A stretch of 64,000 bases of DNA. Source: Cymodocea nodosa. Lineage: Eukaryota; Streptophyta; Magnoliopsida; Alismatales; Cymodoceaceae. Shown one piece after another: positions 1-64,000 of this stretch (position 1 is the first letter of the stretch; every line of letters starts with the position of its first letter). The stretch covers positions 9,936,001 to 10,000,000 of the forward strand of contig CM072337.1 of the NCBI GenBank assembly GCA_036874045.1, read 5' to 3'. Under the pieces are notes generated by a model, which made no database searches, was not told the origin of the DNA, and saw nothing but the letters and a program-made list of their open reading frames with translations. A program made the position numbers and the translations under genes.

Positions 1-1037
1 GGAGGTCTGTGAGGATACTTGCTTGATGTCGGGTCGATTCCAAGCCAAACACAATGCCTGACAACCACTGTGAGGAGTGATCACGTCGCAGGAAGGGAAG
101 CCATTTTCACCAAGCACCGACTCATATTTCAGGAGATCGTAAAGCTTTTAGCCTTGGCTTCGGGTTGATGCCTGTATGCTGAAGAGATCATCTTGCAATT
201 CTGGACTCGCGATTCTATAAGGAGAGGAGACAGAATTGTAAGTGGTTTAATTTTCAATGGTGTAATCACGTTGCAAGTAGTGTCGGAAGTATTTACTGTC
301 AAGTAAGATTACTTTACATTTCACCTGTCGCCCATTTCCATGTTCATATTAAAACAAAAATACCAAAAACAATTTATCTTTGTTTGTATGTTGTATTGTT
401 TGTGTTGTATCGTGATTAATGTTATCTTTGTCAGTGTTGTGATTGTTTTATGTTTATTTTAGTTTTACAGTTTACTGAAATTAGTTCGTTCGAAAGACTT
501 AAAGATTTTAATGGTTACTATTTGAATTATTTGAATGTTAGTATTGCTCAATGATAAATTCAATGTTAACTAACATTAAAGAGCTTAATTGATGTTATTT
601 ACAATCTGTGGAATCGCCCAATGGTTGTCTGAATTCCTCTGTAAATAGCAGTATTAAAAAGAAAAGACAAACTCGTGGAGTTAACTTAAGTCCACGAGGT
701 TAGTCCATTGAGTTATCCATAACTCAACGAACTTAGTCCGTTGAGTTAGCTGTAATTCAATGGAGAGCTTATTGAATATATAAATTTGATTTTTAACAAG
801 CAAACAATTCTCAAGTTCGTCAGCAATTCCCTATGAGATCGACTTGTACTTGCACACTGATACAATAGACACTGTACACTTGCAGTTAAAGTACAAATTG
901 GAATTAATATCTAAATTGTATTAAATGTTGTTTGTTTACTTCTAAAAGAAAGAATAGGCATAAAGATAAATTAACTAAGTAAAAACAGAAGTAACAAATC
1001 CAAGTTTTTCTAGTGTAGTGTTGGGAAAACCTAAACA
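1..1037 (+). mobile_element. Athila-like LTR, 3' part (cut by window edge)
   Basis: This is the last ~1 kb of an Athila-like LTR in plus orientation. It aligns by eye with 2333-3405 and 62790-63341 and ends in CCTAAACA, the family's LTR terminus. No primer-binding site follows. The next bases match the 3' internal region of the family instead, so this is either a solo LTR nested in an older element or the left half of a deleted element. The part left of base 1 is unseen. Confidence 0.8.
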
Positions 1038-1228
1038 ATATACTTTGTATGTAATTTGCATATATTCTAAGTATATTTGTAGGTTGATTACTGAAACATA
1101 CAGAATATATTTTTATGCTAAACAGAAGAAAAATAAAAAGGGAAGAATTAATTCTAGCACTTTTAGAAAGACCAATTAATTAGATCATAGTTTGCTAAGG
1201 GACTAGCAAAATTTAGGTATGGGTGAAG
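1038..1228 (+). mobile_element. Athila-like 3' internal stretch with polypurine tract
   Basis: These ~190 bases match the sequence just before the right-hand LTR of the large plus copy (61190-61381). They end in GGTATGGGTGAAG, a slightly degraded polypurine tract (plus-strand primer) touching the LTR start at 1229. Confidence 0.75.
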
Positions 1229-3405
1229 TGTTTAGAATGGAAAAGTACATATTATTAACGGTTAAATGATGGTTAATTGCATAATATTTAGCTTATCATA
1301 TAAGAATTAAGCCATTATGTTATAATTGCATTGTTATATGCTTTAATTGAAGAATCTGCTTAATTTGGGGAAATTAATGTTAATTTAGTACATTTCTGAA
1401 CTATCGGTAAGTTGCAGGTTGTGAAATTCTTAAGTATCCGAATTTTCTGATATTTTGGACAGTTATGTTTAACATATCGAACATATTCGGACAATTATAT
1501 TTAATAGACCGAACATGTATCGGATAGTTATGTTTAAATTGCCAAACAGTTATGTTTTGAGAGAATATTTTATTATTTCTTGAAGTACACGTGTCTAAAC
1601 CATAATGAATGACTTAAGTGAACTTTTGGTGAGTTATCTATAACTATCCAAAATTGTAGTAGGGTATCGGATAGTTATCCCTATAACTCTCCGAAATCTC
1701 TTTTTATTTATAAAATAGCTGAGGACATGTGTCATGTTCTGGGAAAGTGACTTAAGTGGATTTTTGGTGAGTTATCTCTAACTATCCGAAATGCATCTGA
1801 GCATCGGATAGTTAGACCTGTAACTCTTCGAAATATTATTTTATGATTAAACTACTACTGACACGTGTCGAGATTTGGTAGACTTACTTAAGTTATATAT
1901 CGGTGAGTTATCTGTAACTATCCGAAATGCATCTGAGCATCGAATAGTTAAGTTTATAAGTATCCAAAATGCACCTGAGCATCGGATAGTTAAATTTATG
2001 CATGTGTTTTATAGTTAAATCAACGAGGAAAGTCCATTGAGTTATCTATAACTCCACAGACTATATATTTTCTAATATGCCACTATAGCAGTTGTAGAAA
2101 CAGATAGTTGGAAGAGAAAAAACCACGTTTGCACGTATCGCGTAGGGAAAGAAATCATCGCCGTTGATACGTATGAAGGAAATCCAACCGACCATTCAAG
2201 CAGAAGCAGTTACTACTAAAGAAATATAAAAGAAAAGAAGAAAAAAGAAGGGTGTGATCGATGGGCGGACAATGTGTGCAGAGGATGATGAGCGTCGCAA
2301 TTCTCTGAAGTTCCACACCAACCATCATCATCACCACCATAATCACCAACCATCAAAGGTCTGTGAGGATATTTGCCTGATGTCGGGTCGATTCTGAGCC
2401 AAACACAGTGCCTGACAACCATTGTGAGGAGTGATTGCGTCGCGGGAAGGGAAGCCATTTTCACCAAGCGCTGACTCATATTTTAGGAGATCGTAAAGCT
2501 TTTAGCCTTGGCTTCGGGTTGATGCCTGTATGCTGAAGAGAAGATCATCTTGCAATTCTGGACTTGCAATTCTATAGGGAGAGGAGACAGAATTGTAAGT
2601 GGTTTAATTTTCAGTGGTGTAATCGCGTTGCAAGTAGTGTCGGAAGTATTTACTATCAAGTGAGATTACTTTACATTTCACCTTTCGCCCATTTCCATGT
2701 TCATATTAAAACAAAAATATCAAAAACAATTTATCTATGTTTGTATGTTGTATTTGAGTGTTGTATTGTTTGTGTTGTATTGTGATTAATGTTATCTTTA
2801 TCAGTGCTGTGATTGTTTTATGTTGTTTTAGTTTTACAATTTATTGAAATCGGTTCGTTCATTGACTTAACCATTTTAATGGTTACTGTTTGAATTATCT
2901 GAATGTTAGTATTGCTTAATGATAAATACAATGTTAATTAACATTAAAGAGCTTAATTGATGTTATTTACAATCTGTGGAATCGCCCAATGGTTGGCCGA
3001 ATTCCTCTGTAAATAGTAGTATTAAAAAGAAAAGACAGGCTCGTGAAGTTAACTTAAGTCTACGAGGTTAGTTCGTTGAGTTAACCATAACTCAATGAAC
3101 TTAGTCCGTTGAATTAACTGTAATTCAACGAAGAGCTTATTGAATATATAAATTTGATTGTTAACAAACGAACAGTTCTCAAGTTCTTCAGTAATTCCCT
3201 GTAGGATCGACCTGTACTTGCACACTGATACAATAGACACTGTGCATTTGCAGTTAAAGTACAAATTGGTATTAATATCTAAATTGTATTAAAGGTTGTT
3301 TGTTTACTTCTAAAAGAAAGAATAGGCATAAAGATAAATTAACTAAGTAAAAACAGAAGTAACAAATCCAAGTTTTTCTAGTGTAGTGCTGGGAAAACCC
3401 AAACA
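1229..3405 (+). mobile_element. Complete Athila-like LTR (2177 bp)
   Basis: The LTR starts TGTTTAGAATG directly after a polypurine tract and ends ACCCAAACA. It is inserted in a copia integrase gene, whose reading frame resumes at 3406. The first 5 bases after it, AAGAC, should be one copy of the 5-bp target duplication; the other lies left of the window. The U3-like half has repeated short inverted repeats of the CGGATAGTTA/TAACTCTCCG type and a CACGTGTC. The R/U5-like half has CGTTGAGTTA/TAACTCAACG hairpins. Confidence 0.85.
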
Positions 3406-4121
3406 AAGACAAAGCATTTGCATCCAAATGTCTTAAAATAGCCAACATTTGGAGTTTTATCGAACCAAATTTCAAAAGGTGTCTTATTCAACATGGATCT
3501 AATGTGTGTTCTGTTGGAAATGTGACAAGCTATTCCTATAGCTTTTGCCCAAAGAAATTTAGGTAGATTCGTGGCATTTAACATAGTTCTAGCCATTTCT
3601 TGTAATGTCCTATTTTTCCTTTCCACAACTCCATTTTGAGTAGGAGTTCTAAGACAGGAGAATTCATGTAGAATTCCAAATGAATTGCAAAGGTTTTCAA
3701 ATTCATAGTTTTCAAATTCTCCTCCATGATCACTTCTGATTTTCTTCACTGTTAGTTCCTTCTGATTCTGAACTCTTATGCAAAAATTCTTGAACTCATT
3801 GCAAGTTTCATTTTTATGTGTCAAAAATATTACCCAAGTTAATCTGGAGAAATCATCAACAATAACAAAGGTATATTTTCGACCCCCAAGACTTGAAACT
3901 TGAGAGGGACCAAATAAATCCAAATGTAATAGTTCCAATGACCTTTTGGGGGTAAAAGCATTTTTTCTTTGAAGGGCAATTCTCTTCTGCTTCCCTAGCA
4001 TACACTCACTATATACTCTATCTTTCTTAAAAGTGAGTTTAGGCAGACCCCTGACAAGATCACCCGTGGATAACTTCTTGATATTCTTCATACTGATATG
4101 GCCAACTCTTCTATGCCACAC
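3406..4121 (-). pseudogene. Copia-1 integrase, C-terminus removed by LTR insertion
   Basis: Ty1/copia integrase, which joins retrotransposon cDNA to chromosomal DNA. The N-terminal zinc region begins WHRRVGHIS; its first cysteine is changed (VYSEC where CxxC is expected). The catalytic core shows DLFGP, VDDFSR, RSDHGGEF and NGVVERKNRT, so the D,D,E residues are present. The frame stops fitting after FGCKCF, where the LTR ending at 3405 interrupts it; the last residues of the open frame are LTR sequence. A TAG separates it from the protease frame just upstream. RT and RNase H should lie left of the window. Confidence 0.85.
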
Positions 4122-4547
4122 CTAATCATCTTCACCAGTTGCTACCAAACAGGAATTGCTTGCAGAATTTTCACATGGAAAGTTTAATGTATAAATTGAG
4201 CAATTTCTAAAACCAGTAAATTTTGTTTCATTTGAGGCTGGATCAATAATGAAACAATTTTCAGCATTAAAAGAAGCAGTATAACCTTTATCACATAATT
4301 GTCCTACACTTAACAAATTTTGTTTTAATCCATTTACATGCAAGACATTCTCAATTATACCATTTTCAGATGTAATATTTCCTATTGCAGTTATTTTACA
4401 CTTTTCATTATTTCCAAACTTAACAGATCCTGAACTTAAGTTTTTAACAGAGTTAAGAAAACTTTTCTTACCTATCATGTGCTTTGAGCATCCACTGTCC
4501 ACGATCAATTTAGTTGAACGTTCTTGAAACTCCTTGTCACCTTGCAA
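4122..4547 (-). pseudogene. Copia-1 protease
   Basis: Aspartic protease of the copia polyprotein, which cleaves Gag-Pol during particle maturation. The active-site segment LIVDSGCSKHM has the D-S-G triad, followed by the usual HVNGLKQNLLSVGQLCDKGY block. It is in order between the gag linker (right) and integrase (left). A TAG just after ATGEDD divides it from integrase and would truncate the polyprotein. The start at 4547 is only the first methionine in an open stretch; the true frame probably began in gag. Confidence 0.85.
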
Positions 4548-4575
4548 ATCATACTGAAATTAAAGCTTTTGGTAC

Positions 4576-5019
4576 TCAAATCTTCTTGGGTCCAGTAGAG
4601 TTAGTCATTAAAACATTAAATCTATTACCTCTTGGCAGCCACATATGACCTGATCTTTGTTTGATGGCAAACATAGTGGTGTTATCTCTATAAGATCGAA
4701 TCACTCCACCACAATAAGATATTTCCTGTGGTGTAGCATACCCTAGGCCATATTTATTCCCATTTGATCGTTGAGATCCTATTATTTTATTTAATCCTTT
4801 TTGACCTTGAGTAAATTTACATATGGTATCTTTCAAATCTGATATAGTAGTTAATAGATTTTTATTTTCCTCTTTTAATTCACTATTAACACAACTATAC
4901 TTATCTAAATTTGATTTTAGATTTCTATTTTCAACTATAGTTGATTCTAATTCAGCAAATGAATTTTCTAAGCAATGATTTAATCTTTTAATTTCTTTCT
5001 TAAAATATCTACACTTCAC
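4576..5019 (-). pseudogene. Copia-1 gag C-terminal coiled-coil and linker
   Basis: Open stretch of 147 residues. The first ~90 (LNHCLENSFAELESTIVENR and onward) are heptad-like and rich in L, E, K and N, typical of the coiled coil after the zinc knuckle in SIRE/Maximus-type copia gag. The last part (WLPRGN) resembles the linker before protease. Stops isolate it from gag on the right and protease on the left. Identification rests mainly on position. Confidence 0.6.
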
Positions 5020-5143
5020 ATATAAATTATCTACAGTAGACAGAAGACTGTTTATGTCTAAATCATCATGCTCATTTTCTAAACTAGAGGAAGTAAAGCA
5101 TACCTCTTGTACTGCAAAACAAACATTGGCTGCAGCTTCATCT

Positions 5144-5863
5144 TCAGAATCTGATGAACAGCTTGAAGAGCTTGTCCTTCAATCTCTTCTTCTTATCTCC
5201 TTGATCCTCTTCTGTCTGAAATGGATAGAAGGTCTGTATGTGCCCTTGCTTTTTACATTTGAAACATGTAGGGACATTTCTTTTAGAAGAGCTGGGCTTA
5301 TTCTTTTTCTTCATAAACTTTCTGAAGTTCCTTGCCAACAACATGATCTCATCATCATCTGAGCTTAGAGCTTCTTCTGTAGATGGAAATGCTATTTCCT
5401 TTTTCTTTTCAGTTTTCTTTTCAGCAGCTCCTTCTTGCTCTTTCCAGTCCTTCATCTGAACTTTGTGGGCCAGAAGATTGCACAACAGTTCTTCAACTGT
5501 GTAATTGTTGAGATCATTGGAATCTTGAATAGATGTGGACTTCTGTTTCCACTCAATAGTTAAGCTCCTCAAGATCTTCTGTACCTGTTCACGTGAAGAG
5601 AATTCTTTTCCCAAGCCTTTCAAACTGTTAATGATTTTAGTAAATCTTGAAAACATTTCAGTTATGTTTTCATTGTCATTCATTTTAAACAGTTTAAGTT
5701 TTCTCAATAGGATACTGATTTTTGTATCCTTAACTTGGCTTATACCTTCGTGAGTAACTTGAAGGATTTTCCAAGCCTCATGAGCAAACTTACATGCAGA
5801 TACTTTATTATATTGATCAACAGTTAGTGTACAATAAATGACATTCAGCCCTCTAGCATCCAA
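5144..5863 (-). pseudogene. Copia-1 gag (UBN2-type) with defective zinc knuckle
   Basis: Copia-type Gag, the particle structural protein. Residues ~1-150 show the UBN2-like gag pattern (AHEAWKILQVTHEG, MFSRFTKIINSLKGLG, ILRSLTIEWKQKSTSI). A basic segment leads to CFKCKKQGHIQTFY, a CCHC knuckle whose last cysteine is tyrosine. Further gag sequence continues right to about 6060 but is broken by stops. The gene is followed on its 5' side by the primer-binding site and LTR. Confidence 0.85.
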
Positions 5864-6098
5864 CTAGATGAGTTTCTCATCCTCCTTAGACCAGTTCATA
5901 ACATCACTGGTTGGAAGTGTAGTTCCAAGAACAACAATCTTCTAGAGTTTAATATCAGAACTCCTAAGGAAGCACTCCATTCTATTCTTCCAATAGTTAT
6001 AATTGGAACCATCGAATAGAGGAGGTTTATGAATGTTTTGTCCCTCAGCAAATTAAGCTATAAATCTAGATGGTTAAATCTTATGAAGGATTAACCAA

Positions 6099-6110
6099 GC
6101 TCTGATACCA
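6099..6110 (-). promoter_or_regulatory. Copia-1 primer-binding site, initiator tRNA-Met type
   Basis: On the minus strand this reads TGGTATCAGAGC, the standard Ty1/copia minus-strand primer site matching the 3' end of initiator tRNA-Met. It is 2 bp inside the LTR that begins at 6113, which fixes this as the 5' LTR of a minus-strand element. Confidence 0.9.
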
Positions 6111-6112
6111 AT

Positions 6113-7933
6113 TGTTAGGATTGGTAAGCTCACCAGAGGGGGGGTGAATGGTGAAAGTGTGTAGTTTTTAAAATTCTTTTGATGTTGAATCAAATGATTC
6201 AACAAAAATGTAATGAGATGAAATTAAACGAATGCAAATCAAAGAGAAAAGAAACACACAGCAAATTTTTAGGTGGTTCACCAACTTGGCTAGTCCACCC
6301 TTAAGATTCACTTGGGCTTCACTGAGTGTTTCAACACTTACACACTTGCTTTCAGGTCAAAGCAAGAACCAATTACATAGAAGTTTTCAGGTATAAACTT
6401 TAGTAAACCAACCTCTAGAGTTTTCAGGTCGAAACTTAAACCAACACTGAATGTAGCTTTCAGGTTGAAGCCACAAACCAACAGCTTGAATCTTTCAATC
6501 AGATTTTTGGCGCATAGAGCTTTTTCTATAGTAGGTCTTTAGAATATTCTTCACTGTTTGCAGACTTGAATGTAATTGGAATTGGAGTGTAGCTCACTAT
6601 ATGTGGTATATCCGTTATCTCTGTATTTTCCTTTCTTAAACTCCTCATATTTATACCAAAGGTATAACGATCATATTTCTCTATCAACGGATGTATTCTG
6701 CTGTACTTGATTAGACACCAGTCAAATATGGTAAGTTACCATTTAGAAAGTTATTTCAAGATGTCTTATCGATTTTCCTAACCTTTCGGATAGTTAGCTG
6801 TGTAACTCTCCGAAGAAAATCTGTAACTCACTAAAAGATCACTTAAACCTTTCTGCCAGGTAGGATTCCAAAATATTTACTGCGAGCTATCATTCAGTTG
6901 GATACTTATAACTGTAACTCACTGAATAATTATATAACTATCGAATAGTTGGCTACAGTAACCCTCTGTTAACTTTCCAATTGCTTCAATTCAGCACATG
7001 CATAAAAGGCTGACTTAAGTTTCAGATGGTTATCTCTATAACTCACCGAAACGCTTCAAGATTTCGGATAGTTATCTTTCTAACTCTTTGAAAACTTATT
7101 TGAGCTTCTCTTTGGAATTCTGCACGTAGGAAATTCAATGACTTAAGTTTCGGATGGTTATCCTTGTAACTCACCGAAACGCTTCAGGATTTCGAATAGT
7201 TATCTTTCTAACTCTCCGAAAACTTATTTGAGCTTCTTTCTGGAATTCTGCATGTGGGAAATTCAATGACTTAAGTTTCGGATAGTTAACTTGTAACTTA
7301 CCGAAACTCTCTTTGAAATTTCGGATAGTTATCTAACTCTCCGAGTTTCCCTTTTAAGCTTTCAACTACCGGCTTCTCCATTTTGCACGTGCGTAATAAA
7401 ATGACTTAAGTTCTAGAAAGTTATACCTGTAACTTACCGAAAAACTCGAATAGTTATCTAACTCTTCGAAAAGAAAACTCGGATAGTTATCTAACTCTCC
7501 GACAAGTCCTTTAAGCTTTCGTTTTGTATTTCTGCACGTGATTTATTGAATGACTTAACTTTCGGATAGTTAGCCTTTCTAACTTTCTGATTATCCTTTT
7601 TCTTTCGGATAGTTAACTCATTAACTCTCCGATCATTCAACCAACTTAACTGTCCGATTATTTAACTCTCCGAAGGCTTTGAAAAATTCGGATAGTTATC
7701 CTTCTAACTATCCGATAGTCTTGTAGCTGTTTTACTCTTCGAATACTTGGACCTGTAATTGTCTAATTTTCCTATAGCTTTAAGGCAGTATCTTCTAGAA
7801 CTTCCTCCATCTGTTCGTCTGTTTGGAATTTATTCTATCTGTCTTCTGATCTAATGCTGCTCTGACTTAACTGTGAAATACAATATGTTTCCTCACATAG
7901 GTTTTGCATTATCAAAATACTCGGGTTCTAACA
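6113..7933 (-). mobile_element. Copia-1 5' LTR (1821 bp)
   Basis: Bounded by TGTTAGG and CTAACA, inverted termini typical of LTRs, with the primer site just outside the left end. The left end contains the G-tract and GTGAAT seen in SIRE/Maximus-like LTRs. The U3 half is filled by hairpin modules (separate entry). The next 5 bases (ACAAG, 7934-7938) should be a target duplication; the other copy is left of the window. The target was gypsy pol between RT and RNase H. Confidence 0.85.
6735..7760 (-). repeat. Imperfect tandem modules with inverted repeats in copia-1 LTR
   Basis: About five units of 120-150 bp recur near 6990, 7122, 7246, 7380 and 7530. Each has a CACATG or CACGTG-like word, then TGACTTAAGT, then one or two short inverted repeats. 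The clearest hairpin has arms TCGGATAGTTA (7688-7698) and TAACTATCCGA (7705-7715), 11 of 11 paired. Others are imperfect, for example 7276-7288 with 7294-7306. CACGTG is the core of G-box/ABRE elements in plants; a regulatory role here is inferred only. Confidence 0.75.
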
Positions 7934-8138
7934 ACAAGCACCTAATTGGAACTATCCATTTGAGTTAATGTGTGATGCATCTGATTTTGCTATAGGAGTA
8001 GTGTTGGGACAGAAGATAGAAAAATTTCCTAGAGCAATTCATTATGCAAGCAAAACTTTAAATGATGCTCAAGTTAATTATACAACTACTGAAAAAGAAT
8101 TATTAGCTGTTGTGTTTACTTTAGAAAAATTTAGATCA
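7934..8138 (+). pseudogene. Athila-like RNase H fragment
   Basis: The frame reads [36 protein letters not shown] and LEKFRS, matching the RNase H start in the plus copy (49912 onward). It includes the first Asp (CDAS) and the Glu of TEKELL. Copia-1 interrupts it on the left. On the right it switches abruptly at 8138/8139 to copia RNase H in the same open frame, which is an inversion breakpoint. Confidence 0.85.
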
Positions 8139-8412
8139 GATTTTAATTTAGTCTATGAACCAACTAAGATTTTCTATGATAGTAGTTTTGCAATAAGTCT
8201 GCATAAAAATCTTGTCTTACATTCACGAGCTAAACATATAGAAGTTCGACATCATTTTCTAAGGGATAATGTTATAAAAGGAAAATTAGTATTAAATTTT
8301 GTTTCTACCATAGAATAATTAGCAGATCTATTTACAAAACCCTTAGATGAGAATATCTTTTCAAAATTATGATTAGAACTTAGTATCTGTAGGTTATTTG
8401 ATGTTTAAAGTA
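8139..8412 (+). pseudogene. Copia-2 RNase H C-terminus
   Basis: Reads YEPTKIFYDSSFAISLHKN, HSRAKHIEVRHHF and, after an in-frame TAG, LADLFTKPLDENIFSKL. This is the conserved end of copia RNase H; the usual CDN motif is YDS. Its missing upstream half lies at 13332-13667 on the minus strand, so the two halves were separated by the 8139-13331 inversion. Confidence 0.85.
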
Positions 8413-10031
8413 TCCTATTCATTTTATAATATTTTGGTTTGTTACAAAGTAGCTTTAGAATTTAATTTCTTTATTTAAAAAAAAAAACTCAATATATCTG
8501 TTTTAGAATTATTGTTTATTGGTAGTTTTATTTAAAGAAAGATTTAGAAAATGTTACTTAAAGAAAGTTAATTTAATTCAATATGAGTATCAACTGTATT
8601 TTTGTTACTTATGCATACACCATTATAGAGATTTTAACTAGAAAATACATAGAAAATATGTACCGTTTATTAAAGGAAAGTTATTAACATATTGTTAGAA
8701 AAATTAAGTCTTACAGTTGACTCTTGTTCAATTTATTGTCTTGTTTTATTGTTTGTCTGTAATTACTTGAGTAATTAAGTCCGTTGGGGGATCTTAAACC
8801 CTAGTTACTTAAACTAACTAGTTTGAGATGTATTAGTTGAAAACTCATTTTACAAATAATTCAGATTCTATTTTTTTTTTAAAAAAAGGTTATTTGTTCT
8901 CACTTCTCATTAAGTAACTGGTTATCTTTCTCTTAAGTAAGTGATTGTGATCACGTAAAAATATGATATTGTGGGAGGTAATATATAAAATATATATATA
9001 AAAAAAAAGGGGGGTAATGTACTCAAGTTTAATTTATTTTACAGGTGTTATAATAATTCTACCATAATCTGTGCATATAATCTTTGTTATTTTTCTTTAT
9101 TATTATCTATTCTTTACACATAATGTAATGTAATTATTTTTCTTAAGTTCGTGTACTCATTATTGAATTCTTTTAAGTTACTTGAAGATATATCTCTATG
9201 AATTTTCTTTTCTAAACTAAATAAAATAAAAGTCAAAAAGTTTAAATTGTTAAATCTATTACTTATTTTTGTATTTAAATTTTTTTAAAAAAAAGAAAGA
9301 TTCAAATTTATTTGGGGCTTGATAACCCAGTTTAAGTACGCCATTTTGAACTTAAATAACAAATCTATTTAAGGCTTAGCAACCCACTTAAGTCAGTTAT
9401 TTAGAATTTAATGACAAATCTATTAGGACTTGGCAACCTAATATTAAGTACGCCATAATTTCTCTTTACTACATTTATGTAGGAGGAGCAAACAATGACA
9501 CACAATGGTAAATTTAATTAAATGCAAATACTCTGGAACTCATACTGATAAAAAGTTAGACTTATTCAATTAGTTTAACATACAGTTATGTATTTCACTT
9601 GATTTCAACTGTTTTATCTCACATATAGATAACTAACCATCTGAGTTTTTCGTATTGTTATGTTTTACTCTTTTACAAACTTGAATAGTTAGTTTTCTCT
9701 TTGTGTTTCTATTTTAAATTCTTATATTTTATCCTTTTAAGAAACTTGAATAGTTATGCTTAAGTCTTCGATTTTTTTGCATATCCATTCGAGAAACTCG
9801 AACAGTTAACTTAATATTATTATATTTTTATGAAAGACTTAAAATATGACAATAACTATTTTAATTTATCGTATAGTTATGTGTTTTACTACTCATAAAA
9901 CTCGAATAGTTATCATAAGTCTTCGAGTTTTCTCATTTTTACTTAGTTAGTAATTATTTTCTTTACACAAACAGTTACGCTAAGTCTTCTACTTTTATAG
10001 GTGGTAAAACTCATACAGTTATTGTAAGTAT
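8413..10031. other. AT-rich noncoding, probably degraded LTR
   Basis: No supported gene. By position this should hold the copia-2 3' LTR; a TGTTAG occurs near 8694, but I could not match it to the 5' LTR at 22217-23450. From ~9620 to 10030 there are repeated ACTCGAATAGTTAT and TCTTCGAGTTTT words resembling the inverted-repeat modules in other LTRs here. A three-unit tandem repeat is listed separately. Confidence 0.4.
9303..9470 (+). repeat. Three-unit tandem repeat, about 55-58 bp
   Basis: Three consecutive diverged units each begin CAAAT(T/C)TATT, continue GG(C/A)TT(G/A)..AACC and end in an AAGTACGCCAT or AAGTCAGTTAT-like block. No coding content is apparent. Confidence 0.6.
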
Positions 10032-10214
10032 TTGAGTCATTTATCAGTAATGGATCTTATATTTATAATTTCAATGATTGAATCTGTTTATCCGTTTATA
10101 AACTCGAAGAGTTATAAATGTTTTACTAACAACCTTTCGTGTTTCTACCTTGGTAAAACCCTAATTTCACAATCTTTACTTCTACTAAGTTCTATAGTGA
10201 ACAACGAAGATTAA

Positions 10215-10529
10215 TTGACAATGTTAGGATGTGGTAAAAGAGAGATGAAACTTCAAAAGATAGAAAGTGAGATTAACGACATTTACTCAAGGTATACTTT
10301 TTCCAATGAAGTACTACATGAAATTAGAAAAGCTATTCAAGACAAGAAAATTTTCTATTGGAAATTTATTAGAAACTATGTTGAGACACAGTTTAGACTA
10401 AAACATATTGAACTTTCCATGTTACAAATGTGGAAAAGAACATTACAACCTAACCCTGAGGTTGTTACAAGTTCTAGACAAGTACTTGAAAAATTGGTAC
10501 AACCTATTACTTATTATAGAAAGAAGTGA
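10215..10529 (+). CDS. Unrecognised 104-aa ORF with a degraded tandem partner
   Basis: I do not recognise this protein. Residues ~15-50 (IESEINDIYSRYTFSNEVLH and onward to YWKF) recur in diverged form in the next segment, 10535-10660 (RELESLYSQHYFPLTILDEI and onward to IWKM), which contains stops. The shared pattern is E-x-x-x-(I/L)-Y-S-x-x-x-F-x-x-x-(V/I)-L-x-E-I-(R/Q)-K. It is rich in K, E, I and Y, with no signal peptide or membrane segment. It lies just upstream of Athila-like 3' internal sequence, so it may be another element-borne ORF in the slot where relatives carry the F-box-like ORF. Confidence 0.35.
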   Translation: MTMLGCGKREMKLQKIESEINDIYSRYTFSNEVLHEIRKAIQDKKIFYWKFIRNYVETQFRLKHIELSMLQMWKRTLQPNPEVVTSSRQVLEKLVQPITYYRKK

Positions 10530-11239
10530 GGACCGATGATAGAAAATGCCAAAAGGGAATTAGAATCTTTGTATTCCCAGCATTATTTTCCCCTAACTAT
10601 TTTAGATGAAATACAAAAGTTTATTGATGAATAAAAAACTACCATTTGGAAAATGGGCATTCGAAGTGAAGGACAAAAAGTTTATCAACTGAAAATGGTT
10701 AGAGGTTGAGAGCTTAAAACTCTATATTCCCTTATTGCAACCTAGGCATCATGGTGAAAGATCGTCAAGACCACAGGTGCCTTTAATAGGAGAAATTAAG
10801 AAAACATTAGAACCTCTTAAACAACCTGAAACATTGTAGACATATAGTCGGAAAAAGAAGAAGACATTAGAATATTTTGGATTGATTGTAGGTGTGCAAA
10901 GTATATTGTAGCAAAGAGAAGAATCATCGAAAAATGGAAAACTATGTTCCATTGCACAAGCTGGATAAGATTTTGTTTTAGGAATCCTAGTAGATGTGAC
11001 AAATATCAGATTACAAGCATACACTTTAAGATATTGTGTTACATTAGTGCATAATGTTTCTTTTAATACAATGGACAATTTTTACATCATGCTACAAGCT
11101 AACATTCTTTTCCTACAGAAAGAGAACACGTAGGAAATTTTGATGATATATATATAGATGATATCAATTATGATGACATTTTTAATGACATAGACACTGA
11201 GTCTATGAATTTTGAAGATATTTCATTTGAAGAGGAATG
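10530..11239 (+). pseudogene. Degraded coding-like stretch after the 104-aa ORF
   Basis: The first ~130 bases are the diverged second copy of the repeat in the preceding ORF. Stops follow at short intervals. Near 11120-11270 an acidic open segment (DDIYIDDINYDDIFNDIDTE and onward to LKLFI) ends in TAA. No family is recognised; this may be one broken gene with the 104-aa ORF. Confidence 0.3.
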
Positions 11240-11453
11240 TACAGATATTTTTCTGAAGTTGTTTATTTAAGATACAATTCATTATTCTTCTTGTTTTAAT
11301 CATATTAAGTTGGATTGTGTTTTGATTCGTATGTAGTTGAAATTTGTTCTGAAAATCATATTGGAAAATTCAGGATAATAGATGTTTGAAAAAAAAAAAT
11401 GATAATATAACTACCACCTATTTGATGCTAGTATATTTTGTATGTAATTTGTA
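11240..11453 (+). mobile_element. Athila-like 3' internal fragment
   Basis: Matches 61030-61220 of the plus copy: the Sanger-like block around ATCATATTAAGTTGGATTG, GATTCGTATG and TTGGAAAATTCAGGAT. It breaks off before the polypurine tract and joins the middle of an LTR at about 11454, so the tract and LTR start are deleted. Confidence 0.65.
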
Positions 11454-12591
11454 AGAATTCACTCATGGAATGAAGAAGAAATCACTATCGTTGATATGAA
11501 TGAGGGAAATCCAACCTATCATTTAAGTAGAAGCAGTTACTATTGAAAGAAATATAAAAGAAGAGGAGAAAGATGAAGAAAAAGTGTGGGGAGAGAGGTG
11601 AATTGCGTTAACTGCAAAAAGCGTCGGAAGTTCCCTAAAACTCCACACTACCACCAAAATCACCAACCATCGGAGGTTTGTGAGGATACTTTCCAGATGT
11701 TGGGTCGATTCCAAACCAAACACGGTAACTGACAACTACTGTGATGAGTGATCGCATCGTAGGAAGGGAAGTCATTTTCACCAAGTACCGACTCATATCT
11801 CAAGAGATCGTAAAGCTTCTAGCCTTGGTTTTGGGTTGATGCCAGTATACTAAAGAGGAGATCAACTTAGAAGTCTTGGTTCACGATTCTATAGGGAAAG
11901 GAGGCAAGATTGTAAGTGATTAAGTTTTTAGTGGTGTAATCACGCCGCATGTTGTGATGGAAGTTTTTGCTATCGATAGAGATTTTTACATTCCACCTTT
12001 CGCTCATCTTCAAGAACATATCAAAACAAAAAAAATACCAAAAACAACTAATTATCTGTGTTTACATTTAGTATTAAAGTGTTGTATTGTTTGTTTTGTA
12101 TCGTGATTAATGTTATCATTGTCAATATTGTAATTGTTTTATGTTTGTTTGATTTAGAAAATAGAAAATAGTTTTATTATTTACTGAAATTGATTTGTCC
12201 CAAATACTTAAAGATTTTAATGGTTACTGTTTGAAATATCTGAATGTTAGTATTGTTTAATGACAAATCTAATATTAACTAACATTAAAAAACTTAATTG
12301 ATGTTATTTACATTTTGTGGAACTGCCCAATGATTGACTGAATTCCTTTGTGAATTATAGTATTTAACTAGAAAGGTAGGCTTGTGGAGTTAACTTAAGT
12401 CCACGAGGTTAGTCTGTTGAGTTAGCTGTAACTCCACAAACTAAGTTCATTGAGTTAACTATAACTCAACGGAGTTCTTAACTAAATGCATATAAACTCT
12501 AATATAAAAATAAAAATAATATACAATTTTTACTCAATCTCTATAGGATCGACTTATATTTGCACACAAATATAATATACACTGTGCACTT
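11454..12591 (+). mobile_element. Athila-like LTR fragment, both ends missing
   Basis: Begins inside the LTR (AATTCACTCATGGAATGAAG) and ends inside it at CACTGTGCACTT, where it abuts gypsy integrase in opposite orientation. It contains the family's CCACGAGGTTAG and GTTGAGTTA/TAACTC blocks. It is closer to the variant at 34149-36201 than to 1229-3405, as judged by the CAATCTCTATAGGATC region. Confidence 0.75.
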
Positions 12592-13331
12592 TTCTATCCA
12601 CTTAGATACATAATCCACCCCCAACAATATATAATTAATCTGATTAAACATAGGAAATGGACCCATAAAATCTATTCGCCACACATCAAAGATTTCAACC
12701 TCAATAATAAGATTCAAAGGCATCATATTCCTCTTCGATATCTTTCCTATTTATTGACATCTCAAACAACTTAAGTAGTATCTGTGAGTATCTTTAAATA
12801 ATGTTAGCCAATAGAATCCACATTGTAGAATTTTGGCAATAGTTTTCTCTGAACCAAAATGTCTTCCACTTGCTTGGTCATGGCAGAAAGATAATATACT
12901 CTGATATTTAGTTTCTGGAACACACCTTCTTATGACTAAATCAGGACATTTCTTAAATAAGTATGGGTCTTCTCAATAGTAATATTTTACTCTTAAAAAG
13001 AACAATTTCTTATCTTGTCTATTCCAATCCTTAAGTGTTAAACTTGTAGCTAAGTAGTTAACTATGTCTACATATCAAGGCATTATGTTAAAGGGCATTA
13101 ATTGTTCATCAAGAAAATGATCCTTAATTTCAACGTTTAATTTTTCTATTTGTAACCTTGATAAATGGTTTGCTACTATATTTTCACATCTTTTTTATCT
13201 TTAATTTCTAGATCAAATTCTTACAATAATAATATTCACGAGATCAGTTTAGGTTTAGTTTCTTTCTTTACTCGTAAGTCTTTTAGAGCTGAATGATCTA
13301 TGTATACTATTACTTTAGCTTCTATTAGAAA
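12592..13331 (-). pseudogene. Athila-like RNase H end and integrase start
   Basis: Minus-strand reading gives EAKVIVYIDHSALKDL (RNase H), then the integrase zinc region and [20 protein letters not shown], the first integrase Asp, ending at [10 protein letters not shown] where LTR sequence takes over. It parallels 50093-50820 of the plus copy. Several stops are present. It is the other half of the RNase H gene broken at 8138. Confidence 0.8.
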
Positions 13332-13667
13332 AGTTTGTTTGATCTATAGGATTTGAGTACAACAAAGTGTAGTAACTATATATTCAGCTTCAGTTGTAGA
13401 TAATGCTACACAATTTTGCTTCTTGCTAAACCATAACACTAAAGAATTTCCTAATAATTGACAAGTTCCACTAGTACTTTTTCTTTCAGACTTACATCCT
13501 ACGAAATCAGCATCACTATAACCTATTAAATTTAAAGAACTGTGTTTAAAGTAAAACAATCCAAAATTGATGGTTCCTAATAGATATTTAAAAATTTGTT
13601 TAACAATAAGTAGGTATGATTCTTTAGGATTAGATTGATATCTAGCGTAAGTACATACACTAAACAC
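13332..13667 (-). pseudogene. Copia-2 RNase H N-terminal part
   Basis: Reads YLLGTINFGLFYFKHSSLNL, GYSDADFVGCKSERKSTSGT, VLWFSKKQNCVALSTTEAEY: the copia RNase H pattern with catalytic Asp (SDADF) and Glu (STTEAEY). It ends at the inversion breakpoint and continues at 8139. RT lies immediately to the right, separated by a stop near 13675. Confidence 0.85.
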
Positions 13668-13676
13668 GATATCTGG

Positions 13677-14592
13677 TCAACTTGCTGTTAAATAAAGTAA
13701 TGAACCAATCATACTTCTATATTGTTTTATATCTACAGTTTTTCTAGAGTCATCTTCATACAACTTAATGATAGTACTCATTGGTATATTCTTCGCTTTA
13801 GTGTTGTCTAATCCAAACATCTTTAATAAATCTTGAGTATATTTTTCTTGTGAAATAAAAGTACATTGTTCTAACTGCTTAATTTGTAAGCCTAGAAAAA
13901 ATGATAGTTCACCCATCATACTCATCTCAAATTGATTAGTCATGTCATTCGAAAAAGACTCAACTAATCTATCATTTTGTTGCTCCAAATATGATGTCAT
14001 CTACATAGATTTGAACTACTAATATATCTTTTTCGACCTTCCTGATAAAAAGAGTGTGATTTACCTTTCCCATAGAATACCCTTTTTTTATAAGAAATTT
14101 AGATAATCTCTCGTACCAAGACCTAAGGGCTTGTTTAAGGCCATATAGTGCCTTTTTAAACTTTTAAACATACTTGAGATATTTTGAATCCTCAAAACCT
14201 AGAGGTTGTTTTACGTAAACTTCTTCTTTTATATATCCATTTAAAAAAGCAATCTTAACATCCATTTGATATAATTTGAAATCCATGTAACAAGCATATG
14301 CTAACAAAATTCGTATTGATTTTAGTGTAGCAATAAAAGTAAATGTTTTATCATAGTCAATTCCTTCCTCTTACTTATAATCTTGAGCAATTAACCTAAC
14401 TTTATTTTTAACTATATGTCTATCCTGATCTACTTTATTTTTAAATAGCCACCTTATTTCTATTACAGACTGATTTTCAAGTGGTGGAACTAGATCCCAT
14501 ACCTCATTTCTTATAAATTGAATTAGCTCATCTTGCATAGCTAAATACCAAAATTCATCTTCTAAGGTATCTTCAATTTTCTTAGGTTCCAA
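13677..14592 (-). pseudogene. Copia-2 reverse transcriptase
   Basis: RNA-dependent DNA polymerase of the copia-2 element. The N-terminal part (14371-14592) shows the WYLAMQDEL, NEVWDLVPP and KVRLIAQDY blocks; an in-frame stop follows. The YVDD active-site block (QIYVDDIIFG) is readable around 13984-14010, but a frameshift right after it moves the rest (SFFLGLQIKQ, YTQDLLKMFGLD, IGSLLYLT) to another frame. At least two disruptions make it non-functional. Confidence 0.85.
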
Positions 14593-15561
14593 TAAGGAAA
14601 CAAATGAATAAGCACCACAAATGTTGACTATTAATGACCTAGTCCTAACTCCTTGATTAAGATCGCCTATTATCTAATCAATAGGATGAGATGAAGCATA
14701 ACGCCAATTTCTATGTTCCACATTTTCTATAGGTATGACATTATTTTCTTCTAAATTTTCATCATTTAAGTTTATATTTCTTATTCTATTAGAAAATCTC
14801 TCAATTTGTTTGTCAACATCATTTGATACAATTTCTAGGAGAATTTCTGAATCAAAGTATTCAACATGTCTAAAATCCAAATGAGAATTTTCATGAAATT
14901 TCACATATAGGGTTTCCTTAATGGTTTTTGTTGATTTATTATATACTCTATATGTCTTACTTCTAATGGAATAACCAACAAAAATAGCCTTATCTGATTT
15001 GGCTCTAAATTTATCTCTACGTTCCTTAGTGCTTAAAATAAAACACTTATAGCCAAAGAGTTTTAAATAACTTATTTTAAGAACCCTATTATACTATATC
15101 TCATAAGGAGTTTTATCCAAAATTAATCTTAGATGTACTCTATTTATAACATAACATGCTATATGAACTGCTTTTGCCTAGAGAGATATGGGTAACTTAT
15201 TTTCATTTAACAAGGTTTTGGACATTTCCTGAAGTGATCTATTTTTACGTTCTATAATCTCATTTTGTGAAGGAGCTCTTGGAAATGAGTATCTACGATC
15301 TATGCCTAATTCTTCACAAAAGGTGTCTATTTGATCATTATCAAATTATATACCATGATCACTCCTAAGTTTTTGAATTTTAACATTTTGCTTATTTTGA
15401 ACTTTATTACAGAATATCTTAAATATTTCAAAAAATTCAGTTTTATTAGTTAGAAAATAAACTCAAGTAAACCTAGAATAGTCATCAACTAGTACAAAAA
15501 CATAATGTTTACCTCCTAAACTAGTAGTCCTAGTAGGTCTAAATAAATCCATATGCACTAG
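14593..15561 (-). pseudogene. Copia-2 integrase core and RT linker
   Basis: Between the pre-integrase zinc region and RT, minus-strand frames show DLFRPTRTTSLGG, VLVDDYSRFT, LRSDHG and IIERKNRSLQEM, i.e. the integrase D,D,E core with interspersed stops. The left part (14674-14904, acidic, 76 residues open) is the variable linker usually found between integrase and RT. Confidence 0.75.
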
Positions 15562-15810
15562 TTATAATATTCTTTTGCTTGTTATTTCATTTAAACTTTT
15601 AAAGGATGTTTTATGTAATTTACCTAGTTGACATGCATCACATATAAACTCTTTCGAGTACTTAATACTAGGTAAACCTCTAACTAGATTCTTTTTAGAC
15701 AGCTTTTGTAATAATTTTAAGTTTGAGTGTCCTAACCTTCTACGCCATAAAATAACTTTATCCGATTTTGCAATTAAGCAAGCATTGTCTTTAATAATAT
15801 TAGAAGTCAA
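15562..15810 (-). pseudogene. Copia-2 pre-integrase zinc region
   Basis: LWRRRLGHSNLKLLQKLSKK and FICDACQLGKLHKTSF form the N-terminal HHCC region of copia integrase. The first histidine (LWHRRLGH in most relatives) is arginine here, while the second histidine and CDAC are kept. Confidence 0.8.
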
Positions 15811-15828
15811 ATTCAGAATACAAATGGA

Positions 15829-16158
15829 TCATTTCTTATATGTAGTGAATAAAATTTCGTTTGTAGACATGTCCATAATTTTACAGAAATCTTTTTCAAA
15901 AGTTACTCTGTAAAACTTCATTAAAACAAGAACACTTAATAAATTAAAACCTAAGTTTTTCACTAATAAGACATCATTTATAAAATATTTTTCAGTTACC
16001 TGAACCTTGCCAAACCCAAGGATATTTGTTTTGCTTTTATTTCCAAAGGTAACTTGTCCGTTCTTGGTCTTTGTTACTTCTGTAAGTAATCGTATATCTC
16101 CAATTATGTGATTAGATGATCCACTGTCCATTATCCATTTTGATTTGTGTACCTTCAA
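15829..16158 (-). pseudogene. Copia-2 protease
   Basis: KWIMDSGSSNHIIGD carries the aspartic-protease D-S-G triad. NLGFNLLSVLVLMKFYRVTF is the usual distal block, with changes. Stops flank the open stretch. It sits in order between gag sequence on the right and the integrase zinc region on the left. Confidence 0.8.
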
Positions 16159-16699
16159 AATAGTTAAGAAGATATTTTATTTCTTAGAACCTATTTCTAA
16201 GTGAATATAAGAATTTTAAGAGAGTCATATCAAAATAATCAATATTTTTAAACTTCTACTTATCTATTTTCTAATAATTATTCCTACGTTTATTTCTCTT
16301 AGTGTTGTAATTATCAGAACATTTATCTCTATGTAGAGTTGAAATTTTCATTTTTGACATTATTTGATTGCTAATCCCAATATCTGATATTTTTTAAATA
16401 TGAAGAAAATTGATCAAAAATATTAAAATCCTCAAATGATAGCCTGATTTTTCTAAAAATTTCTTTTGAAATTCTTGCATCGTGTGCTATGTTGCATTTT
16501 ATCAATTTACACATATTTATCTCTCTTTTTAATCCCACACAAAATAGTTTTTATTTTACTATTCTTAGTACTAGAAATAAAGACCTTATTTTTAGTAGTA
16601 CCATCATGCAATATATAATTTTTAGAAGATACATTGTGTAAACCAATACCATTTTTTCTACATTTGATATTTAACTATTATTCCATTTACTTAATGTAG
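16159..16699 (-). pseudogene. Copia-2 gag-protease linker, degraded
   Basis: AT-rich stretch with short open pieces only, located between protease and the Athila-like insertion at 16705. By position it is the C-terminal gag linker whose upstream part continues at 20732. No motif is readable. Confidence 0.45.
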
Positions 16700-16704
16700 C
16701 CTTT
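16700..16704. repeat. Target-site duplication CCTTT, left copy
   Basis: CCTTT immediately precedes the TGTTTGG end of the inserted LTR. The same five bases follow the other end at 20727-20731. A 5-bp duplication is usual for Ty3/gypsy integration. Confidence 0.85.
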
Positions 16705-18659
16705 TGTTTGGATCTCCAGCACGGCACCAGAAAACTTGATTGGTTACCTAACAACGCGCTAGAAAAACTTGGATTTGTTAACTTCTGTTTTTACGTAGTT
16801 AATTTATCTTTATGCCTATATCACTGAATTCCTTTTTAGAAGTAAACAAACAATCTTTCACACAAATTAGATATTAATTCCAATTTGTATTTTAACTACA
16901 AGTGCACAGTGTCTATTGTATTAGTGTGCAAGTACAGGTCGATCCCACAGGGAATTGCTTAAGAATTGCGAACTGTTCCGTTTTTAACAATCAAATGTAT
17001 ATATTCAATAAGATCTCCATTGAGTTACAGTTAACTCAACGGACTAACCTCGTAGACTTAAGTTAACTTCATGAGCTTGTCTTCGTATTTAATACTGCTA
17101 TTTACAGACGAATTCAGCCAACCATTGGGTAGTTACACAGATTGTAAATAACATCAATTAAGCTCTTTAATATTAGTAAACACTGGATTTATCATTAGGC
17201 AATACTAACATTCAAATAATTCAAACAGTAACCATTAAAATCTTTAAGTCTATTGAACGAACCAATTTCAGTAAATTGTAAAACTAAAACAAACATAAAA
17301 CATTCACAATACTAACAAAGATAACATTAATCACGATACAAAACAAACAATACAATACCCAAATACAAAATACAAACATAGATAAGTTGTTTTTGGTATG
17401 TTTGTTTTGATATGAGCATGAAAATGGGCGAAAGGTAAAATGTAAAGTAATCTTAATCGATAGTAAATACTTTCGTCACTACATGCGATGCGATTACACC
17501 ATTGAAAATTAAACAATTTACAATTATGTCTCCTCTCCCTATAGAATCGTGAGTCTAGAATTGCAAGATGATCCCCTCTTCAGCATATTGGCATCAACCC
17601 GAAACCAAGGCTAGAAGCTTTACGATCTCCTGAGATATGAGTCGGTGCTTGGTGAAAATGATTTCCCTTCCCGCGACGCGATCACTCCTCACAGTGGTTG
17701 TCAAGCACTGTGTTTGGCTCAAAATCGACTCGACATCAGGAAAGTATCCTCATATACCTCTGATGGTTGGTGATTATGGTGGTGGTGGTGATGGTTGGTG
17801 TGGTACTTCAGAGAATTACTGACGCTGCCTGCAGAATGCTTGGTGATCCTCCTCTACACACACTGGCCACACCCATCGGCCACACACACTTACTTCTTTT
17901 TTCTTCTTTTCTTTTAAATTTCTTTAGTGGTAACTGCTTTTGCTTGAATGATCGGTTGGATTTCCTTCATTCATATCAACGATGGTTATTTCTTCTTCCT
18001 TCCACGAGCGATTTCCTACGTGATACGTGCAATCGTGGTTTTCCTTCGAATATCCTATTTCTGTAACCGCTATAGTGGCATATTAGAAAATAAATGGTCC
18101 GTGGAGTTACAGATAACTCAACGAACTTACTTCATTGATTTAACTAAAAAAAACATACACTAAAGAAATAAGCTGCTAACCTAACGCGTTACCTTAGTGT
18201 GTATTCATGTTACTCAACGCGTATAGTTATGCTAACTTAACGAGTTAAACATATGCATCTCACGTGACATAATAAAGCATTTAAATTCAACACATGCATA
18301 AATCTAACTTAACAAGTTCAGATATATAACTTAAGGTTTTTACTCGCTAACTCAATGAGTTATTACTGTTCACCTAAATATTCTTTTAGCGTTTAAAACA
18401 TAACTGTCTAGTACATTAAACATAACTCTCTGAAATAACAGAAAATTTGGATACTAAAGAGTTTCACAGCCTGCAATTTACCAATAGTTAATAAATGTAC
18501 TAAATTAACACTAATTTCTTGGAATTATGCAGATTCTTTCATTAAAGCATATAGTAGTGCAATTATAACATAATGGCTTAATTTTCATATGATAAGCTAA
18601 AAATTATGTAATTAACCATCATTTAATCGTTAATATTATGCACTTTTTCATTCTAAACA
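16705..18659 (-). mobile_element. 3' LTR of the deleted element (1955 bp)
   Basis: On the plus strand it runs from TGTTTGG to CATTCTAAACA. Directly right of it, the minus strand shows a tract ending GTGAGGGAAG, the polypurine primer, which makes this the 3' LTR. Confidence 0.85.
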
Positions 18660-19495
18660 CTTCCCTCACACTTAAATTTTGCTAGTCCCTTAGTAAACTA
18701 AGATCTAATTAATTGGTCTTTCTAAAAGTGCTAGAATTAATTCCTCCTTTTTTCTTTTGTTTAGTATAAGAACTTGTATTATTATATAGATATTCTGTAT
18801 GTTTCAGTAATCTGTTTTAACATTGTTTTCTCCTCTTCAACTTGTAAATATACTTAGAATATATGCAAATTACATACAAAGTATATCATCATCACATATG
18901 TGTTAATTATATTATCGTTTGTTCTTCTTTTCATCATCTGTCATCCTGAATTTTCCAATAAGATTTCTAGAAGAAATTTCAACAATATACGAATCAAAGT
19001 ACAATCCAATTCAATATGATTAAGACAAGTAGAATAAAGAATTGTATCTCCATTAAACAACTTCAAAAGTCAATTCTTAGATTCATATTTTAGTAATTCT
19101 AGATAACATAAAATATACTCGATTCAAAAGATATCTGTATTTCACAAAACACTTGTATCTTTTCAGAACAATATATGTATTTTTGTACTTTAAAAGTTAA
19201 TTTGACAAGCTTGAATCATACAAGAGCTTTCTAATGTACCCATGTAACGAGCTTTCAGTCAACAATCCCAAATTTGATCAGGATCTTAGGTTGCGAGATT
19301 TCAAAAGTCCTTTTTTAGGTCAATAATCCTTACATACCTAGCTGCTTAAGTACAAAAAGCTCATGATCAAACAAGTCAATAAACTCTCAAAGTTTTTTTT
19401 TTCTTCTTTTTTTTTTTTAAAAAAAAAAACATTAATCACATACTATATATGTATGTATTTCATTAATATAGATGCAATAAAACACCAATCTCATA
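18660..19495 (-). mobile_element. 3' internal region of the deleted element
   Basis: Collinear with 60560-61381 of the plus copy read in reverse, including the conserved block at 19225-19385 and a T/A homopolymer stretch near 19387-19431. It joins LTR interior at about 19495, the deletion junction. Confidence 0.8.
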
Positions 19496-20726
19496 CGTTT
19501 GTTTTGATATGAGCATGAAAATGGGTGAAAGGTGAAATGTAAAGTAATCTCAGTCAATAGTAAATACTTCTGTCACTACATGCGACGTGATTACACCATT
19601 GAAAATTAAATCACTTATAATTCTGTCTCCTTTCCCTATAGAATCGCGAGTCTAGAATTGCAAGATCTCCTCTTCAACATATTGGCATCGACTCGAAACC
19701 AAGGCTAGAAGCTTTACGATCTCTTGAGATATGAGTCGGTACTTGGTGAAAATGGCTTCCCTTCTCGTGATGCGATCACTCCTCACAGTGGTTGTCAGAC
19801 ACTGTGTTTGGCTCGAAATCGACCCAACATTAGGAAAATATCCTCACAGACCTCCGATGGTTAGTGATTATGGTGGTGGTGGTGATGGTTAGTGTGGTAC
19901 TTTAGAGAATTGTCGACGATGCCTGTAGAAGACTCGGTGATCTTGCTCTACACACACGTACTTCTTTTTTCTTCTTTTCTTTTATATTTCTTTAGTGGTA
20001 ACTGCTTCTACTTGAATGATCAGTTGAATTTCCTTCATTCATATCAACGATGGTGATTTCTTCTTTCTTCCACGAGCGATTTCCTATGTGATAGGTGCAA
20101 TCATGGTTTTCCTTCGAATGTCCTATTTCTGTAACCACTACAGTGGCATATTAGAAAATAAATGGTTTGTGAAGTTACAGATAACTCAATGGAATTACTT
20201 CGTTAATTTAACTAAAAAAACGTGCACTAAAGAAATAAGCTACTAACCTAACGCGTTACCTTAGTGTGTATTCATGTAACTCAACGCGTACAGTTATACT
20301 AACTTAACGAGTTAAACATATGCATCTCACGTGACATAATAAAGCATTTAAATTCAACCTATGCATAAATCTAACTTAACAAGTTCAGATATATAACTTA
20401 AGGTTTTTACTCGCTAACTTAAAGAGTTATTACTGTTCACCTAAATATTCTTTTAGCATTTAAAACATAACTGTCCGGTACATTAAACATAACTCTCCGA
20501 AATAACAGAAAATTTGGATACTAAAGAGTTTCACAACCTGCAATTTACCGACAATTCATAAATGTACTAAATTAACGCTAATTTCCTGGAATTATGCAGA
20601 TTCTTTCATTAAAGCATATAAGAGTGCAATTATAACATAATGGCTTAATTTTCATATGCTAATCTAAAAATTATATAATTAACCATCATTTAATCGTTAA
20701 TATTATGCACTTTTTCATTCTAAACA
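19496..20726 (-). mobile_element. 5' LTR of the deleted element, first part only
   Basis: Matches the first ~1.2 kb of the family LTR in minus orientation and ends at 20726 in CTAAACA (LTR start). The remaining ~0.7 kb was removed by the internal deletion. Confidence 0.8.
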
Positions 20727-20731
20727 CCTTT
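20727..20731. repeat. Target-site duplication CCTTT, right copy
   Basis: Perfect match to 16700-16704; copia-2 gag resumes immediately afterwards. Confidence 0.85.
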
Positions 20732-22190
20732 TGATCGCAAACCTTAATCTTTAACATATCAATTTCTGAATTTAAGTCAGTAATAGTCAGTTTTAGTTTT
20801 TCAACTTCATAGATCATTTTCTTTTTATCAACAATTAAATTTTCACAATTAGCATGCAATTTTCTTTCTATTACAGTAAACTTTAAAATTTTCTATGTAT
20901 GCTTTTGATTTTCTTCTTTAAATTTATTCAACGTAGAGTTCAGAAAATCAATCTTATTTTCAGATTCATCTAGCATTTTCCTAATGTTCTTTCCTTCTAT
21001 TTTTACTTTCTTATATTTTCTAACCATTTTATTGTATTTAACAAGTAATCTATCAAAACTAGCATTTTGATTAGAAGATACCTCACTAGATTTCGCCATG
21101 AAGCATACGTTTGTCGGATTTTCTTCTGAATCTGATTTTAATGAGGATTCATTGTTTGATGTTGAATCCTTTATTTCTTCACTTTGTGGAGTTGAAGAGT
21201 CATCCCATGTCACTTTAAGTGTCATTCTCTTTCTGAATTTCTTATTCTTGAAATTCCTCCTCGAATTCTTCTTATCTTTGTTGAGAGGACAATTAGTTTG
21301 AAAGTAACCCGGGCTATTGCACTTGTAGCATATAATTTTGTCCTTCATGAATGACTTCTTCTCTATATCTCCAGATGTCTTTGCTATCCTAAAGTTCTTG
21401 CGTTTCTTCAACAGATTTTTAAATTTTCTGATCAACAATAGTAAATCATTGTCAGAATCACTAGTAACTTCTAATCCCTTTTAGTATTCTTTTCTTTTGG
21501 ATCTAAATGTTGTATTTCATAGGCTGTCAAATTGCCTATGAGATCATCAAGAGTATATGTATTTAAATCTTTGGACTCTTCAATTGATGTTGTCTTTTAA
21601 GCTTAAATTTTAGTTAAAGATCTAAGGATCTTTCTTACCAGGTCTTTTTCCTTGAATTTCTTGCCTAAAGATTTTAATGAATTTACAATCTCAGGAAAAT
21701 GGGAAAACATATCAAAAATACATTCATTTTCGTGCATTTTAAAAAACTCATATTTGTGTACTAACATATTAATCTTAGATTCCTTGACCTAGTTAGTACC
21801 TTCATTGGCAACTTCTAATGCATGTCATATCTTATATGCAGTTTAATATGTAGAAACTTTGTTAAATTGATCATGAGATAAAGCACAAAACAAGATATTT
21901 AAACCTTTAGCATTCAATATCATTCACTCCTTTTCTCAAAAGTCCAAAGTATCATATGGAGTCGTAACTAACACTATAAGATTGCTAATTATATGCCATA
22001 ATTTGAAATCAATTGACTGAAAGAATACTTTTATCCTATATTTCCAATAGTTATATTACTACATTTGAATATAGGAGGACGATTAGTGGTCTGTCCTTCA
22101 GTCATAACTAATATTTCAATATTATCCATTTTAAATAGATGATCCTAAGTAAATGATAAGAAAAATCGATTCCTAAATAGGGAAACGAAA
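20732..22190 (-). pseudogene. Copia-2 gag with altered zinc knuckle
   Basis: Copia-type Gag. The longest open part (20893-21438, 181 residues) is basic. It carries CYKCNSPGYFQTNC at residues 37-50, a CCHC knuckle with histidine replaced by tyrosine. An acidic serine-rich segment and a coiled-coil-like tail follow. Upstream, 21439-22190 contains degraded UBN2-type gag with stops and frameshifts. The primer site and LTR follow on the right. Confidence 0.8.
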
Positions 22191-22202
22191 GCTCTTAACT
22201 AT

Positions 22203-22214
22203 GCTTTGATACTA
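22203..22214 (-). promoter_or_regulatory. Copia-2 primer-binding site, mutated tRNA-Met type
   Basis: Minus strand reads TAGTATCAAAGC, two changes from the canonical TGGTATCAGAGC. It lies 2 bp from the LTR start at 22217, as in copia-1. Confidence 0.7.
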
Positions 22215-22216
22215 GT

Positions 22217-23450
22217 TGTAGGATCGTTATATCACAAGAGGAGGGTGAATAGTGTCTTTAGAAATTAAAATTACCAACGAATGAAACAAGAGCACAAAAC
22301 ACTCGTAAATAAAATTCTATTCTTTATAAACTTTAAAGAAAGAATTTATAATTTCTTTTTAGCTCAATTCATTTCTTGTCGATTTTGATACAGTAATATT
22401 CGGTATACAATTTAAATAGAAAATGAAGTCTTTATTCTAAGCTAATTTTAAATTGTATAAAACCTAATCTTTATGTACGTAGCTCTTTTTCCTTCTTTTC
22501 GCTCAACTTTTGTATCTCTTCTTCTCTAGTTATCGAATTTCCAAACTTCTTACGTTTGTAACTCTTTTTTCTGAAATTACTTGGAATTTAAAACTTCTTC
22601 TGATGTTGGAGAATTTTTCTGGATTTGATATGTAGTTGAATATTTAGATTTGATATTTGAGATTGGGATTGAATATTCAAATTTGGTTTTTTAGTTTGTG
22701 ATTAGAGATTGAGATAATCGTAATGCAGCCTGTACCCTCTATTTTTAGTAGTCGAACTTTAACTTCACGTTCAGCATGTTCATCTACTTAATCCATAATC
22801 CACGTACTAATTTCAAATTCAAATTATCCATGATTTTACTATCTTTTTGAATTTCCACTATGTCCACTTTCTATTTTGAAACTTTCTCCACTATCATTTT
22901 GAATTTCCACGATTTCCACTTGTAGATTTACTAAAAATTTATCTTCTTGGAGATTTGTAGAATATCTTCTAAATCACCACTTTAGTCAAACACTTATCAT
23001 TTAAGTCTTGTAAAAACTAAAACACTTATCTATAACGTTTCAAGTTTTTGTACCTATAAAATACGTGACTAAACAAAAAAAACTTATCTATTCGTTAGTC
23101 ATTTTATAAAACTCGAACAGTTATCTATCCATACGTATAAAAACTCAAATAGTTATCTAACTCTTCAATTTTCATTACTGAATACACATAGAAAACACGT
23201 GACAACTTAAAATATTAAAAATATATGTGTAGATAACTTAACTATACGAGTTTTTAACATAACTCTTCGACTAAATCGAAACGTTAACTATCCAAAAATC
23301 TATCTAAAAGTTAACTATCTGAAATTTTAAATGAAACTTTTCAATAACTTGTCAATATTTAATTACATGACTATTATACTTAGAAAATATTATTTAGACT
23401 TATTTAAAAATATTAATAAAACATTTATCATCAAAACAAAATTCCTAACA
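22217..23450 (-). mobile_element. Copia-2 5' LTR
   Basis: Begins TGTAGGATC beside the primer site and most likely ends at CCTAACA (23444-23450), because Athila-like LTR sequence starts right after. Inside, 23100-23310 has repeated ACTCGAACAGTTAT, ACTCTTCGA and related words like those in the other LTRs. The right boundary is inferred. Confidence 0.6.
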
Positions 23451-24060
23451 TTTACATTTACATTATTTTGTTTATCAAGATTTGTTTTCATATCCTTTGT
23501 GTTTTTATTGTCTATTAGTAATTGTTAAATGTTTTATGTTTATCTTATTTTAGTTAAAAGAAAATTGTATGATTAAATCTTGAAATCAGTTAGTATAAAT
23601 TTCTAAAATCATAATTGATCTATTTACTATTTGAAGTATTTGAATGCTAAAATTGTTTAATGTTAAATCTAATATAAATAGCATTTGAAGAGCATAAGAT
23701 GATTACATTTTATGGCATCGCCTAATGAATGGTCGTATTCCTCTACAATCATCAATATTAATAAGAAATTACCAAATTGCTCGAAAGTAATTCATTAATT
23801 TATTTGTAACTTAATGAACTTAATCCATTGAGTTAAGTAATAACTCAATGAAGTGAGTAGATTAGTTAATATAGACTATACTCTAACTATAGTAATTTAA
23901 AAATCTAATTTCAATCACTCCATATGGATACAACCTATTCTTGTACACTTTTTACAACTAACATTGTGCACTTACAGTTAATTTAATGAATAGATTTATT
24001 GGATTTAAATTTTATTTGGAAATTGCTTGTTTACTTATAAAAATTACACTTAAACCAACA
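23451..24060 (+). mobile_element. Old Athila-like LTR fragment
   Basis: A diverged plus-strand copy of the distal LTR. The order TTTACATTTA, ATTGTTTAATGTTAAAT, GGCATCGCCTAATGAATGG, TTGTGCACTTACAGTTAAT, TTGTTTACTTATAA is kept with many changes. It probably was the landing site of copia-2; the matching left half was not found. Confidence 0.6.
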
Positions 24061-25993
24061 AGACAAGGACAAACTTATCGAAAATGTGTTTTTGTTAGTT
24101 CGTGGTATTTACAATACTGAAGGAAAGTTCCTTTGTAGTGTTTATAAGAATGCAACAAGTGTTATGCCTCATTGGTTCATAGTGTTTAGGTGAATTGAAT
24201 AAAGTCAATGCTTTGTTAGTTTGCAGTATGGTGTTTGTCCTTAAGTTGTGATTGATGTTGAGTTAAGAAAAATAAGGTAACACTATGTTGTAGAATGAAT
24301 CATAATACATAGTGGATACTTAAGTAGAGCTTAATAAGTAGACGTTAATTAGAACTTAATAAGTAAACATATTTGGGTCGAGGAACTATTATAAATCTTG
24401 GTATTTTTTACTTATTAACTTCATTGTGATTTTTAAAAGAATTTCTAAAAATGATTTTTGTTCTCCATGAATTATAACAAGTTTCAAAAAGAAGATATAC
24501 TACTTAATTCACCCTTCCTTTTGAGCAGTCACAATCTAACATAATGTAATCTGATATATATTGAAACCTACCCTATTTTCTATCAAAATATAATCTAAAT
24601 TTATCTAATTGATATTTTATTAATGATAATTGTCTAAGCACTTTTATATGTTTATCATAATTTTTTTAAATTATCCTTGACTTTAAGTTGAAATTTGAAG
24701 TTTTTTTTTTACCATTCTAAATTTAGATTTCGTCATTTTTGCTATATACATAAACATCCAAATTTTAAATTAGTAAAATAAGTTAATTTTTATCATTTTC
24801 TGTTTATATTATTTTAGACCATTCTTTAAGTTTTTCTTTCTGCCATTTTTCGAATATATAAACACTCCCTAAATCTTAGTATCTATTTGGTAATTGAAGC
24901 TTTGCTCTACACGTCATGTGAAGCTGAGCTTTAGAGTATTTGTGAAGTCGAGGCTCCTACGTGGGGAGTCTCTTGAGTTCTAAAGCTGTATTTGGCAAGA
25001 CGGCTTCAAACAAGTAGTGAGAGTATGCAAAATTATTGAAATGCTCAGAAGTAAAAAAGTAAATTACTTTGTGCATACCATATGCAGTAGGGAATGGTAG
25101 AGGCAAAAAGAAGTCTTTAACGCATAGCCGTTGTTGTAGCTATGGTACTAGCCATTGGAACTCCGTGCACAATGCTACCGTGGGAGCTCGAATTCCTATT
25201 ACCAAATGCATGCTAAGTATTCAACAATGTCAACTCTTCAAATTAACTACATAAAAATATCATGTTATGATTGAAATAAAAATATTAATTTTGATTCTAA
25301 TTTGATTAACGACATTAAGAACGAAGAAATAAATTGATCCCTACAATTCAGAATCGAATTGATCCATGATATACCATTTAACCACATCAAACCATCAAAA
25401 ATGGTTCAACATCGTTTAGGTAAACTGGTTTTAATTAAAATAGCGTTAGCACTAGTCAAGCTAGAGATTCGATCTTATGATAAAAAATCGACAATCCCCT
25501 CACTGTACACGTTGTCGTGTGCGGTAGTGCACTATTGTTTGTGTTGAAATCCAAAATCTGATCATCATTCCCTGTGTAATTAAAAATCCTCGTCCTCCGT
25601 GGATCTCGCATTTGTGTAAACGAGCTACTCCACTCCTACGTACGTTATCGTTTGACTTTCCTACCAAAGATTCCGTGATTCCTGCGGTGGAGTCCACGGA
25701 AAAGCGAATTCCTAGTTTAATGACAAATACACGAAAGAAACATGGTGGTGCATACAACAATATAAATATGTAATATAAATGAAATAGTACATATAAATGA
25801 TGACTATAATCTCAATCATAATTCACAGGTTTTGTGAAGTTTCAGGTTCCAGATCAACAATGCCTTCTTCGAAATGATCGACAGACATCCGAGAAACTTT
25901 TATAGACATGGAAAGAAAGCGCCCCCAGCCCAGATCTGAAAGATGGCAAGAAGAGACCCATGTTGTTGGCGAAGCACAAACATCATCCATAGG
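24061..25993. other. AT-rich spacer without recognised gene
   Basis: No ORF with recognisable content. The segment 24880-25230 is richer in GC than its surroundings and may be a small decayed DNA transposon or gene fragment, but no terminal repeats or protein motif could be established. Confidence 0.4.
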
Positions 25994-26482
25994 TTACAAC
26001 GCTGGTTGACGGACATGATAGGTCAGAGAAAAATCCCGTTCCATCAACCTCTAATGGAAAAATAAAACATACATAATAGCGAAACAACCACCAAAACCCC
26101 AATCCAAATCAAAAGCCCTAGCCTCCACCCACCCATCATCTATGAATGGAGCGACGGCGAGTGGAAGAGGGAGAGCAGAGCAACCAAGAAGAGGAGAAAA
26201 AGGGAGAAAACACACCCAAATGCAACATAAACAAACACAAAACCTAAATCAAAACGCAAAAGGAAGATCGGCCTTCAGTGGACGACACACGAAGGCGACG
26301 CTCCCTGACATGTACCTCCGTCCCAGACAAATGGCCGGAAAACTTACCGACACTGTAAAACCGGAAGGAAGCGCGGCAGACCAGAAGGTGAAAAGGCGAA
26401 CAATCGATCGTCCGGAGCGGGATCGGCCGCAGGCCATGAATCGCCCCCAGAGCCGCCCGTGCAACTTCTGAAAGATGGACAT
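25994..26482 (-). CDS. Possible small two-exon gene (speculative)
   Basis: A minus-strand ORF starting at 26482 lies in a GC-rich island. It is rich in R, S, A and F at its N-terminus (LHGRLWGRFMACGRSRSGRS), like mitochondrial presequences. A consensus donor (TCG/GTAAGT) ends the first exon at 26348, exactly 45 codons. A possible acceptor (TCCATTAG/AGG) at 26050 continues the frame for 18 codons to a TAA at 25994. The model is 63 residues. No family is recognised; small plant mitochondrial proteins with such N-termini are one possibility. If real, it is divergent to the TCP gene. Confidence 0.2.
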
Positions 26483-26497
26483 CGCTCAAGTACGAGG

Positions 26498-26525
26498 TCT
26501 CTCTCTCTCTCTCTCTCTCTCTCTT
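26498..26525 (+). repeat. (TC)n microsatellite
   Basis: About 14 uninterrupted TC dinucleotides, followed by TTTCAAAAAAC. CT/GA runs are common in plant core promoters and leaders. Here it sits between the TCP gene and the possible minus-strand gene, 12 bp or so upstream of the latter's ATG. Confidence 0.9.
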
Positions 26526-27157
26526 TCAAAAAACAACGTTTTTTTCCCTTACAAAATTTCTTCTTCTTTTTTCGGAAAAAGTATATAATTTTCGATTATT
26601 CGGCAGCCTCGTCAGTGCGTCACATGGCAAAAGTACGGGATCGTTCACCAGAAACCTTTTAAATTTGCTGGATTGTTTTAATTAAGTTATATTCATTGTC
26701 ATTATTTATTTAAAATATAGACTTTTAGATTAAGGGTTATTACTCATTGAACTTGGTAAAAATATTTTTCTTGCATTCGAATCACTTAATACTAATGGAA
26801 TTTATATTATAAATTCTATTTTTTATATATTTACGTAAAGTAAATGTTTCCTGGTGTGCAATCTGGCCCACAATTTACAAATGATAAATAGCGAAGTTAG
26901 TTAATTTTTTGTTGGATCATTGAAAAGAGAAAATTTTAAATCGAAATTTAAAGAAAATCATCATTACCAATATATAAAATTCGAAAGTGCTTTCGACTTT
27001 CTACTTTCTACCTTCTATCACGCGTGCATATTATTTTTCCCCACCTATCGGAATAAAAGGAATTATTTAAAAGGAGACGTGAGGAGCCGGGGGGTGTTCC
27101 ACGGAGAAAGGAAGGGAAGCAGACAAACGCGGTAAAAACTCCTTCACTTGCAGGTGA
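26526..27157 (+). promoter_or_regulatory. Upstream region of the TCP gene with TATA-like boxes
   Basis: AT-rich to ~27050, then rising GC. ATAAAAGG (27053-27060) and TATTTAAA (27064-27071) are plausible TATA elements, placing transcription start near 27090-27110 and giving a leader of about 280 bases with CT-rich stretches. No other element could be assigned. Confidence 0.45.
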
Positions 27158-27393
27158 ATGTCTCCTGCTGCTTCTTTTCTTCCATCGCTTTCCCCCCTCT
27201 CTCTCTCTTTCACTGGTCTCTACATCGCCAATCTCATTTCTTTTCCTCGAGCCAGTGGAGACCCTGCCAAAGTTCATCACTCTACCTTCTCTTCCTTCTT
27301 TCCTTCCACAAAATCGGAAGAAAACCAACCGCGTCTAATTATCGTTACCCTTTTGGTCACCCTCTGCAACTGCGGCCTCCAGATGGATCCTAA
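27148..27393 (+). CDS. Upstream ORF overlapping the TCP start codon
   Basis: An 81-codon frame opens with an ATG at 27148 and stops at 27393, eleven bases past the TCP ATG, in a different frame. If the mRNA includes 27148, ribosomes using this start would bypass the main one. Its residues are low-complexity (S, F, P, L) with no known family, so any role would be translational control. Confidence 0.3.
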
Positions 27394-28375
27394 AAACTCA
27401 TCCAAACATCCACGGGATGTGCCCAAATTCCACCAAGCACTGGGTATCCAGCAGCAGCAGCCAAATCAAAGAGAACCACAACCGTCATCTACTGCCGCCA
27501 CCGCATCGGCAGGTGGGCAACGGGAACTACAGATGGTGGTGGCGGTGACCTCGTCGGAGACGACGGTAATACCAGCAAAGGATGGAGAAGGAGGTGGTAG
27601 TGGAGGTGCACCCAAGAAGCAGCTCGCCCCCAAAAGGAGTTCCAACAAGGACAGACACACCAAAGTCGACGGCCGTGGACGGAGAATACGCATGCCGGCC
27701 CTCTGCGCCGCTAGAATCTTCCAGCTGACGAGGGAGCTCGGCCATAAGTCAGATGGGGAGACCATCCAGTGGTTGCTCCAGCAGGCGGAGCCCTCCATCA
27801 TTGCCGCCACCGGCACAGGCACCTTCCCGGCTTCTGCCCTTGCCGCCACCGGCGCAGCCGTTTCCCAACATGGGTCTTCTGTTTCCGCCGGAATTCACTC
27901 GAAGATCGATGATTTGGGTGGTGGATCGGCCGAAGCGAGGCCCAGTTGGACATCGACTATGTTGGGTGGGAACTTAGCAAGGTCGCCGATGACGGCCGGG
28001 ATTTGGCCGACGGCTGGGGGGTTCGGGTCGGGGTTTATTCACCCGGCGGCGACAGGGCCGGGGCCTTCGAGCTCTTGTCTGGGAGTCGGCGTGCACGGGC
28101 TGGAATTGCCGGGAGCTAGTTTGGGGCCGATGACGTTTGCTTCGTTGCTTGGTGGTGGCGGTGGTCAGCAAATGCCGGGGCTGGAGCTTGGGCTTTCACA
28201 AGATGGGCATATCGGAGTTCTGAATCCTCAGGCTCTGAGTCAATTCTATCAGCAGATGGGACAGGTGAGAGGAGATGGAAGTGGAGGTGGTGGAAGCAGT
28301 GGTAATGGTAGTAGTAGTGCTCAATTGCAGCAACCTCCACCTTCAAAGGATGATTCCCAAGGATCCAGACACTAG
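27383..28375 (+). CDS. TCP20: Class I TCP transcription factor, TCP20-like
   Basis: A nuclear DNA-binding regulator of the plant TCP family. Class I members bind GTGGGNCC-type sites and act in growth and cell-cycle gene control. The 330-residue protein has a Q/S/A/G-rich N-terminus, then the TCP basic-helix-loop-helix at about residues 84-142. Its basic region [18 protein letters not shown] has the class I spacing, and helix blocks [17 protein letters not shown] and [14 protein letters not shown] follow. A G-rich C-terminal half has [24 protein letters not shown] and a DDSQGS tail shared with Arabidopsis TCP20. The start at 27383 gives MDPKN, as in TCP20. An in-frame ATG at 27158 would add 75 residues of leader-like sequence. 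No intron interrupts the coding region. Confidence 0.93.
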
Positions 28376-29070
28376 AATAATTATAACTAGTGTTGAGTCG
28401 AAATTACTGGACCTCGAAAGAGATCCAAGGTATTTGGTGTTAGGAAAGGAAGGATCCATGGCCTTGGCCTCCATCATGATTGATTTTTCTTCTGTGTGCG
28501 GTTAAAGAACAGTTCCACCATGGGGGACAAACAAAGAGCTAGTGAAGGTATCCCTTCTTCTCAATCCTTACTTGCTCAGATACTTATTTCACTGGTCTTC
28601 AATTTTGATCGTACGTGTAATAGTAGTATTTGTTTTTTTTGATGTTAGTAAAGTTTTTTATGTATTTGAACATGGGATTAATTTTCTGACATAGGTCTTC
28701 TAAGATGATAGAAGGGTTCGAAATAGTCTTATTTGTACTTGATACATTTGTTGTTTGGATTATGCAGGTGTAAATAGCAAATGATGGGCTCTGAGCATAG
28801 GGTGGAAGTGGAACTTTGCTTCCTGTTGAGATGACTGAGGTGTGTAGATAACGGTGAAAAGTAATTATTCTAGTGTAGATGTGGAATGATTTATGATTTG
28901 ATTGACTGTGAATAATGGGATGGCCAATATTGGGATTTTTCTCATGCACATGATGCTTTTTGGTAGATATGAGGCAGACGCTAGCTGATCTGAGGTTGTT
29001 CCTTCTGTCATTAGTTCTCTTTCTGTGACTCATCATGTTTGCTTTTAGCGACATTTTTATTCTGAAATGC
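28376..29070 (+). other. TCP gene 3' untranslated region with possible intron
   Basis: Non-coding sequence after the TAG. GAAG/GTATCC at 28547/28548 and TTATGCAG at 28760-28767 look like a donor and acceptor, so a 220-bp 3'-UTR intron (28548-28767) is possible. Its donor is ~170 bases after the stop codon, far enough for the spliced mRNA to be a candidate for nonsense-mediated decay. The end of transcription could not be fixed. Confidence 0.35.
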
Positions 29071-30059
29071 TGAAATTTCGATGTACTTATGGCTTTAAGT
29101 GTACTGCTGTGGTTTCAAGCGACAAATTTCTGTGTAATATAAAGTAAATTCTTTTCTCAAGTGACAATGAGAAAGCAAAAGCTTGATTATTGGGTATGTC
29201 CATATAGGGAAAATGAATACCAGAGTTTTGTTTTTCAAAACGAACGACTTATATGTTCTGTTTACAACTTGGGCTTTTCTCAGGTACATCTACTTTTTGC
29301 TCCACTTATATAGTGAGCATTTACTTAAAGGAAAAGTTGATCTTTTTGCATAAATGAAACCAGGTTTTCATATGAAGAGCATATCTCATTTATTTTAGTA
29401 CCAAGTTGCTTCTCCGACCATGGCTTATTTGGTATTCATGGAACCTGTCATCATATTTTCCTTTTTTATTCTCGGCTGAAGAAACAAAAATATCTTTTTT
29501 CTCTGTTCAACTCTTCTGGTCGAGGCTCTAAACTAGTATGCACCATAAGAAAGCCCTCAATATCTATCTTCTATCTCTCCAGAAGTATGGCAATGGATTT
29601 TACACAAAAAATGGTCTCTGAGACAAAAAACCGAAGTGATCCCATAATATACATTAGGGAAGGAAGTGCTATTTTGCATGTTATTAAAAATAAATTTGAT
29701 GTTTTGGAAAATAGAATTTTAATTTTCAGACAAAGAAAGGGTGATAATACGAGTTACTTATGCAATATGTGTTTTAAAATAAACTTGCAAAAATCGAATT
29801 TTTTTTCAAAGAAGTGGGAGAAATACGGAATGGGATGGGTAGTATATTATGAAATCTGTTCTAGGAAACGACGTTAGATTGATAAAAAATATCAACATTT
29901 TTCTCTTGTCTTTTGAAGAAGCGAGAACGATTGAGGCGAAGAAGAATGGAAAACTTGACAACATAAAGGGTAAAACAGACAAGGACAGATGAAGAAGTGA
30001 ATATTATTTAATGTTTCACAATAATATTACCGTAGTCCTCCTTCTCAAACTGGAAAATA
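29071..30059. other. Spacer downstream of the TCP gene
   Basis: AT-rich, no supported gene. An open stretch of 96 codons at 29587-29877 has no recognisable content and unremarkable composition. Confidence 0.4.
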
Positions 30060-30470
30060 AATATCATATGCTTCCAACTTGGTTAAAAATTCATGAAGTT
30101 GCCATTTAGACAAGGACTCTATTAAAAGATCAACTAGTTGGTCTTCCCATTTATATGAGCAGGACATCAAGCCTAATTAGCATCACAGTATACCTTGAGA
30201 GGTAAATTGCCTTGTGTTTTATATAAATCCCTTGACCTAGACATTTCTTAATATATCTCAAGATTCTCATAGCAGCTAGCTAACGTCCACGAGATGGATT
30301 ATTCATATATTGACTAAGTACACGAACTTCATAAGATACATCTGTACAAGTTATGCTCAAATACAATAATCTACCTATTAGCTTTGCATAAGATGTTGAG
30401 TTTGAAATTTTACTTCACGAAATTCTTCTATGTATCATCAACATAGTTCTTTTAGTATATAAATCTACAT
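30060..30470 (-). pseudogene. Copia RT/RNase H fragment of a third lineage
   Basis: Minus-strand reading gives LIGRLLYLSITCTDVSYEV, VLSQYMNNPSRGR, LAAMRILRYIKKCLGQGI: the copia RT end and the RT-RNase H junction (usual form ..HW.AA.RVLRYLK..PGQGL). Stops interrupt it. It differs from copia-1 and copia-2, so it is a separate relic. A G-rich minus-strand stretch near 31320-31380 could be its polypurine tract; this is uncertain. Confidence 0.7.
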
Positions 30471-31989
30471 TTTTATTTACTCTTAGGAAACTTGATGTTG
30501 AATTAGTGATCAAATCAAACAATATTGATTTTCTTCCCCTTCAGTCTTCAATCACACAATCCTAAAGTATATTTCTTACACATCTTTTATTAAATCTACG
30601 TACTTAACATAAAAATATAAAATGTCATATTAAAGATAATCAATGTTCGTTATATCCATAAGTTGGATAAGAAATAAAATAAAACTCAATTTTAAAATTT
30701 AAGTTGGTGAAGATCTCAGATGACTAGAACAATAAGGAAATAAGTTACAGTTAAATCGAAATATTATACAGTACAACCAAATAAGAGATGTGGTCAAACT
30801 CGACAAGAAAATAAACCAACGAATTGCCAATGTTTTATTTGGTCACTGTAGCACTAGATAAAATGCATTGTTACTAGACATTTTGCAATAGGCTCGCTCG
30901 ACTAGATACCAGACATTTTGTTATTTGTCGAATTACGTCATTAGACAGATACAAGAGTTAAATGGGTATTCTATTTCAAAATGGTGACTCAAAAAATCTA
31001 TGATTAACATATGTGATTTGATTGATTACATTATTAGACAAATCAAATATAACACCAAACATTTTGTTAGTCTAAGCAAACTCCGTTGATTTGTTATTCT
31101 ACCAGACAAACTCATTCTGTCACTAGACATTTTACACTCAATCGTTATTCCTTTGATTAACAAGATATACAATAATTACCTTAAAAATAAAGACTAAGGT
31201 TTTCATCAACAAAATAAATAAACTAAATTATCCATCTATAAAATAAATTAAGTTTTCATCAAAATAAATAAAGCCATAACAATCTATTTCTTTTTTGATC
31301 ATGACAAAAGTAGGTATTCCCCCCTACATTAATCAACTTATTACTCCCCTTACAAGAAAGGTATGCCCTCCCCCTGTATTCAACCATAAGCAATATACTT
31401 GGACAATTATGCTCATCTCCATTTTGTCATAGCAAAAAAATGGTAGGCTAAGAAACAAACGGATACAGCAAGCATGGGAATTGCAAGGAGGTGGTTCATG
31501 ATTAGTATGTGGTTCATAATGGTAGAAATTATGATCAAAAATTAGAAATGAGAATGGAACAAATGACAACATAGCACGATTGAACTAAAATAGAAAAAGG
31601 TTGAACAAAAACTAAAAAGCACATAAATGGCATAAAAGTGAAAACAAACAAATGAGTAAATTTTGTTTTTTTTGTTTTTAAGATAATTGTGCAAACTCCT
31701 TCAACCAAGAATTGGCAATCCAAGGTTTCAAAAGATATAAATTAGATTGTCCCTTAATATTGAAGAATTCAATGCTTTGTAGATAAACAACCTTAATATC
31801 ACTAAGCAATAATTTGCATAATGGTTTAGACATACTAATTTCATTTAAATACAAACATAATGATAAACTCCTTCAACATCATAAATAATTAATAACAAAA
31901 CATTTTTCTTTTTATTTTATATTATTTTGTATAATAATATCCGACTATTTATATTTATATTGATTTAGATAATGTATTTGTTGTTTTTC
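30471..31989. other. AT-rich spacer
   Basis: Very AT-rich, with no readable protein motif, RNA gene or clean repeat. It probably includes decayed retrotransposon noncoding sequence. Confidence 0.4.
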
Positions 31990-32280
31990 AAACTTTTTAT
32001 ATTACCTATGTAACAAGTTTTAGATCAACAATCCTAGATTAGGTGATACTAGATTGCCAAGTATGAAGACACCCATACAAACTTACTTACTCAAGTAATA
32101 TAGGTTTGAATTAACAAATACATTTCAATCTTACTTTTATTAAACTTTCTAACTTACCCTTATAATGAACTTTAGCTTAACAATCTTAGATTAGATGATC
32201 TTAAGTTGCTAGGTGTTAAAACATCCTTATAGACTTAATTGCTCAAGTAAATTAGGCTACAAAGGTAAGTTTTTGTTTTA
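31990..32280 (-). repeat. Two diverged tandem copies of the Athila-like 3' internal block
   Basis: Two ~130-bp units share the order CC(T)ATGTAACAAG/CTTATAATGAAC, CAACAATC(C/T)TAGATTAG, GATT/GTTGC(C/T)A, CTCAAGTAA and GGTTTG/GGCTAC. This is the order found near 19231, 36775 and (reverse) 60840. The duplication is seen only here. Confidence 0.55.
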
Positions 32281-32879
32281 TTATTATTATTCATAACATA
32301 TGTAACAATACCTTCTAATGGGATAGTGCACTATTGAATAGATGCATAAAGTAGAAATCAAATATGAAGATATATTTTGAAATCGTATTATATAAAATAA
32401 TTAATTTAGATATGAGCCATAAATATTAAGTGTTGTAACCATTAGTGCAATTATTCTTCATTGCATTAGTTCAATCAAAAGTCTACCTAGAGAAACCTTA
32501 TATCCTTTCCTTAGTTAAGTAGTTACTACACAATATCTCTATGTATGTATATTTTATTTTTGTGTTGTAGTTTTATGACAATCAAGAAAACTCTTAAACA
32601 AATTAAAAACAATACTAAAATATTCAAACAAGGAAAATTAGTGTAACAAATAGAATAAAGTATCATAAAACAAAATTGAATAATGTAGAAATAAATAACA
32701 AGAGATTAAGAAATAGAATTAAACAAATTAAAAAAGAAAATATCAAAGGATAAAGCTTTAAAAAATAATAGAATTGATAGTTTTCATGTAGAGTATTATG
32801 TTTTGATGAAGTGTGCAAAACGTAAGTAATCATATTTAATCAATTACTATTGTTTGTGAAAGTAAATTAAGAACATCAA
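32281..32879. other. AT-rich sequence, probably old element internal region
   Basis: Nothing recognisable beyond poly-A-rich stretches. Its position between a 3'-internal block and LTR sequence suggests decayed Athila-like material. Confidence 0.35.
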
Positions 32880-33372
32880 TTAATATAGAAAAAGTTTACT
32901 AATATAAATACTTATTTGTAATGGATCTGAAATTATGTTAAGTTAGATAACTAGTTGTTAAGTTATACTAACTTTTCATTTAATTTAACGTTAAGTTATT
33001 GTAAAGCATGATATGTTTTAGAAGTTATATTTTTATATAATGTATAGTGCATGTTAAGACAACTCGTTGAATTAGTACTTTGTTTGTAAAAAGGTCACAT
33101 AAGAACTCATTGAGTTGTAAGGTTAAAGGTTAAAATAGGTCACATGAGAATTCGTTGAGTTAGTGAATAAAATGTTAAGTTGGAAGAACGAACTCACTAA
33201 GTTAGTATTATGCATGTGGTGAATTTAAAGTTTATGAATGTTATACTATATCACGTGAGTTGCACATGTTTAACTCGTTAAGTTAACATAATTGCACGTG
33301 TTAAGTTGTTATATTAAACACTAAGGCAACACGTTAAAAAGATCAGAACATTAATGTGTTAAAACAAGTTTT
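32880..33372 (+). mobile_element. Athila-like LTR fragment fused to primer-site region
   Basis: Plus-strand LTR blocks (AACTCGTTGAATTAG, CACGTGAGTTGCACATG, ACACTAAGGCAACACG) match 61800-62480. They are followed by AAGTTTTTCTAG, the near-end of the LTR, which runs straight into CGTTGTTG, the core of the primer site. The distal LTR and the LTR/primer-site boundary are therefore deleted. Confidence 0.6.
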
Positions 33373-34148
33373 TCTAGCGTTGTTGCTAGGGATTAAGAAG
33401 CTAAGCAACTGTGATTGCTGTTTTATTTTAATATTAGGAGTGTTGTGTTTTTTTTTATATTTGAGAATATGACATATGCTTATACTTAAAGATTTCTGAA
33501 ACCTATAGTTAGCATATGTGAATTCTAAAACTGGGAAGGGCATGACATTACTGATTATTTGAAACTAAGACGATTGTAGATAGTTAGATTACATGAACAA
33601 CAAATGAATTATATCTAATATAATAGAATTGAGTATGAGAATCTTATAGTTTACCCAACTAATGGTCAGTTTAGAATAAGTAATATGTTGAGAGACAAGA
33701 AAGTTTGGGACAGGTATGACAAATTTGAGCGTAGTTTAGGACAAAACCTGGACAAATTGGAACAATACATGTATCAGCAACAAGAAGTCAACCAAATAAA
33801 TTATAGGGAAGATTATTCAAAACCTAAAATTGATATAATCTATGAAACTAAAAAAACCATAATGAAAATTGATTAAAAATTGAATACAATGAGACTAAAT
33901 GATCTAGAAAGAAAATTAAAAGCATTGGATGAATTTACAATGAAATTACAAGTTATGCAAAATGAAAACACAAATGAAAACTTTAATGTTGAAGATCTAC
34001 ATAATTTGCAATACATATGACAAAAGAAAATACTAATGAAATAGAATTTAAAGAATGTAATTTAAAAATGAAAACAATAAAAGATTAAAATCAAGAAAAT
34101 GAAATACAAGAACATCATGAAAGTAATGAAAATTTGGAAGATGTATGT
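33373..34148 (+). pseudogene. Athila-like 5' ORF (zinc-knuckle gag), third copy
   Basis: Collinear with 46940-47665. The ATG at 33469 begins a frame equivalent to the knuckle-containing ORF, but the second cysteine is a stop and the last cysteine is tyrosine. The better preserved part (33685-33876) reads MLRDKKVWDRYDKFERSLGQ and onward, a charged coiled-coil-like segment. As in the other copies, no capsid domain lies between primer site and knuckle. The minus-strand element at 34149 interrupts it. Confidence 0.75.
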
Positions 34149-36201
34149 TGTTTGGGGTTGTTAAGTTAATTCTTAAACTTGTTTAATTTGTCTTTATACT
34201 TATATCAATAATTACTTTTAAAAGTAAACGAATAACCTTTCACACAAATTAGATATTAATTCCAATTTGTGTCTAAACTGCAAGTGCACAGTGTATATTG
34301 TATTTGTGTGCAAGTACATGTTGATCCCACAGAGATTGAGTAAGAATTATATACTGTTCTGATTTTTATATTGGAGTTTATATGTGTTCAGTTAAGCACT
34401 CCGTTGAGTTACAATTCACACAACGGACTTAGTTCGTTAAGTTATGGCTAACTCAATAGACTGACCTCGTGGACTTAAGTTAACTTCACGAGCCTATCTT
34501 TCCAATTAAATACTACTATTTACAAAGGAATTCGGTCAACCATTGGGCGGTTCCACAGATTGTAAATAACATCAATTAAGCTCTTTAATGTTAGTTAATA
34601 TTAGATTTATCATTAAGTAATACTAACATTCAGATATTTCAAATAGTAACCATTAAAATCTTTAAGTATCTAGAACGAATCAATTTCAGTAAACTGTAAA
34701 ACTATTTTCTATTTTCTGAATCAAATAAACATAAAACATTCACAATAATGACAATGATAACATTAATCACGATACCAAACAAACAATTGATACTTTAATA
34801 CTAAATGTAAATACAAATAATTTGTTGTTTTTGGTATTTTTGTTTTGATATGTTCCTGAAGATGAATGAAAGGTGAAATGTAAAAATCTCTATCGATAGT
34901 AAAAACTTTCGTCACTACATGCAACGCGATTACACCACTGAAAACTTAATCACTTACAATCCTACCTCCTCTCCCTATAGAATTGCGAGTCCAAAATTGT
35001 AAAATGATCTCCTCTTCAGCATACTGGCATTAACTTGAAACTAAGACTAGAAGCTTTACGATCTCTTGAGATATGAGTTGGTGCTTGGTGAAAATAGCTT
35101 CCCTTCCCGCGACACGATTACTCCTCATAGTGGTTGTCAATCACTGTGTTTGGCTCAAAATCGACCCGACATCAGGAAAGTATCCTCACAAACCTCCGAT
35201 GATTAGTGATTATGGTGGTGGTGTGGAGCTTCAGGAAACTTTCGATGCTTTCTGCAGTTAGCATGGTCCTCCACCACTACACACACACTTTTTCGTCTTT
35301 CTCCTCTTCTTTTATATTTCTTTCTGTAGTAATTGCTTCTGCTTAAATGATCGATTGGATTTCCTTCATTCATATCAATGATGGTGATTTCTTCTTCATT
35401 CCACGAGTGAATTCCTATGTGATACGTGCAATCGTGGTTTTCCTTTGAATGTTCTGTTTTTGTAATTGCTATAGTGGCATATTAGAAAATAAATGGTCCA
35501 TGGAGTTACAGATAACTCAACAGACTTACTTCATTGATTTAACCATAAAACACGTGCAATAAAGAAATAAACTGCTAACATAATGCGTTACCTTAGTGTG
35601 TATTCATATAACTCAACGCGTATAGTTATGCTAACTTAACAAGTTAAACATGTGCAACTCACGTGATATACTAAAGTATTTAAATTCAACACATACATAA
35701 TTCTAACTTAACGAGTTCAGATATACAACTTACGGTTTTTACTCACTAACTTAACGAGTTGTTACTGTGTACCTAAATATTCTTTTAGCATTTACTATTT
35801 TGGATACTTACAAACCTTAACTATCCGATGCTCATATGCATTTCAGATAGTTACCAGATAACTTACCAAAAATTCATTTAAGTCATGCATTAAGGTTTCA
35901 ACACGTGTATTCCAAGAAATAATAAAATATTCGTTTAAAACATAACTATCTGATACATTAAACATAACTCTCCAAAATAACAAAAAATTCGGATACTTAA
36001 GAATTTCATAGTCTGCAATTCACCGACAGTACAGAAATGTACTTAATTAACATTAATTTCTTGAAATTATGCAGATTCCTTCATTAAAGCATATAATAGT
36101 GTAATTATAACATAATGGCTTAATTCTCATATGATAAACTAAATATTATGCAATTAACCATCATTTAACTGTTAATATTATGCACTTTTCTATTTTAAAC
36201 A
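34149..36201 (-). mobile_element. Complete Athila-like LTR (3' LTR of the minus copy, 2053 bp)
   Basis: Runs from TGTTTGGGG to TTTTAAACA. The minus-strand tract AAGTATGGGGGAAT at 36202 onward is the polypurine primer, so this is the 3' LTR of the element extending right. TATGT (34144-34148) before it should be one target-duplication copy. Confidence 0.85.
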
Positions 36202-38021
36202 ATTCCCCCATACTTAAATTTTGCTAGTCCCTTAGCAAACTAAGATCTAACTAGTTGGTCTTTCTAAAGTGCTAGAATTAATTCTTCCTTTTGTTCTTCT
36301 TCAGAATAATAAATTATATTATTATATAGATATTCTGTATTTTTTTAGTAATCTATTTTAAATTATTTTCTCCTCTTCAACTTGCAAATATATTTAAAAC
36401 ATATGTAAATTACATACAAAATATATTAGCATCACATAGGTGGTAATTATATTATCATTTTTTCTTCTTTTCAAACATCTATTATCCTGAATTTTCCAAT
36501 ATGATTTCTAGAATAAATTTCAACTACATACGAATCAAAACACAATCCAATTCAATGTAATTAAAACAAGTAGAATAATGAATTGTATCTCAAATAAACA
36601 ACTTCAAAAGTCTATTCTAGATTCATATTTCAGTAATCTTGGATAACAGAAAATATACTTGATTCAAAAGATATTTGTATTTCACAAAATACTTTTATCT
36701 TTTCAGAACAGTATATGCATATTTGTACTTTAAAAGTTAATTTGAAAAGCTTGAATCATACAAGAGCTTTCTAGTGTACCCATGTATTGAGCTTTCAGTC
36801 AATAATCCCATATCTGATCAGGATCTTAGGTTGCCAGATTTAAAGAGTCATTTTTTAGGTCAACAATCCTTACATACCTATCTACTCAAGTACAAAAGGC
36901 TCGTGATCAAACAAGTCAATAAACTCTTAAAGTTTTTCTCTTTTTTCTTTTCAACCCAGTATATATACGTATTTCATTAATACAGATGCAATAAAACACA
37001 AATCTATATAATCCTGCTTCTATTATTTACTGAAAATATGAATCCATATCAATAAGCTCATACTTTTTCTATAGTTTAATAAGATCTACACATAAATCAT
37101 TCTACAAGTTTAATCAATCAAATTAAATATATCTTTGATCATATATATTTCATTTAATCCAAAAATCAACATTTCAGCTCTTTCAGGATTTCAGATAATT
37201 TACTAAGTTTCAATTAAGCATTTTTTTCTTTTTAAAATCGTGAAACTATTAAACTCATAAAATTCAGCAATAACATAAGATACTATATCTAGATTTGTAT
37301 TAATAGTAAAATTTTGTAGCATCTTATATAAGATTCTAAATATAACATTCAAGTAGTTACAATGCTTAAAAATTTTATAGTTTCAATTATCGTATAGTTA
37401 CAACAAATTCATAAAAAAATTTCAATTTCCATAGAACTTTTGCAGTATCATTCTAATTCCTCTATTTAACAAAATTACTTGGCTTTTACTTTAATTACCT
37501 CCCCCCCATACCTACATTTTGAATTGTCCTCAATGTAAAAGTTTTTACAGTAAATACAGTAAATGTTAGCAGGCATGAATATTGTTTCGTTGACTTAGCA
37601 CCTAACTCAACGAACTTAATTCGTTGAGTTAATGAATAACTCCATGAACTAAGTTTAAATGTAAATTCAAGATAAGTAATCAATTACATACCTTGTTCTT
37701 TTGTATCTCCTTCAACATCTTCCGACTTTCGATTTTGAAAAACTATTCATTCATAAACAAAAGCAGAATATATAACAAAATAACAACTTAACAACAAAAC
37801 ATAAATTATTAAAATAGTGCCTTGTGTGGAACCCAGACTCCTATGTCTTTGGTGGCTCACAAGCAAGCTAGTTGGTTTCCCAAAACAGATACCAATAAAC
37901 TAGATTGATTTTTTATTTTTTTCTTTTTCTTTTTATAAAATAAAACTAAAACTAAAATTTTTCTTTCTTTTCTAAAAATAAATGCAGAATACACACAACA
38001 TTAAAAGCATAGAATCACAAT
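36202..38021 (-). mobile_element. 3' internal region of the minus copy
   Basis: Noncoding, collinear with 59706-61381. It has the polypurine tract at the LTR, the conserved block near 36765-36925, and a second polypurine tract (GGTATGGGGGGGAGG on the minus strand, at ~37496-37510), 1.3 kb from the LTR. No gene is seen in it. Confidence 0.75.
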
Positions 38022-39161
38022 TTAAGAACATGATTGAAAAGTAGTAATAAATGGAATAAACGTGTCAGTCCAAGAAAACTTTTTAGGTATAATTCTTCTT
38101 GCTATTAATTCTATTTTAATACAGTCTGCTTTCCTTTTTAATTTGTAAACTTGTAGTATGTTATCAATACTAAATATAAGTGTATTACCATTAATGAAGT
38201 GAAATGCATAAAGGGATCCTTTTCTGTTCCAAGATAATGTAGCTGTTTCTATTTCTACATCTATTTCAATATATTCCTCTTCACACTTCCATTCATTTAG
38301 GTCTTTCATAATCCATATTTGAAATTTCCTTAATTCATCCCACCATCTTTTCAGACATAAAGTAGGATCATCATATTTATTATACCACATTCCTAATTGA
38401 ATTTTATCATATTCTATAGACGATGGTTTAGCTATATCACTCGGTATAGGAAATATTTCTATAAAGTCATCATCATAATTATCTATGCTTACTATGTATA
38501 AATCAGATCTAAATGCAACTGATATATTTGTGACTAGATATATATATCCATCAAGTATGACATGTATGTTGTTAATTAATGCTTTCTATCCTAGATATAT
38601 TATAGTATTTTCAGTCTAATATCTATTTAGAAAATCATACACACTTAAGCATAAATCTTCATCCCAATTTCCAGTTGGTCTCTAGTAATATAATCTTTTA
38701 GGAATGGTCGAATTTTTATCAGAAAATGTTAAAGCTGACCCACAATTTTCAGTTGGTACTTCAAATCTATTAGGCCTTCCTATATTCCATTCTTCTCTTG
38801 TGATAGGATTTCTAATCAAAATATCGGGTAACAAAATTACATACCTTGGTTTGGTTCTGTAAATAATTAATCCTTCATTTATCCCCATAATATGATCTAT
38901 TCCTTCTAATGTATTGGGTGGAATTCCAGTAGTTTCTTCCATATTCAGATATTCATAGCTGATTGATCTACGATTAAATGACTTCCATAAAAATTCATCT
39001 CTAATCTTAGTCATTTTTGTAGCTTGTAGTCTATGAAAATATTTTTCTCTAACATAGTCTTTGATTTCTTCTGATACACAATACAATCTGCATAGATCTT
39101 TAGCTGACAGATTACTCAATACTTCCCTCAATGCATCCAGTGGTAATTTTATTAATTCCAT
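38022..39161 (-). pseudogene. F-box-like ORF carried by the minus Athila-like copy
   Basis: The ATG at 39161 opens MELIKLPLDALREVLSNLSA, then KDLCRLYCVSEEIKDYV, an F-box-like N-terminus (residues ~1-45). F-box proteins recruit substrates to SCF ubiquitin ligases through SKP1. Residues ~80-160 (MGINEGLIIYRTKPRYV, LIRNPITREEWNIGRP) and 38022-38390 (FQIWIMKDL, GNTLIFSIDNILQVYKL) resemble F-box-associated beta-propeller repeats. In-frame TAGs after LYY and twice more near 38580-38610 split it; the frame is otherwise kept to about 380 codons. It sits between the transposon-protein-like ORF and the polypurine tracts, exactly as in the plus copy. The host origin is inferred. Confidence 0.65.
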
Positions 39162-40099
39162 TTGTTGTGATTCAATTTGAAGCTTTATTTTCAGTAAATA
39201 GTTGTTGACGAATGAAGTTGAATTAGTTGCTTCTTCTTCCAGTTCCCCAACGAATTTTCTTTTCTTTCAAAAGTGCTAGTAACTCGTAAATAATATTCTG
39301 TTTATATTTATAATGCACGTCCTTAAGGCAAATGAATCTCGTTGCAAGAACGTGTCTTGTAACGTGCAGTATGGTTCTTATTTTTATGGATACATGTCCT
39401 ACTTCTAATTTCAAATTTCAGTAACTGCTAAACCTACAAAGTTTCGTTCGTGGCTGATAGAATAACCGTTCAGCTTAATCCACGAACTAACCTTGTTAAG
39501 TTAACTGTAACTCAACGGACTAGCTTCGATTATTGTTTCTAACTCCATAGACTAACTTCATTGAGTTACAGTTAACTCAACGGAGTGACCTTATATTTTA
39601 TTATTGACCTCGTGGAGTTAAGGTTAACTCAACGGACTTATTTCGTTGAGTTAACACTTAGCAAATTTTCTAAAACTTACTCCTCGTATTAACTTCTATA
39701 TATTTTTCTCTCCTACATTTTGTCAACTTAAATAAAGTTAAATACATGTCATTAATGTAGTGTTCAAATTTAAACTTATGCATATTTAACTTGTAGTTCA
39801 TTTTCTATTGTGCAGAAATTACATTTTACTTTTCAGCATGTAGATATTTTCAACATTAACTAATTATTGTGCATTTAACCATGTCATTCAGAAAATTTGT
39901 AAATCTTTTAAACAATCTTGCACATTGTTTAAATAGTTATATAATATTCAAGATAGTTCATCAATTATATCATTCATTCTCAAACACAAATGTAAAAATA
40001 TCTCAAAAACATTCCTTCATTAATATGAATAATTTACATTTACATTCAATAAGATATTTTTCAATACAAATATAAGTATAAGTAGACGAACAAAACAAT
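39162..40099 (-). other. Region between the accessory ORF and F-box ORF, minus copy
   Basis: Noncoding. It is collinear with 53921-54841 of the plus copy and contains hairpins of the CGTTGAGTTA/TAACTCAACG type around 39500-39660. The splice-flanked capsid block of the plus copy is absent: sequence passes directly from GCTTCAAATT to GAATCACAACAA just before the F-box ATG (39161-39185). Confidence 0.75.
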
Positions 40100-42360
40100 T
40101 TAATCTTTCTTCCTAAGTTCATCTACTTCCTTTTGGAGTTTTTCCAATTGTTGCTCTAATTGATTTATCCTTTCTACAGCTTCAATAATGCTTCTAGAAG
40201 GTTCAAATATATTAGTAGCTGTAGCATTGTAGTTTCTATATTCTTTTACTGAAATGACTCTTAATTTTATCATTTTAGATGTCCATTTTGTGAAGTCAAT
40301 ACAGTCCACCATCAATATAGGTCTCAAATCTCCATAAAATAATTTCTTCTTTGCATATTTTATCTTAGATAGGAAGACTATAGACCAATTAATTTGGATT
40401 TTATTCACAACTGCATGTGTGACCCACTTGACAAATTGACTTAGTTCAATATCATGGCCTTGCCATTGGTAAACATTTTTAATCAAAATGTTAGCTACCA
40501 TGTGTGCTTTACCATTTAAGTGTTTCAGTCTATTTAATAATGGGACACTAGGATTGATAGCTAAATTGTCCTTGATTTCCTGTTCTGTCCACTCAATAGT
40601 AGTTGTACTTTCCAAAATTTCTTTCCATTCATTTTTCAATCCTAAAATGTTATGGAGAAGCTTTGGTGTTATTTGTACATCAGCTTGCTCCACGTTGAAA
40701 ATTAATTATCATTCATCTTCTCTTAAATTTGCATAGAAGTAGGGCACTGGATTCTCATATACTACATGCCCTCTCTATTGAGAAATAAATTGCAGTAGAC
40801 CTTGGAACTCAAATAGATTCTTAATTTCTTGCATACCGTCCCAGTTTACTAGCCTATTGTAAATAATATTATAACCCCTAATCTCTTGATATTTATTATA
40901 TGCTTCCTAACTCTAAAAGTGTACTTCATTTAAAACTGTTGCTTCAGTCGAGTTAGGGATTTGAATTTGTTGCTCTAGAGTGGTTTGTTCTTAAATTTCC
41001 TCTACCATGTGCTGAACTTGATTTAGTTGGAAATGATCCGAAGATTCCAGCCTGTTTGCTTCTACTTCTATTTGTGGTGGAGAGTCGGCAGAATTCTCCA
41101 CTCTTCTTTCTTGCATCCTCTCTAAAATTTGTTGAAGAGTCTCTCCCTCTTCAATGGAATCTGTCAAGATATTTCCTTCCTATTCCATCTACTCTTATTC
41201 AGCTTCTTGTTCAGTTTCTATTCTCTCTTCTTCCTCTTGACTATCAATCTGCATTGTCACTATTCTTTTTGATTTTGTGGCAGATTGGGATGGTGTCACG
41301 GGTAAATCAGCTTCTACCCTAATTTCAGTATCTTTTGTTTGCACAGGCTGCAAATTAGTTTCAACCTGTTTTTCTTCTTTTCTTTGCTCTTGCTGCTGCT
41401 ACTCCTGCTCATCCTTAGAATCGGATAGTAGGTTTACAAAAATTGTCTCTACAGGTCCTACTAATATTACTAGGTCAGGTTTAATCTCTTCTTGATGTTT
41501 AGGCACTATCTCTTTTCCTTTCCTTCTTCTAATTAACTGTGTCTAATCTTCCTCTTCTTCTTTTGAGATGAAATCTACAAAAATAGGCTCTACAGGCCCT
41601 CGAGTCATAGGTATTGGCTCTTCCTATTTTACCTTTTCTATAATTACTAATCTTGAAGGACTAGCTTCCATTTCTTTTATAGCACTTGATCTAGTTGCTT
41701 CCTGATGTTACTCTACTTTAATTTTGTATTGGGCCCTCAATTTTTCTTCAGCCCTTTTTCTGTAGAGTGCATCATATAGTAAATACATTTTTTCCATAGC
41801 CATATCCTTAGAATTTCTTTAGCTCTTAGCAACTTTAACCAGCTTTGCAAATTCTTTCCATTCCTTTGGCGTAGATGGCCCAAAAAATGCTACTCTTTCT
41901 AACGGCCTTAGCGGTGGAATAGATGGTCCTGGCTACTATTCCTCAAAGACAAGTCTTTCAGCAGTCGGTTCCTCTTGTTCTTTAGTTGCATGTTTTTCAT
42001 TTCCTTTCCTCTGTTGTTCCCAGATTGCCCACCGAGCACATCTACCAATGCATCTTTTGAGCCATAGTCGGGACTTATGTTAAATCAATTCTAGGGCAGC
42101 TTCATTATTCGGCTTGATTTTTCTCTCTCTATTTAATGCAACTTTTGTAGCTACTTTGATTCTTGTTTCTATAATCTGTGGTATTTTTATGCCTAAATCT
42201 ACTAAAACTTTCCTCCAGTAGAAAAGGTTAGATTCTACCTTTTGTAGTTCTTTTTCCCGTGTTGTATTTCTGATCTTTTGCCTCGTATGTCATTCTTCCG
42301 ATTCTTTGAGAAATTCTGTCATGTCAACTGCTTCCTCCTAGAACTCTGACGTCATCTTTG
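40100..42360 (-). pseudogene. Accessory ORF, plant transposon-protein-like (minus copy)
   Basis: Starts near 42360 and ends in LEKLQKEVDELRKKD. The N-terminal two thirds are acidic, low complexity (E, Q, P, V) and interrupted by several TAG/TAA stops. The best part (40100-40693) reads ITPKLLHNILGLKNE, AHMVANILIKNV, KIQINWSIVFLSKIK, YGDLRPILMVDCIDF and ends in a coiled coil. With the FYANL seen in the plus copy, the pattern resembles the 'putative plant transposon protein' domain found in Athila-type elements (from memory). About 500 bases of its N-terminal part have no counterpart in the plus copy. Confidence 0.6.
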
Positions 42361-43100
42361 TCATCGTGGAGTAATGGAACGGAACAGAATTGCTCTTATC
42401 TCTATTGTTCTAAGTTCTAAATGAGTCTACGAATAATGCTCCACACATCCTAAGTTTTAGTATAAATAAGCCCTAAGTTTTAGGCAGGTAATCGGGTCAT
42501 TTTCCTGCGCAAACTCTCGCTCTCTCATTTACCTCTCCATGAAGTTGCAGTTAACTCCACGAACTAAGTCCATGGACTTAACTACAGTACTCCATTGAGT
42601 TATAGTTAACTCAATGGTGTAAATTCATTAACAGATCCTAGAGTCAATGGAGTAAGTTCGTTGAGTTAAATGTAACTCAACGGACTTTTCGTAAAGTTAT
42701 AACTAATAAAAATACTTATAATAATCATTTTTACTTCGATCAAGATCGAAGAATTTTTGGTCTAACTGACTCTTAATTTTTTCAACATTTTAACATTTTG
42801 GTCAAATCGTTATATTCCTTGGTTGAACCAAAATTAATTACTCTCTTTTTTCTTCTATCGGTTGAATCGATACCATGCTTCGATAAAACCAACATTTTTA
42901 CTTAATATATTATTTAGATTTTTTTATGTTTTTATGTTTCGATTAGACCGATGGATCCTATCGGTTGAACCATAACGATATTTTTCTTTTATATGTTTCG
43001 ATAAAATCGATAATTCCTTTCAGTTGAACCATGACTATGTTTAAATAAGGTTATTATTATTATTTATAAATAACACACACTTAGATAATTTCATACTAAG
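42361..43100 (-). other. Pol-accessory ORF spacer, minus copy
   Basis: Noncoding, with inverted repeats such as CCATTGAGTTA/TAACTCAATGG near 42590-42620 and CGTTGAGTTA/TAACTCAACGG near 42657-42685. Further on are repeated GGTTGAAC and CGATAAAACC words between 42740 and 43030. Confidence 0.6.
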
Positions 43101-46100
43101 TAAAACTCGAGTAGCCCTCTACTCTTACTTCTTCTATAATTCCAAATGAACTTTTTGGTATTTTCAAAATAGGTCTAAGTCTTTGTCCATTTACTTTAAA
43201 TATATTCTGATTTTTAGGATTTTCAATTTCAATAGCTCCATAGGAATAAATATTTCAAATTATGTAAGGTCCTGCCCAGCTAGATCTTAATTTTCCTGGA
43301 TGGTTATGGAGTCTAGTCATGTAAAGATATACTTCTTGTCCTATTTCAAAGGTTTTTAAAATAATTTTCTTGTCATGCCAAAACTTCATTTCTCTTTTTC
43401 TCTTACAGTTTTCGAATAAGCTTCATTCTTAAATTCTTCTAATTTAATCAATTGTATTTTTCTATTTTCTATAGCTTGATTTAAATTAGTGTTCAAAGTT
43501 TTTAATGCCCAATAAGCTTTATATTCAATTTCAGCTGGTAAATGACAACTTTTTCTATATACTAGCCTAAAAGGTGACATACCTAAGTTTGTCTTATAAG
43601 CAGTTCTATAAGCCCAAAGTGCATCTATTAATCTATTAGCCCAATTTGTTCTAATAGGATCTACTACTTTTTCTAAGATTAACTTAATTTGTTTGTTTGC
43701 ACTTTCTACTTGTCCACTTGTTTGCGGATGATATGATGTTGCAATTTTGTGATTTACTCCATATTTCTTCATTAAGGCTTCAAAACTTCTATTACAAAAA
43801 TGAGTTCTTCTATCACTGATAATAGCTTTAGGTATTCCAAATCTGGCAATTATATTAGTTCTTATAAATTGTATTACTACTTTGTTGTCATTAATTTTTG
43901 TAGGAATAGTTTCTATTCATTTAGATACATAATCCACCCCCAACAATATATAATTAAATTGATTAGACATAGGAAATAGACCCATAAAATCTATTCCCCA
44001 CACATCAAAGATTTCAACTTCAACAATAGGATTAAGAGGCATCATATTCCTCTTTGATATTCTTCCTATTTGTTGATATCTTAAACAACTTAAACAATAT
44101 TTGTGAGCATCTTTGAATAGTGTTGGCCAATAAAGTCCACATTGTAAAATTTTGGTAGTAGTTTTCCCTGAACCAAAATACCCTCCACATGTTTGGTCAT
44201 GGCAGAAAGACAATATGCTCCGATATTTAGTTTTTGGAACACACCTCCTTAAAACCAGATCAGGATATTTCTTAAATAAGTATGAGTCTTCCCAATAGTA
44301 ATATTTTACTCTTGAAAAGTACAATTTCTTATCCTGTCTATTCCAATCCTTAGGTGTTAAACTAGTAACTAAGTAATTAACTATATCTGCATACCAAGGC
44401 ATTGTGTTCATGGTCATTAATTGTTCATTAGGAAAATTATCCTTAATTTCAATATTTGATTTTTCTATTTGTAATATTGATAAATGATCTGCTACTACAT
44501 TCTCACAATCTTTTTTATCTTTAATTTTTAGATCAAATTCTTGTAATAATAATATCAATCGGATCAATCTAAGTTTAGTCTCTTTCTTTGCTATTAGGTG
44601 TTTTAAAGCTGAATGATTTGTGTATACTATCACTTTAGCTCCAATCAGATATGATCTAAACTTTTCTAAGGCAAACACAACAACTAACAGCTCTTTTTCA
44701 GTAGTTGTATAATTAACTTGAGCATCATTTAAAGTTTTGCTTACACAATGAATCACTCTAAGAGATTTTTATATCTTCTGTCCCAACACTGCTCTTACAG
44801 CAAAATCAGATGCATCGCACATTAATTCAAATAGATGGCTCCAATCAGGTGCTTGTATAATAGGAGTTGAAATTAAGATAGTTTTAAGCTTGAAAAATGC
44901 TTCTTTGCAATTTTTATCAAAGTTGAATGGGACATCTTTTAATAGATTAGTTAAAGGCCTAGTTATTTTGCTAAAATCTTTAATGAATCTTCTATAAAAT
45001 CCAGCATGTCCTAGAAATAATCTAATATCTTTTACTGATTTAGGTTCTGGTAGATTAGAAATTACTTCTATTTTAGCTTTATCTACTTCCAACCCTTTCT
45101 TTGAAACAATATATCCCAAGACTATTCCTTGCTTAACCATGAAGTGACATTTTTCCCAATTTAAAACCATACTTTTTTCCACACAGTGTTTTAATACTTT
45201 GTCTAAATTGTTTAAACATACTTCATATGAAGTTCCATATACAGTAAAATCATACATAAATATTTCTAAAAAATCTTTACTCATTCTAGTGAATATGCCT
45301 TGGATACACCTTTGAAAGGTAGCTGGTGCATTGCATAATTTGAATGACATTCTCTTAAAAGCATAAGTTCCATTAGGACAGGTGAAAGTTGTTTTCTCTT
45401 GATCCTCTAGTGCTATTGAAACTTGGTTATATCCTGAATACCTGTCTAGGAAACAAAAATATTCTTGCCTTGCTAATTTCTCTAGCATTTGATCTATGAA
45501 ATGTAAGGGAAAATGATCTTTCCTAGTCACAACATTCAGCTTTCTATAGTCTATACACACTCTCCAACCTGATTGAATTCTAGTAGGTATCAAGTCCTGA
45601 CTTTCATTCCTAATAACTGTTAATCCTGATTTCTTGGGAACTACATGGATTAGACTAACCCATGAGCTATCAAAAATCGGATAAATTATATCATTATCTA
45701 ACCATTTCACTATTTCTTTCCTGACTACTTCTTTAAGGTTTGGATTTAATCTACTCTCAGGAATTCTAACTGGTTTAGCATTCTTTTCTAAATATATGTG
45801 GTGATAGCATAAAGTTGAACTTAACCCTTTTATATTAGTCATAGTCCATCCTATTGCCTCTTTATAAGTTTTTACTACATCTTTTAATTTAGCAATTTGA
45901 TTCTCTTTTAAATCTGAAGCAATAATGATTGGACATGTTTGTTTTTCTTCCAAAAATATATAGGTTAATTCAGGAGGTAAAGGTTTTAAATCTAAATATT
46001 ATCCATCAGAAGCTAGAGTTCCTAATCGAACATTTTCATTTTCTTTGTAAATCTCTTCTTGATGTCCTTTTACATTTATGCTTTCACTTTCTTCTAAAGT

Positions 46101-46184
46101 TTCAGAATCTAGTTGCCTATTTAATTCTTCTTGAATCACATCATCTAGCATATCTCCTTTATCCTTTAAAAAATCTATAGTATG
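43101..46184 (-). pseudogene. Athila-like pol (RT, RNase H, integrase), minus copy
   Basis: A single reading frame with a few nonsense changes. RT (44769-45953) has WRVCIDYRKLN, CFLDRYSGYNQ and ATFQRC, but the active-site block reads IFMYDFTVYG, the first Asp of the DD pair being tyrosine, so this RT would be dead. RNase H and the integrase zinc region follow (43917-44756: [16 protein letters not shown] with the catalytic Asp changed to Asn, [22 protein letters not shown]). Then comes a stop (TGG to TGA), then the core end (SYHPQTSGQVESANKQ). The 5' end is missing: at 46184 the sequence changes to LTR of the plus copy. Confidence 0.9.
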
Positions 46185-46185
46185 T

Positions 46186-46888
46186 ATTAAAACAAAAATA
46201 CTAAAAACAATTTATCTATGTTTGTATGTTGTATTTGAGTGTTGTATTGTTTGTGTTGTATCGTGATTAATGTTATCTTTGTCAGTGTTGTGATTGTTTT
46301 ATGTTTATTTTAGTTTTATAGTTTACTGAAATTGGTTCGTTCAAAAGACTTAAAGATTTTAATGGTTACTGTTTGAATTATCTGAATGTTAGTATTGCTT
46401 AATGATAAATTCAATATTAACTAACATTAAAGAGCTTAATTGATGTTATTTACAATCTGTGGAATCGCCCAATGGTTGTCCGAATTCCTCTGTAAATAGC
46501 AGTATTAAAAAGAAAAGATAGGCTCGTGGAGTTAACTTAAGTCCACGAGGTTAGTCCGTTGAGTTATCCATAACTCAACGAACTTAGTCCGTTGAGTTAG
46601 CTGTAATTCAACGAAGAGCTTATTGAATATATAAATTTGATTTTTAACAATCAAACAGTTCTCAAGTTCGTCAGCAATTCCCTATGGGATCGACCTGTAC
46701 TTGAACATTGACACAATAGACACTGTGCACTTGCAGTTAAAGTACAAATTGGAATTAATATCTAAATTGTATTAAAGGTTGTTTGTTTACTTCTAAAAGA
46801 AAGAATAGGCATAAAGATAAATTAACTAAGTAAAAACAGAAGTAACAAATACAAGTTTTTCTAGTGTAGTGCTGGGAAAACCTAAACA
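46186..46888 (+). mobile_element. 5' LTR of the plus copy, last 0.7 kb only
   Basis: Equivalent to the final ~700 bases of 1229-3405, ending CCTAAACA. The first ~1.47 kb are absent; the left edge abuts the minus copy's pol with only a base or two of overlap. It includes the perfect hairpin CGTTGAGTTA (46557-46566)/TAACTCAACG (46571-46580). Confidence 0.85.
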
Positions 46889-46895
46889 AGTTTTA

Positions 46896-46913
46896 TGGCG
46901 CCGTTGTCGGGGA
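46896..46913 (+). promoter_or_regulatory. Primer-binding site, tRNA-Asp type
   Basis: TGGCGCCGTTGTCGGGGA lies 7 bases after the LTR end. It matches the complement of the 3' end of plant tRNA-Asp with one change, the primer known for Athila-type elements (from memory). Confidence 0.8.
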
Positions 46914-46997
46914 ATTGAATTGAATAGATATAAGCAACTGTTAGAGGTGTTTCGTTTTAATAGCTAGAGTTGTGTGTTTTCTTTTGTAATTGAGAAT

Positions 46998-47861
46998 ATG
47001 GCATATGCTTATGCTCAAAGATTTCTGAAACCTGTAATTAGCATATGTGAATTCTGCAATTCTGAAGGACACGACATTTCTGATTGTTTGAAACTGAGAC
47101 ATTTACAGATGGTTAGATCCCATGAACAACAAATGAATTATCCTCAATATAATAGAGCCGAGTATGAGAATCCTATAGTTTACCCAACTAATGGTTAGTA
47201 TAGAATGTGTAATATGATGAGAGACACTGAAGTTTGGGATAGCTATGACAGACTACAGCATAGTATAGAGCAAAATCTAGACAAACTGGAATACTTTATG
47301 TGTCAACAACAAGAAGTCAACCAATTAAACTATAAGGAAGCATATTTAGAACCTAAATAGGATATAATTTACAAAATTGAAAAAAATATAAAGAAAATTG
47401 ATCAAAAATTGAATGCAATGAAATTAGATGATCTAGAAACAAAATTAAAAGCATTAGACGAAAATGCAATGAAAATACAAGTTATGCAACAGGACAATGA
47501 AAATTATAATGTTATAAACCTACATAATTTGCAAAATATACAGCAAATAGAAAATACTAATGCAAGAGAATTTAAAGAATGCACTTTAAAACTAAAAACA
47601 ATTGAAGATCATAATCACAAAAATGATATACAAAAACATCATAAAAGTTACGAAAATCTAGAAGATGTATGTGTAACATTAAGATCTGGAACTGATATAC
47701 CACCAAGAACTCAAAATGAAAATGATATGAAGGTGGATAAGAGTAAAAATCAAAATGATAATGAAAATGTAATAGCTGAAAATCTAGAAATCACTGAAGA
47801 ACAATCTGAATCTGCGAATGAAGCTAAAACTGATCAAACAAATCAATTGAAAGAAAAATAG
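46998..47861 (+). pseudogene. 5' ORF of the plus copy: zinc knuckle and coiled-coil region
   Basis: The ATG at 46998, 84 bases after the primer site, starts MAYAYAQRFLKPVIS and reaches CEFCNSEGHDISDC within 30 residues, an intact CCHC nucleic-acid-binding knuckle. The frame continues through charged coiled-coil sequence to VCVTLRSGTDIPP, the TRSG-like block before protease in Athila polyproteins. Stops at 47196 (TAG where another copy has CAG), ~47358 and 47859 break it. The Retrotrans_gag capsid domain that normally precedes the knuckle is absent. Confidence 0.8.
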
Positions 47862-48572
47862 TCTTTGAAATCAAAATCTTTAGCACCCTATCCTGAAAGA
47901 TTACAACAAACAATTCCTGAAAAATAAGAAAAAATCAGAGAAATTTTTGAAAAAGTAATAGTTAACATTCCATTGTTAGATCTATTGTAGAAAATGCCAC
48001 CTTGTGCTAAATTTCTAAAAGATTGGTGTACTAAGAAAAGAGAGCGAAAAGTTCTTAGAAAGGTCTTTTTAGCTGAGCAAAGTAGTTCCCTATTTCTGTC
48101 ACAAATTCCTAAAAAGTTATCTGATCCTGGAATCCCTGTTATATCATGCACCATAGGAAATACCATTCTAGAAAGAACCTTAATAGACTTAAGTGCAGGT
48201 ATAAATGTTATGCCAAGTGATATATTTGCATCCTTAGGATTAGAAGGCTTAATTCCTACTAGTACGGTTATTTAATTAGCTGATAGAAGAATAAGATACC
48301 TTAGAGGAAAAATAGAGGATGTCTTAATTAAAATCAAAAATTTTATATATCCTATTGATATTGTAATTTTGGATTCCCAACAAATTAAGTATAAAAATAG
48401 TGATACATCTTTAATTTTGGGAAAGCCATTTTTAGCAACATCAGGGGCTGTTATAAATTGTAAAATTGGAGTAATGAAGTTAGCATATGATAATGAGGAT
48501 ACTCAATTAAATATTTTCAAACCAGAAAGGCTTGAGGAGTTAGAAATGTCCTTACATACCATAGACTTTTAA
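47862..48572 (+). pseudogene. Protease region of the plus copy
   Basis: Aspartic protease of the Gag-Pol polyprotein. Before it comes PCAKFLKDWCTKKRE, the conserved pre-protease block. The active site reads LIDLSAGINVMP (usual form DLGASINLMP), then a stop, ADRRIRYLRGKIEDVLIKI and LILGKPFLATSGAVINCK. It shares one frame with the 5' ORF and RT, with stops at 47924-47926, ~47990 and 48273-48275. Confidence 0.85.
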
Positions 48573-48587
48573 GAGGATGAAGGAGAT

Positions 48588-49827
48588 ATGTTAGATGATG
48601 TGATTCAAGAAGAATTAAATAGGCAAATCAATTCTGAAATTTTAAAAGAAAGTGAAAGCATAAATATAGGAGATCGGGAAGAAATTGATTTAAAAAATGA
48701 TGGTGTTCAATTAGGAGCTCTAGCTTCTGATGGGCAGCATTTAGACTTAAAACTTTTACCTCCTGAATTAACCTATATATTTCTGGAAGATAAACGAACC
48801 TGTCTAATCATTATTGCTTCAGATTTAAAAGAGGATCAAATAGCTAAATTAAAAGATGTAGTAAAAAGTTATAAAGAAGCAATAGGATAGACTATGACTA
48901 ATATAAAAGGGTTAAGTTCAACTTTATGCTATCACCACATATATTTAGAAGAGAATGCTAAACCTGTTAGAATTCCTGAGAGGAGATTAAATCCAAACCT
49001 TAAAGAAGTAGTCAGGAAGGAAATAGTTAAATGGTTAGATAATGATATAATTTATCCGATTTTTGATAGCTTGTGGGTTAGTCCAATCTATGTAGTTCCC
49101 AAGAAATCAGGATTAACAGTTATTAGGAATGAAAGTCAAGACTTGATACCTACTAGAATTCAATCAAGCTGGAGAGTATGTATAGACTATAGGAAGTTGA
49201 ATGTTGTGACTAGGAAAGATCATTTTCCCTTACCTTTTATAGATCAAATGCTGGAAAGATTAGCAGGGCAAGAATATTTTTGTTTCCTAGACAGGTATTC
49301 AGGGTATAATCAAATTCCAGTAGCATTAGAGGATCAAGAGAAAACAACTTTCACTTGTCCTAATGGAACTTATGCTTTTAAAAGAATGCCATTCGGATTA
49401 TGCAATGCTCTAGCTACCTTTCAAAGGTGTGTGCAGGGCATATTTACTGGAATGACTGAAGATTTTTTAGAAATATTTATGGATGATTTTACTGTATATG
49501 GCAACTCATATGAAGTGTGTTTAAGCAATTTAGACCAAATATTAAAACGCTGTGTGCAAAAATTTGGTTTTAAATTGGGAAAAATGTCACTTCATGGTTA
49601 AACAAGGAATAGTCTTAGGGCATGTTGTTTCTAATAAAGGGTTGGAAGTAGATAAAGCTAAAATAGAAGTAATTTCTAATCTACTAGAACCTAAATCAGT
49701 AAAAGATATTAGATCATTTCTAGGACATACTGGTTTTTATAGAAGATTTATTAAAGACTTTAGCAAGATAGCTAGACCTTTAACTAATCTATTAAAAGAT
49801 GTTCCATTTAACTTTGATAAAAATTGA
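48588..49827 (+). pseudogene. Reverse transcriptase of the plus copy
   Basis: Ty3/gypsy RT. Blocks in order: WVSPIYVVPKKSG-like (48894-49130), WRVCIDYRKLN, CFLDRYSGYNQIP with the first catalytic Asp, KRMPFGLCNALATFQRC, IFMDDFTVYG with the Asp pair intact, FMVKQGIVLGHVV and FLGHTGFYRRFIKDF. A stop at ~48889 and a +1 frameshift near 49555-49600 break it. The active site is preserved here but not in the minus copy. Confidence 0.9.
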
Positions 49828-50340
49828 AAGGAAGCATTTTTCAGACTTAAGACTAGCTTAATTTCAACTCCTATAATTCAAGCACCTGATTGGAACCATC
49901 CATTTGAGTTAATGTGCGATGCTTGTGATTTTGCTGTGGGAGTAGTGTTAGGACAGAAGATAGAAAAATCTCCTAGAGTGATTCATTATGCAAGCAAAAC
50001 CTTAAATGATGCTCAAGTTAATTACACAACTACTGAAAAAGAATTATTAGTTATTGTGTTTGCTTTAGAAAAGTTTAAATCATATCTGATTGGAGCTAAA
50101 GTAATAGTATACACGGATCATTCAGCTCTAAAATATCTAATAAAGAAAAAAGAAACTAAACCTAGATTGATCCGATGGATATTATTATTGCAAGAATTTG
50201 ATCTAGAAATTAAAGATAAAAAAGGTTGTGAGAATGTAGTAGTAGATCATTTATCAAGATTACAAATAGAAAAATCAAATATTGAAATTAAAGATAATTT
50301 TCCTGATAAACAATTAATGACCATCAACACAATGCCTTGA
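49828..50340 (+). pseudogene. RNase H of the plus copy
   Basis: Degrades the RNA of RNA-DNA hybrids during reverse transcription. [26 protein letters not shown] and [10 protein letters not shown] supply the four acidic residues. It is in the frame of the distal RT. A TGA precedes it at 49825 and another stop ends it at 50338. Confidence 0.88.
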
Positions 50341-51640
50341 TATATAGACATAGTTAATTACTTAGTTACTGGTTTAACACCTAAGGATTGGAATAGACAG
50401 GATAAGAAATTGTTTTTCTCAAGAGTAAAATATTACTATTGGGAAGACCCATACTTATTTAAGAAATGTCCTGATATGGTTTTAAGGAGGTGTGTTCCAG
50501 ATACTGAATATTCAAGCATATTGTCTTTCTGTCATAACCAAGCTTGTGGAGGGCATTTTGGTTCAGGGAAAACTGCTGCAAAAATTTTACAATGTGAGTT
50601 TTATTGGCCAACACTATTCAAAGATGCTCATAAATATTGCTTAAGTTATTTAAGATGTCAACAAATAGGAAGAACATCAAAGAGGAATATGATGCCTCTT
50701 AATCCTATTATTGAGGTTGAAATCTTTGATGTGTGGGGAATAGATTTTATGGGTCCATTTCCTATGTCTAATCAATTTAATTACATATTGTTGGGGGTGG
50801 ATTATGTATCAAAATGGATAAAAGCTATTCCTACAAAAACTAATGACAACAAAGTGGTAATTCAATTTATAAGAACAAATATATTTGCCAGATTTGGAAT
50901 ACCTAAAGCTATTATCAGTGATAGAGGAACTCATTTCTGTAATAGAAGTTTTGAAGCCTTAATGAAGAAATATGGAGTAAACCACAAAATTGCAACATCA
51001 TATCATCTACAAACAAGTGGACAAGTAGAAAGTGCAAACAAACAAATTAAATTAATCTTGGAAAAAGTAGTAAATCCTACTAGAACAGATTGGGCTAATA
51101 GATTTGATAGATGCACTTTGGGCTTATAGAACTGCTTATAAAACGAGTTTAGGTATGTCACCTTTTAGGCTAGTATATGGAAAAAGTTATCATTTACTTG
51201 TTGAAATAGAACATGAAGCTTATTGGGCATTAAAAACTCTGAACACTAATTTAAATCAAGCTGCTGAAAATAGAAAAATGCAATTAATTGAATTAGAAGA
51301 ATTTAGAAATGAAGCTTATTCGAAGGCTGTAAGAGAAAAAGAAAAAATTAAATTTTGGCATGATAGAAAAATTATTTCAAAAAGCTTTGAAATAGGACAA
51401 GAAGTATATCTTTATATGGCTAGACTCCATAACCATCCAGGAAAATTGAAATCTAGATGGGTAGGACCTTACATAGTTCGAAATGTTTATCCCTATGGAG
51501 CTATTGAAATTGAAAATCCTAAAAATTAGAATATATTTAAAGTAAATGGACAAAGACTTAAACCTATTCTGAAAGCACCAAAAAGCTCCTTTGGAGTTAT
51601 AGAAGAAGTCAGAGTAGAAGACTACTCGAGCTTTATTTAG
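50341..51640 (+). pseudogene. Integrase of the plus copy
   Basis: The zinc region (CHNQACGGHFGSGKTAAKIL, CLSYLRCQQIG) has H, H, C and C. The core has [19 protein letters not shown] and SGQVESANKQ, so the D,D,E set is complete. After a frameshift near 51100 the distal part (51104-51529) ends with HPGKLKSRWVGPYIV, the usual GPF/Y-like end. A TAG at 51527 (CAG in the minus copy) precedes a short tail to ~51640. Confidence 0.9.
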
Positions 51641-52234
51641 TGAGAAATCAGTTTTTATGTTTATATATATATATATAAAAACATTAAAAATATATATATA
51701 ACATAAAAATTGTTGCGGTTCAACCGATTGGATCCATCGGTATGACTGGAACATAAAAATTGTATATTAATTTTCAGAAAAAAAAAATGTTGGTTTTACC
51801 GAAACATAGTATCGATTCAACCGAAAGAAAATAATAATAATAATAAATGATAAAAAATATTTAGGTCTGACCAAAACATAGTATCGGTTGAACCGGTAAA
51901 AAAATAGAAAAACTATTCTCTGTAATATTTTTATTATTATATTTGCTTGTACAGGGAGTCCGTTGAGTTACGCTTAACTCAACGGGCTTACTCCGTTGAG
52001 TCTTGAGTTAGTCAACAAGCTTATTTTGTTAAGTTAACTGTAACTCACGGAGTACTATAGCTAAGACCTCGGATATAATAGTAATAGTTAGTTCAGGAAA
52101 TGACCCGATTACCCGCCTAAACTTAGGGCTTATTTAAACTAAAACCTAGGGTTTTGGGGGCATTATCTAGCAAATCATTTAGAATCTAGAACAGTAGAAG
52201 TCAAAGCGATTTCGTGCTGTTGTGTAACTCCGCG
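51641..52234 (+). other. Pol-accessory ORF spacer, plus copy
   Basis: Noncoding. It holds TA-repeats (51664-51700), inverted GGTTCAACCG/CGGTTGAACC words, and a perfect hairpin with arms CCGTTGAGTTA (51960-51970) and TAACTCAACGG (51975-51985) around a 4-nt loop. It is collinear with the minus-copy spacer. Confidence 0.7.
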
Positions 52235-53920
52235 ATGAGGAAGATGACGCCTAAATTCTGAGAAGATTTGGTAGTGGCCAAAGCACACCTAGTGTTTGAT
52301 GCACTTTACAAAAAGAGGGTTGTAGAAAAGTTGAAAGCCCAATATAAAATCAAATTGGAACAACATCACAAAGCTACTACTAGAACTGCTGCCAAACCTA
52401 CTACAAAAGGAGATGAAGCTGGTCCTTCAAGACCAGTAATTATAGGAAAAGTTAAACAAGAAGAGCTAGTACTTGTGGCTCGAAGGCCTGCAGAGTCTAT
52501 TTTTGTAGATTTAATTTCAGAAGATGAAGAGGAAGAACAGGCACAACTAATCAGAAAAAAGAAAGGAAAAGAAAAAGTGCCTGAATATGAGGAAATTAAA
52601 TTTGAAGTACCAATTTTTACAGGGCCTGTGGAGCAGATTTTTATTAACCTGCTATCCGATTCTGAGGAGGAGCAAAGAAAAGAAGAAAATCAGGCTGAAA
52701 TTAGTCTACAGCCTGTACAAGAAGAAACAGAAATTAGGGTAGAAATTGAATTGCCTGTGACTCCATCCCAATCTGTTACAGAATCAGAAAGAATAGTAAC
52801 AGAATAGATTGGTAGTTAGGAGGAAAAAGAAAGAGTAGAAAATGAAGAGGTTGAAAGAAGCCATTTGGACAAAAATAATTTCACAGATTCCATTGAAGAA
52901 CAAGAAACTCTTCAGCAATTTATGGAAAGAATTCAAGACAGAGTGGAGAGTTCTGCCGGCTCACCACCACAAACAGAAACAGAAATTCAGGAATCTGTAG
53001 AAAATATTCAAATGCAGCTTATAGAAGAGGAAGAGCAAGAGCAAACCCCTCTAGAGCAACAAAGTCACCTTCCTGACCTGACTGAAATAACAATTTTGAA
53101 TGAAGTACATTTTTGTAGTCAAGAAGCTTATACCAAATATCAAGAAATAAGGGGTTACGACATTATTTACAGTAGACCAGTAAATTGGGATGGAATGCAA
53201 GAAATCAAAGAATTATTTGAATTCCAAGGTCTACTGCAATTTATATCTCAAGAAAGAGGGCATGCAGTATATGAGAATTTAGTGCTTTGTTTCTATGCAA
53301 ATTTGAGAGAAAGAGGAGGACTAATTTCAAACGTGGAGGAAGCTGATGTACAGATAACACCAGAGCTTCACCACAACATTTTTGGTTTAAAGAATGAAGG
53401 AACAAAAATTTTGGAAGATACAACTGCAGTTGAATGGACCGAACAGCAAATTAAGGATTGTTTAGCTATCAATCCTAGTGTACCATTATTAAACAGATTG
53501 AAGCATTTAAATGGTAAAGCACACATGGTAGCTAACATTCTGATTAAGAATGTTTATAAACAACAGGGCCATGACATAGAATTAAGTCAATTTATCAAAT
53601 GGGCCACATATGCAGTTGTAAATAAGATCCAAATAAATTGGTCTGTAGCTTTTATCTCCAAGCTGAAAACAGTGAAGAAGAAATTATTTTATGGAGATTT
53701 GATTCCACTACTGATGGTAGACTGTATTGATTTCACTAAATGGACATCAAAAAGGATCAGATCAAGAACCATTTCAGTGAAAGAATACAGAAATTTTGTA
53801 GCTGCAGAACTAGCTGTACCTTCTAGAGGAATTATAGGAGCAGTAGAGAGGATTAATCAATTAGAGCTTCAATTAGAAAAACTCCAGAAGGAAGTAGATG
53901 AACTTAGGCATAGAGATTAA
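52235..53920 (+). pseudogene. Accessory ORF, plant transposon-protein-like (plus copy)
   Basis: One frame from the ATG at 52235 with stops at 52259, 52805 and ~52817. The N-terminal ~190 residues are acidic and P/E/V-rich. The second part (52865-53920, 351 residues open) has ENLVLCFYANLRERGG, VQITPELHHNIFGLKNE, HLNGKAHMVANILIKNV, KIQINWSVAFISKLK, MVDCIDFTKW and a C-terminal coiled coil (INQLELQLEKLQKEVDELRH). FYANL followed by ITPE is the pattern I associate with the plant transposon-protein domain found in Athila-type elements; its role is unknown. Confidence 0.65.
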
Positions 53921-54841
53921 ATTGTATTGTTCGTCTACTTGTGTAAAATTGTATAAAATTGTATGATGTACTTTTAATGTAATTGATTCATATTAATGAA
54001 TGTAAATTTTTCAGATGCAATTTTCATACATGTTTTGGATGTGAAATGAATGAAATTTATTGAATATTATGTAATTTGTGAAACTTTATGAATGAATATG
54101 TAACAAATTTACAATTTGCTGAATGACAGGATAACTGCTTAAAAATTTCTGCATGTTATAAGGTAAAATGTAAATTCTGCATAACTTAAAATGACCTGCA
54201 AGTTAAATCTTTATATAATGCTCAGATTTAAACGTATTTTAATTAGAATGATGTATTAATGACATAGATTTAACTTTATTATAGTTAGTAGAATGAAAAA
54301 AAAAAAAAAAAGAACAGAGAGAAACTTATGAGAGTAAAACTTAGATGTTGCTAAGTGTTAACTCAACGAAGTAAGTTCGTTGAGTTAACCGTAACTCCAC
54401 GTGGTTAGTAATATAATATAAAGTCACTCTGTTCAGTTATCTTTAACTCAACGAAGTTAGTCCGTGGAGTTAGCAACAGTAACCGACTATATTCTGTTGA
54501 GTTTTCTGTAACTCAACGAGGTTAGTTCGTGGATTAAGCAGAACGGTTATTCTTTTAACCATGAACGAAACTTCGTCGATTTAGTGGTTACCAAAATTTA
54601 AAATTAGTAGTGGTACACGTATCCATATAAACAGGAACCACGATGCATGTTGCAAGCCACGTTCTTGCAATGAGATTTATTCACTTTATGGATGCGCAGT
54701 ATATATATAAAACAGAATGTTATTTACAAGTTACCAGCACTTTTGAAAGAAAGGAGAATGCTTTTGAGGAACTGGAAGGAGAAGCAGCTGATTCAACTTC
54801 ATCCGACAACAAATATTTATAGAATGGAAAGCTTCAAACTA
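53921..54841 (+). other. Region between accessory ORF and first splice donor
   Basis: Noncoding, collinear with 39185-40100 of the minus copy. It contains a poly-A stretch (54294-54312), GTTGAGTTA/TAACTC hairpins (54355-54540) and a block with CACGTTCTTGCAATGAGAT. It ends GCTTCAAACTA at a GTATGT donor. Similarity to the minus copy stops exactly there. Confidence 0.65.
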
Positions 54842-54942
54842 GTATGTAATTAATCTTCTCCTATTTATTTATGAGCACATGGACTCATTCTCTAAGCACT
54901 AAATGATTAGTAAGAACACCTACCTAGGAATTTTCATTGCAG
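54842..54942 (+). other. Putative intron 1 before the capsid exon
   Basis: Begins GTATGT (54842-54847) and ends TTTTCATTGCAG (54931-54942), 101 bp, T-rich before the AG. Its left edge coincides, within one base, with the point where similarity to the minus copy stops. Splicing is inferred. Confidence 0.5.
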
Positions 54943-57900
54943 AGGAGTACTGAAAAAGTTTTTGAACTGAACTTTAACGAAATTCTTTGGGGTGTAGCTA
55001 ACCTTTCTTTAAAAGAGAATTTAGAGATGGCTGCTCCAATAGAAAAACCATTAGGAGAGATTCTGTATCCTGAATTAATTGATGAACCTTCATGTATTCG
55101 ATTGCTAAATGTTTGGGTTTTCCCAACACTACACTAGAAAAACTTGGATTTGTTATTTCTGTTTTTACTTAGTTAATTTATCTTTATGCCTATTCTTTCT
55201 TTTAGAAGTAAACAAACAACCTTTAATACAATTTAGATATTAATTCCAATTTGTACTTTAACTACAAGTGCACAATGTCTATTGTATCAGTGTGCAAGTA
55301 CAAGTCAATCCCACAGGGAATTGTTGACGAACTTGAGAATTGTTTGCTTGTTAAAAATCAAATTTATATATTCAATAAGCTCTCTGTTGAATTACAGTTA
55401 ACTCAATGGACTAAGTTCGTTAAGTTATGGATAACTCAACAGACTAACCTCGTGGACTTAAGTTAACTCCACGAGCCTGTCTTTTCTTTTTAATACTACT
55501 ATTTACAAAGGAATTCAGACAACCATTGGGCGATTCCACAGATTGTAAATAACATCAATTAAGCTCTTTAATGTTAGTTAACATTGGATTTATCATTGAG
55601 CAATACTAACATTCAGATAATTCAAATAGTAACCATTAAAATCTTTAAGTCTTTTGAACGAACCAATTTCAGTAAACTGTAAAACTAAAATAAACATAAA
55701 ACAATCACAACACTTACAAAGGTAACATTAATCACGATACAACACAAACAATACAACACTCAAATACAACATACAAACATAGATAAATGGTTTTTGGTAT
55801 TTTTGTTTTAATATGAACATGGAAATGGGCGAAAGGTGAAATGTAAAGTAATCTCACTTAACAGTAAATACTTCCGACACTACTTGCAACACGATTACAC
55901 CACTGAAAATTAAACCACTTACAATCCTGTCTCCTCTCCTTATAGAATCGTGAGTCCAGAATTGCAAGATGATCTCCTCTTCAGCATACAGGCATCAACC
56001 CGAAGCCAAGGCTAAAAGCTTTACGATCTCCTGAAATATGAGTTGGCGCTTGATGAAAATGGCTTCCCTTCCCGCGACGTGATCACTCCTCATAGTGGTT
56101 GTCAAGTATTGTGTTTGGCTTGGAATCGAGCCGACATTAGGTAAGTATCTTCACAGACCTCCGATGGTTGGTGATTATGGTGTGGTGATGGTGATGATGA
56201 TGGTTGGTGTGGTACTTCAGAGAATTGCGTCACCGATCCTCCTCTACACACACTGTCCGCCCATCGATCACACACACCTTCTTTTTTTCTTCTTTTCTTT
56301 TATATTTCTTCAATAGTAACTGCTTCTACTTGAATGGTCGGTTGGATTTCCTTCATTCATATCAACGGCGATGCTTTCTTCTCCCTGCACGATTGAATTC
56401 CTACGTGATATGTGCAAACGTGATTTTTCTCTTCCAACTGTCTGTTCCTACAACCGCTACAGTGGCATATTAGAAAATATATAGTCCGTGGAGTTACAAA
56501 TAACTCGACGGACTTTCTTCATTGATTTAACTATAAAACATGTGCATAAATTTAAATATCCGATGCTTAGGTGCATTTCGAATACTTATAAACTTAACTA
56601 TCCGATGCTCAGGTGCATTTCGGATAGTTATAAATAACTCACCGATATATAACTTAAGTAAATCTACCAGATCTCAACACGTGTCTACTGCAGTTTAATC
56701 ATAAAATAACATTTCGAAGAGTTACAGGTTTAACTATTCGATGCTCAGATGCATTTCGGATAGTTACAGCTAACTCACCGAAAATCCACTTAAGTCACTT
56801 TCCTAGAACATGACACGTGTCCTCAGCTATTTTTATAAATAAAAAGAGATTTCGGAGAGTTACAGGGATAACTATCCGATGCCTAGTTGCAATTTCGGAT
56901 AGTTATAGATAACTCACCGAAAGTTCACTTAAGTCATTCATTATGGTTTCGACACGTGCAATTCAAGAAATAATAAAATATTCTCTTAAAACATAACTAT
57001 TCGGTAATTTAAACATAACTATCCGATACATGTTCGGTCTGTTAAACAAAACTGTCCGAATATGTGTGGTATGTTAAACATAACTGTTTGAAATATCAGA
57101 AAATTTGGATACTTAAGAATTTCACAGCCTGCAACTTACCGACAGTTCATAAATGTACTAAATTAACATTAATTCTCCCAAATTAAGCAAATTCTTCAAT
57201 TAAAGCATATAACAATGCAATTATAACATAATGGTTTAATTCTTATATTATAAGCTAAATATAATGCAATTAACCATCATTTAAACGTTAATAATATGCA
57301 CTTTTTCATTCTAAACACCAAACTTTGAGGGAGATAGGTTTGAACTGAAATCTAATTATATTAGTCAATTACCACATTTTCATGGATTAGAAAGAGAGGA
57401 TGCCTATTATTTCCTTAGAAAATTTAATGAAGTTTGTCAAATGATGAAAATGCCAAACATGAGTATAGATGCTATTAAACATAGATATATCCCTTTTTCT
57501 TTAAAAGACACAGCTAAGAGATGATTATATACTCTGTCGCCTGATTCAATTTCTACATGGACTGAATTTTGCTCTATTTTTCTGGAAAATTATTATCCAA
57601 CACATCAAACGATTAAAAAGAAGAAAGAAATATTAATGTGTAGCCAAAAACAGGGTGAATCATTCTGGAAATATTTTGAAAGATTTAAAGATTTACTGAC
57701 TCAATGTCAACATCATGGAATGAGTAGAGCACAACTAATAGGTATAATTTATGAAGGCATAGATGTTTCAACGAAATCTTTATTAGAATCTACTTGTCAA
57801 AATGGAGTTTTAAAATTATGTAGTGAAGAAGCATGGGCATATTTAGAGAATTTTGCAAAAAGAACTACATAGTGGGAAAATTCGGTTGAAGTTATTGCAG

Positions 57901-58452
57901 ATAAAAGAATATTGCCAAGAGGAATGCAAGAAATAGATTCCAATACTATGCTTGAGGTGAAATTAAATGAATTAACAAAGAAAATACAAGAGTTATCATT
58001 AAATCAAAAGCTAGCAGAAAAGAATGCAAACATAAATGACTTAGATATTATTTATGCTAGAAACCAGAGAGATAACTTGGGAAATTCTTATCATCCTAAT
58101 TGGAGAAATCACCTGAATTTATCTTGGAGAAACAACAATTTCCAGGGAGGAGAAAATATAAATGAGAAGAACATAAGTTATGAAGTATTAATTGAACAAG
58201 GAGCTAGAATAGAGAAATTAGAAAAGATAATCCAACAAGTAAACAATCGTCTAGAATTTATATTTGGAAATGTTGCAATTCAAAATCAGAATAGAAATAT
58301 ATCACTTAGACAGAAGGAACCAATGGAAGTTAGACCTACTAGAGGATTGCCAATACAAGCTATACCTAATCCTGTCAATAGAATGGTTAATAAAATTGAT
58401 ACCTCTTCTGGGAGGGCAGCTGAATGAAGCAGCATATCTGAAGCAACTATCT
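54943..58452 (+). pseudogene. Relocated capsid gag exon (interrupted by solo LTR)
   Basis: Encodes the capsid part of Athila-type Gag. After an ATG at 55027 (MAAPIEKPLGEILYPELIDE) comes an LTR insertion (55110-57317). Then comes the Retrotrans_gag domain: LPHFHGLEREDAYYFLRKF, IPFSLKDTAKR, FCSIFLENYYPTHQTIKK, FWKYFERFKDLLTQCQHHGM. Next is LPRGMQEIDSNTMLEVKLNE, then HPNWRNHLNLSWRNN, which normally follows the zinc knuckle, and coiled coil to a TGA at 58425. Frame is kept across the LTR once one target copy is discounted. Stops occur near 57524 and 57870. There is no zinc knuckle; that lies at the 5' end of the element. Gag 3' of pol is not the Athila order I know. Confidence 0.8.
55110..57317 (-). 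mobile_element. Solo Athila-like LTR (2208 bp) in the capsid exon
   Basis: Runs TGTTTGGG to CTAAACA in minus orientation, with no internal sequence. CTAAA (55105-55109) on the left and CCAAA (57318-57322) on the right are a 5-bp target duplication with one change. It is a product of LTR-LTR recombination after insertion. Confidence 0.88.
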
Positions 58453-58578
58453 GTATGTATATATGTTTTTTTTATTTTTTTTATAGTATCATAGAGTTAA
58501 TTTTTAACTCAATGAACTTAGTCTGTGCAGTATCATGATAATTCTTGTCTCTACTAAATTTTTGTTTGTGTTTTACAG
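58453..58578 (+). other. Putative intron 2 after the capsid exon
   Basis: Begins GTATGT (58453-58458), the same hexamer as intron 1, and ends TTGTGTTTTACAG (58566-58578), 126 bp with T-rich runs. Similarity to the minus copy resumes at GAATC, immediately at the acceptor, 10 bases before the F-box ATG. Splicing is inferred. Confidence 0.5.
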
Positions 58579-58587
58579 AATCGACAA

Positions 58588-59705
58588 ATGGAATTGATGC
58601 AATTACCGTTAGATGCACTAAGGGAAGTACTAAGTAACTTGTCAGCTAAAGATCTGTGCAGGTTGTGTTGTGTATCAAAGACTATATTGAAGAAAAATAT
58701 TTTTAGAGACTACAAGCTGCAAAAATGACTAAGATTAGAGATGGATTCATATGGAGGTCATTTAATCGTAGTTCAAATACCCATGAATATCTGGCTATGG
58801 AAGAAACTACTGGAATTCCACCCAATGCATTAGAAGGAATAAATCATATTATGGGGATAGATGAAGGATTAATCATATACAAGACGAGACCAAGGTATGC
58901 AAGTTTATTATTACCTGATAGTTTGATAAGAAATCCTATAACAGGAGAAGAATGGAATATAGGAAGACCTAATAAATTTGAAGCACTAATTGTAAATTGT
59001 GGGTCAGCTTTAATATTTTCTGATAAAAATTCTGCAATTCCTGAAAAATTATATTATTAGAGACCTACAGGAAATTGGGATGAAGATTTATGCTTAAGTG
59101 TGTATAATTTTCTGAATAGATCTTGGAATGAAAATATTATGATATATCTAGGACAGAAATCATTAATTAACCAAACACATGTCATACTTGATGGATATAT
59201 ATATCTAGTCACGGAGATATCATTAGCATATGGATCTGATTTATACATTGTGAGCATAGACAGTTATGATGAATATATAGAAATTTTACCTATACCAAGT
59301 GAAATAGCTAAACTACCATCTGCAAAATTTAATGAAATTCAAATAGGAATGTGGTATAATGAAAAAGATGATCCTACTTTATGTCTGATAAGATGGTGGG
59401 ATGAACTGATGAAATTTCAAATATGGATTATGGAAGACATGAATGAATTGAAGTGGGAAGAGGAGTATATTGAAATAGATGTAGAAATAGAAACTGCTAC
59501 ATTACCTTGGAACCAAAAAGGATCCATTTCTGCATTACATATCATTAATGGTAATACACTCGTATTTGGAATTTATAATATATTACATGTTTACAAATTA
59601 AGAAGGAACAAGAACTGCATTAAAACAGAATTAATAGTAAGAAGAACTATACCTAAAAAGTTTGCTTGGACTGATACATTTATAGTTTTCATTTTTATTT
59701 TATAA
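58588..59705 (+). pseudogene. F-box-like ORF carried by the plus Athila-like copy
   Basis: The ATG at 58588 gives MELMQLPLDALREVLSNLSA, then KDLCRLCCVSK, an F-box-like start. A small deletion (~9-10 bases relative to the minus copy) near 58680 shifts the frame. The rest reads on at 58725-59060 (MGIDEGLIIYKTRPRYA, LIRNPITGEEWNIGRP) and, after a TAG at 59058, in the same frame at 59100-59705 (HVILDGYIYLVTEISLAYG, LYIVSID, FQIWIMEDMNE). This resembles F-box-associated beta-propeller repeats. The TAG after LYY is shared with the minus copy. A role in an SCF complex is only inferred. Confidence 0.65.
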
Positions 59706-61381
59706 AAGAGAAAAAAACAAAATATGAATTGAGTTTGTTCTAGGAAACCAACTGGCTTGCTCGTGAGCCACCAAAGGCATAGGAGCTTGGGTTCCACACA
59801 AGACACTGATTTATTAATATCTGTTAAATGTTATTTTGTTTTATATTTTGCTTTTATCTATGAATGAAAAGTTTTTCAGAATCAAAAATCGAAATATGCA
59901 GAAGGAGATACAAATGAAACAAGGTTTGTAACTAATTATTCATCCTCAATTTTAAATCAAGCAAAACTGTATTCATGCCTGCTACAATTGCTGTACTTAT
60001 TGTGAAATCTTTTTACATTGAGGACAATGCAAAATGTTGGTTTGGGGGGGGAGGTAATTAAAGTAACAACCATGTAAGTTTGTTAATTAAAGAAATTAAA
60101 ATGGTACTGCAAAGTTGTGGAAATTGAAAATTTTTATGAACTTGCTGTAACTATCCGATAAATGAGATTGTAAAATTTTTATAAACTACTTGATTGTTAT
60201 ATTTAGAAGGCTATATAAGATGCTATTGAATTTACTATTTATGCAAATCTAGATATAGTATCTTATGTTTTTTTGAATTTCATGAGTTTAATAGTTTCAT
60301 GATTTTAAAATGAAATCAGAATGCTTAATGAAAAAAATCAGTAAATTATCTGAAGTCCTGAATGAGCTGAGATGTGAATTCTAGATTAAATGAAACACAT
60401 ATGATTAAAGATACATTTAATTTGATTGATTGAACTTGTAGAATGATTTATGTGTAGATCTTATTAAACTACAGAAAAAGTATGAGCTTATTGTTATGGA
60501 TTCATATTTTCAGTAACTGATAGAAGCAGGACTATATGAGATTGGCGTTTTACTGCATCTGTATTAATGAAATACATACATATATAGTATGTGATTAATG
60601 TTTTGTTTTGTGTTTGTAGTTTTCATTGGAAAAAAAAAAGAAAGAAAAAAGGGAAAATTTGAGAGTTATTGTCTTGTTTGATCACAAGCCTTTTGTACTT
60701 GAGTAGATAGGTATGTAAGGATTGTTGACCTGAAAAAGGACTCTTGAAATTTGGCATCCTAAGATCCTGATCATATTTGAGATTGTTGATTGAAAGCTCG
60801 TTACATGGGTACATTAGAAAGCTCTTGTATGATTCAAGCTTGTCAAATTAACTTTTAAAGTACGAAAAAAAAAAGAAAAAAGAAAAAAGAAAAAAAATAT
60901 ACATATACTGTTCTGAAAAGATACAAGTGTTTTGTGAAATACAGATATCTTATGAATCGAGTATATTTTATGTTATCTAGAATTGCTAAAATATGAATTT
61001 GGAATTGACTTTTGAAGTTGTTTAATGGAGATACAATTCTTTATTCTACTTGTCTTAATCATATTGAATTAGATTGTATTTTGATTCGTATGTTGTTGAA
61101 ATTTCTTCTAGAAATCTTATTGGAAAAATCAGGATGACAGACGATGAAAAGAAGAACAAACGATAATATAATTAACACTTATGTGATGATGATATACTTT
61201 GTATGTAATTTGCATATATTCTAAGTATATTTGCAGGTTGATTACTGAAACATACAGAATATATTTTTAAGCTAAACAGAAGAAAAAAAGAAAGGGGAAG
61301 AATTAGTTCTAGCACTTTTAAAGACCAATTAATTAGATCTTAGTTTGCTAAGGGACTAGCAAAATTTAGGTATGGGGGAAG
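59706..61381 (+). mobile_element. 3' internal region of the plus copy with two polypurine tracts
   Basis: Noncoding. TTGAGGACAATG precedes GGTTTGGGGGGGGAGG (60039-60054), the standard Athila-type polypurine context. A further 1.3 kb follows before the second tract, GGTATGGGGGAAG (61369-61381), at the LTR. The conserved block (60660-60850) and homopolymer-rich stretches lie between. The plus-strand primer for this LTR is the second tract by position. Confidence 0.75.
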
Positions 61382-63341
61382 TATTTAGAATGAAAAAGTG
61401 CATATTATTAACGGTTAAATGATGTTTAATTGCATAATATTTAGCTTATCATACAAGAATTAAGCCATTATGTTATAATTGCACTGTTATATGCTTTAAT
61501 TGAAGAATCTGCTTAATTTTGGGGAATTAATGTTAATTTAGTACATTTATGAACTATCGGTAAGTTGCAGGCTGTGAAATTCTTAAGTATCCAAATTTTC
61601 TGATAATTCGGATAGTTATGTTTAACAGACTGATCATGTCAGATAGTTATGTTTAAATTGCCGAGCAGTTATGTTTTGAAAGTTTCCTGAAGTTAACAAC
61701 TAGTCATTTCGTTGCATTAATTTCTCATTTAGCTAAACGTTAAGTTAACGTGTGTTTTTATTGAAAAGCATGATATGTTTTAAAGTTATATCTTCTGTAT
61801 CATGAACAATGCATATTTTGATAACTCGTTAAGTTAGTGAGTAAAAGAAGAGACGAACTCGTTAAGTTAACATAACTAAACGCATTGAGTTGCTATATTG
61901 AACACTAAGACAACGCGTTAGGTTAGCATTATAAACTTAAGTTGTTATTTTTGCACGTGGTAAAATTCTTATTATAAAAATATTTGTTTATTACTGAATC
62001 AGTGAGTTATCTATAACTATCTGAAGTTGCAGTTGGGCATCAAACAGTTATATGTATAACTCTCCAAAATCTCTTTTTATTTATAAAATAGCTGAGGACA
62101 CGTGTCATGTTTTGGTAAAGTGACTTAAGTGGATTTTCGGTGAGTTAGTTGTAACCATCTGAAATGCATCTAAGCAACAGATAGTTAGACCTGTAACTCT
62201 TCGAAATGTTATTTTATGATGACACGTGTCGAGATCTGGTAGATTTACTTAAGTTATATATCGATGAGTTAGCTGTAACTATTTGAAATGCATTTGAGCA
62301 TCGGATAGTTAAGTTTATAAGTATCTGAAATGCACCTAAGCATCAGATAGTTAAATTTATGCACGTGTTGAATTTAAATGCTTTAGTATATCACGTGAGA
62401 TGCACATGTTTAACTCGTTAAGTTAGCATAACTGTACGCGTTGAGTTACATGAATACACACTAAGGCAACACGTTATGTTAGCAGCTTATTTCTTTATAT
62501 TTTCTAATATGCCATTGTAGCGGTTGTAGGAATAGACAGTTGGAAGAGAAAAAACCACGTTTGCACGTATCGCGCAGGGAAAGAAATCATCGCCGTTGAT
62601 ACGAATGAAGGAAATCCAACCAACCATTCAAGTAGAAGTAGTTACTACTGAAGAAATATAAAAGAAAAGAAGAAAAAAGAAGAAGTGTGTGATCGATGGG
62701 CAGACAGTGTGTGTAGAGGAGGATCGGCGTCGCAATTCTTTGAAGTACCACACCAGCCATCATCATCACCATCACCACACCATAATCACCAACCATCGGA
62801 GGTCTGTGAAGATACTTGCCTGATGTCGGGTCGATTCCGAGCCAAACACAGTGCCTTACAACCATTGTGATGAGTGATCACGTCGCGGGAAGGGAAGCCA
62901 TTTTCACCAAGCGCCGACTCATATTTCAGGAGATTGTAAAGCTTTTAGCCTTGGCTTCGGGTTGATGCCTATATGCTGAAGAGGAGATCATCTTGCAATT
63001 CTAGACTCGCGATTCTATAGGGAGAGGAGACAGAATTGTAAGTGGTTTAATTTTCAGTGGTGTAATCACGTTGCAAGTAGTGTCAGAAGTATTTACTGTC
63101 AAGTGAGATTACTTTACATTTCACCTATCGCCCATTTCCATGTTCATATTAAAACAAAAATACCAAAAATAATTTATCTATGTTTGTATGTTGTATTTGA
63201 GTGTTGTACTGTGATTAATGTTATCTTTGTCAGTGTTGTGATTATTTTATGTTTATTTTAGTTTTACAGTTTACTGAAATTGGTTCGTTCAAAAGACTTA
63301 AAGATTTTAATGGTTACTGTTTGAATTATCTGAATGTTAGT
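61382..63341 (+). mobile_element. 3' LTR of the plus copy, first ~1.96 kb only
   Basis: Starts TATTTAGAATG (the canonical TG mutated to TA) right after the polypurine tract. It breaks off at GAATGTTAGTA, about 0.5 kb short of its end, where the minus copy's 5' ORF begins. It carries CACGTGTC repeats and CGGATAGTTA/TAACTCTCC inverted repeats. Confidence 0.85.
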
Positions 63342-63528
63342 AAACCATAGGATTCTTGTACTTAGCTCTATTATATTGAAGATAATTCATTTGTTGTTCA
63401 TGTGATCTAACCATTTGCAATCGTCTCAGTTTCAAACAATCAGAGATGCCGTGACCTTCTAAATTGCAGAATTCACATATGCTAACTATAGGTTTTAGAA
63501 ATCTTTGAGTGTAATGCCATATTCTCAA
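63342..63528 (-). pseudogene. 5' ORF (zinc knuckle) of the minus copy
   Basis: Reads RFLKPIVSICEFCNLEGHGI, then SDCLKLRRLQMVRSHEQQMN: an intact CCHC knuckle equivalent to 47010-47180. A small deletion near the ATG (63518-63520) changes the frame. It is cut off at 63342 by the plus copy's LTR; the pol belonging to it resumes at 46184. No capsid domain lies between the primer site and the knuckle. Confidence 0.8.
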
Positions 63529-63601
63529 TTATAGAATAAAACACACAACACTCCTCTTGCTATTAAAACAAAATAGCACTCATAGTTGCTTAGCTTCTTA
63601 A

Positions 63602-63619
63602 TCCCCAACAACGACGCCA
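63602..63619 (-). promoter_or_regulatory. Primer-binding site of the minus copy, tRNA-Asp type
   Basis: Minus strand reads TGGCGTCGTTGTTGGGGA, two differences from 46896-46913. It lies 7 bases from the LTR end at 63627. Confidence 0.75.
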
Positions 63620-63626
63620 ATAGACT

Positions 63627-64000
63627 TGTTTGGGGTTGTTAAGTTAATTCTTAAACTTGTTTAATTTGTCTTTATGATTATATCAATAATTACTTTTAGA
63701 AGTAAACAAACAACCTTTCACACAAATTAGATATTAATTCTAATTTGTGTCTAAACTGCAAGTGCACAGTATATATTGTATTTGTATGCAAGTACAGGTC
63801 GATCCCACAGAGATTGAGTAAGAATTGTGTACTGTTCTGATTTTTATATTGGAGTTTATATGTGTTTAGTTAAACACTCTGTTAAGTTACAGTTAACACA
63901 ATAGACTTAGTTCAACAAACTAACCTCGTGGACTTAAGTTAACTTCACGAGCCTATCTTTCCAGTTAAATACTGCTATTTACAAAGGAATTTGGCCAACC
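63627..64000 (-). mobile_element. 5' LTR of the minus copy, cut by the window edge
   Basis: Begins TGTTTGGGGTTG and follows 34149-34520 closely, as expected for the partner of that 3' LTR. The rest is beyond base 64000. Confidence 0.85.

Follow-up and report, generated by a model that had tools for sequence, protein, structure and literature searches.

Capsid behind pol and a putatively alternatively spliced 3′ unit in a probable Athila-like Ty3/gypsy retrotransposon family

Introduction

Can a retrotransposon family abandon the order in which capsid leads, and if so, how would it make its capsid? LTR retrotransposons are generally held to share a plan in which capsid comes first (PMC7264820). 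In the window, the whole 64-kb stretch of DNA analysed here, a sequence-only reading had placed a capsid gag 3′ of integrase and an accessory ORF, as a downstream exon that could be skipped, and had offered as the alternative that a piece of gag was captured through template switching. In this study, we relate that layout to the 374.6-Mb genome. We consider it likely that the element belongs to an Athila-like Ty3/gypsy family with a split, permuted gag, in which the capsid lies within an intron of an F-box gene and the 3′ unit is alternatively spliced.

Results

The window holds a plus-strand and a minus-strand copy. The plus copy carries the Ty3/gypsy hallmarks, LTRs (both truncated), a primer-binding site (PBS) and a polypurine tract, with reverse transcriptase, RNase H and integrase in Ty3/gypsy order at 48891–51126 (PF00078, PF17917, PF00665). 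Rfam and tRNA scans of the 64-kb window found nothing. The features are as follows.

46185–46888 (+): 704-base remnant of the plus copy's 5′ LTR, cut short at the boundary with the minus copy
46896–46913 (+): PBS TGGCGCCGTTGTCGGGGA, read from the sequence
46998–47858 (+): 5′ ORF region without capsid, zinc knuckle CEFCNSEGHDISDC first; stops break the window copy
47991–48569 (+): protease region, placed via the matching stretch of open copy L066
48891–49824 (+): reverse transcriptase (PF00078, 7.5e-24)
49828–50337 (+): RNase H (PF17917, 2.4e-36)
50341–51526 (+): integrase (PF00665, 1.1e-14, and PF17921, 9.1e-11, within 50341–51126)
52820–53917 (+): accessory ORF A2; weak PF20167 match (0.0052), below cut-off
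54700–54709 (+): TATA-like box TATATATATA with conserved TATATAT, possible internal promoter
54824–54841 (+): predicted end of exon 1, AUG + six codons, reading MESFRL in most copies and reaching the donor in phase 0
54842–54942 (+): intron 1, GTATGT...TTGCAG, predicted splice edges
54943–58452 (+): predicted exon 2, coding for capsid; about 1.3 kb once the solo LTR is discounted
55027–58424 (+): capsid reading frame, MAAPIEKPLGEI to ...GRAAE, split by the solo LTR and two stop codons
55110–57317 (−): solo LTR, TG...CA, a later insertion with 5-bp target-site duplication CTAAA/CCAAA
58453–58578 (+): predicted intron 2, GTATGT...TTTTACAG, 52% T; acceptor TTACAG ends at 58578
58579–59702 (+): predicted exon 3, an F-box gene whose first ATG is at 58588; stops break the window copy
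61369–61381 (+): polypurine tract GGTATGGGGGAAG, adjoining the 3′ LTR start
61382–63342 (+): truncated 3′ LTR (plus copy)
38056–46186 (−): minus copy, with pol, accessory region, exon 1 and F-box exon and no capsid block
39172–39173 (−): block-free exon 1–exon 3 join of the minus copy

About 85 bases past the PBS, which we take to be of the Athila/Tat tRNA-Asp type, the 5′ ORF starts at 46998 and reads MAYAYAQRFLKPVISICEFC..., the zinc knuckle. The protease stretch of L066 matched Asp_protease_2 at 3.2e-4, below the Pfam cut-off, and aligned to the protease region of the gag-protease protein P0004 at 8.2e-34. The capsid itself (Retrotrans_gag, PF03732, 6.3e-16) was found at 57525–57869, 3′ of reverse transcriptase, RNase H and integrase, in line with the position first proposed. 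That all of 54943–58452 is capsid was ruled out: the sequence-only reading had overlooked the solo LTR at 55110–57317, and it had not recognised the next exon as an F-box gene. In uninserted copies, the capsid matches on either side of this LTR overlap by 5 bases, and since it is a later insertion, the true block measures about 1.52 kb. Its stretch 55110–55813, as the reverse complement, matches the 5′ LTR remnant at 95%. An insertion in the element's own orientation was ruled out, as loci with a PBS show it to be antisense.

The layout recurs in the genome, where the sequence-only reading had proposed a survey of gene order among relatives. An accessory region and intron 1 precede the capsid in 28 of 30 capsid loci fetched among at least 150, and pol was found within 1.5 kb downstream of the capsid in none of the 30. 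At the other end, all 30 zinc-knuckle loci fetched among at least 40 have the order LTR, PBS, zinc knuckle, with the LTR end adjoining the PBS, and capsid was found near the knuckle in 0/30, about 1.5 kb being examined on each side; the 5′ ORF thus starts at the knuckle without capsid, as had been claimed. Both sets include the window copy as one of their loci. Of five 10-kb stretches of the genome that were read, four run from LTR and PBS through pol to capsid: L069 and L072 have all pol domains in order ahead of the capsid, and in L070 and L073 the capsid lies behind a pol carrying deletions. The fifth, L071, has neither capsid nor accessory sequence within its 10 kb. The capsid probe drew 5,221 candidates in a first look: the family is very abundant, and capsid behind pol is its standard rather than a local oddity; unlike in Ty3/gypsy elements generally, capsid does not come first, ahead of nucleocapsid and protease. 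Non-autonomous derivatives are common, among them L029 and L032, which are without pol and have similar breakpoints.

The two separated parts correspond to a single gag. The 385-aa capsid ORF of copy L017 aligns to residues 26–345 of P0004 with the zinc knuckle gapped out, and the match of the 5′ ORF to P0004 starts at the LRSG motif and extends through the protease, its N-terminal knuckle matching only weakly. The capsid shares 37–51% identity with gag proteins from other plants, and YHPNWRNHPNLSW in its ORF is what is left of the stretch that once followed the zinc knuckle. No relative was found among solved structures at E ≤ 0.1, and viral contigs held no relative of the L017 capsid or of P0023, a protein from another source. 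Between plus and minus copies, dN/dS was 0.21 for accessory ORF A2; it was 0.27 for reverse transcriptase, and 0.39–0.81 for the capsid C-terminus against family II copies, over just 56–60 codons.

The ORF behind the block encodes an F-box (PF00646, 1.1e-9), scoring 38.3 bits in the window copy and 40.4 in L100 against a cut-off of 20.5. FBA_1 reached 17.3 bits in the window copy, below its cut-off of 21.1, and is not listed for L100. Among 1,498 candidates, no protein homolog of the F-box was found at E ≤ 0.001. Its dN/dS was 0.33–0.36 against two family II copies and 0.69 against L033, over 142 codons.

The splice-like edges described earlier, GTATGT...TTGCAG and GTATGT...TTACAG, were found on either side of the capsid exon, and in subfamily I exon 1 ends in ATGGAAAGCTTCAGACTG immediately before GTATGT. 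The exon 1 ATG is present in 30/32 copies, the intron 1 donor GT in 33/33 and its acceptor AG in 28/32, the intron 2 acceptor AG in 25/26 and its donor GT in 21/27 (counted by eye). Hence, the sites that both products need, the intron 1 donor and the intron 2 acceptor, vary least, whereas the dispensable intron 2 donor is less well kept. Joining exon 1 to exon 2 leaves the frame open into the capsid in 26 of 32 copies (25 with the ATG), and skipping the block leaves it open into the F-box in 24 of 26 (22 with the ATG). Retention of intron 1 gave an in-frame stop in 32/32; this scoring was shifted by one base, and in the proper register the sequence is GTA TGT AAT TAA. Among the copies examined, none had lost intron 1 by itself. 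In subfamily II, the exon 1 AUG was missing in all five copies read, the intron 1 acceptor is variable, and the single capsid leader read (L096) carries a frameshift. Upstream, TATATAT is kept in 34/34 aligned rows, two of which are the window copy, with a column identity of 0.96 at the TATA-like box versus 0.90 just upstream.

As had been noted, precisely this block is absent from the minus copy, where 39173, the end of exon 1, abuts 39172, the start of exon 3. The prediction that other block-free copies would break at the same splice edges was borne out in 8/8 further copies read, and 40/40 scored genome matches span the join. Each of the 20 F-box sequences nearest to that of the minus copy retains capsid sequence and intron 2. 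The block-free copies do not form one clade; on a tree of 112 columns, whose bootstrap had not settled, the label changes four times, at least two changes being forced by well-supported branches, and a single change is compatible with 0% of bootstrap trees. These copies would be best explained if exon-skipped RNA had been reverse transcribed repeatedly, and such DNA copies imply that the 3′ unit can be spliced. The label could also have been spread over the tree by reverse transcriptase switching templates between RNAs with and without the block.

We regard it as unlikely that the block was lost once, by splicing or deletion, and that this form then spread non-autonomously and entered other subfamilies by template-switch recombination. 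Such a history would suit the concentration of 8/9 compared block-free copies in family II, within which the tree is unresolved, and the commonness of non-autonomous derivatives such as L029 and L032. However, both flanks of the join in L107 resemble subfamily I, this copy groups outside the family II clade, and the bootstrap trees leave no place for a single change. Since the breakpoint lies at the splice edges, even a single origin points to splicing.

Two further explanations concern the capsid rather than its loss. The block-free form could be ancestral, the capsid block having been inserted into a finished pol–F-box element by capture or template switching; we hold this to be very improbable, although the retention of YHPNWRNHPNLSW is what one expects of a captured gag piece and the first arrival of capsid behind pol may well have been such a capture. 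The block sits at the same place in both subfamilies, an inserted piece is unlikely to have a GTATGT donor and a TTACAG acceptor exactly at its ends and another acceptor and donor within it, and the block-free copies would have been capsid-less from the outset, without a donor copy. Nor can capture by template switching account for precise, apparently repeated loss at GT/AG edges. Finally, the capsid behind pol could be decayed baggage, with working elements borrowing capsid from ordinary gag-first relatives. The window copy, with its solo LTR and stops at 57522 and 57870, and many other fetched copies that are likewise broken would agree with decay, but long open capsid frames persist in many copies, the frame is under purifying selection (dN/dS 0.29 and 0.41 between diverged copies) and none of the 30 zinc-knuckle loci has capsid in front, which makes this reading very improbable. 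The proposal of the sequence-only reading, that gag is permuted and its capsid part forms a downstream exon that can be skipped, is instead supported by the family-wide layout, the exact joins and the lack of a single block-free clade.

Discussion

Gene order and its conservation, exact exon–exon joins, frames open across them and purifying selection, all seen in the DNA, point to alternative splicing of the 3′ unit in living cells. In the permuted-gag model, the zinc knuckle would have stayed 5′, fused ahead of protease and pol, and the capsid would have moved behind pol, into an intron of the F-box gene. As the capsid apparently lies inside that intron, splicing seems to choose between capsid and F-box protein: joining exon 1 to exon 2 would yield capsid, ending before intron 2, and skipping exon 2 would yield the F-box protein, with one AUG (MESFRL-) starting both in subfamily I. 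Less certainly, a separate mRNA may begin at the TATA-like box, some 140 bases ahead of intron 1, which would allow capsid in excess of pol. Element-length RNA without exon 2 could be packaged, reverse transcribed and integrated, giving block-free genomic copies that would then depend on capsid from other copies. F-box proteins are a class that some plant viruses use against host defence, and here, speculatively, the protein may steer ubiquitin ligase activity onto a host factor.

Among known elements, the family comes nearest to Athila-like Ty3/gypsy elements and to copia elements whose Gag RNA is spliced. The former share with the window family gag and protease sequences, the order reverse transcriptase, RNase H, integrase, the PBS type and a long post-pol region with extra ORFs; the name Athila-like, probably apt, reflects the gag and PBS resemblance. 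In ordinary members (P0004), capsid, zinc knuckle and protease share one 5′ ORF, whereas here the knuckle alone leads and capsid lies behind pol. In the Ty1/copia elements BARE (PMC3735527) and EVADE (shGAG; PMC8892269), Gag is made apart from Pol by splicing, as we propose here from the DNA, and BARE2 is described as a Gag-less parasite (PMC3735527), which the block-free copies would resemble. In contrast, Gag lies at the 5′ end in BARE and EVADE and does not come first in the window family.

Introns inside an LTR element are also described for Ogre, between gag and pol (PMC9289625), for Bagy-2, where splicing serves a gene behind pol (PMC7264820), and for the Athila env-class; there the post-pol gene is given as env-like or unknown, rather than capsid. 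Gene 23 of maize Grande, a post-pol gene with its own promoter (PMC7264820), is comparable to the window 3′ unit but antisense and unrelated to capsid. An orchid Ty3/gypsy group with an acquired RNA demethylase ORF (PMC9289625) likewise keeps a host-type domain in a giant gypsy family; that domain is not an F-box, and Gag and Pol form a single ORF in the usual order.

No report matching gag behind pol was found in the open-access literature searched. For an F-box in retrotransposons, two of 14 papers listed there contain the word F-box, twice each, and four others seemed unrelated from their titles and the opening of the abstracts. An abundant family that breaks the capsid-first order indicates that capsid can come from a separate 3′ unit, and an F-box gene is found under selection inside a retrotransposon. 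Because skipped RNAs would be copied back into the genome, exon skipping would leave a DNA-level record, and the family allows a direct test of capsid/enzyme balance and of how capsid-less parasites arise. We are evenly divided on the fuller picture, in which the capsid would be a skippable exon of the F-box gene, one AUG would serve two unrelated proteins, an internal promoter would uncouple capsid from pol, splicing would set the ratio of capsid to F-box protein, and exon skipping would repeatedly create capsid-less parasites as DNA copies. The arrangement may extend past this genome, as P0023 likewise begins at the zinc knuckle without capsid.

Results and discussion

In the genome searched (374.6 Mb, 28 contigs), a capsid domain behind pol is the rule for this Athila-like element. 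Both the element type and matches to plant proteins suggest a plant source. The window contains one retroelement group in nested copies of both orientations, and the features of the plus-strand copy (plus copy) that concern us are these:

46185 (LTR remnant) to 63342 (truncated 3' LTR), plus strand: plus copy
46896-46913, plus strand: PBS of the plus copy
behind pol, plus copy: capsid exon (PF03732, 6.3e-16)
55110-57317, antisense: solo LTR inside the capsid exon, with a 5-bp duplication
after intron 2, plus copy: F-box gene (PF00646, 1.1e-9)

About 85 bases 3' of the PBS begins an ORF opening with a zinc knuckle, after which come RT, RNase H and integrase and, 3' of integrase, accessory ORFs, a noncoding stretch, a TATA-like box, exon 1, intron 1, the capsid exon, intron 2 and the F-box gene (exon 3). 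The opposite-strand minus copy shares pol and the 3' region and lacks 54842-58578, the block formed by the capsid exon and its two introns. The two copies meet head to head at 46185-46186, where 704 bases of the plus 5' LTR remain and minus-copy pol follows immediately. At 33402-34148 and 63340-63631, zinc-knuckle fragments lie directly against LTR sequence that belongs to other copies, which suggests nested insertion or rearrangement.

The same order recurs across the genome. Searching with a capsid probe turned up 5,221 first-look candidates; we scored 150 and fetched 30. In 28 of the 30, capsid is preceded by the accessory region and intron 1; in the other two, L009 and L012, an LTR adjoins capsid. 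L009 is the window's own copy, and its LTR is the solo LTR. Downstream lay F-box sequence in 23/30 and the region behind the F-box in 4/30 (L015 has both), and zinc knuckle, protease, RT or integrase was found within about 1.5 kb downstream of capsid in none of the 30. A 5'-end probe scored at least 40 places. In all 30 fetched, LTR, PBS and zinc knuckle stand side by side, and the roughly 1.5 kb on either side contains no match to capsid (0/30). Among five 10-kb stretches (L069-L073), L069 and L072 run in full from LTR, PBS, zinc knuckle, protease, RT, RNase H and integrase to accessory region, intron 1 and capsid; L070 and L073 keep this order with pol partly deleted and extend to the F-box, and in L071 similarity ends after integrase. 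Both proposals of the sequence-only reading, a 5' ORF starting at the knuckle without capsid and a capsid behind pol and the accessory region, are borne out. At L029 (1-1131) and L032 (2317-3345), LTR, PBS and a short leader run straight into the region behind integrase, and intron 1 and capsid come next; these are pol-less derivatives with similar breakpoints that kept the capsid and F-box unit.

Gag is split in this family. For comparison we used P0004, a gag-protease protein with the usual domain order. The open capsid frame of locus L017 (385 aa) aligns along its residues 26-345, except that the zinc knuckle of P0004 falls in a gap; in P0004 the two parts stand together, whereas here they are separated. 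In L066 the 5' ORF is open for 627 aa, up to the end of the locus. It matches P0004 from roughly the LRSG motif up to and including protease, and the knuckle at its N-terminus aligns only weakly (E 0.2). A start, MAYAY(A/P), is readable before the knuckle in 26 of 35 loci (L039-L073, the last five repeating five shorter loci). The best among 120 of 146 matches to the L066 ORF is P0023, a protein of 523 aa from a different source. It has a zinc knuckle near its start (residue 19), no capsid and the VCVTLRSG motif common to the L066 ORF, and is possibly a member of a second permuted family. By pattern scan, 11 further proteins among the matches listed begin near the knuckle without capsid; nine keep the WR(N/Q)HPNF motif of ordinary gags, which is absent in P0108 and P0116.

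The minus copy had been read as lacking exactly the block, with flanks at the predicted splice edges. This holds: against family II relatives its exon 1-exon 3 join has neither lost nor gained a base, and capsid sequence and intron 2 precede exon 3 in 20/20 of its closest F-box relatives read. The reading had, however, counted 55110-57317, the solo LTR, into the block. The predicted breakpoints also stand in other block-free copies: a 201-base query across the join gave at least 40 scored matches, all spanning it (35 over the full 1-201, one being the window copy), and 8/8 other copies read are joined at the same edge. In a tree built from 41 exon ends, nine of them block-free (112 columns, bootstrap not settled), the block-free label changes four times (bootstrap range 4-6), well-supported branches force at least two changes, and no bootstrap tree needs only one. 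Among the block-free copies, L107 is flanked by subfamily I-like sequence. Reverse transcription of an exon-skipped RNA would produce just such recurrent, precise loss at splice edges; template switching between block-bearing and block-free forms could inflate the number of changes counted. Gene order, abundance and exact exon joins are established.

In subfamily I, exon 1 ends in ATGGAAAGCTTCAGACTG, with an ATG in 30 of the 32 copies whose capsid junction could be read. The frame is open over the spliced junction into capsid in 26/32 (with ATG, 25/32) and into the F-box in 24 of 26 copies with that junction readable (with ATG, 22/26). Retaining intron 1 leads to a stop in 32/32, a count read one base out of register; the correct frame, GTATGTAATTAA, likewise ends in a stop. 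Intron 1 has a GT donor in 33/33 and an AG acceptor in 28/32; the intron 2 acceptor is AG in 25/26 (18/20 in family II), and its donor, GT in 21/27 counted by eye, is the only splice site that neither product needs, because the capsid frame has already stopped upstream of it. Family II copies differ: all 5 that were read lack the AUG of exon 1, and their intron 1 acceptor is variable. A start codon common to the two products is thus specific to subfamily I. We infer that the unit is alternatively spliced, so that either capsid or F-box protein would be made.

Between plus and minus copies, dN/dS was 0.36 for the F-box, 0.21 and 0.40 for accessory ORFs A2 and A1, 0.27 for RT and 0.34 for RNase H-integrase. 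It was 0.38 for the zinc-knuckle ORF against the copy at 33402, 0.33 for the F-box against L100, and 0.29 and 0.41 for capsid against L033 and L024. Less favourable were the capsid C-terminus against six family II copies (0.39-0.81, 56-60 codons) and the F-box against L033 (0.69, 142 codons). A2 (52820-53917), the most constrained frame, has a sub-threshold PF20167 match.

An internal promoter before exon 1 would be a guess with some support. A TATATAT stretch occurs in 34/34 aligned rows, where column identity rises from about 0.90 to 0.96 and remains high over exon 1 and intron 1; subfamily II has TATAAATATAGA at this position. T content is 52% in intron 2, 36% in intron 1 and 23% in exon 1. 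As a promoter signal, the conserved stretch and this composition are suggestive only. Inverted GTTAACTCAACG / CGTTGAGTTAAC-like motifs recur in the stretch before exon 1 (54360-54540), intron 2 (58490-58530), the LTR and the region behind integrase (51960-52060).
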